The notes beneath the pieces are model-generated. The model was not told the DNA's origin and did no database searches. It saw only the letters and a list, made by a program, of their open reading frames with translations. 64,000 nucleotides of DNA from Sanguibacter suarezii NBRC 16159 (lineage in GTDB: Bacteria; Actinomycetota; Actinomycetes; Actinomycetales; Cellulomonadaceae): positions 1 through 64,000 of the forward strand of contig NZ_BCRT01000022.1 of NCBI RefSeq assembly GCF_001552735.1, written 5' to 3'. This document shows positions 1-64,000 of the stretch, piece after piece. The position numbers and the translations under genes are program-made. Numbering within the stretch: position 1 is the stretch's first letter; every line of letters starts with the position of its first letter.

Positions 1-1
1 C

Positions 2-340
2 CTCCCCGACCGCTACGACTACCCCCGAGGTACCATCGCTCTGCCGCCCGCGGGTGTTGGCATGCTCAGTCTCAACCCGACCCTCATCGACCAAGGGAAA
101 CTCTCCGAGTGGGACGTCGCCCTGAGCATCGCCACTCCCACGGTGTGCCCGGCATACTACGGAGAAGAGCCTCCGCTCAAACTTCTCGACACGCAGCGCG
201 ACGTTGCGACGTGGGTTGTCGATCGCCTCTCCGGAACGGGCGGCTCGGCACCCAACGAGATCGAGGCCGCACAGGCCGCATACGCAGCGCTGCAGGACTG
301 CGATGCGAGCACCATTCCGGCCTGGGGTTATGGCCAATGA
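2..340 (+). CDS. Unknown protein, 5' end outside window
   Basis: The frame is open from the first bases of the window, so the N-terminus is missing; 112 residues are visible. The first internal ATG is at 62, but the open frame upstream argues that this is not the true start. The visible part has no membrane segment and ends in WGYGQ. It contains two cysteines (VCPAYYG and LQDCDA) that could pair if the protein is exported. I do not recognise the family. Its stop overlaps the start of the next gene (ATGA), so the two are probably co-translated. It belongs to the accessory block that ends near 3,255. Confidence 0.5.
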   Translation, partial: LPDRYDYPRGTIALPPAGVGMLSLNPTLIDQGKLSEWDVALSIATPTVCPAYYGEEPPLKLLDTQRDVATWVVDRLSGTGGSAPNEIEAAQAAYAALQDCDASTIPAWGYGQ

Positions 341-891
341 AGCCAGCGCTCAAGGCGCACCGATGGGACACCTGCCTCGCCCTGGCACTGGTGATCGGCG
401 CAGTCGGGTACCTGAACCAGGCCGCATTCGTGCCAGTCCCGTTCCTCCAAGACATGGTTCCGGTCCGTCTCCTCATTGCTATCGTCGCAGTCGTCAGTGC
501 CATCACCCCGCTCTACCCGGCATTCATGAGCCTCGCGCCCTCACTCGTCCGCGAGGCGCGAAATCAACGGCTGCGACCAGTGGGTACCGTCGCGCTCGCC
601 ATGGTCGGCTACGCCCCCTGCGCAGTGGGGGTCAGGGCAGCCGCACCAGACACGCTCTTCTTCCTAGCCCTGCTGGCTGCCGCGCTCGTGTCGGTCGCTC
701 TGGCGGGATACCTCGCGTGGGCAATCGTCCTCGCGCTCGGTTTCACCGCACTGATGGTGGACTCCGCCCCGGGGGCCCCCTTAACGCGCCTGCTTGAGAG
801 CTGTACCGGGCTGGGGCTGGCAGGTGCCACGATGGGCGCGACGATGGTTGTCGCGCACTTCGGGACACGGCAATGGCGAAATCTTGCCTAG
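337..891 (+). CDS. Small multi-pass membrane protein, unknown function
   Basis: 184 residues from an ATG that overlaps the previous stop codon (ATGA at 337-340). The frame stays open upstream to 109, but the coupled start is preferred because the upstream part reads as an antiparallel shadow rich in Arg and His. After a short basic N-terminus (MKPALKAHRW) there are about five hydrophobic segments and few charged residues, consistent with an integral membrane protein. No transporter or enzyme motif is recognised. It ends on a TAG that forms a shared CTAG with the stop of the convergent gene. Together with the preceding ORF it could be a two-gene unit of the mobile block. Function unknown. Confidence 0.5.
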   Translation: MKPALKAHRWDTCLALALVIGAVGYLNQAAFVPVPFLQDMVPVRLLIAIVAVVSAITPLYPAFMSLAPSLVREARNQRLRPVGTVALAMVGYAPCAVGVRAAAPDTLFFLALLAAALVSVALAGYLAWAIVLALGFTALMVDSAPGAPLTRLLESCTGLGLAGATMGATMVVAHFGTRQWRNLA

Positions 892-901
892 CGTTGCAAG
901 A
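882..901. terminator. Small hairpin spanning both convergent stop codons
   Basis: TCTTGC (882-887) pairs with GCAAGA (896-901) around a CTAG (888-891). Each of the two convergent genes uses that CTAG as its stop. The stem is only 6 bp without a U tract, so function as a bidirectional terminator is weakly supported. Confidence 0.3.
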
Positions 902-1433
902 CATCCTGGTAGTAAGGCGTGTCCTGGAGGAACGTCACTGCGACGAGCAGACCCGCCAAGAGGATGCCTGAAGGAACCACGATGCCGCTCAGCATCCGCC
1001 AGCCGCGGTGAGGGATGCGCTGTAGCCCTTGCTCTGCAAGACCGTAGAGCAGGAGCGCGGCTAGCGCGCATGCACTTGCGGCGACGTACTTCGTAGTGTG
1101 TCTGGCCCCGCCATCGGGCACTAAGCCTTGGGCCACCAGCGCCCCCACGACGATCGACAGGAGCGCGAGCACGCTGTATAGCCGAGCCTTCAACCACCGC
1201 CGGGTTGTGTTCCCGAGGCCTTCAAGTGCGTCTAGTTCGCTGTCGAGCATGCGCTCGACCTTCTCTCGACGTGACAGGTCGTTGGTATCGAGCTCGTTGC
1301 GGATCTCGAGAAGCTCCTTAACTGCTCGGCGTCGCCGTACGGTCCCGAAGGCGTATCCAGTGGTGATGACGACGACGGTGGCGCCGATGCAGGCGATGAG
1401 CAGCTCGGTCACGGTATGTCCCTGGGTTGGCAT
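888..1433 (-). CDS. Membrane protein with cytoplasmic coiled segment, unknown function
   Basis: 181 residues starting MPTQGHTVTELL at the ATG at 1433. A longer open frame to 1544 exists, but that extension runs into the palindromic recombination site and looks non-coding. A first hydrophobic segment (about residues 8-28) is followed by a charged, probably helical stretch of about 50 residues rich in Glu, Leu and Arg (VKELLEIRNELD...). Three further hydrophobic segments lie in the C-terminal half. The arrangement is one membrane helix, a cytosolic coiled region, then a membrane bundle. No family was recognised. It is convergent with the preceding membrane protein, sharing a CTAG stop. Confidence 0.5.
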   Translation of the reverse strand: MPTQGHTVTELLIACIGATVVVITTGYAFGTVRRRRAVKELLEIRNELDTNDLSRREKVERMLDSELDALEGLGNTTRRWLKARLYSVLALLSIVVGALVAQGLVPDGGARHTTKYVAASACALAALLLYGLAEQGLQRIPHRGWRMLSGIVVPSGILLAGLLVAVTFLQDTPYYQDVLQR

Positions 1434-1523
1434 GACAGCGGGTGACCGCTCGTGCCGTGATAGTAGAAGCCGCCACTGACGTTGCTCGCTCCCGAGGTCG
1501 ACTGCTGCGGCCCGAGGTGGCCC

Positions 1524-1563
1524 ATGAGACGCCTCGAAACCCATGGGTTGCGAGACGTCTCAT
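1524..1563. other. 40-bp near-perfect palindrome, probable recombinase crossover site
   Basis: The 40 bp are a dyad with only two mismatched base pairs, centred between 1543 and 1544 on the core AACCCATGGGTT. The outer arms read ATGAGACG and CGTCTCAT. The central dinucleotide is AT, which fits the 2-bp staggered cleavage of small serine recombinases. It lies 117 bp before the ATG of the recombinase gene. The half-site GGGTTGCGAGAC (1545-1556) recurs exactly 120 bp downstream at 1665-1676. Assignment as site I of a res-like locus is inference from symmetry and location. Confidence 0.6.
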
Positions 1564-1612
1564 CGATGCCGGCGCCGAGGACATGGAAACGGTGCAGCGC
1601 GGGCGACCCGCG

Positions 1613-1676
1613 TGTCTCGTAGCTATGTCTCGCAAGTGAGCGGTACTTTCAGTGTCATGAACCTGGGTTGCGAGAC
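1613..1676. promoter_or_regulatory. Accessory recombinase half-sites overlapping the gene start
   Basis: TGTCTCG occurs at 1613-1619 and 1626-1632. GTCTCGCAA (1627-1635) is the inverse of TTGCGAGAC (1668-1676), giving a 50-bp dyad. All match arms of the 40-bp palindrome upstream. The last half-site overlaps a possible TTG start (1668) and sits next to the ATG at 1680, so the recombinase probably represses its own gene when bound. The arrangement resembles accessory sites II/III of Tn3-type res loci, which is inference. Confidence 0.5.
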
Positions 1677-1679
1677 ACC

Positions 1680-2273
1680 ATGACGGCCAGCGGGAAACTC
1701 ATCGGGTACGCGCGAGTCTCGACTCGTCATCAGAGCACCGACCGCCAGGTGGTCGACCTCGCCGCCGCCGGCGTACGCCGCGACGACCTCTACGTCGACC
1801 ACGGCGTCAGCGGAGCTCGCGCACGCCGCCCCGAGTTCGACCGAGCCCTCGACGCACTCCATGCCGGCGACACGCTCGTCATCACGACACTCGACCGTCT
1901 CGGGCGCTCTACATCCAACATGCTCACCCTCGCCGAAGACCTCCACGCTCGAGGAGCAGCCCTGCGGGTGCTCAACCTCGGCGGGGCAAGCATGGACACC
2001 TCCACCGCGACCGGCGCCATGATCTTCACCGTCATGGCCGCCCTCGCCCAGATGGAGCTCGAAATCAAGCGCGAACGCGTCAACGACTCCGTCACCAAGC
2101 GCCGCGCCGCCGGCAAAGACCTCGGCGGCCGCCGACCCCAGTACACCGACAGCCAGATCCGCAACGCCCGGCACCTGATCGCCGCGGGTAAGCCAGCCGC
2201 TCAGGTCGCTCGCGACCTCGGCATGTCCCGCGCCACCCTCTACAGGCGCATCAGCACCCTCACGACGGGCTAG
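1680..2273 (+). CDS. Small serine recombinase (resolvase/invertase family)
   Basis: 197 residues, the usual length of Tn3 resolvases and Hin/Gin invertases. The N-terminal catalytic domain begins GYARVSTRHQSTDRQ with the nucleophilic serine in the RVST motif. It continues through the family motifs LVITTLDRLGRS and MIFTVMAALAQMELE, followed by the long E-helix. A C-terminal helix-turn-helix (AAQVARDLGMSRATLYRR, about residues 170-190) would bind the repeats upstream. The ATG at 1680 is chosen. A TTG at 1668 (adding MRDT) is possible but overlaps a half-site, and neither start has a clear ribosome-binding site. It probably resolves or inverts DNA of the accessory block. No transposase is visible in the window. 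Confidence 0.9.
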   Translation: MTASGKLIGYARVSTRHQSTDRQVVDLAAAGVRRDDLYVDHGVSGARARRPEFDRALDALHAGDTLVITTLDRLGRSTSNMLTLAEDLHARGAALRVLNLGGASMDTSTATGAMIFTVMAALAQMELEIKRERVNDSVTKRRAAGKDLGGRRPQYTDSQIRNARHLIAAGKPAAQVARDLGMSRATLYRRISTLTTG

Positions 2274-2443
2274 GACCCTCAGCGCCACTCGCGTGACCCG
2301 GGACGGCCCGTCCGACCGTGTTATGCGGGGCAGAGGCCCGGCCGGCGATCCGACTCGAGAGATCAGATTCGGTGCGTTGCAGCCATCTGACAAGCGGCAA
2401 GCCCTCGACCATGAGCTCCCACAGACCCCAGCAAAGGTGACCG

Positions 2444-3274
2444 TCAGGTGACGGCGAACTCATTCCACGTGTCCCTGAGTCGCGATAACGCAGCGGCGCG
2501 CATGCGCGCAAGCGTTGGGCGTGTCACGCCCATGGCGCTGGCGATCTCCGCAGGATCCATTTCCTCAAAGAAGTGGAGAGTCAAGACCTGACGATCCCGC
2601 TCGCTTAGTTGCTCCATCGCGGCCCGCAGGAGGTGGAGGCTATCGTCGGGGCCGGCTGCGTCGGCGCTGGTTCGACGTTCCTCGACGATCTCTTCCAGGG
2701 TCGTCTCGGCAACAGCGGCGCCGAGCGCGGTCCGAGCGAGGGCAAGGAAGTCGTTGAAGTTCATCTGTCCGTACCGATGCGCGCTTCGACGACCGAACTC
2801 GTTCACGAGCGCCCGCAGTGGCTCACCGTCCTTGGCGAACCAGTCGTCCTTCTGATCGTTCGTCACCAGCAGGAACGGTGTCGGGGTGCGCGCCGCATGG
2901 TCGAGGAGCTCGGACCACAGCAAATAGTCACCAGCCTGCAGGAGTGGCGTGTACTTGTCCGCGACGTCTCTCCAGCCGGGGGGTATCTGGTTCGGGGCGC
3001 GCCACGTAGCGAAATCCTCTACCCGCTGCCGCACCAAGAGGGGATCCGGATCCTTCGCGGCACCCGCATTCAGGAGGGCGTCGATCCGACGCAGGACCGG
3101 ATCGTCATCCCCGGGCACGATCGCGGCGTCGGCAGCCACGAGTGCGTCAAAGGCGGAGCTGAACCGCTCCAAGGTCTCGTCGAGAAGACCGGACACCTCG
3201 TGGCGTGACTCCTGCCAGCGTCGGCTCGCGCCAAACGCTTCCTTGGCATCACTCGACATCACGATCATCTCCAA
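2444..3274 (-). CDS. Truncated PIN-like protein with C-terminal sigma-region-4-like HTH
   Basis: The frame encodes up to 276 residues. Its middle carries a block typical of the C-terminal half of PIN-like (PIN_8/DUF4935) proteins: GDYLLWSELLDHA followed by PFLLVTNDQKDDWF. The last about 50 residues (LSERDRQVLTLHFF ... ASAMGVTRPTLARM) look like a sigma-70 region 4 or LuxR-type helix-turn-helix. The N-terminal PIN part with the first catalytic aspartate (DTNVLL-type motif) is absent. The only start codons (3274, 3259) lie at or beyond the point where GH51 sequence begins on the other strand (about 3255). The gene is therefore probably 5'-truncated at the island junction and lacks an active nuclease centre. 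The domain reading is by motif, not by search. Confidence 0.55.
   Translation of the reverse strand: MEMIVMSSDAKEAFGASRRWQESRHEVSGLLDETLERFSSAFDALVAADAAIVPGDDDPVLRRIDALLNAGAAKDPDPLLVRQRVEDFATWRAPNQIPPGWRDVADKYTPLLQAGDYLLWSELLDHAARTPTPFLLVTNDQKDDWFAKDGEPLRALVNEFGRRSAHRYGQMNFNDFLALARTALGAAVAETTLEEIVEERRTSADAAGPDDSLHLLRAAMEQLSERDRQVLTLHFFEEMDPAEIASAMGVTRPTLARMRAAALSRLRDTWNEFAVT
3245..3265. other. Island/chromosome breakpoint
   Basis: Recognisable GH51 sequence on the + strand begins at about 3255. The PIN-like frame on the - strand runs out of family-like sequence at about 3259. Both genes lack their 5' parts exactly here, as expected for the end of an inserted or recombined segment. I see no obvious inverted repeat or target duplication at the point itself. 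The other end lies outside the window. Confidence 0.6.
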
Positions 3275-4826
3275 CTCGGGGCAGACCTCCGCGGGCGCCT
3301 GGTTCGACGAGCTGTGGGACTTCGCCCGTGACGAGGACGCCGACCTCGTCGACGAGCACTACTACAACTCGCCCGAATGGTTCTTCGCCAACGCCAACCG
3401 CTACGACTCCTACGACCGCTCCGGACCGCACGTCTTCATCGGGGAGTACGCCTCCAAGGGCAACACCTTCTACAACGCCCTCGCCGAGGCAGCCTTCATG
3501 ACCGGGATCGAGCGCAACGCCGACGTCGTCGACCTCGCGTCCTACGCCCCGCTCCTGGCGAACAAGGACTACGTCCAGTGGGCACCGGACGCGATCTGGT
3601 TCGACAACGCGACCGCCTACGGCTCGGTGAACTACTACGTGCAGACGATGTTCGCCCAGAACGTCGGGGACACGGTGGTGCCCTCCACCGTGACGCAGCC
3701 CGTCACGGCCGGGGAGGACCTGTCCGGCGGGATCTTCCTGTCTACCTGGCTCACCGCGGCCGCCTACGACAACGTACGGGTGACCTCCAACGAGACCGGT
3801 GAGGTGCTCTTCGAAGACGACTTCTCCGACGGCGCAGCCGGCTGGGCACCGACGTCAGGCACCTGGGCGGTCGTGGACGGTGAGTACCGCCAGACGAGCA
3901 CGACCGTGGAGGACGCGCGCAGCACCCCCAGAGTCGACGCCAGCGGCTGGGGCAGCTACACGCTCGAGCTCGACGCCCGCAAGCTGGCAGGCACGGAGGG
4001 GTTCCTCGTCGGCTACGGCGCCCAGGACCCCAGCACCTACACGTGGTGGAACCTCGGCGGGTGGGCCAACACCCGGTCTGCCATCCAGCAGACGGCCTCG
4101 GGTGCGTCGGTCGAGCTCGCTGGCAGTGCGACGACGATCGCCACAGGGCAGCAGCACTCGGTCAAGGTCGTCGTGGCGGGGCGGACCCAGAAGCTCTACC
4201 TGGACGACGTGCTGGTGACCGAGCATGCCGACACGACCGTCCAGCAGGACCTCTACCAGGTCGTCACCCGTGACGACGCGACGGGGGATCTCGTGCTCAA
4301 GGTGGTCAACTCCACGGAGGCGGCGATCACGGCGCCGGTCAGGATCACCGGGGACGTGACGATCGACGCAGAGGCGACCGTCACCGAGATGACCGGGGAC
4401 CGCGCCGCGCAGAACACGATGGCCGCACCCCGCCGGATCGTCCCGGTGGAACGCCAGATCACCGGGATGGGCAGCTCGTTCAGCTACGAGTTCCCGGAGA
4501 GCTCCATCACCTTCCTGCGGTTGGGGACCGACCTGCCGACCGTCGTTCCGCCCGTCGTGGAGGTGCCGACCGACCCGGTGCCGCCCGTCCTGGAACCAGT
4601 ACCGACCGACCCCGTCCCCAGCGACCCGGTGACGGGTGGGGCTCCGGCTGCCCCGTCGCCAGCTCCGGCGCCCTCCGGCGCAGCGGACACCCAGGGGGAC
4701 GCAGGCGCGGGCGGCACGCCGAAGCCGCTCGCGATGACTGGCTCGGAGGTGGCTCTGTTGGCGCTGCTCGCGGCGGCCATGGTGGCTGGCGGCTCGGTCC
4801 TGGTCCGGCTTCGGGCACGGAGCTGA
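3255..4826 (+). pseudogene. 5'-truncated secreted GH51 alpha-L-arabinofuranosidase with LAxTG anchor
   Basis: From 3255 the frame reads DITIISNSGQTSAGAWFDEL and then DEHYYNSPEWF and VFIGEYA, the second half of a secreted GH51 catalytic domain. The nucleophile Glu (GEYA, codon at 3444) is kept, but the N-terminal half with the GNE acid/base is gone. A concanavalin-like interdomain follows (about 3,810-4,240), then the GH51 C-terminal beta domain and a Pro/Thr/Val-rich linker. The C-terminal sorting signal is LAMTG, a hydrophobic helix and a basic tail (RLRARS). LAxTG fits class E sortases. The frame is open upstream to 2949 only by chance, across the island. The remaining 523 residues have no start or signal peptide, so this is a remnant. 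Confidence 0.8.
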
Positions 4827-4856
4827 CGGCCCTCGGCCGGGACGGCTGACGGACGG

Positions 4857-4901
4857 CGATGAGCCGGCGGAGCGGGATCACCCCGCGCCGCCGGCTCGTC
4901 G
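4857..4901. terminator. Bidirectional hairpin between GH51 remnant and trkA
   Basis: A 14-bp stem (4857-4870 with 4888-4901, one G-U pair) encloses an inner GCGGG/CCCGC stem. It stands between two convergent genes, so it can end both transcripts. No U tract, as is common in GC-rich actinobacteria. Confidence 0.6.
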
Positions 4902-4918
4902 CTGTGCGTGATGGCCGG

Positions 4919-5620
4919 CTACGGCCTCGCCGCGAAGCGTTCCAGCAGGTCCGAGTGCCCGGAGACGACCAGCAGGTCGTTGGAGGAGATGCGGGTGTCC
5001 GGCTCGGCGTAGACGAACTCCTGCCCGGGGGACTTCACCCCGATGATGGTCACGCCGTAGCGCTCGCGGACCTTCGACTGGGCGACAGTGAAGCCCTGGG
5101 TCTCCTTCGGCGGACGCATCTTGACGATGGTGAAGCCGTCCTCGACCTCGATGTAGTCGAGCAGCTTCCCGGAGACCAGGTGCGCGACCCGGTTCCCGGC
5201 GTCGGCCTCGGGGAAGACGACGTGGTGAGCGCCGATCCGCTGCAGGATGCGCCCGTGCTCGGCCGAGATCGCCTTGGCCCAGATCTGCGGGGTGCCCAGG
5301 TCCACGAGGTTGCCGGTGATGAGCACGCTCGCCTCGAGAGAGGTGCCCACCCCCACGACCGCGACGGTGAAGTCCCGCGCGCCGAGCTGGTCGAGGGCCT
5401 CGGGGTTGGAGGCGTCCGCCTCCACGATGGGCAGCCGGTCGGAGAAGTGCGCGACCAGGGACGGTGACCGCTCGACGGCGAGCACGTCCTGGCCCAGCCG
5501 GTCCAGGGTCATCGCCATCGCCGAGCCGAACCGGCCCAGCCCGATGACCAGGACGCCGGCGTCGGCCTTGGCGGTCGCCTTCGCGCTCCGGGCGATGCGT
5601 GCCGCTGTGTTGTCAACCAA
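4919..5620 (-). CDS. trkA: Potassium uptake regulatory subunit TrkA/KtrA
   Basis: 233 residues. The RCK_N domain carries the nucleotide-binding GLGRFGSAMA turn about 20 residues from the start. A C-terminal RCK_C (TrkA_C) domain has MRPPKETQGFTVAQSKVRERYGV and DLLVVSGHSDLL. It is the cytosolic ATP/ADP- or NAD-binding gating ring of the TrkH-type channel encoded just upstream. The start is taken as TTG at 5620 because AGGAAAGG lies 8 nt before it and the TTG overlaps the trkH stop (ATTGGTTGA). The next in-frame ATG upstream (5686) would overlap trkH by 74 bp. Translational coupling with trkH is therefore likely. Confidence 0.9.
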   Translation of the reverse strand: MVDNTAARIARSAKATAKADAGVLVIGLGRFGSAMAMTLDRLGQDVLAVERSPSLVAHFSDRLPIVEADASNPEALDQLGARDFTVAVVGVGTSLEASVLITGNLVDLGTPQIWAKAISAEHGRILQRIGAHHVVFPEADAGNRVAHLVSGKLLDYIEVEDGFTIVKMRPPKETQGFTVAQSKVRERYGVTIIGVKSPGQEFVYAEPDTRISSNDLLVVSGHSDLLERFAARP

Positions 5621-6989
5621 TGATGGGCCTTTCCTCAGGCAGCCGGATGACCCGACGGCGGTCGCGCAGCGCGAGGGCTGCTGCAAGTGTCATCGTGCCT
5701 GTGCGGCCGATGAACATCAATGCGATGAGCACGTACTTGCCTGCCTCGGGCAGGTCCGAGGTGATGCCGGTGCTCAGACCCACCGTCGCGAAGGCCGAGA
5801 TGACCTCGAAGAGGACGACGTCCAGGGTCCACCCGGTGATCTCCAGCAGCAGCAGACAGGCCACGAGCACCGCGGTGGCACCGACGAAGACGACGGCCAC
5901 GGCCAGCCGCAGCGTGTCACGCGGGATCCGACGCCCGAACACCTCGACGTCCCGGTCACCGCGGGCCTCGGCGATGATCGCGATCATCATGACCGCGAGC
6001 GTCGTGACCTTGATACCGCCGGCGGTCGAGGCAGACCCACCACCGACGAACATGAGCGCGTCGGTGATCAGCCACGACGCCTCGCGCATCTCGCCGACGT
6101 CGATGGTCGAGAACCCGGCGGACCGCGGCATGACGCCCATGAACAAGCCGTTGAGAAGTTTCTCGCCGGTGGGCATCGCTCCGAGGGTCGCCGCGTTCAT
6201 CCACTCCAGCGCGATGAAGAGGGTCGAGCCGACGACGACGAGCAGGCTCGAGGTGACGACGGTGAGCTTGGCGTGCAGGCTCCACTTGCTGAACTTCTTG
6301 CGGTTGCGGGCCACGTTGAGGATGACCGGGAAGCCGAGCGCGCCGATGAAGGCCCCGACGATGATCGGCAGGAGCAGCAACCAGTCACCGGCGTGCGGGG
6401 CGAGCCCCTCGGCGGTGGGGATGAAACCGGCGTTGTTGAAGACCGAGATCGCGTAGAAGACCCCGTGCCAGACCGCTTCGCCGGTGCTCTCGTTGAGGAC
6501 CAGGAACCGGGGGATGAGCAGGGCCGCGATCGCCACCTCGAGGCTGGTGGAGGCGATGATGACCACCCGCACGAGCGAGCCGACCTCACCGAGGCGGGTC
6601 GTCTTCGTCTCCGAGGCGGTGAGCAGCTTCTGGGTGAGGCCGATGCGCCGGGAGACCGCCATGCCCAGCAGCGAGGCCAGGGTCATGACGCCGAGGCCAC
6701 CGATCTTGATCGCCACGAGGATCACGGCTTGACCGAAGGTGGACCAGTAGGTCCCGGTGGGCACGGTGACCAGACCGGTCACGCACACGGCCGAGGTGGC
6801 GGTGAAGAAGGCATCGACGAAGGGCGCGCGGGTGCCGTCAGCGGTGGCCAACGGGGTTGACAGCAGGCCGGTGAAGACGGCGATGACGGCTGCGAACACG
6901 CTGATGGCCAGGCGTGCCGGCGACTGCCGGGCCATGCGGTCGATCAGCTCGCGGCCCATCCACAGGCGCCCAGAGAGACCCGATGCCAT
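5613..6989 (-). CDS. trkH: Potassium uptake transmembrane subunit TrkH/KtrB
   Basis: 458 residues, the short KtrB-like length. The four pore-loop repeats of the superfamily of K transporters are visible: TSAVCVTGL, VFNNAGF, SASTAGGIKV and SAFATVGLS, each with the selectivity-filter glycine. About eight membrane helices plus pore loops are expected. It conducts K+ inward at the plasma membrane together with TrkA, whose gene overlaps the 3' end. The ATG at 6989 follows an AGGAGAG-type site (CTTGAGGAGAGCGG on the - strand). Divergent from the LacI gene at 7109. Confidence 0.93.
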   Translation of the reverse strand: MASGLSGRLWMGRELIDRMARQSPARLAISVFAAVIAVFTGLLSTPLATADGTRAPFVDAFFTATSAVCVTGLVTVPTGTYWSTFGQAVILVAIKIGGLGVMTLASLLGMAVSRRIGLTQKLLTASETKTTRLGEVGSLVRVVIIASTSLEVAIAALLIPRFLVLNESTGEAVWHGVFYAISVFNNAGFIPTAEGLAPHAGDWLLLLPIIVGAFIGALGFPVILNVARNRKKFSKWSLHAKLTVVTSSLLVVVGSTLFIALEWMNAATLGAMPTGEKLLNGLFMGVMPRSAGFSTIDVGEMREASWLITDALMFVGGGSASTAGGIKVTTLAVMMIAIIAEARGDRDVEVFGRRIPRDTLRLAVAVVFVGATAVLVACLLLLEITGWTLDVVLFEVISAFATVGLSTGITSDLPEAGKYVLIALMFIGRTGTMTLAAALALRDRRRVIRLPEERPIIG

Positions 6990-7108
6990 CCGCTCTCCTC
7001 AAGTCACTCAACCTGTACATCCGAACTCTGCCACGAGTTGCGGGTGAGATACACCGTGGCGGGGGCAAAACGGGCACCTGAGGGCGCTGTTCCCGCTACT
7101 GTCTGAAG

Positions 7109-8128
7109 GTGCCCACGCCCCAGGTTGTCAAGGTTCCCGTCATCGCGGACGTCGCGCGCCTGGCAGGCGTGTCCGTCCCGACCGTCTCGCGCGTGCTCAC
7201 GGGCTCGACCCCGGTGAGCGACGAGAAGCGCGAACGGATCATGGCGGCGATCCGGGAGCTCGGCTACCGACCCAACGCCGCGGCCCGCGCGCTGGTGAGC
7301 GGCCGGCAGTCGATGATCGCGGTCGTCGCCGGCAACACCACCCGCTACGGCTACGCCATGACCATCCAGGGCATCGAAGAGGCCGCCCGGGCCGCGGGGT
7401 ACCTCGTGGTCATCACCGTCGTGGACACCCCTGACGAGACGACCGTCGCCACGACGGTCGACCTGGTGCTCGGCCAGCCGGTCGCCGGGATCGTCGTGCT
7501 CGCCTTCGACGAGGCGGGCATCCTCGCCAAGGGCGCCTTCCCGGCCACGGTGCCGATGGTCTCCGCCGTCGCGGTGGGGGACTCCGCGGCGCGCGAGCCG
7601 CAGGCTTTCCTCGACGACCGTGTGGCCGCCAAGGAGGCGACCGACTACCTGCTGGGCCTGGGGCACGCGACCGTGCACCACGTCTCCGTGCCGCAGGCCG
7701 TGCCCCGCATGGGCCGGACCCTGGGCTGGGAGGACGCGCTGCGCGCGGCCGGCCTGGAGGTCCCCGAGATCATCGCGGCTGACTGGGAGCCGTCCTCCGG
7801 CCGGCAGGTCGGACTGCAGCTCGCTGACCGGCCGGACGTGACCGCGGTGATCTGCGGGAACGACGAGGTGGCGATCGGCGTGATCCGCGGCCTCCACGAG
7901 GCAGGCAAGCGCGTGCCCGACGACGTGAGCGTCGTCGGCTTCGACGACTCCCCGCTCGCAGCGGTCGCCATCCCGGCGCTGACGACCGTGGCCCAGGACT
8001 TCATCGACCTCGGGCACCGGGCGTTCTCCCAGCTCAGCCTCCTGATCACGACGGGCGAGGCGCCGATGTCCTCCTCGTCCGCTCCCCGCCTCGTCGTCCG
8101 CGAGAGCACCGCCGCCCCCCGCGCCTGA
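7109..8128 (+). CDS. LacI-family repressor, probable regulator of the alpha-galactoside operon
   Basis: 339 residues from a GTG start. The N-terminal helix-turn-helix IADVARLAGVSVPTVSRVL and hinge helix RPNAAARALVSG are typical of LacI/GalR repressors. The rest is a periplasmic-binding-like sugar domain ending with VVGFDDSPLAAVAIPALTTV. It precedes, in the same direction, the alpha-galactosidase gene whose promoter carries two LacI-type palindromes. The likely effector is therefore galactose, melibiose or a raffinose-type sugar; this is inferred from context only. Confidence 0.88.
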   Translation: MPTPQVVKVPVIADVARLAGVSVPTVSRVLTGSTPVSDEKRERIMAAIRELGYRPNAAARALVSGRQSMIAVVAGNTTRYGYAMTIQGIEEAARAAGYLVVITVVDTPDETTVATTVDLVLGQPVAGIVVLAFDEAGILAKGAFPATVPMVSAVAVGDSAAREPQAFLDDRVAAKEATDYLLGLGHATVHHVSVPQAVPRMGRTLGWEDALRAAGLEVPEIIAADWEPSSGRQVGLQLADRPDVTAVICGNDEVAIGVIRGLHEAGKRVPDDVSVVGFDDSPLAAVAIPALTTVAQDFIDLGHRAFSQLSLLITTGEAPMSSSSAPRLVVRESTAAPRA

Positions 8129-8240
8129 CCCTCACCCTGTACTCGGTCCGACGCACCCCGGCCGTCCAGCAACGGCCGTCGAGTCACGGCCCCGTCCTCC
8201 AGACCCCTGCCGGCGGCCCCATCACCGGCAGCGTGACCCC

Positions 8241-8380
8241 TTCGCCGACCTCGTGACCCCCTCGCCGACCTCGTGACCCCTCGCCGAGCTCGTGAGCCAG
8301 GGGCGTTCACTCTGCCCTGGCTCACGAGTTCGGGCGCGGGCTCACGAGCTGGCGCGCGGGCTCACGAGTTCGCGGGGCGC
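8241..8380. repeat. Two oppositely oriented 20-bp tandem repeat arrays flanking a hairpin
   Basis: Left array: TTCGCCGACCTCGTGACCCC (8241-8260), the same with C first (8261-8280), and a decayed third copy from 8281. Right array: three 20-bp units starting CTCACGAG at 8321, 8341 and 8361. CTCGTGA/TCACGAG is the shared inverted core. Between them CTCGTGAGCCAGGG (8289-8302) pairs perfectly with 8315-8328 (14-bp stem, 12-nt loop). It could be a bidirectional terminator, a REP-like element or a multi-site protein target. Confidence 0.75.
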
Positions 8381-8455
8381 GGGAGGAGGTCGCGAGGGTG
8401 GCTCGCGGGGCGGGGGCGGGCGACCGCGGCGGGCGCCTCTCGGCAACCCGTGGCG

Positions 8456-8469
8456 TGAAAGCGTTATCA
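8456..8469. promoter_or_regulatory. LacI-type operator 1 (alpha-galactosidase promoter)
   Basis: TGAAAGCGTTATCA is a dyad around a central CG, matching the TGAAAACGTTTTCA-like consensus of LacI-family operators. It lies about 30 bp upstream of the likely -35. Confidence 0.55.
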
Positions 8470-8500
8470 AGACGTGACACCGGGGTCTTGCAATCTGATC

Positions 8501-8515
8501 TGATCAACGTTTTCA
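8501..8515. promoter_or_regulatory. LacI-type operator 2 within the promoter spacer
   Basis: TGATCAACGTTTTCA is a dyad centred on the CG of AACGTT. It lies between a candidate -35 TTGCAA (8488-8493) and -10 CATAAG (8514-8519), so a bound repressor would block polymerase. The 20-bp spacer is long, making the exact promoter call uncertain. Confidence 0.55.
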
Positions 8516-8560
8516 TAAGACCAGAGCACGACTTCACTCATCGTCGAGGAACGGATTGTC

Positions 8561-10765
8561 ATGCGGCACCGAAGCCACATCATCAGCTGGGACGCACCCC
8601 GGCTGCACATCGAGCTGTCGGCGGGCGACGACGCCCCCGTGGGCATCGAGACGCTGCGCCCCGTCGCAGACGGCGCGCCGGAGGCCTTCGGCGCGACGAT
8701 CGACCGTGCCACGCTGGCGCACCTCATCAACCCCTCGACCTCGGCCCAGCGGCTCGTCGAGGTGATCGCCTCCGGCCACGGTCGCGCCTGGTCCTCGACG
8801 CGCTACTCGGGCACCATGATCGGCGAACGCCTCCGCTACGTCGCGCACAGCCAGCGCACCGAGCCCGCCCGCGGCGCGGGGGAGTGGTCCGTCCTGGAGA
8901 TCGAGCAGGCAGACCCGGTCAGCGGGCTGCGCGTGGTCACCACGCTGCGCTCGCACGAGTCGGTGGCGGGCCTGCAGGCCTGGAGCACCGTGACGAACGA
9001 GAGCGAGACGGTGCTGCGCCTGCGCGCGGTGACCAGCCTCGCCGTCGGGTCCTTCCCGTCGACCGAGCTCACGGACGTCGACGTGCTCTGGGCACCGACC
9101 GACTGGCTCGGCGAGAGCCGCTGGGTCACCGAGGCGCTGCGCGACCAGGCGGTCATCGACCTGTCCCGCGCCGACCACGAGCACGACCCGCGCGGTGCCT
9201 TCCGGGTGACCGGGATCGGCGCATGGTCGACCGGGCAGGCGCTGCCCACCGGCATCCTGCGCGACCGCGTCACCGGGGTCACCTGGGGGTGGCAGGTCGA
9301 GCACAACGGACCCTGGCACTGGCAGGTCGGCGAGCGCGCGGACGGTCTGTACCTCGCACTGACCGGCCCCACCGACGACGAGCACCAGTGGACCAGCGAC
9401 CTCGCGCCCGGCGAGTCCTTCACCTCGGTGACGGCATCGATGGTCGTCTCCCGCGACGGCGCCGAGGGGGCCTTCGCCGAGCTCACCCGCCAGCGCCGGG
9501 CGATCCGCCGTCCCCACCACGACGTCGACACGCTGCCGGTGGTCTTCAACGACTACATGAACACCCTCATGGGCGACCCCACCACCGAGAAGCTGCTGCC
9601 GCTCATCGAGGCAGCCGGCGCGGTCGGCGCGGACTACTTCTGCATCGATGCCGGTTGGTACGCGGACGACAGCGACTGGTGGGACGGCGTCGGGGAGTGG
9701 CAGCCGTCCACCACCCGCTTCCCCGGCGGCCTGGCCGCAGTCATCGACCACATCCGGGCCAACGGCATGGAGCCGGGTCTGTGGCTCGAGCCCGAGCTCA
9801 TCGGTGTGCGCAGCCCGCTCGCGCAGTCCTATCCCGACGAGGCGTTCATGCAGCGCGCCGGTGACCGGATCTCCGAGCACCAGCGCCACCACCTGGACTT
9901 CTCCAGCCAGGCCGTGCGCGACTACATGGACTCGCGGGTCGACGCCCTCGTCTCCGAGCTCGGCATCCGCTACTTCAAGCTCGACTACAACGTCGTCCCC
10001 GGTCCGGGCACCGACGGCGCCGCCGACGGTGCGAGCGCGCCGTCGGCCCCGGGCGAGGGGCTGCTGCGGCACAACCGTGCCTACCTGGGCTGGCTGCGCT
10101 CCGTCCTCGACCGCCACCCGGACCTCATCCTGGAGAACTGCGCCTCCGGTGCCATGCGGATGGACTACGCGATGCTCTCCGAGCTGCAGCTGCAGTCCAC
10201 CTCCGACCAGCAGGACCTGCTGCGCTACCCGCCCATCGCGGCTGCGGCTCCCGCGGCGATCCTGCCTGAGCAGGCCGCCAACTGGGCCTACCCGCAGCCG
10301 GGCATGACGGCGGAGGAGATGACCTTCACCCTCGCCACGGGAGTGCTCGGACGGATGTACCTCACCGGCCACCTCAACCGCATGGACGACGCCGAGCGGG
10401 CCCTCGTGGCCAGCGCCGTCGCCGCCCACCAGGGCATCCGCCACGACCTGGCGCGGGCCTTCCCGTCCTGGCCGATCGGCCTGCCGTCCTGGGACGACCC
10501 CGCCCTCGCCCTCGCCCTCGTCGCCGACGACGTGACATACGTCACGCTCTGGCGGCGCCCGGGTGCCGCCGACGTCGTCGACCTCCCGCTCGCCGGCCTC
10601 GCCGGTGCCCAGGTCGACATCTGCCCGGTCTTCCCGGCGGACCTGGGGTCCTGGCAGGTCAGCTGGGACGCCGTCACCGGCACGCTGCGCACCAGCGTCC
10701 CCGCTGGCGCCGACGAGCAGGCCTCCGCCCGGGTGCTCAAGGTGACCCGCCGCTCCGCTCCCTGA
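8561..10765 (+). CDS. Alpha-galactosidase, GH36, cytosolic
   Basis: 734 residues with no signal peptide, the usual length of bacterial GH36 enzymes. After the N-terminal beta-sandwich the TIM barrel shows YFCIDAGWYADD, MEPGLWLEPELIG, FKLDYN and LENCASGAMRMD. The nucleophile is expected at Asp475 (KLDYN) and the acid/base at Asp549 (STSDQQD). It would release galactose from melibiose or raffinose-family sugars inside the cell after import by the ABC system encoded next. The start has GAGGAA upstream. GH36 also contains related specificities such as beta-L-arabinopyranosidase-like and N-acetylgalactosaminidase activities, so the exact substrate is inferred. Confidence 0.92.
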   Translation: MRHRSHIISWDAPRLHIELSAGDDAPVGIETLRPVADGAPEAFGATIDRATLAHLINPSTSAQRLVEVIASGHGRAWSSTRYSGTMIGERLRYVAHSQRTEPARGAGEWSVLEIEQADPVSGLRVVTTLRSHESVAGLQAWSTVTNESETVLRLRAVTSLAVGSFPSTELTDVDVLWAPTDWLGESRWVTEALRDQAVIDLSRADHEHDPRGAFRVTGIGAWSTGQALPTGILRDRVTGVTWGWQVEHNGPWHWQVGERADGLYLALTGPTDDEHQWTSDLAPGESFTSVTASMVVSRDGAEGAFAELTRQRRAIRRPHHDVDTLPVVFNDYMNTLMGDPTTEKLLPLIEAAGAVGADYFCIDAGWYADDSDWWDGVGEWQPSTTRFPGGLAAVIDHIRANGMEPGLWLEPELIGVRSPLAQSYPDEAFMQRAGDRISEHQRHHLDFSSQAVRDYMDSRVDALVSELGIRYFKLDYNVVPGPGTDGAADGASAPSAPGEGLLRHNRAYLGWLRSVLDRHPDLILENCASGAMRMDYAMLSELQLQSTSDQQDLLRYPPIAAAAPAAILPEQAANWAYPQPGMTAEEMTFTLATGVLGRMYLTGHLNRMDDAERALVASAVAAHQGIRHDLARAFPSWPIGLPSWDDPALALALVADDVTYVTLWRRPGAADVVDLPLAGLAGAQVDICPVFPADLGSWQVSWDAVTGTLRTSVPAGADEQASARVLKVTRRSAP

Positions 10766-10843
10766 CCTCTGTCCGTCCACCCCCGTTACCGCGCATCACC
10801 CCACGCAGTCGATGATGACTTGCAGAAATGAAAGGACCCTTCG

Positions 10844-12157
10844 ATGAAGAAGTTCGCAGCCACCACCGCGATCGTCACAGCGCTCGGCCTCACCCTGGCG
10901 GGCTGCGGCGACCCCAGCGGCGCCGACGCCGGGGCCAGCGCCCCGGCCGAGTGGGCCGACCAGAACGCCGACCTCTCCGGGGTCGAGCTGACGTTCTGGG
11001 CCGCCCAGTCCAGCGTGAGCGTCCCTGAAGAGGTCGCTGCGGCCTTCGAGGAGGCGACCGGCGCGGAGGTGACCATCGAGGTCATCCCGGACTCCTACGA
11101 GGCCAACGTCCAGACCCGCGTGGCGACCGGCGCGAAGCCGGACCTGGCGTTCTGGCAGCCGACGCCGTCGATGCTCACCGCGATCAACGCCAAGAACAAC
11201 CTCCTTCCGCTCGACGGCGCACCCTGGGTCGAGACCATGGAGCCGAGCCTGCAGGACCTCACCGGCATCCTCGACGGCACGCGCTACGCGACCTTGGTGG
11301 CCAGCCCGTCCGTCATCGGCGTCTATTACAACAAGGACGTCTTCGCGGCGAACGGCATCAGCGAGGTCCCGCAGAACGTCGACGAGCTGCTCACCGACGC
11401 CCGCGCCATCGAGGCCGCCGGGACCGACGCCTTCTTCGAGATGGCCGGCGACGGTTGGGGCACGCAGTGGTTCCCGCAGATGCTCCTGGCCGACGACGCC
11501 AAGGCCGGCTTCTGGGACGAGGTGAACGCCGGGACCAAGACCTTCTCCTCCCCGGAGATGCTCGACGCGATCACCGAGTACGACGACCTCATCACCGAAG
11601 GCCTGTTCAACGACGACATCAAGACCGCGACCTTCAACGACCAGGGCGCTGCGCTGCTGGCCGGCGAGGCCGCGATGGTCGTCCAGAACAACGCCTACAT
11701 GACCCAGCTCCAGGCGATGGCCACGACCGACGAGCTCGACGCGAGCATCGGGTTCTTCCCGATCTCCCGCGAGGGCACCACCGCGACGTCCATCCCGGAC
11801 CAGTCCAACGCGATCGTCGCCTTCAACACCGGGGACGCCGAGCGTCAGGCCGCGGCGCGCCAGTTCATGTCCTTCTGGATGGGTGAGGGCTACCCCACCT
11901 TCGTCGAGTCGACCAACGCGGTCTCGATCGTGACCGGCGTCGAGAACTCTCCTGAGGTTCCCCAGCTCGTGCTGGACATCCACGCCACGCTGACGGACAC
12001 CGCGCCGTCCATGCAGGCCGCCGCGGTCGCCAACCCGGACCTCTGGCTCAACCTCGTGGACATGATCAACGACGTCAAGACCCCTGAGGACGTCGCCAAG
12101 GCCACCCAGTCCCAGTTCGCCGAGCTGGCCAAGGCCGCCGGGGTCGCCGGGTTCTGA
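10844..12157 (+). CDS. Sugar ABC transporter substrate-binding lipoprotein
   Basis: 437 residues. The signal peptide MKKFAATTAIVTALGLTLAGC ends in a lipobox (LAGC), so the mature protein is tethered to the membrane surface. The fold is family 1 solute-binding (MalE-like), with ELTFWAAQSS at the mature start and PSVIGVYYNKDVF in the middle. AAGTDAFFEMAGDGWG lies in the ligand-cleft region. GAAAGGACC precedes the ATG. It follows the alpha-galactosidase by 78 bp and precedes two permease genes, so the ligand is probably an alpha-galactoside. Confidence 0.9.
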   Translation: MKKFAATTAIVTALGLTLAGCGDPSGADAGASAPAEWADQNADLSGVELTFWAAQSSVSVPEEVAAAFEEATGAEVTIEVIPDSYEANVQTRVATGAKPDLAFWQPTPSMLTAINAKNNLLPLDGAPWVETMEPSLQDLTGILDGTRYATLVASPSVIGVYYNKDVFAANGISEVPQNVDELLTDARAIEAAGTDAFFEMAGDGWGTQWFPQMLLADDAKAGFWDEVNAGTKTFSSPEMLDAITEYDDLITEGLFNDDIKTATFNDQGAALLAGEAAMVVQNNAYMTQLQAMATTDELDASIGFFPISREGTTATSIPDQSNAIVAFNTGDAERQAAARQFMSFWMGEGYPTFVESTNAVSIVTGVENSPEVPQLVLDIHATLTDTAPSMQAAAVANPDLWLNLVDMINDVKTPEDVAKATQSQFAELAKAAGVAGF

Positions 12158-12306
12158 CCCGGTTCCCCACCCCTCTTCGGGCGGGGCCGGCGCACAGACG
12201 GCTCCGCTCGAACCCTCGAGGTCCTGACCGCCCCGCAGGCACGTCCCCCCGCGCACGCCGCGGGGTGGTCAGGACCCGCCCAGCTACCCGAGAGAGAGGC
12301 GCGATC

Positions 12307-13230
12307 GTGGCGACCAGCTACGCGCCAGCCCCAGCCAAGGTGAAGAGACGACCCGAGATGGTCACCGAGCGCAAGATCCACCCCTGGTGGTTCCTCGCGC
12401 CCGCGTTCGCTGTCCTGATCGTCTTCTTCCTCGTCCCCACGGTCTACAACTTCGTCTACGCCTTCACCGACTGGTCGAGCTTCAAGTCCCAGATCAACGT
12501 CATCGGCACCGACAACTTCTCCTCGCTGCTGGAGAACGGCACGCTGCTGAAGTCGCTGCGGATCACCCTGGCCTACGCCGTCATGGTGGCGATCTTCCAG
12601 AACCTCTTCGGGCTGCTGCTCGCGCTGTTCCTGGAGAAGGACTCCACGGTCAACCGCGCCGCCCGCGTCGTGTTCTTCATCCCCGTGGTGATGAGCGCGC
12701 TGGCCGTCGGCTACATCTTCCAGGCGCTGCTCAAGCCGGAGGGGGCGCTCAACCAGATCCTGTCCTTCGTCACCGGCCAGGACGTGACCATCGCCTGGCT
12801 CGGCTCGACCACCTGGACCCTGGTCATCGTCGCGATGATCCACGCCTGGAAGTGGATGGGGCTGTCCATGCTCGTCTACCTGGCCGGCCTGAAGACCATC
12901 AGCGACGACGTCATGGAGGCCGCCCGCCTCGATGGCGCGAGCTCCTGGCAGATGTTCTGGAAGGTCCGCTTCCCACTGATCGGCCCGGCCATCACCTTCA
13001 ACGTCGCCACCGCGCTGCTGGGGTCCATGAACGGCTTCGACATCGTCCAGGCGACGACCGGCGGCGGGCCTGCCCGCAGCACCGAGATCTTCAACATCTT
13101 CGTCTTCCGGACCTTCGGCCAGGGGTTGTACGCGCAGGCCACGACCATGAGCCTGCTGCTCTTCGTGGTCGTCGCGGTCCTTGCCTTCCCTGTCATCGGA
13201 ATGCTGCGTCGTCGGGAGGAAGTCCTGTGA
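12307..13230 (+). CDS. Sugar ABC transporter permease (MalF/UgpA type)
   Basis: 307 residues from the GTG at 12307, preceded by GAGAGAGAGG. The open frame continues to 12265 but that extension lacks a site and is Arg-rich. Six membrane segments are seen. The cytoplasmic coupling loop is EAARLDGASSWQMFWKVRFPLIGP, matching the EAAxxxG signature of permeases that contact a MalK-type ATPase. It overlaps the next permease gene by 4 bp (GTGA). Role: import of the sugar captured by the upstream binding lipoprotein. Confidence 0.9.
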   Translation: MATSYAPAPAKVKRRPEMVTERKIHPWWFLAPAFAVLIVFFLVPTVYNFVYAFTDWSSFKSQINVIGTDNFSSLLENGTLLKSLRITLAYAVMVAIFQNLFGLLLALFLEKDSTVNRAARVVFFIPVVMSALAVGYIFQALLKPEGALNQILSFVTGQDVTIAWLGSTTWTLVIVAMIHAWKWMGLSMLVYLAGLKTISDDVMEAARLDGASSWQMFWKVRFPLIGPAITFNVATALLGSMNGFDIVQATTGGGPARSTEIFNIFVFRTFGQGLYAQATTMSLLLFVVVAVLAFPVIGMLRRREEVL

Positions 13231-14162
13231 GCACCCAGACTGTCAGCGCCGGTTCGGCGCACCCCGAGCCCCAGGCCCGCTCGGGCCAGCAGCCCCCGGC
13301 CACCAGGCCGCGCCGCCCGCGTCCCACCCCCAAGGGTGGACGGCAGGGCCCCTGGGCAAAGATCCAGCCCGCCGCCGTCGTGATCGTCACGATCCTGACG
13401 ATGGGCGTGCCGTTGTGGCTCGTCGTGGTCACGGCCGGCAAGAGCCAGGCGGAGGCGGTCGTCCCCACCATGGCGCTGCCCACGCAGTGGCGGCTGTGGG
13501 AGAACTTCTCCGAGATCTGGACGAGGGGTGACATCCCGGCCGGCTTCGTCGGATCCCTGCTCATCATGGTCCCCGCGGTCCTGGCGACCCTGCTGCTCGG
13601 GGCCATGGCCTCGTGGATCCTGGCGCGGCGCTCCGGACGGCTCAACTCGCTCATGTACGCCGCCGCCATCTCCGGGCTGATCCTGCCGCCCGCGGTGGTC
13701 ACCGTGGTGCTGCTGCTGCGCCAGCTCGGCATCGCGGGCACCGCGATCGGCATGATCTGCGTGTACATGGGGATCTACCTGTCCACGGTGATCTTCTTCG
13801 TCACCGGCTTCGTCCGCAACATCCCCCTCGAGCTCGAGGAGGCCGCCCGGATGGACGGTGCAGGGCCGGTCAAGATCTTCGCCCGGATCATCCTGCCGCT
13901 GCTCGTCCCGGTGCTGTCGACGGCGACCATCCTCATCTGCCTGTACGTCTGGAACGACGTCTTCTACGCCTTCTTCGTGCTGGGCGGGCAGATGGATACC
14001 CTGCCGTTGAACCTCTTCACGGTGGCCAGCGCAGGGCTGTACCTCAACAACTGGCACCTGATCTTCGCCTACGTCGTGCTCATGAGCCTGCCGCTGCTCG
14101 TGGTGTTCATGGTCTTCCAGCGCAAGATCATCTCCGGCGTGACCAGCGGCGCGGTCAAGTAG
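13227..14162 (+). CDS. Sugar ABC transporter permease (MalG/UgpE type)
   Basis: 311 residues from a GTG overlapping the previous stop, with GGGAGGAAG upstream. About 45 N-terminal residues are a Pro/Arg/Gln-rich cytosolic tail, longer than usual. Six membrane helices follow, with the coupling loop EEAARMDGAGPVKIFARIILPLLVP. It completes the binding protein plus two-permease importer. No ATPase gene follows, so a shared MsiK-like ATPase encoded elsewhere is expected (known for actinobacteria, inferred here). The operon ends at the hairpin at 14197. Confidence 0.9.
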   Translation: MSTQTVSAGSAHPEPQARSGQQPPATRPRRPRPTPKGGRQGPWAKIQPAAVVIVTILTMGVPLWLVVVTAGKSQAEAVVPTMALPTQWRLWENFSEIWTRGDIPAGFVGSLLIMVPAVLATLLLGAMASWILARRSGRLNSLMYAAAISGLILPPAVVTVVLLLRQLGIAGTAIGMICVYMGIYLSTVIFFVTGFVRNIPLELEEAARMDGAGPVKIFARIILPLLVPVLSTATILICLYVWNDVFYAFFVLGGQMDTLPLNLFTVASAGLYLNNWHLIFAYVVLMSLPLLVVFMVFQRKIISGVTSGAVK

Positions 14163-14196
14163 CGCGGCTGATCCTGGCTGGCGATGCCTGCTGAGA

Positions 14197-14230
14197 GCCC
14201 ACCGGCGCGCGATCCCGCGCGCCGGTGGGC
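14197..14230 (+). terminator. Terminator of the alpha-galactoside operon
   Basis: A perfect 14-bp GC stem (14197-14210 with 14217-14230) and a 6-nt loop GATCCC, 35 bp after the permease stop and before the next start at 14250. Confidence 0.75.
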
Positions 14231-14249
14231 TTCGCGCTACCGTGAACCC

Positions 14250-15437
14250 ATGCCGTTCAGCGTTGATGTGGCCTGGAGCCCCGAGCTCATGAAGTACAAC
14301 TTCGGCGCCGGGCATCCCATGGCACCGGTCCGACTCGAGCTCACCGTCCGCCTCGCGACCGAGCTCGGTCTGCTCGCCGCGCCCGACGTGCACGTCGTCG
14401 ACCACGGCATCGCCTCCGACGCCACGCTCACCCTCGTCCACGAGCCTGCCTACGTCGCGGCCGTGCACGCCGCCTCCGACGACGGCGTCGAGGACGTCCG
14501 GCGGGGCCTGGGCACCGAGGACGACCCGATCTTCGCCGGCATGCACGACGCCGCCGCCCGCATCGTGGCGGGCACGGACGGCGTCGCGCAGGCGGTGTGG
14601 GAGGGGCGCGCCACGCACGGCGTGAACGTCGCCGGCGGGATGCACCACGCCATGCCGGGCGGCGCGGCCGGCTTCTGCGTGTACAACGACGCCGCGGTCG
14701 CGATCGCCGGCCTGCTCGCCGCAGGAGCCCAGCGGGTGGCCTACATCGACGTCGACGCCCACCACGGGGACGGCGTGGAGGCTGCCTTCTGGGACGACCC
14801 ACGGGTGCTCACCGTCTCGGTCCACCAGAGCGGCGCGACGCTCTTCCCGGGGACCGGGCACGCGAGCGACACCGGGGGACCGGAGGCGCACGGCTCGGCC
14901 GTCAACGTGGCCCTGCCGGTGCGGACCAGCGCCAGCGGGTGGCTGCGGGCGGTCGACGCGGTGCTGCCCGAGGCGGTGCGCGCCTTCGCACCCGAGATCA
15001 TCGTCTCCCAGCACGGCTGCGACGCCCACGGCAAGGACCCGTTGAGCGACCTCGACGTCGCAGTCGACGCCCAGCGCCAGGTGGCCACCTGGGTGCACGA
15101 CCTCGCGCACGAGGTGTGCGGGGGCAAGTGGGTGGCTCTGGGAGGGGGAGGGTACGCCGTGATCGACGTGGTGCCGCTGGTGTGGTGCCACGTGCTCGCG
15201 ATCGCCCAGCACCGCGGGATCAGCCCGCTCGCGCCGGTGCCCCCGGCCTGGCGCCTGCACGTCCGCGAGGTGCTCGACCACGAGCCCCCTGAGCTCATGT
15301 CCGACGTCGCAGGTGAGGTCCGGTACGTCCCGTGGCAGACTGGGTATGACCCGGAGGACGCCGTCGACAGAGCGATCCGGGCCACGCGTCAGGCAGCGTT
15401 CCCGCTGCTCGGGGTGGACGTCAGCGCAGATCTGTGA
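14250..15437 (+). CDS. acuC: Acetoin utilization protein AcuC / histone deacetylase family
   Basis: 395 residues, the AcuC length. The zinc-hydrolase motifs are GGMHHAMPGGAAGFCVYND (active-site His pair), DVDAHHGDGVE (zinc ligands Asp and His) and QHGCDAHGKDP (third ligand Asp). The expected activity is amide deacetylation, for example of acetylated acetyl-CoA synthetase as for B. subtilis AcuC. The ATG at 14250 lies just after the terminator hairpin; the frame extends upstream to 14184 but across that hairpin. No acetoin genes are adjacent, so the name rests on family membership. Confidence 0.88.
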   Translation: MPFSVDVAWSPELMKYNFGAGHPMAPVRLELTVRLATELGLLAAPDVHVVDHGIASDATLTLVHEPAYVAAVHAASDDGVEDVRRGLGTEDDPIFAGMHDAAARIVAGTDGVAQAVWEGRATHGVNVAGGMHHAMPGGAAGFCVYNDAAVAIAGLLAAGAQRVAYIDVDAHHGDGVEAAFWDDPRVLTVSVHQSGATLFPGTGHASDTGGPEAHGSAVNVALPVRTSASGWLRAVDAVLPEAVRAFAPEIIVSQHGCDAHGKDPLSDLDVAVDAQRQVATWVHDLAHEVCGGKWVALGGGGYAVIDVVPLVWCHVLAIAQHRGISPLAPVPPAWRLHVREVLDHEPPELMSDVAGEVRYVPWQTGYDPEDAVDRAIRATRQAAFPLLGVDVSADL

Positions 15438-15542
15438 CCGTTCACCGCTTCTCACCGGACCGGCCCAGGCCCTAGGGTGGTGCACAGTGCTCCACGAGCT
15501 CAGCGGCCCCGCCGGCGAGCTCCACGACAAGAAGGTTCCGAC

Positions 15543-15749
15543 ATGACGTCGCAGGCCCCGCGCGTGCAGTTCCTCACCGTCTCCGAGGTGGCCGAGGTCA
15601 TGCGCGTCTCGAAGATGACGGTGTACCGGCTCGTGCACTCCGGGGAGCTGCCCGCGGTGCGGGTGGGCAAGTCGTTCCGGGTGCCCCAGGACGCGCTCAC
15701 CAGCTACCTCGCGGCGGCCTACATCGAGGGTGATCGGATCTCGTCCTGA
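15543..15749 (+). CDS. Excisionase/MerR-like helix-turn-helix protein
   Basis: 68 residues. The core FLTVSEVAEVMRVSKMTVYRLVHSGELPAVRVGKSFRV is an excisionase-type winged HTH (HTH_17), related in form to BldC. From memory it matches the small protein encoded next to the bS22 gene in many actinobacteria (Rv0500A in M. tuberculosis), and the same neighbour is present here. AAGAAGG lies upstream of the ATG. It is probably a DNA-binding regulator; its targets are unknown. It is not evidence for a phage, because the conserved neighbourhood explains it. Confidence 0.85.
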   Translation: MTSQAPRVQFLTVSEVAEVMRVSKMTVYRLVHSGELPAVRVGKSFRVPQDALTSYLAAAYIEGDRISS

Positions 15750-15915
15750 GTGCCGCGTCGCAGAGACCTCTCAGGAGACGATAGGATAGGTTCGGACTTT
15801 CCCGAGCGTGGGCGTCACATGTACCACTTGCAGTCTTGCGGTCTACCGGCCGCTTGGTTCTGAGCGGTTCTACGGCGTGCTGCGCGAGCAGACCCGATCA
15901 ACATTGCGAGGACCC

Positions 15916-16014
15916 ATGGGCTCCGTCATCAAGAAGCGCCGCAAGCGTATGGCTAAGAAGAAGCACCGCAAGCTGCTTCGTAAGACCCGCCACCAGCGTC
16001 GTAACAAGAAGTAA
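15916..16014 (+). CDS. bS22-like ribosomal protein (AURKAIP1/COX24 domain), 32 aa
   Basis: A tiny gene, MGSVIKKRRKRMAKKKHRKL then LRKTRHQRRNKK, with 21 Lys/Arg in 32 residues. From memory this matches the 33-residue mycobacterial protein (Rv0500B) found in ribosome structures near the decoding centre and named bS22. Its position directly after the excisionase-like gene is conserved. The GAGGAC just before the ATG serves as ribosome-binding site. A good terminator follows at 16028. Easily missed by gene finders because of its length. Confidence 0.88.
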   Translation: MGSVIKKRRKRMAKKKHRKLLRKTRHQRRNKK

Positions 16015-16027
16015 AGCAGTTCCCGAC

Positions 16028-16051
16028 CGGGCCCGGTTTCGACCGGGCCTG
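16028..16051 (+). terminator. Terminator after bS22 gene
   Basis: GGCCCGGT (16030-16037) pairs with ACCGGGCC (16042-16049) around a TTCG tetraloop, extended by two further pairs including one G-U. It is 14 bp after the stop. Confidence 0.75.
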
Positions 16052-16219
16052 AGTCGTATCCGGAATCAGGTGGGCCCACGTTCCCACCAAGCTCGGGTGG
16101 ACCCAGCCTCGACGCGCACGGTCGCGCGCGGGTGCTGGGCCTGGGCGGGTGTGAAGGATAATCTCAGGTGACTCTCAGCGATGAGGTGTCATCATCATGA
16201 CCCAGTCGGAGGCCTCCCC

Positions 16220-17257
16220 GTGTCTACAACGATGCACGACGTCGCACAGCTCGCTGGCGTCTCGATCAAGACGGTCTCCAACGTCGTCAACGGGTACCCC
16301 TACATCCGGGACACCACGCGCGAGCGCGTGCTCGCGGCGATCAAAGAGCTCGACTACCAGATGAACGTCTCGGCCCGCAGCCTGCGCTCGGGCCGGACCG
16401 GGATGATCTGCCTTGCCGTCCCCGAGCTCAGCCTGCCGTACTTCGCCGAGCTGGCCGACTCCGTCATCCGCGCCGCCGAGGACGTGGGCATGACGGTGCT
16501 CATCGAGCAGACCGGCGCCGACCGCAACCGCGAGCTCGAGGTGCTCTCAGGCAAGCGCAAGCACCTCACCGACGGCCTGATCTTCTCCCCGCTCGAGCTG
16601 GGCCCGGACGACCGGGCGGCCTTCGACGTCAACTTTCCGATGGTGCTGCTCGGTGAGCGCATCTTCGGCTCCGCTCACGACCACGTGACCATGAACAACG
16701 TCGAGGGGGCGCGTGCGGCGACGGCGCACCTCATCAGCCAGGGACGGCGTCGGATCGCCCTGATCGGCGCCCACGAGGGCGAGCAGGTCGGCTCCGCGCG
16801 GCTGCGCACCGAGGGGTACCTCACCGCGCTGCACGAGGCCGGCATCGAGCCTGACCCGGCGCTCCTGGGAGAGTCCGGGCCGTGGCACCGTGCCAACGGC
16901 GCGGAGACCATGCACCGGATGCTCGACGCCGGGATCGAGGTGGACGCCGTCTTCGGCCTCAACGACGCGCTCGCCCTGGGCGCGCTGCACGCCCTGCACA
17001 TGCGCCGCATCTCGGTGCCGGGGCAGGTCGCGGTCATCGGCTTCGACGACGTCGACGAGGCCCGCTACGCCTCGCCGCCGTTGTCCTCGGTGTCGCCGGG
17101 CCGTGAACAGATCGCTCGGACCGCCGTGCAGCTGCTCCGGGACCGGATCGACGCTCCGGCTGACGGGCGCCCGCCGGTCGAGGTGGTGGCCGACTTCGAG
17201 CTGGCGCTGCGGGAGTCGACCGTCGGCTCGCACGGGGGACCGCGCACGCCGCTGTAG
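16220..17257 (+). CDS. LacI-family transcriptional regulator
   Basis: 345 residues from a GTG with GTCGGAGG upstream; the frame reaches back to 16181 but without a site. The HTH is MHDVAQLAGVSIKTVSNVVNG with the hinge MNVSARSLRSGR. The sugar-binding domain contains IALIGAHEG and VAVIGFDDVDEARYASPPLSS. It opens the carbohydrate block and is followed, 55 bp on, by a second LacI gene. It is a candidate for the repressor that binds the CTACAWCGWTGTAG sites upstream of the arabino-oligosaccharide genes, but nothing in the sequence decides between the regulators. Confidence 0.87.
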   Translation: MSTTMHDVAQLAGVSIKTVSNVVNGYPYIRDTTRERVLAAIKELDYQMNVSARSLRSGRTGMICLAVPELSLPYFAELADSVIRAAEDVGMTVLIEQTGADRNRELEVLSGKRKHLTDGLIFSPLELGPDDRAAFDVNFPMVLLGERIFGSAHDHVTMNNVEGARAATAHLISQGRRRIALIGAHEGEQVGSARLRTEGYLTALHEAGIEPDPALLGESGPWHRANGAETMHRMLDAGIEVDAVFGLNDALALGALHALHMRRISVPGQVAVIGFDDVDEARYASPPLSSVSPGREQIARTAVQLLRDRIDAPADGRPPVEVVADFELALRESTVGSHGGPRTPL

Positions 17258-17312
17258 GCCCGGCGTGCACCCGCCTGAGCGGTAGACCGTCGACCTGGGA
17301 CCGAGGAGAGCC

Positions 17313-18335
17313 GTGGCTCGCATCACGATCGCTGACATCGCCCGGCACGCAGGAGTGTCGACCGGGGCCGTCTCGTACGCGCTCAACGACCGCCCGGGCG
17401 TCTCGGAGCAGACCCGCGCGCGCATCCTCAAGGTCGCCGACGACCTGGGCTGGGCGCCGAGCGCGGCCGCGCGGTCGCTGTCCGGGGCGAGGTCCGAGGC
17501 GATCGCCCTGGTGCTGGCCCGTGACCCGGGCATGCTCGGCGTCGAGTCCTTCTACATGCAGTTCCTGGCGGGGGTGGAGTCCGAGCTGGCCAAGCGGTCC
17601 TACGCCCTGCTGCTCCAGGTGGTCCCGGACCTGGAGAGCGAGGTGCGCACCTACCGGCGGTGGCGCGCGGCGCGCCGGGTGGACGGGGTCGTCATGGTCG
17701 ATCCGCGGTCGAGCGATCCGCGCATCCCGCTCTTCCAGGCCGACGGCGCCCTCCCGGTGGTCGTCGTCGGCGACCCGTCGCTGGCCGGCGGGCTGACGAG
17801 CGTGTGGACTGACGACGCGGGCGCCCTGCGGGAGTGCGTGCGCCACCTGTGCCGTGCGGGCCACCGCCGGGTCGCGCGTGTGGGCGGGCTCGCGGAGTTC
17901 GGGCACACGGCGATCCGGGACGAGGCGTTCACGACCGAGACTGCGCGGCTCGCCATGGAGGGCCGCGTCGTGGGCACCGACTACTCCGCGGCCCAGGGTG
18001 GCGCCGCCACGCGTCGGCTGCTCACCGGCGATGCGCCGCCCACGGCCATCGTCTACGACAACGACGTGATGGCCCTCGCCGGGCTCGGGGTCGCCGCCGA
18101 GCTCGGGGTGAAGGTCCCGGCAGACCTCTCCCTCGTCGCCTGGGACGACTCGCCGCTGTGCGAGGCGACGTACCCACAGCTGTCCGCGCTCAGCCACGAC
18201 GTGACGAGCTATGGCGCTCACGTGACCCGTCGCCTCTTCGAGGTCATGGACGGCGCGGCACCCGGGGCGTACCTGGACTCGACCCCGGTGCTGCGGCTGC
18301 GTGGCACGACCGCGCCCGCGAACCCAGCCCGCTGA
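17313..18335 (+). CDS. LacI-family transcriptional regulator, adjacent to kinase-glycosidase fusion
   Basis: 340 residues from a GTG preceded by GAGGAGAG. HTH: ITIADIARHAGVSTGAVSYAL; the hinge is APSAAARSLSGAR. The effector domain includes the dimer/ligand motif VAWDDSPLCEATYPQLSALS. It lies immediately upstream of the fused kinase-glycosidase gene in the same direction. A TTAACCGCTTAA dyad lies between them, so it probably controls that gene and possibly itself. Confidence 0.87.
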   Translation: MARITIADIARHAGVSTGAVSYALNDRPGVSEQTRARILKVADDLGWAPSAAARSLSGARSEAIALVLARDPGMLGVESFYMQFLAGVESELAKRSYALLLQVVPDLESEVRTYRRWRAARRVDGVVMVDPRSSDPRIPLFQADGALPVVVVGDPSLAGGLTSVWTDDAGALRECVRHLCRAGHRRVARVGGLAEFGHTAIRDEAFTTETARLAMEGRVVGTDYSAAQGGAATRRLLTGDAPPTAIVYDNDVMALAGLGVAAELGVKVPADLSLVAWDDSPLCEATYPQLSALSHDVTSYGAHVTRRLFEVMDGAAPGAYLDSTPVLRLRGTTAPANPAR

Positions 18336-18373
18336 CCTGCTCCTGCGGGTCCTGGGCGTTGACTTCCCCGAAC

Positions 18374-18385
18374 TTAACCGCTTAA
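18374..18385. promoter_or_regulatory. Candidate LacI-type operator
   Basis: TTAACCGCTTAA (TTAA arms around a 4-bp GC centre) stands out as the only AT-rich dyad in the 158-bp gap between the regulator and the fusion gene. Assignment is by symmetry and location only. Confidence 0.4.
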
Positions 18386-18493
18386 CTAACCTCGTCGCTC
18401 CGCAGGGGCGGCCTGGCTCCGACGTGGCGGCCGACCGGCCCTGGGCCGAGAGGGGCGGCGTCGGACCTCGACCGCGTCCCTGGAGGTCCCGTC

Positions 18494-20374
18494 ATGAAGC
18501 CTGCGTTCCGCGTCGTCGGCGAGTCGCTGATCGACATCGTCCCGGCCCCCGGCGGCGGGCTCCGCGAGCTCCCCGGTGGCAGCCCCGCCAACGTCGCGCT
18601 GACGCTCGGCCGCCTCGGCAACGCTCCGGTCCTGGTCACGACCCTCGGCACAGACTCTCGGGGCGAGGCGGTGCGCGCCTGGCTGGAAGACAGCGGCGTC
18701 CAGGTGCGGGCTGCGCTGCCCGCCTCAGGACGGACGTCGACGGCGCGGGTGACCCTGGACACGGCCGGGGCCGCGACCTACGACTTCGACCTCACCTGGG
18801 ACGCGCGCGACGTCGACGCCGCAGACGCCGACGTGCTGCACGTGGGCTCGGTGGCCGCAGTCCTGACTCCGGGCGCCGACGCCGTGCGCGACGCCGTCCG
18901 GCGCGCTCGCACCCACGCGGTCGTCTCCCTGGACCCCAACGCCCGCCCCGACCTCATGGAGGACGCCACGGCGGCCCGCGCCCGCGTCGAGGAGCTGGTC
19001 GCGCTGAGCGACGTCGTCAAGGCGAGCGACGAGGACCTGCGGTGGTTCTACCCGAGCCAGGACCCGCTCGCCGTCGCGCGCCGCTGGGCGACGTGGGGCC
19101 CTGGGCTGGTCGTGGTCACCCAAGGCGGCGACGGATGCGCCCTGGTGCGCCCGGACGGCAGCCACCAGGACGTGCAGGCGCGGCCGGTGGCGGTCGTGGA
19201 CACGGTCGGTGCGGGAGACACCTTCACCGGCGCGCTGCTGGACTCGCTGGCCGCGATGGGCGTGCACGGCCCGCGGGGCCGTGACCGGTTGCGCGCCCTG
19301 TCCGACGCCGCCCTGCGCTGGGCAGCGCGGCGCGCGGGCGCGGCGGCGTCGGTGACGGTCTCGCGCGCCGGGGCCAACCCGCCCGGGCACCAGGAGCTGG
19401 CCGCCGTGCTCGGCGAGGTCCGCCCCACGGTCTTCACCGGCGCGCCGGTCGCGGGCATGACGTGGGGATGGACGGGCGTGCGCGGCAGCTGGGAGACGGC
19501 GGCCGCGGACCGCTCGATGGACGAGCTGGCCGCCCTCGACGTGAGCTGGGTGGCGCTGGCCTACGCCGCCGAGCAGGCGACAGCCCAGTCGACCGAGATC
19601 CCCGTCGCGGCTGCCACGACGGTGACCGACGAGGAGATCCGGCGGGCGGTGCGCGAGTCCCGGGCGCGTGGCTGGAAGGTGTGCCTCAAGCCGGTGGTCA
19701 ACTGCGCGGACGGCACGTGGCGCGGGCACATCGGCTTCTTCGACGAGGACGTGCCGGGTGAACCGGCCTGGGCGCAGTGGTTCGCCTCGTACACGGCCTT
19801 CATCGTCCACCACGCCCGTCTTGCGCAGGAGGTGGGGGCCGAGATGTTCTGCGTGGGCTGCGAGATGGTGCGCGCGGACGCCCACGAGGATGCCTGGCGT
19901 GAGCTGGTCCGCCAGGTCCGTGAGGTGTACTCCGGGCTGGTGACCTACAACTGCGACAAGTACCAGGAGGACCGACTGACCTGGTGGGACGCCGTGGACG
20001 TGATCAGCTCCTCGGGGTACTACCCGGCGGGGACGTGGGAGGAGCACCTGGACCGCATCGAAGCGGTGGTCGCGCGCGAGGACAAGCCCTTCGTCTTCCT
20101 CGAGGCCGGGTGTCCTAGCCGGACCGGGTCCGCGGCGCGCCCCAACGACTGGTCGCTGCTGGGGACGGCGTCGGGCAGCGAGCAGGCGGGGTACCTGGAG
20201 GAGATGTTCACCGCCTGCCAGGAGCGGCCCTGGGTGTCCGGGTTCTTCCTGTGGGACTGGCCGGCCGAGCTCTACGCTCCGGCTGACGCCGACAGCGACG
20301 ACGACTACTGCATGTACGCCAAGCCCGGTGCTGCCGTGGTCCGCCAGGCCTACCGCCAGATGCGTGGGCTCTGA
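18494..20374 (+). CDS. Fusion: PfkB-family sugar kinase plus GH113-like glycosidase
   Basis: One uninterrupted 626-residue frame. Residues 1 to about 300 are a ribokinase/fructokinase-like PfkB kinase: GESLIDIVP, GGSPANVALTLGRLG, and the ATP/anion-hole motif DTVGAGDTF with catalytic Asp242. From about 310 to the end it is GH113-like (beta-mannanase/mannosidase clan A): GMTWGWTGVRG, VCLKPVVNCADGTWRGHI, GCEM and FLEAGCPS. Glu457 and Glu537 are 80 residues apart, the same spacing as the catalytic pair I recall for the GH113 mannanase AaManA (151/231). There is no signal peptide, so both activities would be cytosolic: release of a hexose from an imported manno- or gluco-oligosaccharide and its phosphorylation. 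The substrate is not known. GGAGGTCCCGTC precedes the ATG. Confidence 0.85.
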   Translation: MKPAFRVVGESLIDIVPAPGGGLRELPGGSPANVALTLGRLGNAPVLVTTLGTDSRGEAVRAWLEDSGVQVRAALPASGRTSTARVTLDTAGAATYDFDLTWDARDVDAADADVLHVGSVAAVLTPGADAVRDAVRRARTHAVVSLDPNARPDLMEDATAARARVEELVALSDVVKASDEDLRWFYPSQDPLAVARRWATWGPGLVVVTQGGDGCALVRPDGSHQDVQARPVAVVDTVGAGDTFTGALLDSLAAMGVHGPRGRDRLRALSDAALRWAARRAGAAASVTVSRAGANPPGHQELAAVLGEVRPTVFTGAPVAGMTWGWTGVRGSWETAAADRSMDELAALDVSWVALAYAAEQATAQSTEIPVAAATTVTDEEIRRAVRESRARGWKVCLKPVVNCADGTWRGHIGFFDEDVPGEPAWAQWFASYTAFIVHHARLAQEVGAEMFCVGCEMVRADAHEDAWRELVRQVREVYSGLVTYNCDKYQEDRLTWWDAVDVISSSGYYPAGTWEEHLDRIEAVVAREDKPFVFLEAGCPSRTGSAARPNDWSLLGTASGSEQAGYLEEMFTACQERPWVSGFFLWDWPAELYAPADADSDDDYCMYAKPGAAVVRQAYRQMRGL

Positions 20375-20421
20375 CCGGCGCCGAGAACGCTGACCGGCGC
20401 CGAGAACGCTGACCGGCGCCG
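20372..20421. repeat. 19-bp tandem repeat, 2.6 copies, starting at the stop codon
   Basis: TGACCGGCGCCGAGAACGC occurs at 20372-20390 and 20391-20409, with a partial third copy from 20410. The first copy contains the TGA stop of the fusion gene, and each unit contains the palindrome GGCGCC. It fills the gap to the convergent DUF624 gene; no terminator-like stem is better supported. Confidence 0.7.
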
Positions 20422-20432
20422 ACGAGCGCGGA

Positions 20433-21143
20433 CTAGCTCCGCCAGGCGCCCGCGGGCTCGGACCCGGTGACCTCGTCGACCTCGACCGGTGGGGGAGTGA
20501 GCAGCGGGTCGGGGAGCAGCCCGTCGTCGAAGAGCTGGTCCAGGCGGCGCCCCGCGAAGGACGTGCCCAGGAAGATCGGTGCGGAGAAACCGACGAGCGG
20601 CACGAGGATGAGCAGCTGCCAGCTCAGCACGAGGAAGGCACCGACCGTGAGCAGGATGGTCGCCGACGTGGCGAGGGAGAGGAAGGGCGCCAGGAAGACG
20701 AAGCGCCAGGTGGCCAGCACCCCGTCCCGGAAGCGCAGGCCCACCGCGACGAGGAAGGCCAGCGCGACCGCGCTGACCACGACGACGATGAGGAAGGGCG
20801 CGAGCAGCACGCTCGCGAACCGCTCGCCGGCCGCCGCAGCCACGCGGAAGATCTGCAGGTCGAGCGCCGCGAGGGCGCCGAGCACCCAGAACGGCACCCC
20901 GAGGAGGTTGGTGCGCCAGAAGTCCGTCCGGTAGCCGTCCCAGAAGTCTCGCAGCAGGTGCTCCGAAGGTGTGCGACGGCGCAGCGCCTCGAGCAGCCGA
21001 GCCGCTGCGCGGGTGGCCGGGAAGGCCCCGAGCAGCACGAGTCCGCCGATGGTGCCCACCATCCACAGCACGTTGATGGCCACGAGCTGCGCCGCGTAGC
21101 GCAGCACCACCATGACCCGTCCGGCCCAGCCGTACTCCTGCAT
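20433..21143 (-). CDS. DUF624 (YesL-like) membrane protein
   Basis: 236 residues with about five to six membrane helices. The opening GWAGRVMVVLRYAAQLVAINVLWM and the loop DFWDGYRTDFWRTNLLGV are characteristic of DUF624 proteins, which sit in sugar ABC operons (such as yesL in B. subtilis). Function is not established; it may assist the transporter. It is the last gene of the leftward arabino-oligosaccharide operon, 66 bp after the GH43 gene, and has an acidic Pro-rich cytosolic C-terminus. Confidence 0.85.
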   Translation of the reverse strand: MQEYGWAGRVMVVLRYAAQLVAINVLWMVGTIGGLVLLGAFPATRAAARLLEALRRRTPSEHLLRDFWDGYRTDFWRTNLLGVPFWVLGALAALDLQIFRVAAAAGERFASVLLAPFLIVVVVSAVALAFLVAVGLRFRDGVLATWRFVFLAPFLSLATSATILLTVGAFLVLSWQLLILVPLVGFSAPIFLGTSFAGRRLDQLFDDGLLPDPLLTPPPVEVDEVTGSEPAGAWRS

Positions 21144-21209
21144 CCTTCGTCCAATCCGTCTCGTGCGGCGCCGCAGCGTGGTTCTCGTCCGCTGCGCCGC
21201 CGCCGAGCT

Positions 21210-22625
21210 CTAGCGCAGTGCCGGGGACGTGAGCGTCCCCGAGATGGCGGTCTCGTCCGCGGTGTACCCCGTGAAGCACACGGTCTCACGTCCGGCGACC
21301 CAGTCGAAGGCGGTGAGCACGACGACGTCCGCGGCGCCGGTGCGCCTGAGGTCGCCGTCCACGACGTCGACCAGGCGGCTCGCGGTGACCGGGCCGGTCG
21401 GCCCGGCGACCGGCTGGTCACGCAGGTCCAGCACGTCCCAGACACCGGCCAGCCGCGGGTCCGGTCCGCCGGCGTGGACGGTCGTGGGGACGCCTGGTCC
21501 CTCGCCGGCGTAGGGCTGCGGCGAGACTGCGGGCCAGCCCGACGCCGTCCACACCAGCCGGCGCACCTGGGCGGTGTGCTCGGTCGGGTCCTGGGCCAGG
21601 CGGACGTGGTGGACCATGAAGTCCGCCGCATCACCTGCGTCACCCGCGTCACCTGTGTCACCTGTGCCATCGGCGGGGACGGTGAGCACCGAGTTGTGCC
21701 CGGGGCCGATCCACGCCGGGCCACCGGTCAGCTGATGTCCCACCAGGACCGGGGTGCCCACGGAACCGGGAGGCAGGTCGGTGTCCGTCATGAGGTTGCC
21801 GGCGCGGTCGCGGTAGGGACCGGTGATGTGCTCGCTGGTGGCGACCCGGACGTTGTAGGTGGAGAACAACGAGTCATAGCTGGCGAACATGACGTAGCGG
21901 TGGGTGCGGGCCTCGGGGCGGTGCACGATGAACACGCCCTCGACCGCGGCCTCGACCGAGTGGGCCCGGCGCGCGATGCAGACGCCGAGGTCGCCCGGTG
22001 TCAGAGCGAGCCCGGTCGACGGGTCCAGGCGCAGGGTGTAGATGCCGGAGAAGAAGGACCCGTAGGTGAGCCACGGGGAGCCGTCGCCGTCCCAGGTCAC
22101 CGCGGCGTCGATGGCGTTCTGCGTCTGCTCCCCGGCCCGCGTGCGGACCACGAGACCGCTCGTGGTCCACGGTCCGGCGAGGCTGTCGGCGACGGCAAGA
22201 CCGATCGCGGAGGTGTTGGAGCCGAAGGTGGAGGCCGAGTAGTACATGTGGAAGCACGCAGGGTCCCCTGCCGCCCCGGGCCATCGCACGACCTCCGGTG
22301 CCCACAGCCCGGGGGCGCCGGTCCAGGCCTGCGCCTCGGCGGGCACGCCGTCCAGCGCGGTGCCGGCCCAGGTCCAGGTGACGAGGTCGGGGGAGGTGCG
22401 CACGTGGACGCCGGCCGGCGGGTGCGGTGCGCCGTCCGGGGACGTGCGCGGCCCACCCAGGGCGTCTGTGCAGAACATGAAGTACGTGCCGTCGTCGCCG
22501 CGGACCACCGTGGGGTCGTGCGCGTGACGGGTGCCCAGGCTCATGAGCTCGGTGGCGGCCGGACCAGAGACGGTCTGGTCGCCACCGAGCAGAGCGGGCG
22601 CGGACGGTGCCGACGCTGTGGTCAT
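21210..22625 (-). CDS. GH43 arabinanase-type glycosidase, apparently cytosolic
   Basis: 471 residues without a recognisable signal peptide. The five-bladed GH43 propeller begins with HDPTVVRGDDGTYFMFCTD (general base Asp). LWAPEVVRW and HMYYSASTFGSNTSAIGLAV follow, with QNAIDAAVTWDGDGSPWL around the second Asp and HSVEAAVEGVFIV around the proton-donor Glu. A C-terminal beta domain of the arabinan endo-1,5-alpha-L-arabinanase type completes it. The product fits arabino-oligosaccharide breakdown after import by the upstream genes. A stretch coded by 9-bp repeats (GDTGDAGDAGDAA) lies before the last propeller blade. Confidence 0.87.
   Translation of the reverse strand: MTTASAPSAPALLGGDQTVSGPAATELMSLGTRHAHDPTVVRGDDGTYFMFCTDALGGPRTSPDGAPHPPAGVHVRTSPDLVTWTWAGTALDGVPAEAQAWTGAPGLWAPEVVRWPGAAGDPACFHMYYSASTFGSNTSAIGLAVADSLAGPWTTSGLVVRTRAGEQTQNAIDAAVTWDGDGSPWLTYGSFFSGIYTLRLDPSTGLALTPGDLGVCIARRAHSVEAAVEGVFIVHRPEARTHRYVMFASYDSLFSTYNVRVATSEHITGPYRDRAGNLMTDTDLPPGSVGTPVLVGHQLTGGPAWIGPGHNSVLTVPADGTGDTGDAGDAGDAADFMVHHVRLAQDPTEHTAQVRRLVWTASGWPAVSPQPYAGEGPGVPTTVHAGGPDPRLAGVWDVLDLRDQPVAGPTGPVTASRLVDVVDGDLRRTGAADVVVLTAFDWVAGRETVCFTGYTADETAISGTLTSPALR
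21628..21672. repeat. 9-bp coding minisatellite in GH43
   Basis: Repeated units of the type TCACCTGTG/TCACCYGCG encode Gly-Asp-Thr/Ala triplets on the minus strand. It likely makes a flexible acidic loop between propeller strands and could vary in copy number. Confidence 0.6.
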
Positions 22626-22629
22626 GAGA

Positions 22630-23568
22630 TCAGCCCTTGGCGCCGGTCAGCGCGATGGACTCGACGATCTGACGCTGGAAGATGAGGAAGATCGTGAGCA
22701 CCGGCAGCAGCGCCACGAAGGACGCGGCCATGATGAGCGGGTAGTCCGTCTGGATGGCGTACTGGGCGTTGAAGCTCGCGATGACCAGCTGCAGCGTCTG
22801 CTTCTCGGGGGAGTTCAGGTAGATGATCGGCGCGAGGTAGTCGTTCCACACGGCCATGAACCACAAGATGAACTGCGCCGCGAGAGCCGGCTTGATGAGC
22901 GGCATGATCATCTTCGCGAAGATCTGCAGGTAGCTGGCGCCGTCGATCTTCGCGGCCTCGATCATCGAGTCCGGGATGGACGTCAGGTACTGGCGCAGGA
23001 AGAAGATCATCATGATGTTGCCGAACAGCCCCGGGACGATCAGGGGGAGCAGGGTGTCCACCCAGCCGAGGTTCGAGAACATCATGAACTGCGGGATCAT
23101 GAGCGTCGGGAACGGGATCATGAGGCCGCCGAGCAGCGCGAGGAACAGCGCGTTCTTGTGCGGCAGGTGGAGCTTGGCGAAGGCGAAGGCCGCGAGCGAG
23201 GAGACCACGGTCCCCAGGATCGTCACCGAGCAGGCCACGATGAGGCTGTTCTTGATACCGCTGAGCAGCGGACCGGCGGTCCAGATGCGTGAGTAGGCGT
23301 CGAAGATGAAGGGGTCCGGGATCCACTGCGGGGGCAGGGCGAAGACGCCGGCCTTGGTCTTCATGGACGTCGACAACGTCCACAGCAGCGGCGCGATCAT
23401 GACGATGGACCCGGCTGCCAGGACGATCGTGGCCAGGACGTTGCCCAGCTTGTAGGAGGACTTCGCGGACATCCCGCGTGCGCCGTCCTGGTTGCTGCGC
23501 CGGCCGAGGCTGGGCAGCTTCTTGGCCGGGGCGCCGGTCGGGGTGGGGGAGATGAGAGTTGAAGGCAT
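22630..23568 (-). CDS. Sugar ABC transporter permease (MalG type)
   Basis: 312 residues with six membrane helices and the coupling loop EAAKIDGASYLQIFAKMIMP. A 40-residue polar N-terminal tail precedes the first helix. The gene lies 18 bp after the other permease and directly before the GH43 gene (4-bp gap), so the three are one transcript. It works with the permease and binding protein encoded upstream to import arabino-oligosaccharides (substrate inferred from the GH43 and GH51 neighbours). Confidence 0.9.
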   Translation of the reverse strand: MPSTLISPTPTGAPAKKLPSLGRRSNQDGARGMSAKSSYKLGNVLATIVLAAGSIVMIAPLLWTLSTSMKTKAGVFALPPQWIPDPFIFDAYSRIWTAGPLLSGIKNSLIVACSVTILGTVVSSLAAFAFAKLHLPHKNALFLALLGGLMIPFPTLMIPQFMMFSNLGWVDTLLPLIVPGLFGNIMMIFFLRQYLTSIPDSMIEAAKIDGASYLQIFAKMIMPLIKPALAAQFILWFMAVWNDYLAPIIYLNSPEKQTLQLVIASFNAQYAIQTDYPLIMAASFVALLPVLTIFLIFQRQIVESIALTGAKG

Positions 23569-23586
23569 GATGATCCGTTCCCTCGC

Positions 23587-24582
23587 TCAGTCGACCGAGA
23601 ACGAGTTGCGGGCGTTGACCCGGAACTGGATGGCGGTGATGGTGAACACGATCAGACCGAGCACCACGGACATCGCCGAGGCATAGCCCATCTGCATGTT
23701 CTCGAAGGCCTTCTGCCAGATGTACCAGACGATGGTGGCCGAGCCGAACTCGGGGCCGCCGGTCGGCGTCATGATGTTGATCTCGATGAAGATCTGCGAG
23801 CCGCCGATGATCGACGTCACCACGAGGAAGAACGTCACGGGGCGGACCATCGGGAGGGTGATCTTGCGGAACTTCTGGAAGGCGTTGGCGCCGTCAAGGG
23901 AGGCGGCCTCGTAGAGGCTGCGCGGCACCGACTGGATGGCCGCCAGGTATAGGAGCATCGAGTAGCCCAGGCCCTTCCACACGCTCATGAGGATGAGGGC
24001 GGGCTTGACGGTGTTCTTGTCCATGAGCCAGTTGGGCCCGTCGATGCCGACGATGGCGAGGACCTGGTTGATGAGGCCGTAGTCGCCGTTGAAGGCCCAC
24101 TGCCACATGATCGCGATCGCGGCGATCGAGGAGATGACGGGCAGGTAGTACACCGTGCGGAAGAACGTCGTCCCGCGCATCTTGCGGTTGAGCGCAAGGG
24201 CCAGCAGGAGCGAGACGATCAGCCCGATCGGGATGCCGATCATGAGGAAGAACGTGTTGAACAGCGCCTTGCGGAAGTAGGCGTCGCCGAACATCTTGGT
24301 GTAGTTGTCCAGGCCGATCCAGCTCATCACGCCGAGACCGTTCCAGTTGGTCATCGAGGCGTAGACGCTGTAGCCCAAGGGGTACAGCGTGAAGATGAGG
24401 AAGCCGATGATCGGGACGGCGACGAAGGCCAGCGCCACGCGGTGCTCACGCTTGTGCAGCTTGGACTTGCGGGGTGCCCCGGGTGAGCCGGTGGCTGTCT
24501 GCGGGGTGGTCTGGGCGGAGGCGGATCGCTTCCTGACCGGAGCGCCGACGTCGGTGCTCGTGCTAGCGCCTGAGTGCGCCAT
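23587..24582 (-). CDS. Sugar ABC transporter permease (MalF type)
   Basis: 331 residues. A Ser/Thr/Pro-rich cytosolic tail (about 45 residues) precedes six membrane helices. The coupling motif is EAASLDGANAFQKFRKITLPMVRP. An AGGGAGATTGCG-type site precedes the ATG. It is second in the leftward operon, about 110 bp after the binding-protein stop. Pairs with the MalG-type permease; the energising ATPase must come from elsewhere. Confidence 0.9.
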   Translation of the reverse strand: MAHSGASTSTDVGAPVRKRSASAQTTPQTATGSPGAPRKSKLHKREHRVALAFVAVPIIGFLIFTLYPLGYSVYASMTNWNGLGVMSWIGLDNYTKMFGDAYFRKALFNTFFLMIGIPIGLIVSLLLALALNRKMRGTTFFRTVYYLPVISSIAAIAIMWQWAFNGDYGLINQVLAIVGIDGPNWLMDKNTVKPALILMSVWKGLGYSMLLYLAAIQSVPRSLYEAASLDGANAFQKFRKITLPMVRPVTFFLVVTSIIGGSQIFIEINIMTPTGGPEFGSATIVWYIWQKAFENMQMGYASAMSVVLGLIVFTITAIQFRVNARNSFSVD

Positions 24583-24691
24583 CGCAATCTCCCTCGAGTG
24601 CGTCGAACTGTGGGGGTGCAGTGCGCCCGGCGACGAGCCGGGCGCACCAGGTGACTCGGAGCGGGAGGCGCTGGGCGCCTCCCGCGGCGGG

Positions 24692-26041
24692 TCACTTGTT
24701 CATCGCGGCTGCCTGAGCTGCCTGCTCGTTCGCGCTGTCGAGGAAGGCCTGCATCTTCGGCTGGGCTTCCTTGACGTAGTCGGCGGCGGTCTGCTTGCCG
24801 TCGATCACGGGCTGGATGTTGGTGAAGAACTCGTCGTACCACTCACCGTTGTAGGTGTTGTTGGCGGGCAGAGCGCGCCCGTAGTCCTGGACGATGTCGA
24901 GGAACTCCTGCTTGTTGGCAGGCTGGGTGGTGGAGTCCGCGACCCAGGTGTCGGCCATGTCCTTGAGGGTCGGGATCTGGATCCCGGCGTCGACGAGGGA
25001 CTGCTGGGCCTCGACGTTGGCGGAGAGGTACTCGGCCAGCTTGACGGCCTCGTCGGTGTGCTTGGTCGAGTTGGAGACCGCGATGCCCAGGGTCCCGGTC
25101 CAGGTCGCCGTCTCACCGGTCGCGCCGACCGGGTAGGGGATGAGGTCCCAGTCGAAGTCGAGCTCGGCGTAGGTGCTCACGTCCCAGGGACCGACGGGGA
25201 AGAAGCCGATCTCGCCCTTCATCCAGCGCTGGTAGGTGTCCAGGGTCTGGCCCTCGGCGATCGAGGGGGTGACGCCCTCGACGTTCTGCAGGTCGGCGAA
25301 CCACTGGAGCGCCTCGGCGAACTCAGGGGTGTCGACGGTGACCTCGGTACGGTCCTCGTTGATCCAGTCGCCGCCGTTGCTCCACACGAAGGGCTGCAGG
25401 TTCCAGTTGACGTTGAGGCCGGTGCCCCACTGGTCCAGGGCGCCGTCGCCGTTGGTGTCCAGGGTGAGCTGCTTGGCCACGGCGACGAACTCGTCGAGGG
25501 TGTACGGCTTGTCCGGGTCAGGCAGCGGGATGCCGGCGGCCTCGAACATCGTCTTGTTGTAGCCGAAGGAGAACGGGCCGACGTCCTTGGGGAGGGCGTA
25601 GATGGAGCCCTGTCCCTGGAGGGTGCCGTCGTAGCGGTAGGAGTCGACGCCGTAGGCCCAGATGTTGTCCAGGTCGATGGTCTCCGACCCCTCGACGTAG
25701 GAGGTGATGTCCTTGATGACGCCGTTGTTGACGTATCCCTGCACGTCGCCGGGGGCGATGTAGAAGACGTCGGGGACCTGGCGGCCGGTGATGGCGGCCT
25801 TGAGCTTGGTGTTGTAGTCATCAGCGGTCGTGACGATGATCTTGACCTTGACGTCGTTCGCTGCTTCGAAGGCCTTGACGGCGCCTTCGTAGGCGGCCTT
25901 CTCGTCTTCTCCGCCGCGGAACATGAAGGTGAGCTGCTTGGTGCCGTCGTCGCTGCTGGCGTCGCTGGAGCATCCCGCGACGAGCAGGGTTGAGGCGATG
26001 ATGGTGCCGGCAAGGGCGGCGTGCAGACGTGACTTCTTCAT
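24692..26041 (-). CDS. Sugar ABC transporter substrate-binding lipoprotein
   Basis: 449 residues from the ATG at 26041, preceded by GAGAGGATCC. The signal peptide [20 protein letters not shown] ends in a VAGC lipobox, giving a surface-tethered protein. The family 1 solute-binding fold shows [34 protein letters not shown] and [13 protein letters not shown]. It is first in the leftward operon and faces the divergent promoter with three matching palindromes. The likely ligand is an arabino-oligosaccharide. The frame extends open to 26230 but crosses the operator region. Confidence 0.9.
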
Positions 26042-26204
26042 CACGGATCCTCTCGATATCCCACTGGGTGTGTAAGGCCGGACTGTGCCTGTGAACCCAC
26101 TTCTCACTGCGCGTCGAACCACGGAGTTCGGCTGCGGAGAGAAGATCCATGGCTGGTGCTGGCAACAACCATACGGCTTCAGAGTCGTCTTTGACCTCTC
26201 CGAT

Positions 26205-26218
26205 TTACATCGTTGAAG
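26205..26218. promoter_or_regulatory. Operator A, CTACAWCGWTGTAG-like
   Basis: TTACATCGTTGAAG differs from the consensus palindrome at two positions and lies just downstream of the proposed leftward -10. Confidence 0.6.
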
Positions 26219-26270
26219 ACAAGGTCGCACATGGTTGGCCGCTCGGTCAAGACGTGGCGCCCATCAATTT

Positions 26271-26284
26271 CTACATCGATGCAC
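26271..26284. promoter_or_regulatory. Operator B, CTACAWCGWTGTAG-like
   Basis: CTACATCGATGCAC keeps the left arm and centre; two positions differ in the right arm. It is positioned between the two divergent promoters. Confidence 0.6.
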
Positions 26285-26348
26285 AATCGTGAGCAGGAGA
26301 TGGTCCGAGAGGTGTTGACGTCCACCTCGACGCTGGTGCATGATCCCT

Positions 26349-26362
26349 CTACAACGATGTAG
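26349..26362. promoter_or_regulatory. Operator C, CTACAACGATGTAG
   Basis: CTACA...TGTAG arms are perfect around ACGA. It lies 5 bp after the rightward -10 and would block transcription of the GH51 gene. Confidence 0.65.
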
Positions 26363-26478
26363 AACGCGGCCGGTCATGGATCCGGACCGCCGACCCGAGC
26401 GCAGCGAGGTGGCTGTCAGCACGAGCGGCACCTGGTGCCGGCTCCCAGCTCCGTCCCTGTGTCACACCTAGGAGAACC

Positions 26479-27993
26479 ATGCTTCCCGTCACCCTGACCC
26501 TCGACCCCGCGTTCACGGTCGGACCCGTGCGCCGTCGGACCTTCGGGTCCTTCGTCGAGCACCTGGGCCGCTGCGTCTACACCGGCATCCACGACCCCGA
26601 GCACGCCAGCGCGGACGAGAACGGCTTCCGTGAGGACGTCATCGAGATGACCCGCGAGCTCGGTATCTCGACCGTCCGCTACCCGGGCGGCAACTTCGTC
26701 TCCGGCTACCGCTGGGAGGACGGCGTCGGTCCCCGTGAGGACCGCCCCACCCGGCTGGACCTCGCCTGGCACTCCAGCGACCCCAACCTCGTGGGCCTGG
26801 ACGAGTTCATGGAGTGGGCACGCAAGACCGGCGTCGAGCCGATGATGGCCGTCAACCTCGGAACCCGCGGCATCCAGGAAGCCCTCGACCTCCTCGAGTA
26901 CTGCAACGTCCCCGGCGGCACACACTTCTCCGACCTGCGCCGCGCCAACGGTCACGAGGAGCCCTACCGCATCACGATGTGGTGCCTGGGCAACGAGATG
27001 GACGGCCCGTGGCAGATCGGCCACAAGACCGCCGAGGAGTACGCCCGCCTCGCCGCCGAGACCGCCCGCGCCATGCGCCTGCTCGACCCCACCATCGAGC
27101 TCGTGGTCTGCGGGTCCTCCTCCTCGGACATGCCGACCTTCGGCACCTGGGAGGCGACCGTGCTCGCCGAGACCTACGAGCACGTCGACTACATCTCCGC
27201 CCACGCCTACTACTGGGAGGAGGACGGCGACCTCGCCTCCTTCCTCGCCTCCGCCGTGGACATGGACCACTTCATCGAGTCGGTCACGGCCGCGGCCGAC
27301 TACGTGCGCGCCGCCGGCAAGCACACCAAGCGGATCAACATCTCCTTCGACGAGTGGAACGTCTGGTACCAGAAGCGCGCGGAGTCCAAGCCGCCGACGG
27401 GTGACGACTGGCCCGTCGCCCCGGTCCTGCTCGAGGACCAGTACAACGTCGCCGACGCCGTGGTGGTGGGCAACCTCATCATCTCGCTGCTGCGCAACAC
27501 CGACCGGGTGCACGCGGCGTCCCTGGCCCAGCTGGTCAACGTCATCGCCCCGATCATGACCGAGCCGGGCGGGCGCTCCTGGAAGCAGACGATCTTCCAC
27601 CCCTTCGCCCAGGCCTCCCAGCACGCCGTCGGCGACGTGCTGCAGGTCGGCATCGACGCGCCCACCTACGACACGGCCCGCTTCGGCGCGGTCCCGGTGG
27701 CTGACGCCGTCGCGACCCGCGACCCCGAGACCGGTGCGGTCTCGATCTTCGCGGTCAACCGGTCGCTGACCGAGGCGACGACCATCTCGGTGGACGTGCG
27801 CTCCTTGACCACGGCGGGAGACCTCGAGGTCGTGGAGTCCACGAGCCTGTCGAACCCGGACCACACCTGGGCCGCCACGGCGGACGACTCCACGTCGGTG
27901 CTGCCCCGCGACAACGACACCGCCAAGGTGGTCGACGGTGTGCTCACCGTCGAGGTGCCGCCGGTGTCGTGGAACATGATCCGCCTGGGCTGA
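26479..27993 (+). CDS. abfA: Intracellular alpha-N-arabinofuranosidase, GH51
   Basis: 504 residues, no signal peptide, the standard length of bacterial GH51 enzymes. It opens TFGSFVEHLGRCVYTGI. The acid/base is Glu173 in WCLGNEMDGPWQ and the nucleophile Glu292 in FDEWNVWY. The 119-residue spacing equals that recalled for G. stearothermophilus AbfA (175/294). It removes L-arabinofuranosyl groups from imported oligosaccharides. AGGAGAACC precedes the ATG. It is controlled from the divergent region with operator C and is followed by the GH43 lipoprotein gene. A second, surface-anchored GH51 exists in the window only as a remnant (3255-4826). Confidence 0.95.
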   Translation: MLPVTLTLDPAFTVGPVRRRTFGSFVEHLGRCVYTGIHDPEHASADENGFREDVIEMTRELGISTVRYPGGNFVSGYRWEDGVGPREDRPTRLDLAWHSSDPNLVGLDEFMEWARKTGVEPMMAVNLGTRGIQEALDLLEYCNVPGGTHFSDLRRANGHEEPYRITMWCLGNEMDGPWQIGHKTAEEYARLAAETARAMRLLDPTIELVVCGSSSSDMPTFGTWEATVLAETYEHVDYISAHAYYWEEDGDLASFLASAVDMDHFIESVTAAADYVRAAGKHTKRINISFDEWNVWYQKRAESKPPTGDDWPVAPVLLEDQYNVADAVVVGNLIISLLRNTDRVHAASLAQLVNVIAPIMTEPGGRSWKQTIFHPFAQASQHAVGDVLQVGIDAPTYDTARFGAVPVADAVATRDPETGAVSIFAVNRSLTEATTISVDVRSLTTAGDLEVVESTSLSNPDHTWAATADDSTSVLPRDNDTAKVVDGVLTVEVPPVSWNMIRLG

Positions 27994-28034
27994 TCTGCGC
28001 CGTCCTGTCACATCCGCTCCATCATCCGCTCGCC

Positions 28035-28069
28035 GCCGCGTCCGGTCTGCCTGGCAGGCCGGACGCGGC
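28035..28069 (+). terminator. Strong hairpin between GH51 and GH43 genes
   Basis: GCCGCGTCCGG (28035-28045) pairs with CCGGACGCGGC (28059-28069), and the inner CTGCC/GGCAG extends the stem almost to the tip. It sits just before the ribosome-binding site (GAGGAGG) of the next gene. It may therefore be a terminator or a processing/attenuation element that sets the ratio of the two enzymes. Confidence 0.55.
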
Positions 28070-28086
28070 TCTCTGAGGAGGTCGTC

Positions 28087-29205
28087 GTGCTCGTCCGATC
28101 CCGTGCCCTGGCCGCTCTCGCGGCGCTCAGCCTGGCTGGCACGCTCGCCGCCTGCTCCTCCGAGGCCGCCGCGCCCGACGTCGGCCCCGCCGCCACCGAG
28201 GTGGCCGTCGCCGGAGACCTGCGCACCCACGACCCGGCCCTCGTGGTCGACGACGCCGGCACCGCCGCCACCGACGACGACGTCTGGTACGTCTTCTCGA
28301 CCGGCGACGGGCGGGTGGGCCTCGGGGCACCGCAGATCCGGCGGTCCCTCGACCAGGGAGCCACCTGGGAGTACACCGGGGAGCTGTGGACCGCCGCGGA
28401 CGAGCCGTACTGGGCCCGCCAGATCATCCAGGGGGTCGACAACTTCTGGGCGCCGGAGGTCGTCGAGCACGAGGGCACCTACTACGCCTACTACTCGGCC
28501 TCGACCTTCGGCTCCAACACCTCCCTCATCGGCCTGTACACCAACACCACACTCGACCCGGACGACCCCGACTACCGGTGGGTGGACCGCGGCGAGGTCT
28601 GGCGCTCGGACGGGTCCAGCCCGTACAACGCGATCGACCCCGGGATCGTCACCGACGCCGCCGGGACGCCCTGGATGGCCCTGGGGTCCTTCTGGGACGG
28701 GTTGTTCATGATCGAGCTCGAGTGGCCCTCCGGCCTGCCGGTCGGCGCCACGCCGGAGCAGCCGCAGGGCACCGCGGTGCCCGTCCACCTGGCCGACCGC
28801 GGGACCGCGACCAACGCGATCGAGGCGCCCTACCTGCTGGCCCGCGACGGCTGGTACTACCTCTTCGTCTCCCGTGACTCCTGCTGCCAGGGCACCAGCA
28901 GCACCTACAACATCGCCGTGGGCAGGTCCCAGGACGTGACCGGCCCCTACCTCGACGCCGACGGCGTCCCGCTGCTCGACGGCGGGGGCACGGACGTGCT
29001 GGACACCGCCGGGACGATGATCGGCCCCGGAGGGCAGTCGGCGTACGCGGTGGGCGCCACGACCTACCTCGCCTTCCACTACTACGACGAGGAGCTCGGC
29101 GGAGACTTCCAGCTCGGCATCCGCGAGCTCGCCTGGACCGAGGATGGGTGGCCGGTGGCGCGCACCGAGGCGGAGCTCGTGGCCCGGGCGGAGCCGGCCG
29201 AGTAG
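28087..29205 (+). CDS. GH43 arabinanase-type lipoprotein
   Basis: 372 residues from a GTG with GAGGAGG upstream. The signal peptide ends in LAAC (lipobox), so the enzyme is tethered outside the cell. GH43 motifs: HDPALVVDDAG, FWAPEVVEHEGTYYAYYSAS, YNAIDPGIVTD, NAIEAPYLL (likely acid Glu) and YNIAVGRSQDVTGPYLD. This resembles arabinan endo-1,5-alpha-L-arabinosidase. It would cut arabinan outside, feeding the binding protein and importer. A SRDSCCQGTSSTYN segment with adjacent cysteines is notable. Part of the rightward GH51-GH43 unit. Confidence 0.88.
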   Translation: MLVRSRALAALAALSLAGTLAACSSEAAAPDVGPAATEVAVAGDLRTHDPALVVDDAGTAATDDDVWYVFSTGDGRVGLGAPQIRRSLDQGATWEYTGELWTAADEPYWARQIIQGVDNFWAPEVVEHEGTYYAYYSASTFGSNTSLIGLYTNTTLDPDDPDYRWVDRGEVWRSDGSSPYNAIDPGIVTDAAGTPWMALGSFWDGLFMIELEWPSGLPVGATPEQPQGTAVPVHLADRGTATNAIEAPYLLARDGWYYLFVSRDSCCQGTSSTYNIAVGRSQDVTGPYLDADGVPLLDGGGTDVLDTAGTMIGPGGQSAYAVGATTYLAFHYYDEELGGDFQLGIRELAWTEDGWPVARTEAELVARAEPAE

Positions 29206-29364
29206 AACCGCAGGTCCGGGCTCCGGCGCCCCGGACGGGACCGTGAGGTGCAGGGGCGACGATCGTCCTACGTCTGGCGGCGAAGGCCTTGGTAGACAGG
29301 GACCACACGATCCGACCGCCCCGCGCGACGATCGGCCACCGAGCAGGACGAACGAGGAGCACCC

Positions 29365-30111
29365 GTGGGAGACGTCGGCCAGATCCTGGTCTCAGAGTTC
29401 GTGGGTACCGGGATCCTCATGACTCTCGGGGTGGGGGTCGGCGCGAACGTCACGCTCTCCGGGACCTTCGGCAAGGGCGGCGGCTACCTCATGGTCGCCT
29501 TCGGATGGGCGCTCGGCGTCTTCGCGGGCGTCCACGTCGCCCACGGGTCGGGTGCTCACCTCAACCCCGCGATGACCCTGGGGATGCTGGGCCGGTCCTT
29601 CATGCCCGGCGGACCCGGCGAGTACGCGCCGGGCATCGCGATCACCGGGGCCACGACGCTCGCCTACCTCGTGGCGGAGCTGGCGGGGGCGGTCGCCGGC
29701 GCGGTCCTGGCATGGTCGGTGTACCGAGCGCACTTCGACAAGCACCCGGTCGCGCCGGACAAGCTGGCTGCCATGGCCACCGGCCCGGCCGTGCGGTCCC
29801 TCGGCCGCAACGCCTTCGGTGAGGGTGTGGCGACCTTCGTGCTCGTCTTCGTACTGCTCCAGCTCGCGCTCACGCCGTCGGCGATCGGCCCGCTGGGCGT
29901 GGCTCTGACCGTGCTCGGAGTCGGGCTGGGGCTGGGGGGCGTGACCGGATGGGCGATCAACCCGGCGCGCGACCTCGGCGGACGCATCGCGCACGCGCTG
30001 CTGCCCATCCGCGGCAAGGGGAGCAGCGACTGGTCCTACGCATGGGTTCCCGTGGTGGGGCCCATCGTCGGCGGTGTGCTCGGCGGCGTGGCCGCCCAGC
30101 TCATGAGCTAG
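29365..30111 (+). CDS. glpF: MIP-family aquaglyceroporin (GlpF-like)
   Basis: 248 residues from a GTG with GAGGAGC upstream. Six membrane helices and the two half-helix motifs LNPAMT and INPARD define the aquaporin fold. The D after the second NPAR favours the glycerol-permeable branch. It passively conducts glycerol or other small polyols. No glycerol kinase is adjacent. It is convergent with the HAD gene, with 6 bp between stops and a small GCTAG/CTAGC stem over the gap. Confidence 0.92.
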   Translation: MGDVGQILVSEFVGTGILMTLGVGVGANVTLSGTFGKGGGYLMVAFGWALGVFAGVHVAHGSGAHLNPAMTLGMLGRSFMPGGPGEYAPGIAITGATTLAYLVAELAGAVAGAVLAWSVYRAHFDKHPVAPDKLAAMATGPAVRSLGRNAFGEGVATFVLVFVLLQLALTPSAIGPLGVALTVLGVGLGLGGVTGWAINPARDLGGRIAHALLPIRGKGSSDWSYAWVPVVGPIVGGVLGGVAAQLMS

Positions 30112-30117
30112 GACGCT

Positions 30118-31110
30118 CTAGCCGTCGATCCGGTGCTTGATCGTCCGAGCGGCCGACCGCAGGGCCAGGCCGGTCGCCCAGGCGAGGCCCGCCCAGCTGG
30201 CGGTCTTGAGGCCGCGCTGGGCCGCGCGGCGTCGGCCGCGGAAGTCGCGGATGGGCCAGCCGATCGTCTTGGCGTGCTTGCGCAGGCGCGGGTCCGGGTT
30301 GATCGCGCAGGGGTGACCCACGGTCGAGAGCAGCGGGACGTCGTTCATCGAGTCGCCGTAGGCCGAGGAGGCGTCGAGGTCGATGTCGTAGCGCTCGGCG
30401 AGGGCCTCGACGGCGTCGGCCTTGGCCTGGCCGTGCATCATGTCTCCGACGAGGCGGCCGGTGTAGTGCCCGGCCTCGTGCTCGGCGATGGTCCCGAGCG
30501 CTCCGTTCGCCCCGAGCCGGCGGGCGATGAGGTCACCGATCTCGACCGGGGTCGCGGTGACGAGCCACACCTGGTGGCCGGCGCTGATGTGAGCGTCGAG
30601 GAGCTTCTGGGTCCCGGGGAAGATGCGCAGCGCGAGCACCTGGTCGTAGACCTCTTCGCCGATGGCCACCACCTCGGCGACGGAGTGCCCGGTCATGAGG
30701 AAGAGCGCACGGTTGCGGACGTCGTCGATCTGGGACTTCGTCTCGCCGACGGCCAGGTAACGAGCCTGCTGGAAGGCGAAGTTGACGATGTCCCGCTTGC
30801 GGAAGAACCCGCGCTGCCACAGTGCACGAGCCAGGTGGAAGGAGCTCGCCCCACGGATGATCGTGTTGTCCACGTCGAAGAAGGCCGCCACGGGTCGCGC
30901 GGTGGGGACCGGTGCAGACACCGCCACGGCGGCGAGGCCGGGGACGAGGTCGGCGACCGGCGCGCCGGGCGCTGCGGGGACTGTCGTCTGCCGCCCGGTC
31001 ACGGGCTCAGCAGCGGTGGGCGCCTGCTGGACGTCGGACGCGGTCTGCGGGGCCAGAGCCGCGTCTGGGCCGGTCCCGAGGTCTGTCCTGTCGATGCGCA
31101 CACCACCCAC
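30118..31110 (-). CDS. HAD-IB family phosphatase (SerB-like)
   Basis: 330 residues. HAD motif I is FFDVDNTIIRG, motif II includes VTATP, and motif IV is YGDSMNDVPLL. The cap region matches the HAD-IB group related to SerB. About 75 N-terminal residues are a disordered Ala/Pro/Thr-rich extension; the C-terminus is basic with a hydrophobic stretch (WAGLAWATGLALR). Homologues at this position in mycobacteria are annotated SerB1, but phosphoserine specificity is not evident from the sequence. The start (GTG 31110) is uncertain within the extension. Divergent from the glutaredoxin gene. Confidence 0.85.
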   Translation of the reverse strand: MGGVRIDRTDLGTGPDAALAPQTASDVQQAPTAAEPVTGRQTTVPAAPGAPVADLVPGLAAVAVSAPVPTARPVAAFFDVDNTIIRGASSFHLARALWQRGFFRKRDIVNFAFQQARYLAVGETKSQIDDVRNRALFLMTGHSVAEVVAIGEEVYDQVLALRIFPGTQKLLDAHISAGHQVWLVTATPVEIGDLIARRLGANGALGTIAEHEAGHYTGRLVGDMMHGQAKADAVEALAERYDIDLDASSAYGDSMNDVPLLSTVGHPCAINPDPRLRKHAKTIGWPIRDFRGRRRAAQRGLKTASWAGLAWATGLALRSAARTIKHRIDG

Positions 31111-31137
31111 TCTATCCAGACCTCTAGGGTTGAGGTC

Positions 31138-31395
31138 ATGAACGCCGAACTACGAGCAGATGAACGGGTCGTCGTGTACACCCGGGAAGGCTGCCATCTC
31201 TGCGTCGATGCCGAGGCCGTCGTCACGCGGGTGTGCGCCGCGACGGGCGTCGGGTGGGCCCGCGTCGACGTGGACGACTCGCCCGAGCTGGTGGCGCGGT
31301 ACGGGGACTACGTGCCGGTGGTCCTCGTCGACGGGGTGCAGCAGGGGTTCTGGCGCATCGACGAGGCGCGGCTGACGCGCCTGCTGTCGCGATGA
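31138..31395 (+). CDS. Glutaredoxin-like protein
   Basis: 85 residues. The thioredoxin fold is shown by VVVYTREGCHLC with a CxxC redox pair and the cis-proline YVPVVLVDG. It is of the DUF836/YruB-like glutaredoxin group, small and cytosolic. Its TGA overlaps the rex start (ATGA), so it is co-translated with the NADH-sensing repressor, a sensible redox pairing. TTGAGG precedes the ATG. Confidence 0.88.
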   Translation: MNAELRADERVVVYTREGCHLCVDAEAVVTRVCAATGVGWARVDVDDSPELVARYGDYVPVVLVDGVQQGFWRIDEARLTRLLSR

Positions 31396-32054
31396 CCCCC
31401 ACCACGCCGACGGCGCCCCAGCCGGGCGCGGCTCGGACGATCCCGCAGGCCAGCATCGAGCGGCTGCCGGGCTACCTGCAGGTCCTCGACGACCTCGCGG
31501 CGCGTGGCGTGCGCGGGGCGTCCTCGGCCGAGCTGGCTGAGCTCGCCGGAGTGGGGTCTGCTCAGCTGCGCAAGGACCTCAGCCATCTCGGGTCGCACGG
31601 CACGCGCGGCGTCGGGTACGACGTGGTCCGCCTGCGCGAGCGGGTCCGGGCGGCGCTGGGCGGTGCCCAGGAGCTGCGGGTGGCGATCGTCGGGGTGGGA
31701 AACCTCGGGCATGCGCTGGCCAACTACCCCGGCTTCGCCGCGCGCGGCTTCACCGTCGCCGCCTTGTTCGACGCCGCCCCCCAGATCGTCGGCACCGTCG
31801 TGGGCGGGGTGGAGGTCGAGGACTTCGCGGCGCTCGCCGACGTGCTGGCGCAGCGGCGGGTGGCGATCGTCGTCATCGCCGTGCCGGCCGAGCAGGCTCA
31901 GGCGGTCTGCGACACGGTGGTCGCCGCGGGGGTGCGCGAGGTCCTCAACTTCGCTCCGCGGGTGCTCCAGGTGCCGTCCGGGGTGGCGCTGCGCTCGGTC
32001 GACCTGGGGAGCGAGCTGCAGATCTTGGCCTTCCACACCAGCAGCCACCCGTGA
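31392..32054 (+). CDS. rex: Redox-sensing transcriptional repressor Rex
   Basis: 220 residues. The N-terminal winged helix contains LAGVGSAQLRKDLSHLGSHG followed by GVGYDV, the Rex signature. The Rossmann domain is RVAIVGVGNLGHALANY, and IVVIAVPAEQAQAVCD and NFAPRVL follow. It binds operators when NAD is high and leaves them when NADH rises. A TTGTGATCCGATTCACAA site upstream of menJ-nuoA (54472) is a likely target. In Streptomyces, Rex is known to control nuo and cyd genes. It is followed by a strong terminator at 32075. Confidence 0.95.
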   Translation: MTPTTPTAPQPGAARTIPQASIERLPGYLQVLDDLAARGVRGASSAELAELAGVGSAQLRKDLSHLGSHGTRGVGYDVVRLRERVRAALGGAQELRVAIVGVGNLGHALANYPGFAARGFTVAALFDAAPQIVGTVVGGVEVEDFAALADVLAQRRVAIVVIAVPAEQAQAVCDTVVAAGVREVLNFAPRVLQVPSGVALRSVDLGSELQILAFHTSSHP

Positions 32055-32074
32055 GGGCGTGACGGCCGCAGAGA

Positions 32075-32119
32075 CGACGAACCCCCGGGGAGCGTCGTGC
32101 GCTCACCGGGGGTTCGTCG
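32075..32119. terminator. Bidirectional terminator between rex and yceI
   Basis: A 14-bp perfect stem (32075-32088 with 32106-32119) plus an inner GAGCG/CGCTC stem, located between convergent genes. Confidence 0.8.
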
Positions 32120-32156
32120 GGTGTTCGTCGGCGGCCAGCAGGCGCCGGCAGAGGTG

Positions 32157-32711
32157 TCAGGCCTTGATGGCGGACAGGTCCAGGTTGATCTTGACCTTGT
32201 CGCTGACCAGCACGCCGCCGGCCTCGAGGGCCACGTTCCAGGTCAGGCCGAAGTCCTTGCGGGAGATCTCGGTCTTGGCCTCGAAGCCTGCGCGCGGGTT
32301 GCCGTAGGCGTCCACGGCGGTGCCGGTGAACTCGGTCTCCAGGACCACGGAGCGGGTCACGCCGTTGAGGGTCAGGTCACCGGTGACCTCGAAGTCGTCG
32401 CCGTCGGCCTTGACCGAGGTGGAGACGAAGGTCCAGGTCGGGTTCTTCTCGGCGTCCCAGAAGTCAGCGCTCTGCAGGTGCGCGTCGCGGTCGGCGTTGC
32501 CGGAGTTGACCGAGGTGGCGTCGATGACAGCGGTGACGGTGGAGGACTCGATGTCCTCGCCGACGACGATGACAGCCTCGGCGATGGCCAGGGTGCCCCG
32601 GGCCTTGGAGATGCCGGCGTGGCGCACGGTGAAGGTGGCGCTGGAGTGGCTGGCGTCGACGTTGTAGGTTCCGGCGACGAGGCCGGCGGGGAGAGTGGTC
32701 GTTGCAGTCAT
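32157..32711 (-). CDS. YceI-family lipid-binding protein
   Basis: 184 residues from the ATG at 32711 with CAGGAGCACCTC upstream. The lipocalin-like YceI pattern is clear: GTYNVDASHSSATFTVRHAG, AVIDATSVNSGNADRDAHLQ, FDVEK-type LQSADFWDAEKNPTW, and LTLNGVTRSV. It has no signal peptide, so it is the cytosolic form common in actinobacteria; the family binds polyisoprenoid or amphiphilic ligands. The gene is divergent from a MarR regulator, with a 20-bp dyad operator between them. Confidence 0.92.
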   Translation of the reverse strand: MTATTTLPAGLVAGTYNVDASHSSATFTVRHAGISKARGTLAIAEAVIVVGEDIESSTVTAVIDATSVNSGNADRDAHLQSADFWDAEKNPTWTFVSTSVKADGDDFEVTGDLTLNGVTRSVVLETEFTGTAVDAYGNPRAGFEAKTEISRKDFGLTWNVALEAGGVLVSDKVKINLDLSAIKA

Positions 32712-32810
32712 GAGGTGCTCCTGTAAGTCGTGCGTGCGGTGTCGCACCGGGGCCGGCCCGGTGCCGGGTGGATCAGAGGTCCGGCTGACGGTGAACAACT
32801 GTCACCTTCA

Positions 32811-32830
32811 ATAGTTGAAAGTTCTACTAT
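32811..32830. promoter_or_regulatory. MarR-type operator, 20-bp dyad
   Basis: ATAGTTGAAAGTTCTACTAT is symmetric (ATAGT.GAA..TTC.ACTAT) apart from one mismatched pair. It overlaps a second small dyad TTCAATAGTTGAA at 32807-32819. It lies between divergent yceI and marR, as for self-regulated MarR systems. Confidence 0.65.
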
Positions 32831-32989
32831 GGAAAGGGGGGCGGGCGCAAGTGCGGAGGCCGTACCAGTTGCGGGTGAGATTCGCGGCGAACGACGCGTT
32901 CGGCCCGAATCGCCGCGCTGGGGCGCTATCGTCTCAGATTATTGGTACGCCGCACTGGGGTAGCGCGCCGAGCAGGGGGAGGCATCATC

Positions 32990-33457
32990 ATGGCGACGGA
33001 AACTACTGAGATCCCGTGGCTCTCAGACGATCAGCAGGTCAGCTGGAGGGCATATCTGGAAGGCTCGTCCCGGTTGGTCGAGGCGCTCAACCGGGACCTC
33101 GAGAAGGACTCGGACCTGTCTCTCAACGAGTACGAGGTCCTCGTTCGGCTCTCAGAGAACGCCAGCTGGACCATGCGCATGTCCCACCTGGCGGACAGCC
33201 TTGCCCACTCCCGCAGCCGGGTCACCCACACGGTCCGCCGTCTGGAGGAGCGCGGCCTCGTCGACCGGGTGTCCTGCGTGGCGGACGGCCGCGGCGTCAA
33301 CGCCGTGCTGACCGACGCCGGCTACTCAGTCCTCGTCGACGCCGCCCCCAACCACGTGCGCTCGGTGCACCGCCACCTCGTCGACGTCCTCACCCCCGAG
33401 CAGCTCACGGTGCTCGGGGAAGCGATGGAACGCGTCTCGCAGGCCTGCCGCGACTGA
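32990..33457 (+). CDS. MarR-family transcriptional regulator
   Basis: 155 residues with GGGGGAGG before the ATG. The winged helix is SLNEYEVLVRLSENASWTMR, then MSHLADSLAHSRSRVTHTVRRLEERGLVDR and the wing SCVADGRGVNAVLTDAG. Dimerisation helices flank it. It probably represses itself and the divergent yceI gene through the 20-bp dyad at 32811. The ligand is unknown; no cysteine-based OhrR motif is seen in the N-terminus. Confidence 0.9.
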   Translation: MATETTEIPWLSDDQQVSWRAYLEGSSRLVEALNRDLEKDSDLSLNEYEVLVRLSENASWTMRMSHLADSLAHSRSRVTHTVRRLEERGLVDRVSCVADGRGVNAVLTDAGYSVLVDAAPNHVRSVHRHLVDVLTPEQLTVLGEAMERVSQACRD

Positions 33458-33499
33458 GTCGATGCGCTGATCCCGCCAGAAGTTTGCGAGACTTCTGCC

Positions 33500-34144
33500 A
33501 TGGCCATCACGACAGTCCACCTCATGCGGCACGGGGAAGTCTTCAACCCCGACAAGATCCTCTACGGACGCATCCCCGGGTACCACCTCTCCGAGCTCGG
33601 CCACCTCATGGCCCAGCGCGTCGCCGACCACTTCGCAGCCGGCGACTTCGACGTGACCGTGGTGACGGCGTCCCCGCTGCAGCGGGCGCAGGAGACGGCG
33701 ACCCCCATCGCCGCGGCCTTCGACCTCGAGCTGGGCACCGACGAGCGCCTCATCGAGGCCGGCAACTACTTCGAGGGCAAGACCTTCGGCGTCGGTGACG
33801 GCTCCCTGCGCCACCCCGAGCACTGGCCGCACCTGATCAACCCCTTCCGTCCCTCATGGGGTGAGGCGTACAAGGACCAGGTCGCGCGGATGCACGCGGC
33901 CGTGGACACCGCCCGCCAGCAGGCCGAGGGTCACGAGGCTGTGCTGGTCAGCCACCAGCTGCCGATCTGGATCGCCCGCCAGGCCTTCGAGAACAAGCGC
34001 CTGTGGCACGACCCTCGCAAGCGCCAGTGCTCCCTCGCCTCGGTGACCTCGCTGCGCTTCGACGGTGACCGCCTCGTCGGGGTCCACTACACCGAGCCCG
34101 CTGCGGACCTGCTGCCGGGTGCGCAGAAGGTCTCCGGGGCCTGA
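33500..34144 (+). CDS. Histidine phosphatase family protein (phosphoglycerate mutase-like)
   Basis: 214 residues. Catalytic motif LMRHGEVFNPDKILYGR with the phospho-accepting His, SPLQRAQETA with the second Arg, the Glu of DERLIEAG and the VSHQLPI histidine complete the active site. Substrate not predictable. It heads the cytochrome c maturation cluster; the same order (phosphatase, TlpA, CcdA, ResB, CcsB) occurs in mycobacteria (Rv0525-Rv0529, from memory). A 14-bp hairpin after the stop may separate it from tlpA. Confidence 0.9.
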   Translation: MAITTVHLMRHGEVFNPDKILYGRIPGYHLSELGHLMAQRVADHFAAGDFDVTVVTASPLQRAQETATPIAAAFDLELGTDERLIEAGNYFEGKTFGVGDGSLRHPEHWPHLINPFRPSWGEAYKDQVARMHAAVDTARQQAEGHEAVLVSHQLPIWIARQAFENKRLWHDPRKRQCSLASVTSLRFDGDRLVGVHYTEPAADLLPGAQKVSGA

Positions 34145-34150
34145 CGCCCA

Positions 34151-34203
34151 GGTCGCCTCCCGAGCCGCTCCAGAGCCACTCCCGAGCCGCTCGGGAGGCG
34201 ACC
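34151..34203 (+). terminator. Hairpin after phosphatase gene
   Basis: GGTCGCCTCCCGAG (34151-34164) pairs perfectly with CTCGGGAGGCGACC (34190-34203). The 25-nt loop holds a second copy of CCCGAGCCGCTC (34160-34171 and 34181-34192). Confidence 0.65.
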
Positions 34204-34278
34204 GACGTCACACAGATCACAGGAGATCTGCACCCAACTTCTCAGAGTTCTCCCAGTCCGGTCAGGGATAGTGGGACG

Positions 34279-34950
34279 GTGCTCTCTGCAACTCACCCGG
34301 CCCCGCAGCCGGACTCTCGCCCCGCCCCCCACCCTGCTCGTCACCCCGCTCCGCGGGCCGCTCGTCGGCGCGGTGTGCTGGCTGTCGTGGCGCTCGCAGG
34401 GCTGCTGCTGACCTCGTGCGCAGCGGACTCCGGGAACACCAACCCGAACGACGTCGCTGACCAGGGATACCAGTCCGGGGACGGCAGCCTGCGCACCTGG
34501 GCCGCCGACGACCGCGGCGAGGCCGTCGTGCTCTCCGGCACCGACTTCACCGGCGCACCGATCAGCTCCACGGACTTCGCCGACGACGTCGTCGTGCTCA
34601 ACACCTGGTTCGCCGCGTGCCCGCCGTGCCGCGCCGAGGCGCCGGACCTGCTCACGGTCGCGACCGAGCGGGCCGACGACGGCGTGCAGTTCATCGGCAT
34701 CAACGGCACCGACGACGCCGGCGCGGCCCTGGCCTTCGAGCGCGAGCACGGCATCACCTGGCCGTCCATCGCCGACACGACCGGATCAGTGGTGGCCTCC
34801 CTGCAGAAGGTGGTCCCGGTCCAGGCCGTGCCGACCACCGTGGTGCTGGACCGGCAGGGCCGGGTCGCCGCCCGCGTGCTCGGTCAGGTCGACGCCACGA
34901 CGCTGGACGGTCTCATCGACGACGTCCTCGCCGAGACCCCGGGAGCCTGA
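34279..34950 (+). CDS. resA: TlpA/ResA-like thiol-disulfide lipoprotein
   Basis: 223 residues from a GTG. A long Pro/His/Arg-rich leader is followed by a hydrophobic helix ending in LLTSC (lipobox). The thioredoxin domain has WFAACPPCRAEAPDL with the CPPC redox pair and the cis-proline VPTTVVLD. It works outside the membrane, reducing apocytochrome c CxxCH cysteines before haem attachment, with electrons from CcdA. The next gene starts 7 bp downstream. The leader before the helix is long, so a later start cannot be excluded. Confidence 0.9.
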   Translation: MLSATHPAPQPDSRPAPHPARHPAPRAARRRGVLAVVALAGLLLTSCAADSGNTNPNDVADQGYQSGDGSLRTWAADDRGEAVVLSGTDFTGAPISSTDFADDVVVLNTWFAACPPCRAEAPDLLTVATERADDGVQFIGINGTDDAGAALAFEREHGITWPSIADTTGSVVASLQKVVPVQAVPTTVVLDRQGRVAARVLGQVDATTLDGLIDDVLAETPGA

Positions 34951-34957
34951 TCCCGTC

Positions 34958-35809
34958 GTGTCCTCGACCCTTCTGCTGACCGAGCCCACCCAGGTGGTCG
35001 CAAGCATCGCCGGTTCGGTCGGCACCACCATCTTCAGCGGCTCCATGCTGCTGGCCGTGCCGATCGCGCTGCTGGCCGGCTTCGTGTCCTTCGCCTCGCC
35101 GTGCGTGCTGCCGCTGGTCCCCGGATACCTCGGCTTCGTCAGCGGTCTGTCGGCCGCGACCGTCGGTGCGCCCGGTCGCGGCGGGGCCCGCGGCGGCGCG
35201 CGGGGTCAGGTCGCCACCGCGCCGTCGGCCGGGCGAGGACGCGTGGTGCTCGGGGTGAGCCTGTTCATCGCCGGCTTCACCTTCGTCTTCGTCTCGATCG
35301 GGGTGCTCTTCGGCACCGTCGGGTCGTTCCTGGTGCGGTGGGAGGACCTGCTCATGCGGGTGCTCGGCGTGGTGGTCATCCTCATGGGGCTGGCCTTCCT
35401 GGGCGCCATGCCGTTCCTGCAGCGGGAGCGACGGATGCACGTCTCCCCGACGGCGGGCCTGTGGGGCGCCCCGGTGCTCGGCTTCGTCTTCGGGCTGGGG
35501 TGGACGCCGTGCCTGGGTCCCACGCTCACCGCGATCAACGCCCTCGCCCTCACGGAGGGCTCGGCGGCGCGCGGGGGACTGCTCGCCGTCTTCTACTGCG
35601 TCGGGCTGGGACTGCCGTTCCTGCTCATCGCGCTCGGGACGCAGAGCACCAAGCGCGGGCTCGCCTTCCTGCGGCGTCACCGTCTGGCGATCATGCGGAT
35701 CGGGGGCACCATGCTCGTGCTCATCGGCCTGGCGCTGGTCACCGGCCTGTGGGGGCAGTGGAGCCGCGCCATGCAAGGGTTCATCGGTGGAACAGGGACA
35801 GTGATCTAG
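34958..35809 (+). CDS. ccdA: Cytochrome c biogenesis protein CcdA
   Basis: 283 residues with six or more membrane helices. The redox cysteines are in FASPCVLPLVPGYLGFVSG and GLGWTPCLGPTL. It passes electrons from cytosolic thioredoxin across the membrane to the TlpA/ResA-like protein. A Gly/Arg-rich cytosolic loop (GAPGRGGARGGARGQ) lies between helices 1 and 2. Its TAG overlaps the GTG start of resB by one base, so the two genes are coupled. Confidence 0.93.
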   Translation: MSSTLLLTEPTQVVASIAGSVGTTIFSGSMLLAVPIALLAGFVSFASPCVLPLVPGYLGFVSGLSAATVGAPGRGGARGGARGQVATAPSAGRGRVVLGVSLFIAGFTFVFVSIGVLFGTVGSFLVRWEDLLMRVLGVVVILMGLAFLGAMPFLQRERRMHVSPTAGLWGAPVLGFVFGLGWTPCLGPTLTAINALALTEGSAARGGLLAVFYCVGLGLPFLLIALGTQSTKRGLAFLRRHRLAIMRIGGTMLVLIGLALVTGLWGQWSRAMQGFIGGTGTVI

Positions 35810-37587
35810 TGGCCGAGAAGACCGACCAGCCGGACAACCAGGCGCCCCAGGCGCAGGACCGGTCCTACCGCCCGGAGGGGATCGACGACTCCTTCGCCGG
35901 CACCGACGCGGCGCCCGCGAGCGCGCCGCAGATCGGCGTCCGGGGGATGCTGCGCTTCGTCTGGCGCCAGCTGACCTCGATGCGCGTCGCCCTCTTCCTG
36001 CTCATGCTGCTCGCCGTGGCGGCCGTGCCGGGCTCGATCTTCCCCCAGACCGCGCAGGCGCCGGCCGAGGTCGCCCAGTACATGCGGGACAACCCCACCC
36101 TGGGGGAGTGGCTGCACCGGCTGGGGTTCTTCGACGTCTACGCCTCGGTGTGGTTCTCGGCGATCTACATCCTGCTGTTCGTCTCCCTCGTCGGCTGCAT
36201 CCTGCCGCGGGTCAAGGCGCACCTGCACAACCTGCGTGACGCCCCGCCGCGCACGCCGCGCCGCTTCGCGCGGTTCCCCGCCCAGGGGCGCCTCGAGCTG
36301 GCCGGAGAGCAGACCGACCCCGACGCCGTCGTCGACGCCGCCCGGACCCACCTGCGCCGGCGCTTCCTCGGGCTGCCCACCTTCCGCGTGGTCACCGCGA
36401 CCGAGGCCGACGGCGCACGCACCGTCAGCGCCGAGCGTGGCTACCTGCGGGAGAGCGGCAACCTCCTCTTCCACATCTCCCTGCTTGGCCTGCTCATCTC
36501 CTTCGGCGCCGGGCAGCTGCTCGAGTACCGGGGCCAGGTGCTCATCACCGAGGGCCGCGGCTTCGCCAACTCCGTCGTGGAGTACGACACCTTCGAGAGC
36601 GGGGCGCTGTTCACCGAGGACTCCCTGCGCCCGTTCTCGATGACCCTCGACTCCTTCGAGTCGACCTTCCGCATCACCGACGCCAAGGCGCAGGACTTCG
36701 TGGCGACCGTCACGGTCCGCGAGACCGACGGCTCTGAGCGCCAGGAGACCATCAAGGTCAACCAGCCGCTGAGCCAGTCCGGGGCCAAGGTGTACCTGCA
36801 GGGCAACGGCTACGCGCCCTACGTCACCGTGCGCGACGCCGCAGGTGAGGTCGCGTTCTCGGGCCCGGTCCCCTTCCTTCCCGAGGACGACATGTACACC
36901 TCCCAGGGCGTCATCAAGGTGCCTGACGTCTCCACGGGGGAGCAGATCGGCCTCGTCGGCTACCTCCTCCCCACCGCCGAGATCACCGACGACGGTGCGC
37001 GCTCGATCTTCCCCGACCCGATCAACCCCGCGCTCGTGCTCACCGTCTTCCGCGGTGACCTCGGGCTGGACGACGGCGTGCCGCAGAACGTCTACCGCCT
37101 GCAGACCGACGAGATGACCCAGTCGGTCGAGGAGGACGGGACCCCGGTCACGCTCATCGTGGGCAAGGGGACCACGGTCGACCTGCCGGACGGCCTGGGG
37201 ACCATCGAGTTCAGCGAGCTGCCCCGCTTCGTCGCCCTCGACCTGCGGTACGACCCGTCCCTGGTGTGGGTGCTCGTCTTCGCCCTCACCGCCCTCCTGG
37301 GCGTCTCGGTGTCCCTGTTCACCCCCCGCCGCCGGGTCTGGGTGCGAGCCCGCACCCTGGCGACCGACGGCACCCCTCGTACAGTGGTGGAGGTGGCCGG
37401 CCTGGCACGGGGCGACGACATGGGCCTGCAGGGCGAGGTGGACTCGCTCGTCGCGGCGATCAGCCGCCTCGACCCCGCCGACACTGCCGACACTCCTGAA
37501 CCACCCTCCGCTCAGTCCAGCACCGCTCCCGCCAGCCCTGCTCCTGCGAGCACCGTTCCTGAAAGGCCGTCCGATGAACCTCTCTGA
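35809..37587 (+). CDS. resB: Cytochrome c biogenesis protein ResB
   Basis: 592 residues from the GTG at 35809, overlapping the ccdA stop. The cytosolic N-terminus leads to helices containing LTSMRVALFLLMLLAVAAVP and AIYILLFVSLVGCILPR. A large external domain follows, with a final helix near residue 490 (WVLVFALTALLGVSVSLF). ResB with CcsA/CcsB forms the System II haem lyase that attaches haem to cytochrome c. It overlaps ccsB by 14 bp. The C-terminal tail is Pro/Ala/Ser-rich and probably disordered. Confidence 0.93.
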   Translation: MAEKTDQPDNQAPQAQDRSYRPEGIDDSFAGTDAAPASAPQIGVRGMLRFVWRQLTSMRVALFLLMLLAVAAVPGSIFPQTAQAPAEVAQYMRDNPTLGEWLHRLGFFDVYASVWFSAIYILLFVSLVGCILPRVKAHLHNLRDAPPRTPRRFARFPAQGRLELAGEQTDPDAVVDAARTHLRRRFLGLPTFRVVTATEADGARTVSAERGYLRESGNLLFHISLLGLLISFGAGQLLEYRGQVLITEGRGFANSVVEYDTFESGALFTEDSLRPFSMTLDSFESTFRITDAKAQDFVATVTVRETDGSERQETIKVNQPLSQSGAKVYLQGNGYAPYVTVRDAAGEVAFSGPVPFLPEDDMYTSQGVIKVPDVSTGEQIGLVGYLLPTAEITDDGARSIFPDPINPALVLTVFRGDLGLDDGVPQNVYRLQTDEMTQSVEEDGTPVTLIVGKGTTVDLPDGLGTIEFSELPRFVALDLRYDPSLVWVLVFALTALLGVSVSLFTPRRRVWVRARTLATDGTPRTVVEVAGLARGDDMGLQGEVDSLVAAISRLDPADTADTPEPPSAQSSTAPASPAPASTVPERPSDEPL

Positions 37588-38614
37588 GATCAGCGATCTC
37601 CTCGCCTGGGGGGCAGCGACGGCTTACACCGTCGCCATGATCGCCTTCGCGATGGACCTGTCGAAGATGTCCGACGCGATCGGCCAGCGGCAGGCGGAGC
37701 GGCGTGCGCAGGTGCCCGTCGCCGTGGGCGCCGGCTCCAAGGCTCCCGCCGCCTCGCCCGTCTTCCCCCAGGACCCCGCCACCGGGCGCCGCACGTCGAA
37801 GGCCCTCGGCATCGCGATGTCCACCCTGTGGCTGGGCTTCATGATCCACGCGGTCGCCGTGGTGACCCGCGGCGTGGCCGCCGGGCACGTCCCGTGGGCC
37901 AACATGTACGAGTTCTGGCTCACCGGGACCTTCGTGGCGGTGGGAATCTTCCTGCTGCTCCAGCTGAAGATCGACGTCCGCTTCCTCGGCGTGATCATCA
38001 CCTTCCTCGCGGTCACCTTCTTGGTCCTGGCGCTCAACGTGTTCCACGCGGTGGCCGACGAGGTCCAGCCCGCGCTGCAGAACTACTGGCTGGTCATCCA
38101 CGTGGGCGTCGCGGTGGGTGGCACGGCGGTCTTCACCGTCGCCTTCGCCGTCAGCCTGCTGCAGCTGCTACGCGACTCCCGGGACCACGGGTCCACCTTC
38201 CTGCACGGTCAGGGCACCGTCGTCCGCGGCCGCAACGTCCTGGCGGGCAGGTTCTTCAACTGGCGCTTCCTCGACGCCATCCCCAACCCGGTCGCCCTGG
38301 AGGCGCTGAGCTTCCGCCTCAACGCCCTCGGCTTCGTGCTGTGGACCTTCACCATCATCGGTGGTGCCATCTGGGCCGACGGCGCGTGGGGACGTCCCTG
38401 GGGCTGGGACCCCAAGGAGGTCTGGAGCTTCATCGTCTGGGTCGTCTACGCGGCCTACCTGCACGCCCGCACCACCCGCGGATGGTCCGGCCGGCGTGCC
38501 GCCTACTTCGTCCTGGTGGGCTACGCCTGCGTGCTGTTCAACTTCACCGGCGTGAACATCCTCTTCTCCGGGCTGCACTCATACTCGGGAGTGCAGAACG
38601 CGCCCAACTCCTGA
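37574..38614 (+). CDS. ccsB: Cytochrome c biogenesis protein CcsB (CcsA family)
   Basis: 346 residues with about eight helices. The haem-handling motif is ADGAWGRPWGWDPKEVWSFI, the tryptophan-rich WWD-like domain of CcsA/CcmC proteins. Conserved histidines for haem are in AVAVVTRGVAAGHVPWANMYEF and the late LHSYSG. It exports and presents haem to apocytochrome c with ResB. The actinobacterial branch is usually named CcsB. GAAAGG precedes the ATG. Convergent with the next gene. Confidence 0.93.
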   Translation: MNLSEISDLLAWGAATAYTVAMIAFAMDLSKMSDAIGQRQAERRAQVPVAVGAGSKAPAASPVFPQDPATGRRTSKALGIAMSTLWLGFMIHAVAVVTRGVAAGHVPWANMYEFWLTGTFVAVGIFLLLQLKIDVRFLGVIITFLAVTFLVLALNVFHAVADEVQPALQNYWLVIHVGVAVGGTAVFTVAFAVSLLQLLRDSRDHGSTFLHGQGTVVRGRNVLAGRFFNWRFLDAIPNPVALEALSFRLNALGFVLWTFTIIGGAIWADGAWGRPWGWDPKEVWSFIVWVVYAAYLHARTTRGWSGRRAAYFVLVGYACVLFNFTGVNILFSGLHSYSGVQNAPNS

Positions 38615-38677
38615 TTCCTGGCGCGGGCCAGCCGCTCAGCGGCCAGTCGCCGATCAAGACGCCGATGGGGCGGACGG

Positions 38678-39214
38678 TCAGCCCTCAGGTGCGGCGTCCG
38701 GGTCGTCGTGGGCTCCCGAGCGGGGCGTCTGGTCCCGTGAGGTGGGCTCGTGCGAGGACGTCCCGCCCGGCGTGGGGCCGTGCGGTCCCTGCTCGCGCGG
38801 TGCGTGCCCGGCAGCGTCCTGCTGCGACGGCGTCTGGCCGTCCGTGCGCGGGGCGGGAGGGCCGTCCGGGGTGCCGGGGGTACCCGGCGTGGCGGGGCGT
38901 CCCTGACGCTGCTGCTCGCGGGCGAGACGCCAGAGGAACTCGGGGTCGTCGTCGGGAGCGACGGGGCCGCTGGGTCGCCGGCGTGCCTTCGGCCCGTTGC
39001 CGGCCGACGGAGCGCCCGGGAGCACTGCCTGCCCACGGCGCGAGCGGCTGAACGCGATCCAGGCGATCGGTCCGAAGTACGGCAGCACGATGATGATGAC
39101 GACCCACAACCAGCCCGGGATCCCCCCACGGTCGCGTTCGTCGCTGGTGGCGAAGTCGGCGAGGGCGTAGACGAGGAGTGCGAAGGCTGCGATGACTGCG
39201 ATGGCGCGGAACAT
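38678..39214 (-). CDS. PLDc_N-domain membrane protein
   Basis: 178 residues. Two N-terminal helices: FRAIAVIAAFALLVYALADF and IPGWLWVVIIIVLPYFGPIAWI. The latter is the PLD-nuclease N-terminal (PLDc_N) signature, followed by a long polar tail rich in Pro, Gly, Gln and Asp that is probably cytosolic and disordered. No catalytic HKD motif, so not a phospholipase. It is conserved next to the cytochrome c maturation genes in actinobacteria; role unknown. Confidence 0.85.
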   Translation of the reverse strand: MFRAIAVIAAFALLVYALADFATSDERDRGGIPGWLWVVIIIVLPYFGPIAWIAFSRSRRGQAVLPGAPSAGNGPKARRRPSGPVAPDDDPEFLWRLAREQQRQGRPATPGTPGTPDGPPAPRTDGQTPSQQDAAGHAPREQGPHGPTPGGTSSHEPTSRDQTPRSGAHDDPDAAPEG

Positions 39215-39244
39215 CTCTCCAGCCTAAGCGTTTACGCTGAGTGG

Positions 39245-39604
39245 ATGCCCTTCATCATCTATTCTGTGCTCCGCCTCGCCCTGATCCTCGTGCTCGGCGT
39301 GGTGCTCTACGCCGTCGGCGTGCGTGACCTGCTGCTTCCCGTGCTGGCGATCGTGCTGGCGCTCATGGTGTCCTACCTGGTGCTCGGCACCCAGCGTGAG
39401 GCCGCTGCGGTCTACCTCGCCGGTCGCAAGAAGACCCGCGAGGAGACCGGCGAGCGGTTCAGCCGCGCCGTCAGCGGCGACGCCGCCTTCGAGGACGAGC
39501 AGGTAGACACGGCCGCCGGCCGCCCGGGCGTGTCGGGAGGCGCTGGCGCCGCCGCCGAGGAGCCGCCCGTCGCGGACGAGACGTCCTCAGATCGCGAGCC
39601 CTAG
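39245..39604 (+). CDS. DUF4229 membrane protein
   Basis: 119 residues. Two close helices (IIYSVLRLALILVLGVVLYA and LLLPVLAIVLALMVSYLVL), then QREAAAVYLAGRKKTREE and an acidic disordered tail, fit DUF4229. Divergent from the PLDc_N gene and overlapping the 3' end of menA by 18 bp on the opposite strand. Function unknown; probably small membrane protein accompanying menA in this order. Confidence 0.82.
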   Translation: MPFIIYSVLRLALILVLGVVLYAVGVRDLLLPVLAIVLALMVSYLVLGTQREAAAVYLAGRKKTREETGERFSRAVSGDAAFEDEQVDTAAGRPGVSGGAGAAAEEPPVADETSSDREP

Positions 39605-40456
39605 CCCCAGCAGCACGCCGAAGGCGAGCTCGTACATCCCCGTCGCGGCGAGCACCGGGACGAGGAGACGGCCCCGTGCCCCGGCGATCACCGGGATGCT
39701 CAGCAGCGCCGCCGGGAAGGCGAGCAGCAGGACGATCACGGCCCAGCCGTTGACGAGGGCGCAGGCCGCGCCGAGGAGCAGCGGCAGCCAGATCATCGCG
39801 ACGTAGGCCCGCCGGGCCCGGTGGTCACCCATCCGCACCGCGAGGGTGCGCTTGCCGACGACCGCGTCGGTGGGGATGTCGCGGATGTTGTTGACCATGA
39901 GGATGGCGCAGGCGAGCAGCCCCACCGCCACGGCGCCGAGCAGCGCGGGGACGGTCACCCGGTCGATCTGCGTGTAGGTCGTGCCGAGCACGGCCACCAG
40001 GCCGAAGAAGATGAACACCCCGACCTCACCCAGACCGAGGTAGCCGTAGGGCTTGCTGCCACCGGTGTAGAACCACCCCGCCGCGATGGCGAGGGCTCCG
40101 ACCGCGATGAGCCACCAGTGCCCGGAGACCACGACCAGGGCGAGGCCGAACAGCGCACCGACACCGAAGGCGGTGACGGCCGCCGTCTTGACCTGGGACG
40201 GGCGGGCCACCCCGGCAGCGGTCAGGCGCAGCGGTCCCACGCGGTCGAGGTCGGTGCCGCGCACGCCGTCGGAGTAGTCGTTGGCGTAGTTCACCCCTAC
40301 CTGCAGGGCGAGCGCCACGAGCAGGGCGAGGACGGCGGGCAGCGCCGCGAAGCCGTCGACCTGGGCGGCTGCCCCCGAGCCCACGAGCACGGGGGTCGCG
40401 GCGGCGGGCAGGGTCCGCGGGCGGGCGCCAGCGATCCACTCAGAGGGCGTTGCCAT
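39587..40456 (-). CDS. menA: 1,4-dihydroxy-2-naphthoate polyprenyltransferase MenA
   Basis: 289 residues, multi-helix UbiA-superfamily prenyltransferase. The two Mg-diphosphate motifs are NYANDYSDGVRGTD and NNIRDIPTDAVVGKRTLAVRMG. It joins 1,4-dihydroxy-2-naphthoate to the polyprenyl chain in the membrane, making demethylmenaquinone for MenG to methylate. It starts 10 bp after the menE stop and is co-directional with menE, so they form an operon. Confidence 0.95.
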   Translation of the reverse strand: MATPSEWIAGARPRTLPAAATPVLVGSGAAAQVDGFAALPAVLALLVALALQVGVNYANDYSDGVRGTDLDRVGPLRLTAAGVARPSQVKTAAVTAFGVGALFGLALVVVSGHWWLIAVGALAIAAGWFYTGGSKPYGYLGLGEVGVFIFFGLVAVLGTTYTQIDRVTVPALLGAVAVGLLACAILMVNNIRDIPTDAVVGKRTLAVRMGDHRARRAYVAMIWLPLLLGAACALVNGWAVIVLLLAFPAALLSIPVIAGARGRLLVPVLAATGMYELAFGVLLGLGLAI

Positions 40457-40466
40457 GGGGCTCCGA

Positions 40467-41639
40467 TCAGTTGTGCGACGTCGAACCGGTCCGGCCGAGC
40501 CTGCGAGCTGCGAGGCTCGCGACCTCGCGTCGGTCGATCTTCCCCGGTCCGCGCTGAGCGAGCTCGTCGACGATCACGACGTGACGCGGAGCGGCCGGGG
40601 CTCCCAGGATATCGGTGACGTGGCCCCGGATCTGCGTGAGCAGCTCCTGCGGGGTCTGCTCCACTCCTGGTGCCAGGGTCATCACGGCCACCACCGTCGT
40701 CCCCCACTCCGCGTCCGCCAGCCCGACGACGCACGCCTGGGCGATCCCGTGCGCCCCGGTCAGCAGCGCCTCCACCGCGGCCGGTGCGACGTTCACGCCG
40801 CCGGTGATGAGCATGTCGTCCCCGCGGCCCTGGACCGTGAGACGGTCGACGCCGTCGACCGTGGTGAGCACGCCGACGTCGTTGGTGCGCAACCACCGCA
40901 CCCCGTCGCTGCCGGTGCGGAAGGCCTGCGCGGTGGCGACGGGGTCGTCGGCGTAGCGTTCGGCGAGCACCGGTCCGCTGATCTCGATCCGTCCCTCGTG
41001 CACCCGCACCGCGACGCCGTCGAGCGGGACGCCGTCGTACACGCAGCCGCCCGCGGTCTCGGACATGCCATAGGTCGTCACCACGCGGACGCCGGCCTGC
41101 GCCAGCGCAGCGAGCAGGGCCGGCGCCGGCGCGGCCCCGCCCAGCAGGACGGCGTCGTAGCGCGCGAGGGCTTCGAGGCCGGCGGGGGAGCCCGCTGCGG
41201 CGTCGGCCACCAGCCGGTGGGCCTGGGTGGGCACCAAGGACGTGAAGCGGCGCTCGCCGGTGAGCCGGCCGGTGGCCTCGGCGAAGTGCTGCGAGCGGAA
41301 GCCGTCGCGCAGGTCCATGAGTACCGGGGTGGTGCCGGCGAGCACCGAGCGGGCCACCACCTGGAGGCCGGCGACGTGCGTGGTGGGCAGGGCGAGCAGC
41401 CACTGCCCGTGCCCCCCGAGCCGGGACGCCGTCGCCTCGCCGGAGGCACGCACGGCTCGGGCGGACAGGACCACCTGACGCGGCTGACCCGTCGAGCCGG
41501 AGGTCGGCACGCGGAGCTCGGCCCCCGGCGACCCGTCCGGTGCGGCCAGCGCCGCCGTGACCTGCTCTCGCACGCGGTCTACCACCTGATTGGTGGGATC
41601 GGGGAGGGGAATATGTACGCTCTGGGGTGTGCCGGTCAC
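40467..41639 (-). CDS. menE: O-succinylbenzoate-CoA ligase MenE
   Basis: 390 residues, the short MenE form found in actinobacteria. Adenylate-forming motifs: VPTSGSTGQPRQVVLSARA (P-loop), TTYGMSETAGGCVYDG, and the C-terminal hinge GRGDDMLITGGVNVAPAAVE with Lys in GPGKIDRRE. It activates o-succinylbenzoate with ATP and CoA. GTG start, weak ribosome-binding site. Upstream partner of menA in a two-gene leftward operon. Confidence 0.94.
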   Translation of the reverse strand: MTGTPQSVHIPLPDPTNQVVDRVREQVTAALAAPDGSPGAELRVPTSGSTGQPRQVVLSARAVRASGEATASRLGGHGQWLLALPTTHVAGLQVVARSVLAGTTPVLMDLRDGFRSQHFAEATGRLTGERRFTSLVPTQAHRLVADAAAGSPAGLEALARYDAVLLGGAAPAPALLAALAQAGVRVVTTYGMSETAGGCVYDGVPLDGVAVRVHEGRIEISGPVLAERYADDPVATAQAFRTGSDGVRWLRTNDVGVLTTVDGVDRLTVQGRGDDMLITGGVNVAPAAVEALLTGAHGIAQACVVGLADAEWGTTVVAVMTLAPGVEQTPQELLTQIRGHVTDILGAPAAPRHVVIVDELAQRGPGKIDRREVASLAARRLGRTGSTSHN

Positions 41640-41745
41640 CAGATCAGCGTAGATCGGCCCCTAGGGTGGTCCCGACTCGCGCAGATCTGCTGGGCGGTCC
41701 GGGCCCCGCCGACTGACTGACATATCGAACCGAGGAGTACTCACC

Positions 41746-42849
41746 GTGCTGCGAATCCACAGCGTGCCGACTACCGGAACCCCCGTGCGCCGCCGCGCAC
41801 CCTGGGGTGCGCTCGCGGCCACCGTGGTCTCTGCGAGCCTGCTGGTGGCCGGGTGTTCCTCTGACTCTGACCCCGCGAGCTCGACTGCTGAAGTCACGAC
41901 GGACGCGACGTCAGACAAGTCCGCGGCTCCCGACCCTGCGCTCCCGACCACCTGGGCGCTGACCGGGGTGACGTCCTCTGAGCTGGTCAACCGACCGGCC
42001 CTGGCGATCAAGGTGGAGAACTCCCGCGAGGCCCGCCCCCAGACCGGGCTGGAGTACTCCGACGTCGTGTGGGAAGAAGTCGTTGAGGGGGGCATCACCC
42101 GCTACATCGCCGTCTACCACTCTCAGGTGCCCGAGACCGTCGGACCGATCCGCTCGGTGCGTCCCATGGATGCCAACATCATCGCCCCGACCACCGGACT
42201 CATGGCCTTCTCAGGCGGACAGCCTCCCTTCGTCCAGTCGGTGAGCGACGTCGGCCTTCAGGTCATCAGCAACGACGCCGGCAGCGCCGGCTTCTACCGG
42301 ACCAAGGACCGCCGTGCCCCGCACAACGTCTTCGGGACCCCGGCGACCTTCCTCGAGCAGGCAGACGCGGCGCACCAGGACTCCCCGAAGGGGGAGTTCC
42401 TCTTCGCTGCCGACGCTGCTCAGGCCTCGGCCGTCGTCTCGGGGACGCCGACCTCATCGATCGCCGTCGTGATGTCTGCCTCGAGCCAGCCGAACTGGGC
42501 CTGGGACGAGGCTTCGGGGACCTTCCTGCGGTCGGAGGGGACTACACCTGCGGTCTCCTCGACCGGTGCGCAGCTCGCCGCGAAGAACGTCGTCGTCCTC
42601 AAGGTCGAGATGGTCAACACCGAGTTCCTCGATCCGGCGGGCACCCCGGTCCCCGAGACCCAGGTCATCGGCTCAGGCGAGGCCGTGGTCGCCTCGGGCG
42701 GCAAGTCGGTCACCGCGACGTGGACCAAGCCCGACGCCGCCTCACCCTTCTCGTTGACCGCCGCCGACGGCACGCCGATCACCCTCGCACCGGGAAACAC
42801 CTGGGTCGAGCTCATGCCGACGAGCTCCGGGTCGGTCACCACCGGCTGA
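41746..42849 (+). CDS. DUF3048 lipoprotein (YerB-like)
   Basis: 367 residues from a GTG with GAGGAG upstream. The signal sequence RAPWGALAATVVSASLLVAGC ends in a lipobox. The two DUF3048 halves show RPALAIKVENSREARPQTGL, ADVVWEEVVEGGITRYIAVY-type sequence, GPIRSVRPMD, and the C-terminal FRTKDRRAPHNVF-like segment. Surface-tethered; the molecular function of the family is unknown. Divergent from menE. Confidence 0.88.
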   Translation: MLRIHSVPTTGTPVRRRAPWGALAATVVSASLLVAGCSSDSDPASSTAEVTTDATSDKSAAPDPALPTTWALTGVTSSELVNRPALAIKVENSREARPQTGLEYSDVVWEEVVEGGITRYIAVYHSQVPETVGPIRSVRPMDANIIAPTTGLMAFSGGQPPFVQSVSDVGLQVISNDAGSAGFYRTKDRRAPHNVFGTPATFLEQADAAHQDSPKGEFLFAADAAQASAVVSGTPTSSIAVVMSASSQPNWAWDEASGTFLRSEGTTPAVSSTGAQLAAKNVVVLKVEMVNTEFLDPAGTPVPETQVIGSGEAVVASGGKSVTATWTKPDAASPFSLTAADGTPITLAPGNTWVELMPTSSGSVTTG

Positions 42850-42862
42850 TCGCCACCGCCGG

Positions 42863-42892
42863 GCCCGGCTCATCCGTTGGGTGGAGCCGGGC
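42863..42892 (+). terminator. Terminator after DUF3048 gene
   Basis: GCCCGGCTC (42863-42871) pairs with GAGCCGGGC (42884-42892), 12-nt loop, 13 bp after the stop. Confidence 0.7.
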
Positions 42893-42985
42893 GTCCGGCA
42901 GTCAGCCCACCGGATGACCGCGGGGCCGTCAGAACCAGCCGCCAGCCCGACGTGCGCGCAGGCCGTCCGCGCGCATCCTTGATGT

Positions 42986-43282
42986 ATGGCAACCTACGTC
43001 CCCCACTCAGGACCGGCTGGGATCAGCACACCGGGCACCCCGCGCTCTGCGCGTTCCACCGCTGCACGCACCACCCCGCGTGCCGTGGCACCCACGACCA
43101 TCCCGGCCAAGACGGTCACCTCACGCAAGGTGAGCGGCTACGAGCCGGGGGACGAGCCGAGCAAGGCGTCGTCCGTCTTCCCCGTGCTGGCGGCCTTCGG
43201 GGCGTTGTTCGCCGTCGCCTTCGGCGCGGCCTACTTCGGTCGTGACCTCATCGCCGTCATCGGACAGCTGCTCGGGACCTGA
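42986..43282 (+). CDS. Small single-pass membrane protein, unknown
   Basis: 98 residues. The first 65 are Thr/Ala/Pro/Arg-rich and look disordered; a hydrophobic helix follows (SVFPVLAAFGALFAVAFGAAYF), with a short C-terminus containing GRDLIAVIGQLL. No family recognised. Support comes from the long in-frame helix and from a terminator hairpin that begins inside its stop codon. The ribosome-binding site is weak, so the call is moderate. Confidence 0.5.
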   Translation: MATYVPHSGPAGISTPGTPRSARSTAARTTPRAVAPTTIPAKTVTSRKVSGYEPGDEPSKASSVFPVLAAFGALFAVAFGAAYFGRDLIAVIGQLLGT

Positions 43283-43313
43283 CCCGGGCGGCCGGCGCAG
43301 GACCCGGGTCAGG
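43278..43313. terminator. Bidirectional terminator before menB 3' end
   Basis: CCTGACCCGGG (43278-43288) pairs with CCCGGGTCAGG (43303-43313). It lies between the small membrane-protein gene and the convergent menB, overlapping the former's TGA. Confidence 0.75.
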
Positions 43314-43327
43314 ACGTCGCCGCCGGG

Positions 43328-44293
43328 TCAGAAGTAGTACGGGAAGCCCGACCAGTCCGGGTCGCGCCGCTCGAGGAAGGCGTCACGCCCCTCGACGGCC
43401 TCGTCGGTCATGTACGCCAGCCGCGTCGCCTCACCGGCGAAGACCTGCTGCCCGGCCAGGCCGTCGTCGGCCAGGTTGAAGGCGAACTTGAGCATGCGGA
43501 TCGCCTGGGGCGACTTGGTCGCGATGATCCGCGCGTACTCCAGGGCGAGGTTCTCCACGTCGGCGTGGTCGGCCACCTCGTTCACGGCGCCCCACTCGTA
43601 CGCGTCCTGGGCGGAGTACTCCCGCGCCAGGAAGAAGACCTCACGGGCCCGCTTCTGACCGACCTGCCGGGCGAACAGCGCCGACCCGTAGCCCGCGTCG
43701 AAGGACCCGACGTTGGCGTCGGTCTGCTTGAACCGGGCGTGCTCGCGGCTCGCGATCGACAGGTCCGCGACCACGTGCAGGGAGTGCCCGCCACCGGCTG
43801 CCCAGCCGTTGACCACGGCGATGACCACCTTGGGCATGGTGCGCATGAGGCGCTGCACCTCGAGGATGTGCAGCCGCCCGGCCTGGGCGGGGTCGATGTG
43901 GTCGGCCGTCTGCGCGGCCTGCCCCGAGGCGTCGTCCGTGGTGTACCGGTAGCCGTCGCGCCCGCGGATGCGCTGGTCGCCTCCTGAGCAGAAGGCCCAG
44001 CCGCCGTCCTTGGCGCTGGGGCCGTTGCCGGTGAGGATCACCGCAGCCACGTCAGAGGTCATCCGGGCGTGGTCCATGACGCGGTAGAGCTCGTCGACGG
44101 TGTGCGGGCGGAAGGCGTTGCGGACCTCGGGACGGTGGAAGGCGACCCGCACGACCGGCAGGTCACGCTCGACGGGCCCGGTCCGGTCGACGCCGCGGTG
44201 GTAGGTGATGTCTGTCAGGCCCTCGAAGCCGGCGACCACGCGCCAGCGCTCGGGCTCGAAGGTCTGGGACACCGTGGTGGGGAGTGCGCTCAT
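43328..44293 (-). CDS. menB: 1,4-dihydroxy-2-naphthoyl-CoA synthase MenB
   Basis: 321 residues, crotonase fold with the long actinobacterial N-terminus. Oxyanion-hole and active-site segments: DGGWAFCSGGDQRIRGRDGY, VNGWAAGGGHSLHVVADLS and TDANVGSFDAGYGS; the C-terminus DPDWSGFPYYF is typical of MenB. It closes the second aromatic ring of the naphthoquinone from o-succinylbenzoyl-CoA. Monocistronic by position; divergent from the MFS gene. Confidence 0.96.
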   Translation of the reverse strand: MSALPTTVSQTFEPERWRVVAGFEGLTDITYHRGVDRTGPVERDLPVVRVAFHRPEVRNAFRPHTVDELYRVMDHARMTSDVAAVILTGNGPSAKDGGWAFCSGGDQRIRGRDGYRYTTDDASGQAAQTADHIDPAQAGRLHILEVQRLMRTMPKVVIAVVNGWAAGGGHSLHVVADLSIASREHARFKQTDANVGSFDAGYGSALFARQVGQKRAREVFFLAREYSAQDAYEWGAVNEVADHADVENLALEYARIIATKSPQAIRMLKFAFNLADDGLAGQQVFAGEATRLAYMTDEAVEGRDAFLERRDPDWSGFPYYF

Positions 44294-44418
44294 CCGACCA
44301 CCTTAGGGGAGGGGCCGCGAGCCCCGTCCTCCACAGCGCCGAGCGTGGGCTGCCTCGATACGATGAAGACAGCGACGGACCCGCCCGGACGGCGCATCGC
44401 GAGCCGAGGGGCGTCGAC

Positions 44419-46029
44419 ATGGGCACACGGCGAGACGACGACGCGTCGCCGGAGGGCAGCGCGCCGGGGCCAGCGAGCCGGCGGTTGATGCTGCTGCTCG
44501 CTGCGGCGATGTTCGTCCTGGTGGTCGACACCTCGCTGATGAACGTGTCGATCTCCGCGGTCATCACCGACCTCGACACCACGGCCAGCGGCGTGCAGTC
44601 CGCCATCGCCCTGGAAGCTCTGGTCTCGGCGGCGTTCATCCTCATCAACAGCAAGGTCGGGGACCTCATCGGACGCAAGCGGGCCTACGTCCTGGGGCTG
44701 TGCGCCTACGCCCTCGGTGCGCTGGCCATGACCCTGGCCCAGAGCCTCACGGCGATCGTCGTCTTCTGGGCGGTCATCGGTGGTCTGGGCGCATCCCTCC
44801 TGCTCCCGGCGATGCAGTCGCTGATCCACGGCAACTTCACCGGCGCCGCCCAGAAGAAGGCGTACGCGCTGGTGGGTGCGGCAGCGGCGATCGCCGCCGC
44901 GGTGGGTCCGCTGCTGGGCGGCTTCGTCACCACCTACCTGTCGTGGCGGGTGGGCTTCGCCCTCGAGGTGCTCGTCATCGCCGTCGTGCTCAGCCAGATC
45001 AGGCTGGTCCGTGACGTCCCCTACACCGGCCAGCGCCGGGTCGACGTCGTCGGAGCCGTGCTGTCGGTGATCGGCATGGGCGGCGTGGTGCTCGGGATCC
45101 TCGTGTGGCAGGAGGGCGGGGAGTACGTCGGCCTGCTCATCGTGATCGGGGTCGCGGCGCTCGTGGCGCTGGCCCGGTGGCTCGTCCGGGGCAGGCGCGC
45201 CGGCCGCGTGACCCTCCTCGATCCCGACCTCTTCCGGCACCCGAGCTTCACGACCGGGGTCACCGGCCAGATGCTGCAGCAGGTGACGCTGGGCGGCGCG
45301 ATGATCGCCCTGCCGTTGTTCTTCCAGATGACCCTGGAGTACGACGCGCTCCAGGCTGGCCTCTCGCTGGCACCGCTGTCGCTGACCATGTTCGCCGCGG
45401 CTGTCATGGCCGGGAGGACGGCCGGGCGACGGCGCCCCGCCGCGATCATCCGCGCCGGCTTCCTGCTCGCCACCCTCGGGATCGGCGCCATCATCCCGGT
45501 GGTCCCGAGGGTGGACAGCGGCTGGTGGACGGCCATCCCGCTCGCCGTCGCGGGGTGCGGACTGGGCCTGCTCGTCTCCCAGCTCAACAACTACACGCTG
45601 GCCCCCGTCGAGGAGGAACGCGTCAGCGAGGCAGCCGGCGTCAACTCCGCGGCCGGGTCCTTCGGGCTGTCCTTCGGCCTGGCGATGACCGGCGGCATCC
45701 TGCTGGCTGCGCTGTCTGTGAGCTTCACGCAGATGACCCAGGACAGCTCGGTCATCCCGCCCGCCGAGCAGCAGCAGATCGCCGCCGCCCTCGAGGAGGA
45801 CGCCGAGGTCATGAGCAACACACAGCTGGCAGAGCAGATCACGGGGCAGCCGCCTGCCGTCGAGGAGGCTGTGGTGTCCATCAACGACGATGCCCGCAAC
45901 CTGTCGCTGCAGGTGGCCCTCCTCGTGCCGGTCCTCGCCGGTCTGCTGGGGCTGGGGAACTCCTTCCGGATGCTGCGCCTGCCCGATCAGCGGCCGTCGT
46001 CCTCGCTGGAGGGCACGGGGCTCGGCTGA
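44419..46029 (+). CDS. MFS transporter, DHA2-type, 14 membrane helices
   Basis: 536 residues from the ATG at 44419, with GAGGGG upstream; the longer open frame to 44284 would overlap the menB start. The pattern fits the 14-helix drug:proton antiporter group: FVLVVDTSLMNVSISAVITD (helix 1), DLIGRKRAYVLGL (A-motif loop), and GPLLGGFVTTYLSWRVGF (C-motif region). A polar loop of about 60 residues precedes the last helix (PPAEQQQIAAALEEDAEVM). It exports an unknown drug or metabolite. It interrupts the run of men genes between menB and menC. Confidence 0.88.
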   Translation: MGTRRDDDASPEGSAPGPASRRLMLLLAAAMFVLVVDTSLMNVSISAVITDLDTTASGVQSAIALEALVSAAFILINSKVGDLIGRKRAYVLGLCAYALGALAMTLAQSLTAIVVFWAVIGGLGASLLLPAMQSLIHGNFTGAAQKKAYALVGAAAAIAAAVGPLLGGFVTTYLSWRVGFALEVLVIAVVLSQIRLVRDVPYTGQRRVDVVGAVLSVIGMGGVVLGILVWQEGGEYVGLLIVIGVAALVALARWLVRGRRAGRVTLLDPDLFRHPSFTTGVTGQMLQQVTLGGAMIALPLFFQMTLEYDALQAGLSLAPLSLTMFAAAVMAGRTAGRRRPAAIIRAGFLLATLGIGAIIPVVPRVDSGWWTAIPLAVAGCGLGLLVSQLNNYTLAPVEEERVSEAAGVNSAAGSFGLSFGLAMTGGILLAALSVSFTQMTQDSSVIPPAEQQQIAAALEEDAEVMSNTQLAEQITGQPPAVEEAVVSINDDARNLSLQVALLVPVLAGLLGLGNSFRMLRLPDQRPSSSLEGTGLG

Positions 46030-46068
46030 CGCCACGGGCGGAGGTCGCCCTCGACCGCCTAACCTGGG

Positions 46069-47070
46069 GTGGTGAACGTCTACTCCACCCCCTTGACCAC
46101 CCGGTTTCGTGGCATCGACGTGCGCGACGGCGTGCTGCTGGCCGGTCCGGCCGGCTGGGGTGAGTTCTCCCCCTTCTGGGACTACGACGACGCGGAGTCC
46201 GTGTCCTGGTGGCGCGCGGCCTGGGAGGCCGCTCACCTGGGGTGGCCGGCGCCGGTGCGCACCCACGTCCCGGTCAACGTCACCGTCCCGGCGACGGACC
46301 CCGAGCGCGCCCACCGGATCGTCCTGGCCTCCGGAGGCTGCCGCACCGCGAAGGTCAAGGTCGCCGAGCGCGGGCAGGGCGTGGGGGAGGAGATCGCCCG
46401 GCTGGAGGCCGTCCGCGACGTCCTCGGTCCGGGTGGGGCGATCCGCATCGACGCCAACGGCGCCTGGGACGTGGAGACCGCCGTCGAGCGGTTGCGCGTG
46501 CTCGACCGCGCGGCCGGCGGCCTGGAGTACGTCGAGCAGCCCTGCGCCGAGGTCTCCGAGCTCGCCGAGGTGCGGCGCCGCACCTCCGTCCCGGTCGCCG
46601 CGGACGAGTCCATCCGGCGCGCCGAGGACCCCTTCGCGGTGGTCCGGGCGCAGGCCGCCGACATCATCGTGCTCAAGGTGCAGCCCCTCGGTGGGGTGCG
46701 GGCCTGCCTGGACCTGGCCGAGCAGGTCGGGCTGCCCGTCGTCGTCTCGTCGGCGCTGGAGAGCTCGGTCGGGCTGGCTGCCGGGATCGCGCTCGCTGCG
46801 GCGCTGCCCCGGCTCGACCATGCCTGTGGGCTGGCGACCTCCCAGCTCCTCGTCCACGACACCGTCCCCGACCCGCTGCTGCCCACCGGCGGCATGATCG
46901 AGGTCCGCCGCCCTGTCCCGGACGCGGTGAGCCTCGCCGCGACCGACGCCCACCTGCTCGACCCGGGCGTCGCCCAGCGCTGGGAGCAGCGCGCAACCCG
47001 CGTCGCCCGGCTGGCCCAGGCCCTGCCTGCGCCGTCCCGAGACACCACGTCAGGAGACACCACCCCGTGA
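46069..47070 (+). CDS. menC: O-succinylbenzoate synthase MenC
   Basis: 333 residues, enolase superfamily. The catalytic KxK is in TAKVKVAERG, metal ligands in RIDANGAWDV, EQPCAEV and ADESI, and the second-side lysine in IIVLKVQPLGG. It dehydrates SHCHC to o-succinylbenzoate. Two adjacent GTG codons (46069, 46072) are possible starts. Its stop overlaps menD by 4 bp (GTGA), so menC and menD are coupled. Confidence 0.95.
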   Translation: MVNVYSTPLTTRFRGIDVRDGVLLAGPAGWGEFSPFWDYDDAESVSWWRAAWEAAHLGWPAPVRTHVPVNVTVPATDPERAHRIVLASGGCRTAKVKVAERGQGVGEEIARLEAVRDVLGPGGAIRIDANGAWDVETAVERLRVLDRAAGGLEYVEQPCAEVSELAEVRRRTSVPVAADESIRRAEDPFAVVRAQAADIIVLKVQPLGGVRACLDLAEQVGLPVVVSSALESSVGLAAGIALAAALPRLDHACGLATSQLLVHDTVPDPLLPTGGMIEVRRPVPDAVSLAATDAHLLDPGVAQRWEQRATRVARLAQALPAPSRDTTSGDTTP

Positions 47071-48908
47071 CCACCTCGCCGTCCATCGCCGCAGCGCGAG
47101 ACCTCGTCCGCTCCCTCGTCCGGCTGGGCGTGCGCGACGTCGTGCTGGCGCCCGGCTCGCGCAGCGCGCCGCTGGCCTACGCCTTCGCCCTCGCCGCCGG
47201 GCACACGATGCCGGGAGGGCGCTCGCCGCTCATCCGTCTGCACGTGCGTGTCGACGAGCGCGACGCCGGCTTCCTCGCCCTGGGGCTGGCGCGCGCCGCC
47301 CAGCTGCGGGCCGGCGGGCAGGACGGCCCTGAGCCCACGGCTCCGGTCGCGGTGGTCACCACCTCCGGGACCGCGGTGGCCAACCTCCTGCCGGCGGTGC
47401 TCGAGGCGCACTACAGCGGCATCCCGCTGCTGCTGCTCACCGCGGACCGACCGCACGAGCTGCGCGGCACGGGCGCCAACCAGACCGGGGACCAGGTGGG
47501 GATCTTCGGCTCGGCGACCCGGCTCGCGGTGGACGTCCCTGCGCCGTCCGGGCGCCCCGAAGAGCTGCGCGACCTGCGCGCGCTGGTGACCCGCGCGATC
47601 GCCGCGGCGTCGGGCACGCGCAGCGCGCACCCGGGGCCGGTGCACCTCAACCTCGCCTACCGCGAGCCCCTCGCGCCCAGCCCGCAGGAGCTCGCCGCGA
47701 TGGACGTCAGCGGCGACGGCCTGTCCGGAGAGGCGCCGCTGGCCGACGACGAGGGCCCCACCGGGCTGGGCCAGGGACTGGGGACGGTGCTGGCCCGCAC
47801 ACCGCCCGCCGACGACCCGCTCGTGGACGAGCTGCGCCTGGACACCGAGCCGGCGACCGTGGTCGTGGCCGGGGACGGCGCTGGTCCGGTGGCCCGGATG
47901 CTGGCCGAGGCGCGGGGCTGGCCGCTGCTGGCCGAGGCCTGCTCAGGGGCCGCCGGCGGCCAGAACCTCATCCGCGCCCACCGCCTCGTGCTCGGGATCA
48001 GTGATCTGGCCGACCAGGTGCGTCAGGTGATCCTGCTGGGACGACCGACCGTCTCCCGGCCGGTGCAGCAGCTGCTGGCCCGCCCCGACGTGCGCGTCGT
48101 CGTCGTGGCCACCGGCGCCGAGCAGTGGCCCGACGCCGCCCGCAACGCCTCCTTCGTCCTCGACCACGTGCCTGCGGACTGGCTCACCAACCCCCTCGAG
48201 CTGCGCAGCGTGGACGCCCTCCAGGCGTGGCGGGCAGCCTCCAAGGCCGCGACGGACGTCGTCGCGCAGGCCAGCGCGGACCTCTCCCAGGGCCTCACGG
48301 CGCTCGCGGTCGTCGACGCGGTGGCTGCGGCGAGCGGGCCGGACGACGCGCTCGTGGTCGGGTCGTCGAGCCCGGTGCGCGACCTCGACCTCGTGGCGCG
48401 CTGGTCGGAGCCGCCGGCGGTGGTGGCCAACCGCGGGCTGGCCGGGATCGACGGCACGGTCTCGACCGCGATCGGCGTCGCCCTGGGCCTGCAGACCCCG
48501 CCGCACGGGCCGGGGACCGGTGGCGGCGCCGTGCGGGCCCTGCTCGGTGACCTGACCTTCCTGCACGACGTCGGCGGGCTGCTGCGCGGGCCCTTCGAAC
48601 CGGCGGTCTCGCTGCAGATCGTCGTGGTCAACGACGACGGCGGGTCGATCTTCGCCGGGCTCGAGCACGGCCGGACCGGGAACCCGATGCTCTTCGAGCG
48701 GGTGTTCGCCACGCCGCACGGCGCAGACCTGGGAGCGCTGTGCGCCGGCTACGGCGTGCACCACGAGCTGCTCGACGACCTGGCGACGCTGGCAGAGGTG
48801 CTTGCGCACCCGCGTCCGGGGCTCTCCGTCGTCGAGGTCGCCGTCAGCCGCGACGGCCGTGCCACCCAGGAAGGAGAGCTGCTCGCGACCCTCCGGGCGT
48901 CGGTGTGA
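47067..48908 (+). CDS. menD: SEPHCHC synthase MenD (thiamine diphosphate enzyme)
   Basis: 613 residues from a GTG overlapping menC. N-terminal ThDP-fold: DVVLAPGSRSAPLAYAFA, the conserved HVRVDERDAGFLALG, and TTSGTAVANLLPAVLEAH. The C-terminal ThDP-binding domain contains LLGDLTFLHDVGGLL and VVVNDDGGSIFAGLEHG (GDL...NDDG diphosphate motif). It joins isochorismate and 2-oxoglutarate in the first committed step. Confidence 0.96.
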   Translation: MTTSPSIAAARDLVRSLVRLGVRDVVLAPGSRSAPLAYAFALAAGHTMPGGRSPLIRLHVRVDERDAGFLALGLARAAQLRAGGQDGPEPTAPVAVVTTSGTAVANLLPAVLEAHYSGIPLLLLTADRPHELRGTGANQTGDQVGIFGSATRLAVDVPAPSGRPEELRDLRALVTRAIAAASGTRSAHPGPVHLNLAYREPLAPSPQELAAMDVSGDGLSGEAPLADDEGPTGLGQGLGTVLARTPPADDPLVDELRLDTEPATVVVAGDGAGPVARMLAEARGWPLLAEACSGAAGGQNLIRAHRLVLGISDLADQVRQVILLGRPTVSRPVQQLLARPDVRVVVVATGAEQWPDAARNASFVLDHVPADWLTNPLELRSVDALQAWRAASKAATDVVAQASADLSQGLTALAVVDAVAAASGPDDALVVGSSSPVRDLDLVARWSEPPAVVANRGLAGIDGTVSTAIGVALGLQTPPHGPGTGGGAVRALLGDLTFLHDVGGLLRGPFEPAVSLQIVVVNDDGGSIFAGLEHGRTGNPMLFERVFATPHGADLGALCAGYGVHHELLDDLATLAEVLAHPRPGLSVVEVAVSRDGRATQEGELLATLRASV

Positions 48909-49002
48909 TCGCCGATAATTCGCAGCAAATCCTCAGGGAAGTTCAAGCCGCATCACAGTTCGACACGGTTAAGTGGGGTTCAGTCGAAGGAAGGTGGACC
49001 CC

Positions 49003-50556
49003 ATGAGCATCAACGACAAGACTCCCGGAAACGGCTTCAACCCTGAGCACTCTGGCGAGCCGACGCAGCGCATCGACCAGGTGCGCCCCGCCGGCCCCGC
49101 CCAGCCCGGCGCGACCGCGCCGCTGCCCCCTGTGCCCCCGGCACCTGACGCACAGCAGCACCAGGCGCCGCACACCCAGCAGCCCTACGCCGTGCACCAG
49201 CAGTACATGAGCTCGTCGGCCGAGCGCAGCCAGCCCGCACAGCCCGCACAGAGCTCCGCGAAGCGTCGCATGATGGCCCCGGTGGCCGTCACCGCAGTCG
49301 CCGCCGCGGTGCTCGCCAGCCTCGGGACGGCCGCGGTGACCGGCCAGTTCGACGGCGACAAGGACTCCACGACCACGACCTCCTCGGCCTTCGGGTCGAT
49401 CGGGCAGAAGAGCGACTCGTCGGTCTCGGTCCCCGTGGCCTCGTCCACCGTGACCAACCCCGACTGGCAGAAGGTCACCTCGGCCGTGGCTCCGTCCGTG
49501 GTCGCCATCGCCGTGACCACCCCCGAGGGATCCGGTGAAGGATCCGGCGTGGTCATCGACGACGAGGGACACATCCTCACCAACGACCACGTGGTCGCCG
49601 GCGCCAACGACGACACCGTCCAGGTGACCCTCTACGACGGGCGCATCTACGAGGCGACGATCACCGGTCTCGACCCGGCGACCGACCTCGCCGTCGTCAA
49701 GCTGGTGGACCCGCCCAGCGACCTGAAGTCGGCGGTCTTCGCTGACTCGGCCGACGTGGTCGTCGGCGAGCCGGTCATGGCCATGGGCAACCCGCTCGGG
49801 CTGTCCAACACGGCCACCACGGGCATCGTCTCGGCGGTCAACCGTCCGGTCAGCACGGCCACGACCACCGCGGACCAGACTGCCGTGGTGACCAACGCGA
49901 TCCAGATCGACGCCGCCATCAACCCGGGCAACAGCGGTGGTCCGCTGTTCAACGCCAGCGGTGAGGTCATCGGCATCACGTCCTCGATCGCCTCGCTGTC
50001 CTCCGGCTCGGGCCAGTCCGGCTCGATCGGCCTCGGCTTCGCCATCCCGGCGAACCTCGCCCAGAACATCGGTGCCCAGCTCATCGAGGCCGGCTCCGCC
50101 GAGCACGCCTTCCTGGGCGTGAGCCTCTCGGACGGCACCGGGACCGCGGACGGCACCACCCGTCAGGGCGCCGTGGTCGAGTCCGTCTCGGACGGGTCCC
50201 CGGCGCAGAAGGCCGGGCTGAAGGTCGGTGACGTCATCGTCGCGATCGACGGCGAGGCCGTGACCGGCGCGGAGTCCCTCACCGGCTTCGTCCGGGCGCT
50301 GCCCGCGGACACCGAGGTCATCCTGACCGTGGTCCGCGACGGCGAGGCCCTGGACGTCGAGGCCACCCTGGTCACCAAGGCCGAGGAAGCCCAGTCCAAC
50401 TCCGGCCAGGATGGGTCGGGCCAGGACGGCTCCGGACAGAGCGGCTCGGGCCAGAGCGGCTCCGGGCAGGGTGGATTCGGCTCCGGACGCGGCGGCTCCG
50501 ACAGCCCGAGCGCCATCCCTGACCTGGGACAGCTGTTCCCCGGCCAGCGCGGCTAG
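49003..50556 (+). CDS. HtrA/DegP-like membrane-anchored serine protease with PDZ
   Basis: 517 residues. A Pro/Gln-rich cytosolic segment of about 90 residues leads to one membrane helix (MMAPVAVTAVAAAVLASLGT). The external trypsin-like domain has His196 (TNDHVV), Asp228 (ATDLAVVKL) and Ser311 (PGNSGGPL). One PDZ domain follows (about 355-450: GAVVESVSDGSPAQKAGLKVGDVIVAI). The tail is a repeated Gly/Ser/Gln tract (GQDGSGQSGSGQ-type) of 35 residues, then DLGQLFPGQRG. It degrades or processes misfolded exported proteins. GAAGGAAGG precedes the ATG. It follows menD by 95 bp. Confidence 0.94.
   Translation: MSINDKTPGNGFNPEHSGEPTQRIDQVRPAGPAQPGATAPLPPVPPAPDAQQHQAPHTQQPYAVHQQYMSSSAERSQPAQPAQSSAKRRMMAPVAVTAVAAAVLASLGTAAVTGQFDGDKDSTTTTSSAFGSIGQKSDSSVSVPVASSTVTNPDWQKVTSAVAPSVVAIAVTTPEGSGEGSGVVIDDEGHILTNDHVVAGANDDTVQVTLYDGRIYEATITGLDPATDLAVVKLVDPPSDLKSAVFADSADVVVGEPVMAMGNPLGLSNTATTGIVSAVNRPVSTATTTADQTAVVTNAIQIDAAINPGNSGGPLFNASGEVIGITSSIASLSSGSGQSGSIGLGFAIPANLAQNIGAQLIEAGSAEHAFLGVSLSDGTGTADGTTRQGAVVESVSDGSPAQKAGLKVGDVIVAIDGEAVTGAESLTGFVRALPADTEVILTVVRDGEALDVEATLVTKAEEAQSNSGQDGSGQDGSGQSGSGQSGSGQGGFGSGRGGSDSPSAIPDLGQLFPGQRG
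50401..50500. repeat. 15-bp coding repeats in the protease tail
   Basis: Degenerate units of the form GGCCAGGACGGCTCC / GGCCAGAGCGGCTCG repeat about five times and encode Gly-Gln-Asp/Ser-Gly-Ser. Likely a flexible spacer into the cell wall; a candidate for copy-number variation. Confidence 0.6.
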
Positions 50557-50613
50557 AACTCAACAGGCTTCCTCACGGGTGACTCGCCCCCCTGATCACC
50601 CGGCGAGGACAGG

Positions 50614-50650
50614 CAAAGGCCAGTGCTCTCCCCCCGAGCGCTGGCCTTTG
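50614..50650. terminator. Bidirectional terminator between htrA and menF
   Basis: CAAAGGCCAGTGCTC (50614-50628) pairs with GAGCGCTGGCCTTTG (50636-50650), one G-U pair, 7-nt pyrimidine loop. The AAA/TTT ends give a short U run in both directions. Confidence 0.85.
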
Positions 50651-50702
50651 TGGCATCCCGACCCGGTGCGGCCCAGCGGCGTACAGCGGCGGTCAGCGGC
50701 GT

Positions 50703-52040
50703 TCAGCCCAGCGCGTGCCGCATGGGCTCGAGCTTGGCCTCGGTCTCGGCGAGCTCGGCGTCGGGGTCGGAGGCGGCCACGACCCCGCACCCGGCGAAGA
50801 GCCGGATCCGGTGGGGGTCGGCGGGGTCGAGCGCGGCGGACCGCAGGGCGATGCCCCACTCCCCGTCCCCGTCGCCGCCCATCCATCCCACCGGCCCGGC
50901 GTACCGGGCCCGGTCCATACCCTCGATCTCGCGGATGAGAGCGTTGGCCACCGGGGTGGGCGTGCCGCAGACCGCAGCCGTGGGGTGCAGCGCCGCAGCG
51001 AGCGACAGGCTCGACGGCGTCGTCTCGCCCGTGGTGCACAGCACCCCGGTGACGTCGCTGGCCAGGTGCAGCACGTTGGGCAGGTGCAGCACGAAGGGTG
51101 TCTCGGGGACGTTGAGCGACTGGCAGAACGGCTCGAGGGCCTGAGCCACCGAGGTGACCGCATACTCGTGCTCCTCGAGGTCCTTGGAGGAGTGCGCGAG
51201 CACTGCGGCCCGCGCCAGGTCTGCTTCCTCGCCGCCGGTCCGGCGGATCGTCCCGGCGAGCACGCGGGAGGTGACCAGCCCCTTCTCGCTGCGCACGAGC
51301 AGCTCGGGCGTCGCTCCGACCATGCCGTCCACGCTGAAGGTCCAGCACCCGGCGTAGGAGTCCGCCAGGCGGGTCAGCAGCCAGCGCGGGTCGATCGGCT
51401 CGCTCGTGCGGGCGAGCACGTCGCGCGCCATGACCACCTTCTCCAGCGCCCCTGCTCGGATCCGGTCCACCGCCTCCTCGACGGCGGCCGTCCAGGCGTC
51501 GTCGGTGACGGCTCCCTGGGAGTAGGTCACCGTGCCGGGGGAGGAGATCGGCGTGGCGCCGCCCGCCTCGGTGACGACCTCGGTGAGCGTGGGCGCCGGG
51601 CTCAGCGCGGGCACGGCGTCGGCCGTGGTGATCGTGGTGATCCAGGACTTCTCACCGCGCCGGCCGACGACGACGCGCGGCACCACGAGCACCCCGCCGG
51701 CGGCGGAGGACTCATCGAAGGCGAAGGACCCGAAGGCGACCGGGCCGGTGCCGGGCAGCATGATGTCGTCTCGCACGATCGCGTGGGCGCGCAGCCGGGC
51801 CCAGGCGGCCTCGGCGTCGGCGAAGCGCGCGGCGCCCGTCGTCTCGATCCGGGCCACCTCGCCCCAGGCGACCAGGCCGTCGCCGCGGCGCACCCACGCC
51901 AGCGGGCCGGTGGCCGGGAGCAGGCGCAGCAGCGCTGCGACGTCGGTGTCGAGATCGCCGTCGAGCGACGTGGTGCGGACCACGAGGGCTGTGGGGCGGG
52001 GCTGGGGGGAATCGCTCGGGGCGGCCGGCTGGGAACTCAT
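50703..52040 (-). CDS. menF: Isochorismate synthase MenF
   Basis: 445 residues from the ATG at 52040 (GTG 52046 and TTG 52049 are alternatives). Chorismate-binding fold: LEKVVMARDVLARTSEPI, GATPELLVRSEKGLVTSRVLAGTI (with the catalytic Glu), HLASDVTGVL and HPTAAVCGTPTPVA, ending RLFAGCGVVAASDPDAELAE. It makes isochorismate for MenD; the same fold serves siderophore EntC enzymes. No siderophore genes are near and all other men genes are, so MenF is preferred. Divergent from menG. Confidence 0.9.
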   Translation of the reverse strand: MSSQPAAPSDSPQPRPTALVVRTTSLDGDLDTDVAALLRLLPATGPLAWVRRGDGLVAWGEVARIETTGAARFADAEAAWARLRAHAIVRDDIMLPGTGPVAFGSFAFDESSAAGGVLVVPRVVVGRRGEKSWITTITTADAVPALSPAPTLTEVVTEAGGATPISSPGTVTYSQGAVTDDAWTAAVEEAVDRIRAGALEKVVMARDVLARTSEPIDPRWLLTRLADSYAGCWTFSVDGMVGATPELLVRSEKGLVTSRVLAGTIRRTGGEEADLARAAVLAHSSKDLEEHEYAVTSVAQALEPFCQSLNVPETPFVLHLPNVLHLASDVTGVLCTTGETTPSSLSLAAALHPTAAVCGTPTPVANALIREIEGMDRARYAGPVGWMGGDGDGEWGIALRSAALDPADPHRIRLFAGCGVVAASDPDAELAETEAKLEPMRHALG

Positions 52041-52139
52041 CGCCACCAAGCCTACGACTCATCCTGTGGGCGTGGTGCCGTCCCACGGCGCCCGCGCGGG
52101 GGTGCGCCGCCACCTGCGCTCAGATGAGACGATGGGGCA

Positions 52140-52835
52140 ATGTCACGCGCCAGCCTGGAGAAGAAGCCCACCGAGGTCGCCTCGATGTTCGACGGCATCG
52201 CTCGCCACTACGACCTCACCAACGACCTGATCTCGCTCGGGCAGGACCGCTCGTGGCGTCGGGCGACGGTCAAGGCCGTCGGCGCCGGTCCGGGCGACCG
52301 CGTCCTGGACCTGGCTGCGGGCACCGGCACGTCGAGCGAGCCCTTCGCCGCGGCCGGCGCGCAGGTCGTGCCGTGCGACTTCTCCTTCGGCATGCTCGCG
52401 GTGGGCAAGGAGCGCCGTCCCGACCTGCCCTTCACGGCCGGCGACGCGACGCAGCTGCCCTTCGCGGACGAGTCCTTCGACGTGGTGACCATCTCCTTCG
52501 GCCTGCGCAACGTCGTGGACACCCTGGGTGCGCTCACCGAGATGCGCCGGGTGGTCCGCCCCGGGGGACGCATCGTCATCTGCGAGTTCTCCGCACCCAC
52601 CTGGGCCCCGCTGCGCACGGTGTACAGCGAGTACCTCATGCGCGCGCTGCCCAAGGTCGCCGGGATGGTGACCAAGGACGCCGGGTCCTACGAGTACCTG
52701 GCTGAGTCCATCCGCGCCTGGCCGGACCAGGAGGAGCTGGGCCGGCTCATGCTGTCGGCCGGCTGGAGCTCGGTGGGCTACCGCAACCTCACCGGTGGCA
52801 TCGTCGCGCTGCACCGCGGCACCCGCACGGACTGA
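52140..52835 (+). CDS. menG: Demethylmenaquinone methyltransferase MenG (UbiE family)
   Basis: 231 residues. The SAM-binding site is [20 protein letters not shown], with the UbiE signatures [22 protein letters not shown] and [27 protein letters not shown]. It performs the final ring methylation of menaquinone. Divergent from menF with about 100 bp between starts. It ends 13 bp before the convergent cellulase gene, with a small GACCG/CGGTC stem in the gap. Confidence 0.95.
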
Positions 52836-52847
52836 CCGGACGGGCGG

Positions 52848-54260
52848 TCACCAGCTGGCGTTGCGCGCCAGCTCGAGGGCGCCGTCCTGCCACCACTGGC
52901 CCGCGGCCGGGCCGCCGTTGCAGGCGCCGTCGCTCTCTCCCGGCGCCTTGGCCCAGATGAGCGCGTCGAGCCGGGTGCCGTCGGAGACCATCTGCGACGG
53001 CTCTCCGAGCCCGCGCCCGCCGGGGTTGCACCACTGCGTGCCGTCCGGCCCCGCGCCGTTGCGCGAGGTGTCCACGACGAAGGTCTTCCCGCCCACCAGC
53101 GCCGAGACCTCCTCGCCGTAGGCCCGTGAGGCCTCGGTGGTCTGGTAGTTGGAGGTGTTGAGGGCGAAGCCCGCAGCGTGGTCGAAGCCGACGAGAGCGA
53201 GCCGCCGGGCGGCCTCGGCGGCGCTCAACCACGCCGGGTGCCCGGCGTCGACGTAGACGCGTCCACCGGCCAGCGTGAGCTTCTCGGCGGCGTACCGGAG
53301 GTAGCCCACCCGGTCGCCCTGACCGTCGCAGTCGCCGAGCTGGGCGAGGGCGTCGGGTTCCAGGACGATCCACGGGGTCCCCGTGATGCCGGAGGCGATC
53401 GTGTCGATCCAGGCCGCGTACTCGCTCGTGGCGACGCCGCCCGCGGAGTGGTTGCCGCAGTCGCGGCCGGGGATGGCGTAGACCACGACCAGCGGAATCT
53501 GTCCGGCGGCGGCCGCCTGGCTCGTGTGGTCGGCCAGCGAGGCGCGCGCCTGGTCCGCGCTGGACCAGCTGCCCACCCACAGCGCCTGGGGGGTCTGGGC
53601 GATCTTGTCGAGCAGGGTCCGCGTCTCGCCCGAGGCGGCCTGGGCGGCCGTCGCGGCCTGCGTGGCCGGGTTGGTGTAGAAGCCGGTCAGGGCCTGGGGC
53701 GCAGGTCCAGCCGGGGGCCCGGCGCTCGGAGCTGCGGGCGTGCCCGGCGCCGGGCCGGTGCACGGCTCCCCGTCGAGGGTGAAATCTGTCGGCACGCCGT
53801 TGGAGCCCTGCCACGACGCGATGAAGCCGAAGGTGGCGCTCTCCCCGACGTCGAGCGCGGCGTTGTGCTCGACGGAGGTCATCGAGACCGCGGTCGCGGT
53901 CTGGCTCGCGGTCGCGTTCCACGTCTGTCCCACACTCTGGCCGTCGGCGAAGGTCCACCCCAGCGTCCAGGTGGCCACGGGAGCAGCCAGGACCGTGACG
54001 ACGACGTCGGCCTGGAACTCGCCCTGCCACTGGTTCGTCACGGTGTACTCCACCGCGCACGTCGGTGGCGGCGGCGTCTGCGTCGCGGAGTCAGACGGTG
54101 TCACCGGCGCCGCGAGGGAGGGGGACGAGGACGCGCCGGCCTCGTCGACGGGAGCGGAGCCGGAGCAGGCGACCAGCGTCGCGGCGAGCGCGCCCGCGAC
54201 GAGCAGCCGCACGGAGCGTCCCAGCATGTGGTCCAGCGGCGAGCGGTGCGGCGTCGGCAT
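52848..54260 (-). CDS. GH6 cellulase lipoprotein with N-terminal CBM2
   Basis: 470 residues from the ATG at 54260, with GGAG 5 nt upstream; a further ATG at 54227 is possible. Lipobox LVAC gives Cys32 as the likely lipidated residue. A CBM2-type cellulose-binding domain (about 68-167, bounded by Cys68 and Cys167, with W79, W99 and W151) is followed by a Pro/Ala/Gly linker. The GH6 domain starts at GFYTNP and has VVVYAIPGRDCG (Asp267) and WIVLEPDALAQ (Asp303), the family acid/base region signatures. It hydrolyses beta-1,4-glucan at the cell surface. It sits alone, against the transcription direction of menG and menJ. Confidence 0.92.
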   Translation of the reverse strand: MPTPHRSPLDHMLGRSVRLLVAGALAATLVACSGSAPVDEAGASSSPSLAAPVTPSDSATQTPPPPTCAVEYTVTNQWQGEFQADVVVTVLAAPVATWTLGWTFADGQSVGQTWNATASQTATAVSMTSVEHNAALDVGESATFGFIASWQGSNGVPTDFTLDGEPCTGPAPGTPAAPSAGPPAGPAPQALTGFYTNPATQAATAAQAASGETRTLLDKIAQTPQALWVGSWSSADQARASLADHTSQAAAAGQIPLVVVYAIPGRDCGNHSAGGVATSEYAAWIDTIASGITGTPWIVLEPDALAQLGDCDGQGDRVGYLRYAAEKLTLAGGRVYVDAGHPAWLSAAEAARRLALVGFDHAAGFALNTSNYQTTEASRAYGEEVSALVGGKTFVVDTSRNGAGPDGTQWCNPGGRGLGEPSQMVSDGTRLDALIWAKAPGESDGACNGGPAAGQWWQDGALELARNASW

Positions 54261-54572
54261 GGTGCTCCGGTCCCTCGTGCGGTCAGGTGGCAGACGCTCG
54301 CTCAGCGAGCGCACGAGCGTCCTGGCAGGCGCCCACGAGGGGGTCGGTCTCCCTGCGCAGAACATAGTCGACGCAGGTCCGCGGCTTGTGCGACGGACAT
54401 GCGGGGCAGGCCTAAGGAAGGCATGCCTAAGCAGACATCGGGCAGGACCGTGACTAGAGTGGCGTCATTGATTGTGATCCGATTCACAAACGATGGCTCG
54501 TCGGCGCGCCCCCACGGCGCTGCGTCTGTTTTCCCCCAGGCACGACCCGTTCGGTTCGCGAAGAGGCAGGAC
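54261..54572. promoter_or_regulatory. 312-bp divergent region between cellulase and menJ-nuo
   Basis: No gene. It contains a GC palindrome near the cellulase start (GCTCGCTCAGCGAGC, 54296-54310), an AGGCATGCCT palindrome (54419-54428), a TAGAGT -10-like box (54455-54460) and a Rex operator (54472-54489). AAGAGGCAGGAC precedes the menJ ATG. Confidence 0.55.
54472..54489. promoter_or_regulatory. Rex operator upstream of menJ-nuoA operon
   Basis: TTGTGATCCGATTCACAA matches the Rex consensus TTGTGAANNNNTTCACAA at all arm positions but one. It lies about 85 bp before the menJ start, just downstream of a TAGAGT -10-like box. Rex is encoded in the same window (31392) and is known to repress nuo in Streptomyces. 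Confidence 0.75.
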
Positions 54573-55868
54573 ATGAGACTCACAGGCAGCGATGACGCAG
54601 ACGTCATCGTCGTGGGCGCAGGGCCGGCTGGCTCTGCCGCCGCCCACTACTGCGCCGCCGCGGGCCTCGACGTCCTGCTCATGGAGAAGTCCAGCTTCCC
54701 CCGGGACAAGATCTGCGGCGACGGGCTCACCCCGCGCGCGGTCAGCGAGCTGGTCCGGATGGGCGTTCCCACCCGTGAAGAGGACGGCTGGATCCGCAAC
54801 GTCGGGCTGCGCGCCGTCGCCGGCGGACGGTCCTATGAGTTCCCCTGGCCCGAGCTCAAGTCCTACCCCTCCTACGGGCTCGCGCGCTCGCGGATGAACC
54901 TCGACCAGACGCTGGCCGAGCACGCCCGCGCCACCGGCGCCAAGCTCATGGAGCGCACCAACGTCACCGGCGCCGTCACCGACGAGCGCACCGGCCGCGT
55001 CGTCGGCGTGACAGCACGCCCGGTGGACGAGGCCGGCCGCCGCGCCGGGGAGGAGCGCACCTACCGTGCCCCCGTCGTCATCGCGGCCGACGGCGTCTCG
55101 GCCCGGATGGCCACCTCGCTGGGGATCGAGAAGGCCAACAACCGCCCGATGGGCGTCGCGGTGCGCACGTACTTCACCAGCCCCCGTCACGACGACCCGT
55201 GGATGGAGTCCCAGCTCGAGCTGTGGGACGGCAAGCCCGGCAAGTCGAACCTGCTGCCCGGCTACGGCTGGATCTTCGCCCTGGGCGACGGCACGGTCAA
55301 CGTCGGCCTCGGCTCGGTGTCCTCGACCGCCGCGGCCACGAAGATCGACTACAAGAACCTCTTCGCCCGGTGGATGGAGAACACTCCCGAGGAGTGGGGC
55401 TTCACCCCGGAGAACCAGCTCGGCCCGGTGCGCGGCGCCGCGCTGCCGATGGGCTTCAACCGCAAGCCTCTCTACACCCGCGGCCTCATGCTCGTCGGCG
55501 ACGCCGGCGGGATGGTCAGCCCCTTCAACGGTGAGGGCATCGCCTACGCCATGCAGGCTGGCCGGACCGCGGCCGACGTCGTCGCGCAGGCCCGCGTGCG
55601 CGGCACCGACGCCTCCCGCGAGCGGGCGCTCGCCACCTACCCCGAGATCATGCGCCGCGACCTCGGTGGGTACTACACGCTCGGGCGGTACTTCGTGAAG
55701 CTCATCGAGCACCCGCAGGTCATGCACCTGTGCACGAAGTACGGGCTGCCCCGGCCGTTGATCATGAAGTTCGTCGTCAAGCTCCTGTCCGACTGCTACG
55801 AACCCCACGGTGGCGACGTCGTCGACCGAGTCATCGCGGGTCTGACCAGGGTGGTGCGCTCCGCATGA
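54573..55868 (+). CDS. menJ: Geranylgeranyl-reductase-family FAD oxidoreductase, MenJ-like
   Basis: 431 residues from the ATG at 54573. FAD-binding GAGPAGSAAAHYCAAAGLDVLL, the DKICGDGLTPRAVSEL motif, and LVGDAGGMVSPFNGEGIAYAMQ place it in the geranylgeranyl reductase family. In mycobacteria the homologue at this position (Rv0561c, MenJ) saturates one isoprene unit of menaquinone. Here it directly precedes nuoA with an ATGA overlap, linking quinone tailoring to Complex I. The role is inferred from family and context. Confidence 0.88.
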   Translation: MRLTGSDDADVIVVGAGPAGSAAAHYCAAAGLDVLLMEKSSFPRDKICGDGLTPRAVSELVRMGVPTREEDGWIRNVGLRAVAGGRSYEFPWPELKSYPSYGLARSRMNLDQTLAEHARATGAKLMERTNVTGAVTDERTGRVVGVTARPVDEAGRRAGEERTYRAPVVIAADGVSARMATSLGIEKANNRPMGVAVRTYFTSPRHDDPWMESQLELWDGKPGKSNLLPGYGWIFALGDGTVNVGLGSVSSTAAATKIDYKNLFARWMENTPEEWGFTPENQLGPVRGAALPMGFNRKPLYTRGLMLVGDAGGMVSPFNGEGIAYAMQAGRTAADVVAQARVRGTDASRERALATYPEIMRRDLGGYYTLGRYFVKLIEHPQVMHLCTKYGLPRPLIMKFVVKLLSDCYEPHGGDVVDRVIAGLTRVVRSA

Positions 55869-56227
55869 ACAATCCGTATGTCCCTCTTCTCGTCCTCATG
55901 GGAATCGCCCTGGTGCTCGCCCTCGGCGGTGTGGGTGCGAGCGCGCTCATCGGTCCCAAGCGCTACAACCGGGCCAAGCTCGACGCCTACGAGTGCGGGA
56001 TCGAACCGACCCCGCAGGCTGCTGGCGGCGGGCGGTTCCCGATCAAGTACTACCTCGTGGCGATGACCTTCATCATCTTCGACATCGAGGTCGTCTTCCT
56101 CTACCCGTGGGCCGTGGACTTCACCACGCTGGCCACCTTCGGTCTGGTCGCGATGCTCGCCTTCCTGGCGCTCATCACCGTGCCGTTCATCTACGAGTGG
56201 CGCCGGGGTGGGTTCGAGTGGGTCTGA
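55865..56227 (+). CDS. nuoA: NADH-quinone oxidoreductase subunit A
   Basis: 120 residues with three membrane helices. Typical segments: KRYNRAKLDAYECGIEP and FPIKYYLVAMTFIIFDIEVVFLYPW. Membrane-arm subunit near the quinone site of Complex I. Starts in the menJ stop (ATGA). First nuo gene of the cluster, probably co-transcribed from the Rex-controlled promoter upstream of menJ. Confidence 0.96.
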   Translation: MNNPYVPLLVLMGIALVLALGGVGASALIGPKRYNRAKLDAYECGIEPTPQAAGGGRFPIKYYLVAMTFIIFDIEVVFLYPWAVDFTTLATFGLVAMLAFLALITVPFIYEWRRGGFEWV

Positions 56228-56274
56228 CCACCGCACCGTCGCACGACACTCTGCTCGACGAAAGGGTTTGAGAC

Positions 56275-56826
56275 ATGGGGATCGAAGAGGCTCCCTCAGG
56301 ATTCCTCCTGACGACGATCGAAGACCTCGCCGGATACTTCCGCAAGGGGTCGCTGTGGCCGGTGACCTTCGGTCTGGCGTGCTGCGCGATCGAGATGATG
56401 GCGGCCGGCGCCAGCCGGTTCGACCTGTCCCGCTTCGGCATGGAGGTGTTCCGCGCCTCCCCGCGCCAGGCTGACCTCATGATCGTCGCCGGCCGCGTGA
56501 GCCAGAAGATGGCCCCCGTCGTGCGCCAGGTCTACGACCAGATGGCCGAGCCCAAGTGGGTGCTGTCGATGGGCGTCTGCGCCTCCAGCGGCGGCATGTT
56601 CAACAACTACGCGATCGTCCAGGGCGTCGACCATATCGTGCCCGTGGACATCTACCTGCCCGGCTGCCCCCCGCGCCCGGAGATGCTCATCAACGCGATC
56701 CTCGAGCTGCACAAGCAGATCCAGGACGAGCCGCTCGGGGTCAACCGCAAGGAGGCGGCCCGCGCCGCCGAGGCGGCCGCGCTCGTGGCCACCCCCACCC
56801 ACGAGATGAAGGGGCTCCTGCGATGA
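56275..56826 (+). CDS. nuoB: NADH-quinone oxidoreductase subunit B
   Basis: 183 residues. Ligands of cluster N2 are in [10 protein letters not shown] (adjacent Cys pair), [11 protein letters not shown] and LPGCPPRPE. It passes electrons to menaquinone. The C-terminus beyond the PPRP motif is a helical Ala/Glu-rich extension ending at the nuoC overlap (ATGA). GAAAGG lies upstream of the ATG. Confidence 0.97.
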
Positions 56827-57565
56827 CGGACGTCACCCCTGGCGGCGACGTCGAGGCCCTCGCCGGGACCGAGCGTCGCCGACCTCCTCTCGAGGTCGTC
56901 GAGGTCCGCACCGGCATGTTCGGGGTGCACGGGACCGGAGACACCTCCGGGTTCGGCGGCCTGGTCCGCCCGGTCGTCATGCCCTCGGCCAGCCCCCGCC
57001 CCTACGGTGGCTGGTACGACGAGGTCGTGGACGTCCTGGCCGAGGTGCTCGCCGAGGCCGGCGTGGACGCTGATGCCGCGATCGAGAGCGTTCTCGTCGA
57101 CCCGCCCTTCGCCTCCAGCACGCGCTCCGAGCTGACCCTGCACGTGGCGCCCGAGCACCTCGTCGCCGTCTGCCAGGCGCTGCGCGACGACCAGGACCTG
57201 CGGTTCGAGCTGAGCCTGGGCGTCTCCGGGGTGCACTACCCGAGCGAGACCGGCCGCGAGCTGCACGCCGTCTACCACCTCACCTCGATCACCCACGGAC
57301 GCAACCTGCGCCTGGAGGTCGCCGTCCCGGACGCCGACCCGCACATCCCGACCACGACGACGGTCTACCCGACCAACGACTGGCACGAACGCGAGACCTG
57401 GGACTTCTTCGGCATCATCTTCGACGGCCACCCGGCCCTCGCGCGCATCGAGATGCCTGACGACTGGCCCGGGCACCCGCAGCGCAAGGACTACCCGCTC
57501 GGCGGCATCCCCGTGGAGTACAAGGGCGCCACGGTGCCCCCGCCGGACACGAGGAGGTCGTACTC

Positions 57566-57569
<4 letters not shown>
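56823..57569 (+). CDS. nuoC: NADH-quinone oxidoreductase subunit C
   Basis: 248 residues. The 30-kDa subunit core has [40 protein letters not shown], and the C-terminal [19 protein letters not shown]. Peripheral-arm subunit that packs against NuoD. Overlaps nuoB and nuoD by ATGA at each end. NuoC and NuoD are separate here, unlike in E. coli. Confidence 0.96.
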
Positions 57570-58911
<1,342 letters not shown>

Positions 58912-58915
<4 letters not shown>

Positions 58916-59787
58916 GCATCGACACTCAGCCGACCGGCGGCTGGCCCGGACCCCGTCCGGGGTCCGGCTACGACTCGGTCACCTTCGCCCGCCTCGAGGC
59001 GGACGCCCGCGCGATCATCGCCCGCTACCCGCAGGCCCGTTCGGCGCTGCTGCCCATGCTGCACCTGGTCCAGGCCGAGGACGGTTTCGTCTCGCGCGAC
59101 GGCATCGGCTTCTGCGCGCACATGCTGTCCATCACGCCCGCCGAGGTCTCCGCGGTCGCCACGTTCTACACCCAGTACAAGCGCCGGCCCAACGGCCGGT
59201 ACACCGTCGGCGTCTGCACCAACACCCTGTGCGCGATCATGGGCGGTGACGAGATCTTCGACGAGCTGAGCGACCACCTGGGCGTGGGGCACGACGAGAC
59301 CACCGAGGACGGCGCGATCACCCTCGAGCGGGTCGAGTGCAACGCGGCCTGCGACTACGCCCCCGTGGTGATGGTCAACTGGGAGTTCTTCGACAACCAG
59401 ACCCCGGCCAGCGCCACCGCCATGGTCGACGACCTGCGCCTGGGCAAGGACGTCGCCCCCAGCCGCGGCGCCCTGTCCGTCTGCGACTTCAAGGCCATGT
59501 CCCGGGTGCTCGCCGGCTTCACCGACGGCCGCGCCGACGAAGGCGTGGGCGCCGGAGCCCCGACGGTCGCCGGCACCGTCCTGGCCCGGGAGCACGGCTG
59601 GGTCGCCCCCGGCACGGAGCAGCCCGACCAGGGCGACGGCGCCACCGAGGACACCAGCGGCGCAGCCACGGGTGACGCCTCCGGCGCTCAGCCCACGGAC
59701 GGCGCCCCCTCCACCGGCGCCGAGCAGTCGAGCGCCGAACGTCCACCCGTCGGCCCTGCCGACACCACCCCGGAGGCAGAGCGATGA
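58912..59787 (+). CDS. nuoE: NADH-quinone oxidoreductase subunit E with long C-terminal tail
   Basis: 291 residues. The thioredoxin-like [2Fe-2S] domain has CTNTLC and [14 protein letters not shown], supplying four cysteine ligands of cluster N1a. Residues from about 215 to 291 are a Thr/Gly/Pro/Asp-rich tail without predicted fold, longer than typical NuoE (about 160-250 residues). Overlaps nuoD and nuoF by ATGA. Confidence 0.95.
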
Positions 59788-61163
59788 GCGACCAGCCAGC
59801 CACCACGGACGCACCGCACCCCACCGTGCTCGCCCCTGTGCTGTCAGCCTTCTGGGACGCCGACCAGTCCTGGACGCTGGAGACCTACCTCGCCAACGGC
59901 GGCTACGAGGGCCTGCGCGCGGCGCTCGCCCAGCCTCCCGGCGACGTCGTCCAGACGGTCAAGGACTCCGGCCTGCGCGGACGCGGCGGCGCCGGGTTCC
60001 CGACCGGCATGAAGTGGGGCTTCCTGCCGGCCCCCGACGGCGGACCGCGGTACCTCGTCGTCAACGCCGACGAGTCTGAGCCGGGGACCTGCAAGGACAT
60101 CCCGCTCATGCTCGCCACCCCGCAGTTCCTCATCGAGGGCGTGATCATCACGTCCTACGCGATCGGCTGCAACCACGCCTTCATCTACGTCCGCGGTGAG
60201 GTGCTGCACGTCTATCGCCGCCTGCTCAAGGCTGTCGAGGAGGCCTACGCCGCCGGGTACCTGGGCAAGGACATCCAGGGTTCGGGCTTCGACCTCGACG
60301 TCACCGTGCACGCCGGAGCCGGTGCGTACATCTGCGGTGAGGAGACGGCTCTGCTGGACTCCCTCGAAGGTCTGCGCGGGCAGCCGCGGCTCAAGCCGCC
60401 GTTCCCCGCCGTCGCCGGGCTCTACGCCCGCCCGACGGTGGTCAACAACGTCGAGTCGGTGGCCTCCGTGCCCCAGATCGTGGCTCGGGGGGCGCAGTGG
60501 TTCACGTCCATGGGCACCGAGCGCTCGGCCGGTCACGGTCTGTTCTCCCTGTCCGGGCACGTCACCCGCCCGGGTCAGTACGAGGCGCCGCTGGGTATCA
60601 CGCTGCGCGAGCTGCTCGAGATGGCGGGAGGGGTCCGCGGCGGCCGGGAGCTGAAGTTCTGGACCCCGGGCGGGTCCTCCACGCCGATCTTCACCGCCGC
60701 CCACCTCGACGTGCCCCTCGACTACGAGTCGGTCGCCAAGGCCGGCTCGATGCTCGGCACCCGTGCGCTGCAGATCTTCGACGAGACCACCTCGGTGGTC
60801 CGCGCGGTGACGCGGTGGACGGAGTTCTACGCCCACGAGTCCTGCGGCAAGTGCACCCCCTGCCGGGAGGGCACGTACTGGCTCAAGCAGATCCTGCGTC
60901 GGCTCGAGCTCGGTCAGGGCACCCAGACCGACATCGACACCCTGCTGGACACCTGCGACAACATCCTCGGCCGCGCCTTCTGTGCCCTCGGCGACGGCGC
61001 GACGTCGTGCATCACCTCGGCGATCCAGTACTTCCGCGAGGAGTTCGAGGCCGGCATGCACACCCCCGTGAGCGAGCTGTTCCCCCCGGAGCGCTCTGCT
61101 CTGTTCGACTACACGCCCAAGCCGCGCGCGGTGCTCGCGGGAACTGGCGCAGGAGGCCACTGA
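59784..61163 (+). CDS. nuoF: NADH-quinone oxidoreductase subunit F
   Basis: 459 residues. NADH/FMN site: [16 protein letters not shown] and [33 protein letters not shown] follows. The [4Fe-4S] N3 ligands are [12 protein letters not shown] plus Cys in [12 protein letters not shown]. Entry point for NADH electrons. Stop overlaps nuoG by one base. Confidence 0.97.
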
Positions 61164-63826
61164 TGACCGTCACCGACAACAAGGGCGCTGTCGAGAAGGG
61201 CCCCGCTGCGGCGGACCTCGTGACCTTCACGATCGACGGCGTGGAGATGGCCGTGCCCAAGGGCACCCTGGTGATCCGGGCAGCCGAGCAGGTGGGCATC
61301 CAGATCCCGCGGTTCTGCGACCACCCGCTGCTCCAGCCGGCCGGCGCCTGCCGCCAGTGCCTGGTCGACGTCGCCATGCCTGACCGGGAGGGCAACGTCC
61401 GCCCGATGCCCAAGCCGCAGGCCTCCTGCACGCTCGAGGCGTCCCCGGGCATGATCGTCAAGACCCAGCACACCTCCCCGGTCGCCGACAAGGCCCAGCA
61501 GGGGGTCATGGAGCTGCTGCTCATCAACCACCCGCTGGACTGCCCGGTGTGCGACAAGGGCGGGGAGTGCCCGCTGCAGAACCAGGCGATGAGCAACGGC
61601 CGGGCGACCAGCCGGTTCATCGACGTCAAGCGGACCTTCCCCAAGCCGATCGCCATCTCCACCGAGATCCTGCTCGACCGGGAGCGCTGCGTGCTGTGCC
61701 AGCGCTGCACGCGGTTCTCCAAGCAGATCGCCGGAGACGCCTTCATCGACCTGCAGAAGCGCGGAGCGCAGCAGCAGATCGGCCGCTTCGACCCGTCGGT
61801 CCTCGGCTTCGCCGACTCCTCGATCGACCGCTGGGACGACGTCGACCCAGGGCTGGTCGGGGCGGAGACCCCGGCGGGCTTCGCCGAGCCGGACGAGTCC
61901 GGCCTGCCCTTCGCGTCCTACTTCTCGGGCAACACCGTCCAGATCTGCCCGGTCGGCGCCCTCACCGGGGCGGCCTACCGCTTCCGCTCGCGGCCCTTCG
62001 ACCTCGTCTCGACGCCGTCGGTCTCCGAGCACGACTCCTCCGGGTCGGCGATCCGGGTGGACCACCGCCGCGGGACGGTCATGCGCCGTCTGGCGGGGGA
62101 CGACCCGGCCGTCAACGAAGAGTGGATCACCGACAAGGACCGCTTCGCCTTCACCTGGCAGAGCGCGCCGGACCGGTTGACCACCCCGCTCATCCGTGAG
62201 CGCGGCGAGGGCGGGTTCCGCGGCGAGCTGCGTCCTGCCAGCTGGATGGAGGCCCTCGACGCGGCCGCCGCCGGGCTGCGCGCCGCGCAGGGCGCTGACG
62301 GTCGCTCCGCGGGGGGCGTCGGCGTGCTGACCGGTGGTCGACTGACCATCGAGGACTCCTACGCCTACGCCAAGTTCGCCCGGGTGGCCCTGGACACGAA
62401 CGACATCGACTTCCGCGCCCGTGACCACTCCGCCGAGGAGGAGGCCTTCCTCGCCTCCACGGTGGCCGGGTCCGGGATCGGGGTGACCTTCGCCGACCTC
62501 GAGCGGGCCTCCGTGGTGCTGCTCGTGGGGATCGAGGCCGAGGAGGAAGCCGGCATCGTCTTCCTGCGGCTGCGCAAGGGCGCCCTCGCCAACGGCCTCA
62601 AGGCCTACTCGATCGCCCCCTTCGCCACCCGCGGCCTGGCTCGCATCGGAGCCGACGGCGGCACGCTGCTGCGCGCCGCCCCGGGCACCGAGGCCGAGGT
62701 GCTCGACGCGATCGGCTCCGAGGAGGACCTCGCTCACGTACGTCTCGCCCTCGAGGGTGCCGCCGGGGCCGGCGGTGCGATCGTCATCGTCGGTGAGCGG
62801 CTGGCCGCCGTGCCCGGCGGATACTCCGCGGCGCTGCGCCTGGCGCAGCGCACCGGCGCCCGCGTCGCCTGGATCCCGCGCCGTGCGGGGGAGCGCGGTG
62901 CGCTCGAGATGGGTGCGCTCGCCTCGGTGCTGCCCGGGGGCCGTCCGGTGGCCGACGCCGCCGCGCGCGTCGACCTCGCCGCGGCGTGGGGGACACCGTC
63001 CCTCCCGCAGGCCTCCGGCCGCGACACCGCCGCCATCCTCGCCGGGCTCGCCGACGGCGACCTGCGCGCCGTGGTGACCGGCTCGGTCGAGCTCGGCGAC
63101 CTGCCCGACCCTGACGCCGCACGGGCGGCCCTGGAGGTGGCCGACTTCGTCGTCTCCCTCGAGGTCCGCGCCTCTGACGTGACCGCCCACGCCGACGTGG
63201 TCTTCCCGGTCGCCCCGCCGGCCGAGAAGGCCGGGGCGTTCTGGAACTGGGAGGGACGTGTGCGTCCCTTCGGCCAGGCGCTGGACTCCGTGGCGATGGC
63301 TGACCACCGCGTCCTCGACGCGATCGCCGACGCCATGGGCGTCCAGCTCGGCCTGGGCACCCTCGACGCGGTGCGTGCCGAGATCGACCAGCTCGGCCCC
63401 TGGGACGGCGCCCGGGTGCCTGCCCCGGACGTCTCGGCCCACGAGCCGCCCAGCCCGGTACCGGGCCAGGCAGTCCTGGCCGGCTGGCGCATGCTGCTCG
63501 ACTGCGGCCGGGGTCAGGACGGCGAGGCCTTCCTCGCCGGCACGGCCAAGCGGCCTGTCGCGCGGATGTCCGCCGGCACCGCCCAGGCGCTCGACCTCCC
63601 CGGTGACGGCGCTCTCGTCGCCGTCTCCACGGCGTCGGGCAGCATCACGCTGCCGCTCGTGGTCACGGACATGCCTCACCATGTCGTCTGGCTGCCGCTC
63701 AACTCTCCCGGCTCGCAGGTGCACCGCACCCTGGGCGTCGGACCGGGGGCCATCGTCGAGGTCTCCCGGCCCGACGACGGCGACACTCGCCCCGGGTCCG
63801 AGAACGTCGAAGGGCAGGACGCGTGA
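61163..63826 (+). CDS. nuoG: NADH-quinone oxidoreductase subunit G
   Basis: 887 residues. The N-terminal ferredoxin region has [17 protein letters not shown] (N1b), [18 protein letters not shown] (His-Cys ligated N5) and [15 protein letters not shown] (N4). The molybdopterin-like domain follows and is degenerate, as in other NuoG. The region around [17 protein letters not shown] holds the last ferredoxin-type Cys. C-terminal domain resembles the formate dehydrogenase dinucleotide-binding fold. Overlaps nuoF and nuoH by one base (TGATG). Confidence 0.96.
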
Positions 63827-64000
63827 TGGTCGACTTCTCCAACGACACCTTCTGGACGTATCTCGTCAAGGCTGTCCTCATCCTCGTGTTCCTGCTCACC
63901 AGCGTGCTGCTGGCGATCTGGTTCGAGCGCAAGGTCGTGGCCCGCATGCAGGTGCGGCCCGGCCCCAACGTGCACGGACCCTTCGGGCTGCTGCAGTCCT
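63826..64000 (+). CDS. nuoH: NADH-quinone oxidoreductase subunit H, cut by window end
   Basis: 58 residues visible. A first membrane helix (LVKAVLILVFLLTSVLLAIW) is followed by ERKVVARMQVRPGPNVHGPFG, the NuoH signature at the quinone channel. Starts in the nuoG stop (TGATG). The 3' part lies beyond the window. Confidence 0.95.
   Translation, partial: MVDFSNDTFWTYLVKAVLILVFLLTSVLLAIWFERKVVARMQVRPGPNVHGPFGLLQS

Follow-up and report, generated by a model that had tools for sequence, protein, structure and literature searches.

The res site of Tn3 consists of a 28-bp site I, a 34-bp site II with inverted arms and a 25-bp site III by the gene. Its resolvase acts on supercoiled DNA with two res copies in direct repeat, and the Tn3 transposon has a linked tnpA and inverted repeats of 38 bp. 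Two systems based on tyrosine recombinases are also relevant here, integrons with their integrase IntI and attC sites that take part as folded single strands, and the pdif modules, where the host enzymes XerC and XerD act at the module-bounding sites. Resolvases are further said to shuffle flanking modules at res in Tn3-family transposons and Acinetobacter plasmids, an idea attributed to Kholodii (2001). One report describes direct-repeat half-sites in the accessory site of the Sin resolvase from staphylococcal plasmids (PMC9943657), and another describes the XerCD-dependent pdif modules of Acinetobacter plasmids as gene modules bounded by crossover sites (PMC9501444).

The window analysed here, a stretch of 64,000 nucleotides, comes from a Sanguibacter genome of 3.8 Mb (G000), where it opens contig C22, with position 1 at the contig end. 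At 1680–2273 (+) it encodes a small serine recombinase of 197 aa with Resolvase and HTH_7 domains (Pfam, 4e-38 and 1.5e-8, respectively), the same make-up as in the Tn3/gamma-delta resolvases (approx. 190 aa); the closest solved structures were those of a Gin-type DNA invertase (best match) and of gamma-delta/Tn3 resolvase. A crossover palindrome of 40 bp, the putative res site I, lies ahead of the gene at 1524–1563 (no strand assigned), with a 28-bp core at 1530–1557 and the central AT at 1543/1544. With 18 of 20 pairs it is unique in the window at the level of at least 18/20 pairs, and no palindrome of this quality was produced in 60 simulated windows (3.84 Mb) drawn from a dinucleotide model. 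The sequence-only reading had described a 40-bp dyad with two mismatched pairs and a central AT, placed 117 bp before the recombinase ATG, and both statements are borne out by the pairing and by the coordinates (1563 versus 1680). Its half-site repeat at the gene start, 120 bp away, was likewise found (TGGGTTGCGAGAC at 1544 and 1664), together with the half-site GTCTCGCAA at 1627, between the palindrome and the recombinase gene; an extra half-site, TGTCTCGTA from 1613, had been missed.

As in Tn3/gamma-delta, the 28-bp palindromic crossover site is far from the gene, with accessory sites near the start codon and a possible site of 25 bp adjoining the gene (1652–1676, no strand assigned, GTGTC...GAGAC ends). 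The middle accessory element is, however, different: it consists of two direct half-sites 13 bp apart (TGTCTCGTA and TGTCTCGCAAG, 1613–1636, +), and the inverted right arm of a site II was not evident by eye. In this respect the element is Sin-like rather than Tn3-like, although the window differs from Sin in having an additional, inverted half-site close to the start codon. Taken by itself, the array is best read as the resolvase-type res site of the adjoining recombinase and, as such, as a feature of known kind. Self-repression by the recombinase, also proposed in the sequence-only reading, is plausible, because the half-site at the start codon ends 3 bp before the ATG.

A search of the six neighbouring ORFs with Pfam revealed no transposase families, apart from the recombinase's own weak match to HTH_Tnp_1, which is a further difference from Tn3/gamma-delta. 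The gene beside the recombinase (2447–3274, −) encodes an unusual-looking protein with a PIN-like domain joined to sigma-70 region 4. The island boundary on this side splits an alpha-L-arabinofuranosidase gene, the 3′ part of which starts at 3255 (window 3255–4826) and the 5′ part of which is located on another contig (G000:C25:11557–13008). The island end at 3255 was considered as a boundary of the element and rejected; because no site-I sequence was seen there, we took it to be another event.

To see how the array varies, we fetched the loci of 80 relatives of the recombinase and read the upstream DNA of all 80. Most of them conserve the right half of the palindrome (GGGTTGCGAGACGTCTC), the spacer and the accessory half-sites, and vary in the left half. 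Spacing was measured in 62 copies, of which three were Sanguibacter sites and 59 came from the 80 loci (in four of these the centre was corrected manually); 19 loci without a motif-recognisable site I, as well as L066 and L096, were left out of this count. With up to 4 of 14 mismatches allowed, the first accessory element was matched in 61 of the 62 copies and not found in one. Its first half-site was located 59–61 bp (27 copies), 70–72 bp (16), 82–83 bp (7), 92–94 bp (10) or 101 bp (1) from the centre of the palindrome, and the two accessory elements were 49 bp apart in 55 copies, 48 bp in 5 and 36 bp in 1. Apart from the lone exception at 101 bp, the distances thus fall into classes of approx. 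60, 71, 82 and 93 bp, with steps of about 11 bp, or approximately one helical turn, which is what a resolvase synaptic complex would demand; such a division of the site I distance into four classes is another point in which the family differs from Tn3/gamma-delta.

The flanks of the sites were compared pair by pair for 61 loci, the centre being poorly placed in six, and for five sites from Sanguibacter (66 sequences in total). Among 121 pairs syntenic at the site, 109 had the right side alone in common, four the left alone and eight both. In 106 of the 109 right-only pairs, similarity set in at a position from −25 to +4 bp relative to the centre (in the other three, at +25 or beyond), and in the four left-only pairs it ended at +12 to +20. 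At its res, Kocuria marina SO9-6 matches two different res sites of strain KCTC 9943, one on the left side (97%, 5.8 kb) and the other on the right (99.5%, 5.3 kb); L106 was compared as the reciprocal product and rejected. One-sided junctions at the centre were also found in the pairs L260/L261, L124/L171 and L073/L163. All these junctions point to the centre of site I as a natural recombination point, and the crossover site with accessory sites, as initially proposed for the window, is well supported by the conserved half-sites, the 60/71/82/93-bp classes and the homology breaks at the centre. As a separate observation, L073 contains at 4140–4239, ahead of a solitary site, an inverted-looking copy of the res spacer (by eye), which suggests an inverted insertion or an inversion.

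In the Sanguibacter genome, the core CGCAACCCATGGGTTGCG occurs with at most one mismatch in three places (C22, C24 and C26) and with two mismatches in a fourth (C21); the reversed control pattern gave no match there. The copies on C22 and C24 precede a recombinase gene and that on C21 a recombinase remnant, and the copy on C26 is solitary. A genome-wide occurrence of the palindrome without linkage to recombinases, the outcome named in the sequence-only reading as speaking against it, is therefore not the case, as three of the four copies precede a recombinase gene or remnant. Across 220 other genomes of the family, a one-mismatch match of the core was found in G206 alone, and the remaining matches had two mismatches. 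The G206 match, in a one-contig genome of the same genus, is a solitary site with one core mismatch (L131, 10610–10640), and this recombinase was not detected in that genome at E≤1e-60.

The C24 and C21 copies and Sanguibacter suaedae (G207) have the right side in common with the window, and no match of the left flank. On C26, in turn, the left flank of the window (1–1543, no strand assigned) is repeated up to site I with 97.6% identity over 1554 bp, the divergence starting 12 bp past the centre, and is followed by a 3.66-kb insert, beyond which the match to the right side of the window resumes (85% over 152 bp) with the right half-site, the accessory sites and a truncated start of the recombinase gene. 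The second site on C26 appears damaged, probably by a short deletion at the centre of what was a complete site. None of the 220 other family genomes contained the entire insert. Inside it, a 78-bp stretch (L019, 6547–6625) is 86–87% conserved in several genomes of the family; as a candidate tRNA or known RNA it was rejected after ARAGORN found no tRNA and Rfam no match. Next to the sites on C26 and C24 (L019, 530–6100; L020, 13360–17200), small secreted-looking proteins are encoded beside ABC transporter and FtsX-like genes; they have no Pfam or NCBIfam match, and their genes are reminiscent of lactococcin 972-type bacteriocin operons.

Beyond the res sites themselves, a scan of the 80 loci in which both half-sites were scored detected 11 solitary sites outside res at 10 loci, all of them to the left (346 kb) and none to the right (414 kb); the control, 2.48 Mb of dinucleotide-model DNA, contained one. 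A separate scan of these loci with a matrix (R2, see below) also gave 11 on the left and none on the right, ten of those 11 being training loci of the matrix. The interval between the solitary site and res is often filled by one or two genes, and in other cases it is longer, with three or more. Such intervals encode a CoA-transferase (1561 bp), a 912-aa Mrr/STAND protein (2936 bp), a GCS2 ligase (1361 bp), a TetR-like protein (by eye) together with RibD_C (1434 bp), and proteins without Pfam match (898 and 693 bp). Ten solitary sites, picked for showing a third half-site, gave a gap-free alignment of 52 columns, in which the palindrome is followed by a direct half-site 16 bp further; the third half-site is absent from both L052 sites, the L060 site and the C26 site of Sanguibacter.

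A cassette in two contexts was found in Brevibacterium, where positions 2622–4677 of L101 (Brevibacterium sp. MAG 84_S71) match 9916–7871 of L259 (G507) from site to site with 89.6% identity over 2056 bp. At the first end, 37 bases are identical from the central AT onward and the sequences differ before the centre; at the second, similarity extends up to the CCC before the centre and divergence follows. There is no similarity between the flanks, either in 2.6 kb on the left or in 3 kb on the right. The cassette adjoins res and the recombinase in L101, and no recombinase of the window family was found within 18 kb around it in L259. By this comparison, the junctions of cassette exchange lie at the centre of the palindrome, with half-sites apparently exchanged.

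A model built on the ten sites was positive in 18 of 396 genomes of the order at E≤1e-4; the window genome was not among them, and the three-half-site model gave no match there at this threshold. On one contig of Pseudarthrobacter sp. PS3-L1 (G378), ten sites are spread over 35 kb before res and the recombinase, eight of them in the orientation of the recombinase, and a second contig has four, all in its orientation, in a row ending in res and recombinase. The nine proteins tested from the longer row comprise two GNATs, a glyoxalase, a NUDIX protein, a methyltransferase, alpha/beta and HAD hydrolases, LysR and AAA_13. The model R2, made from 21 sites (13 from G378, with some of the other eight possibly lying within the 395 genomes scanned), detected sites in 70 of 395 Micrococcaceae genomes, and the recombinase was present in 102 of the same draw at E≤1e-60. 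Both occurred together in 34 genomes (Fisher one-sided p 4.5e-6, kinship ignored). The 36 site-bearing genomes without recombinase at E≤1e-60 perhaps have rows minus the enzyme, or rows served by other recombinases. Shuffled DNA (270 kb) gave no match of score 14, and among ten further loci seven had a recombinase, with a res-like palindrome ahead of it in five of the seven.

For the analysis of position we used 140 site positions and 37 recombinase rows (from genomes that also had a listed site) among the matches listed, entering places found on both strands once, on the better strand, and leaving out G822, G673 and G870, where the recombinases listed are on other contigs than the sites. Among these matches, 44 sites had a recombinase on their contig at a distance of up to 45 kb; four were res itself, and all of the 40 others were upstream of the recombinase, 32 in its orientation and eight in the opposite one. 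After removal of G378, still among the matches listed, all 26 sites were upstream, with 20 in the same and six in the opposite orientation.

We consider it likely that the window array is the res of the recombinase encoded at 1680–2273 and that the site of its family is also the platform end of a cassette system in Micrococcales. Site I would be held at a fixed helical phase from the accessory half-sites reaching to the start codon, and the recombinase would cut at the central dinucleotide and exchange half-sites at site I. Small circles or modules with one or few genes and one site-I-like site would recombine at such sites, with entry either beside res or at a cassette site already present, and cassettes would therefore stack upstream, away from the recombinase. 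Comparison of sequences supplies the res architecture, the crossover points at the centre, the site-bounded cassettes, the polarity of the rows and the cassette in two contexts; from these we infer that a recombinase of the window type would be the catalyst of the cassette reaction, with circles as its presumed intermediates and res itself as a probable point of insertion. Several observations count against this reading: 36 of the 70 site-bearing genomes lack the recombinase at E≤1e-60, eight of the 40 upstream sites among the matches listed are inverted, the Sanguibacter genome yielded no three-half-site match, its insert has a damaged-looking second site with a truncated recombinase copy and is absent as a whole from the 220 other family genomes, and six of ten plasmid stretches have a res alone. 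A further one is that the centres of cassette sites are mostly AT (74 of 95 entries, with some places counted on both strands and some res sites with a third half-site included) and those of res sites are mixed (n=55: AT 19, TA 15, TT 10, AA 8, AG 2 and TC 1). Serine recombinases are thought to need matching central dinucleotides. The Sanguibacter copy may work, or may have worked, as a cassette platform; the genome has one probable cassette (the C26 insert) and no row, and since it rests on this one insert, the cassette role at this locus is less sure than for the rows in Micrococcaceae.

Like integrons, the rows are made up of small cassettes that mostly share one orientation and lie to one side of the recombinase and a platform site, a likeness confined to the relatives; the kinds of genes in the cassettes are similar as well. 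The rows differ in the recombinase, a serine enzyme of resolvase type instead of the tyrosine integrase IntI, in the sites, which are palindromes of half-sites, and in the genes, which run in either direction within the cassettes. The system would work like an integron without being one, the integron integrase having reached the cut-off in none of 12 genomes. With pdif it shares modules of genes that are delimited by the crossover sites of a resolution-type recombinase; there, however, the enzymes are the host XerC/D, and here the row ends in a serine recombinase gene. The exchange of flanking modules by a resolvase at res, as ascribed to Kholodii, is common to our loci, and the relatives of the window recombinase differ from that account in having dedicated solitary sites and rows of multiple cassettes; cassette-type sites in the relatives are also a difference from Tn3/gamma-delta. 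The wider system appears to be a cassette-gathering resolvase variant not described in the literature searched, where cassette rows with serine recombinases matched no title or abstract (preprints and most subscription journals were outside the scope of the search). The sequence-only reading is, on the whole, partly supported: its crossover and accessory sites stand, and the cassette system was beyond its view.

We give even chances to the broader proposal of a separate kind of integron, with a serine recombinase, a phased res platform and circular cassettes with three-half-site sites. Its rows would have arisen in many Micrococcales without tyrosine integrases, and the window would hold its Sanguibacter platform. 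If so, integron-type capture of cassettes evolved twice, the second time with a recombinase of an unrelated class and in actinobacteria, where, to our knowledge, integrons are uncommon. The system would offer res spacings that differ naturally by one turn, of use in modelling the synaptic complex, as well as three-half-site cassette sites and rows of unstudied genes. Even in a narrow reading, site I of a resolvase would be a natural hot spot of recombination, with junctions at the central dinucleotide.

Another possible explanation, which we regard as unlikely, is a plain system of multimer or cointegrate resolution on actinobacterial plasmids and islands, the flank differences being the result of occasional recombination between res sites of different replicons. 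Relatives of the recombinase at 60–80% identity are found on at least 30 plasmid records, and six of ten plasmid stretches have a res site alone, as plain multimer resolution predicts; among the other stretches, pMSF1 has two sites and pYA7-1a three, and L157 and L160 have a single palindrome that is not a res. The phased spacing fits plain resolution as well, and shuffling at res is a known idea, ascribed to Kholodii (2001). An exchange between two res sites, however, leaves accessory sites on both products, and no accessory element was found beside the 11 solitary sites; nor does plain resolution predict the third half-site, rows of up to ten sites or a cassette extending from site to site.

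Considerably less probable is a DNA inversion system, in which the palindromic AT centre would let the enzyme flip segments between inverted sites. It would agree with the invertase being the best solved structural match, with the eight inverted sites among the 40 cassette sites in the matches listed, and with Kocuria marina, where the two KCTC 9943 res sites in question face in opposite directions on one contig and either an inversion or an exchange between them would fit the difference between the strains. Against this, of 34 pairs of neighbouring sites no more than 12 kb apart among the matches listed, 27 have both sites in the same orientation (18 of 22 without G378), and 70 of the 80 loci have no second site within the stretch examined.

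We attach very little weight to transposition of the res-hunting Tn402/Tn5053 type into res, with the solitary sites as left remnants. In two Kocuria loci (L064 and L089) site I is absent and the res spacer adjoins other sequence within 190 bp before the recombinase; the junction in the spacer resembles what is presumably a Tn402/Tn5053-type end, and these are perhaps res-hunting transposons in Actinobacteria. The res belonging to one of the 11 solitary sites (L085) is also split in the spacer by an insert (by eye). The cassette junctions, however, are at the centre of the palindrome with half-sites exchanged, and not in the spacer, and res spacer sequence follows the solitary site in L085 alone of the 11 (by eye).

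Ordinary integron cassettes (IntI, attC), or REP-like intergenic repeats merely resembling the site, are hardly credible as an explanation, for although GNAT, glyoxalase, NUDIX and methyltransferase genes, as in the PS3-L1 row, are like those of integron cassettes, and the sites are mostly intergenic (a coding-like ORF encloses 9 of 95 strong site entries, compared with 1245 of 1900 positions chosen at random), the integron integrase (TIGR02249) was over the cut-off in none of 12 genomes, G000 and G378 included (sub-threshold matches: 12 of 12 genomes and 13 of 14 controls), the half-site is the same as in the res of the serine recombinase, and sites near a recombinase were only upstream among the matches listed.

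In the Arthrobacter alpinus plasmid L160, a region dense in genes was considered as a further row of res cassettes and rejected, having one site-like palindrome and repeats of another type. At 3100–18200 it shows a row of small single genes near TniB, with a repeat like GTTGCCCGGTAAGC..CTTGCGGGC at the gene ends, which is possibly a further type of cassette.
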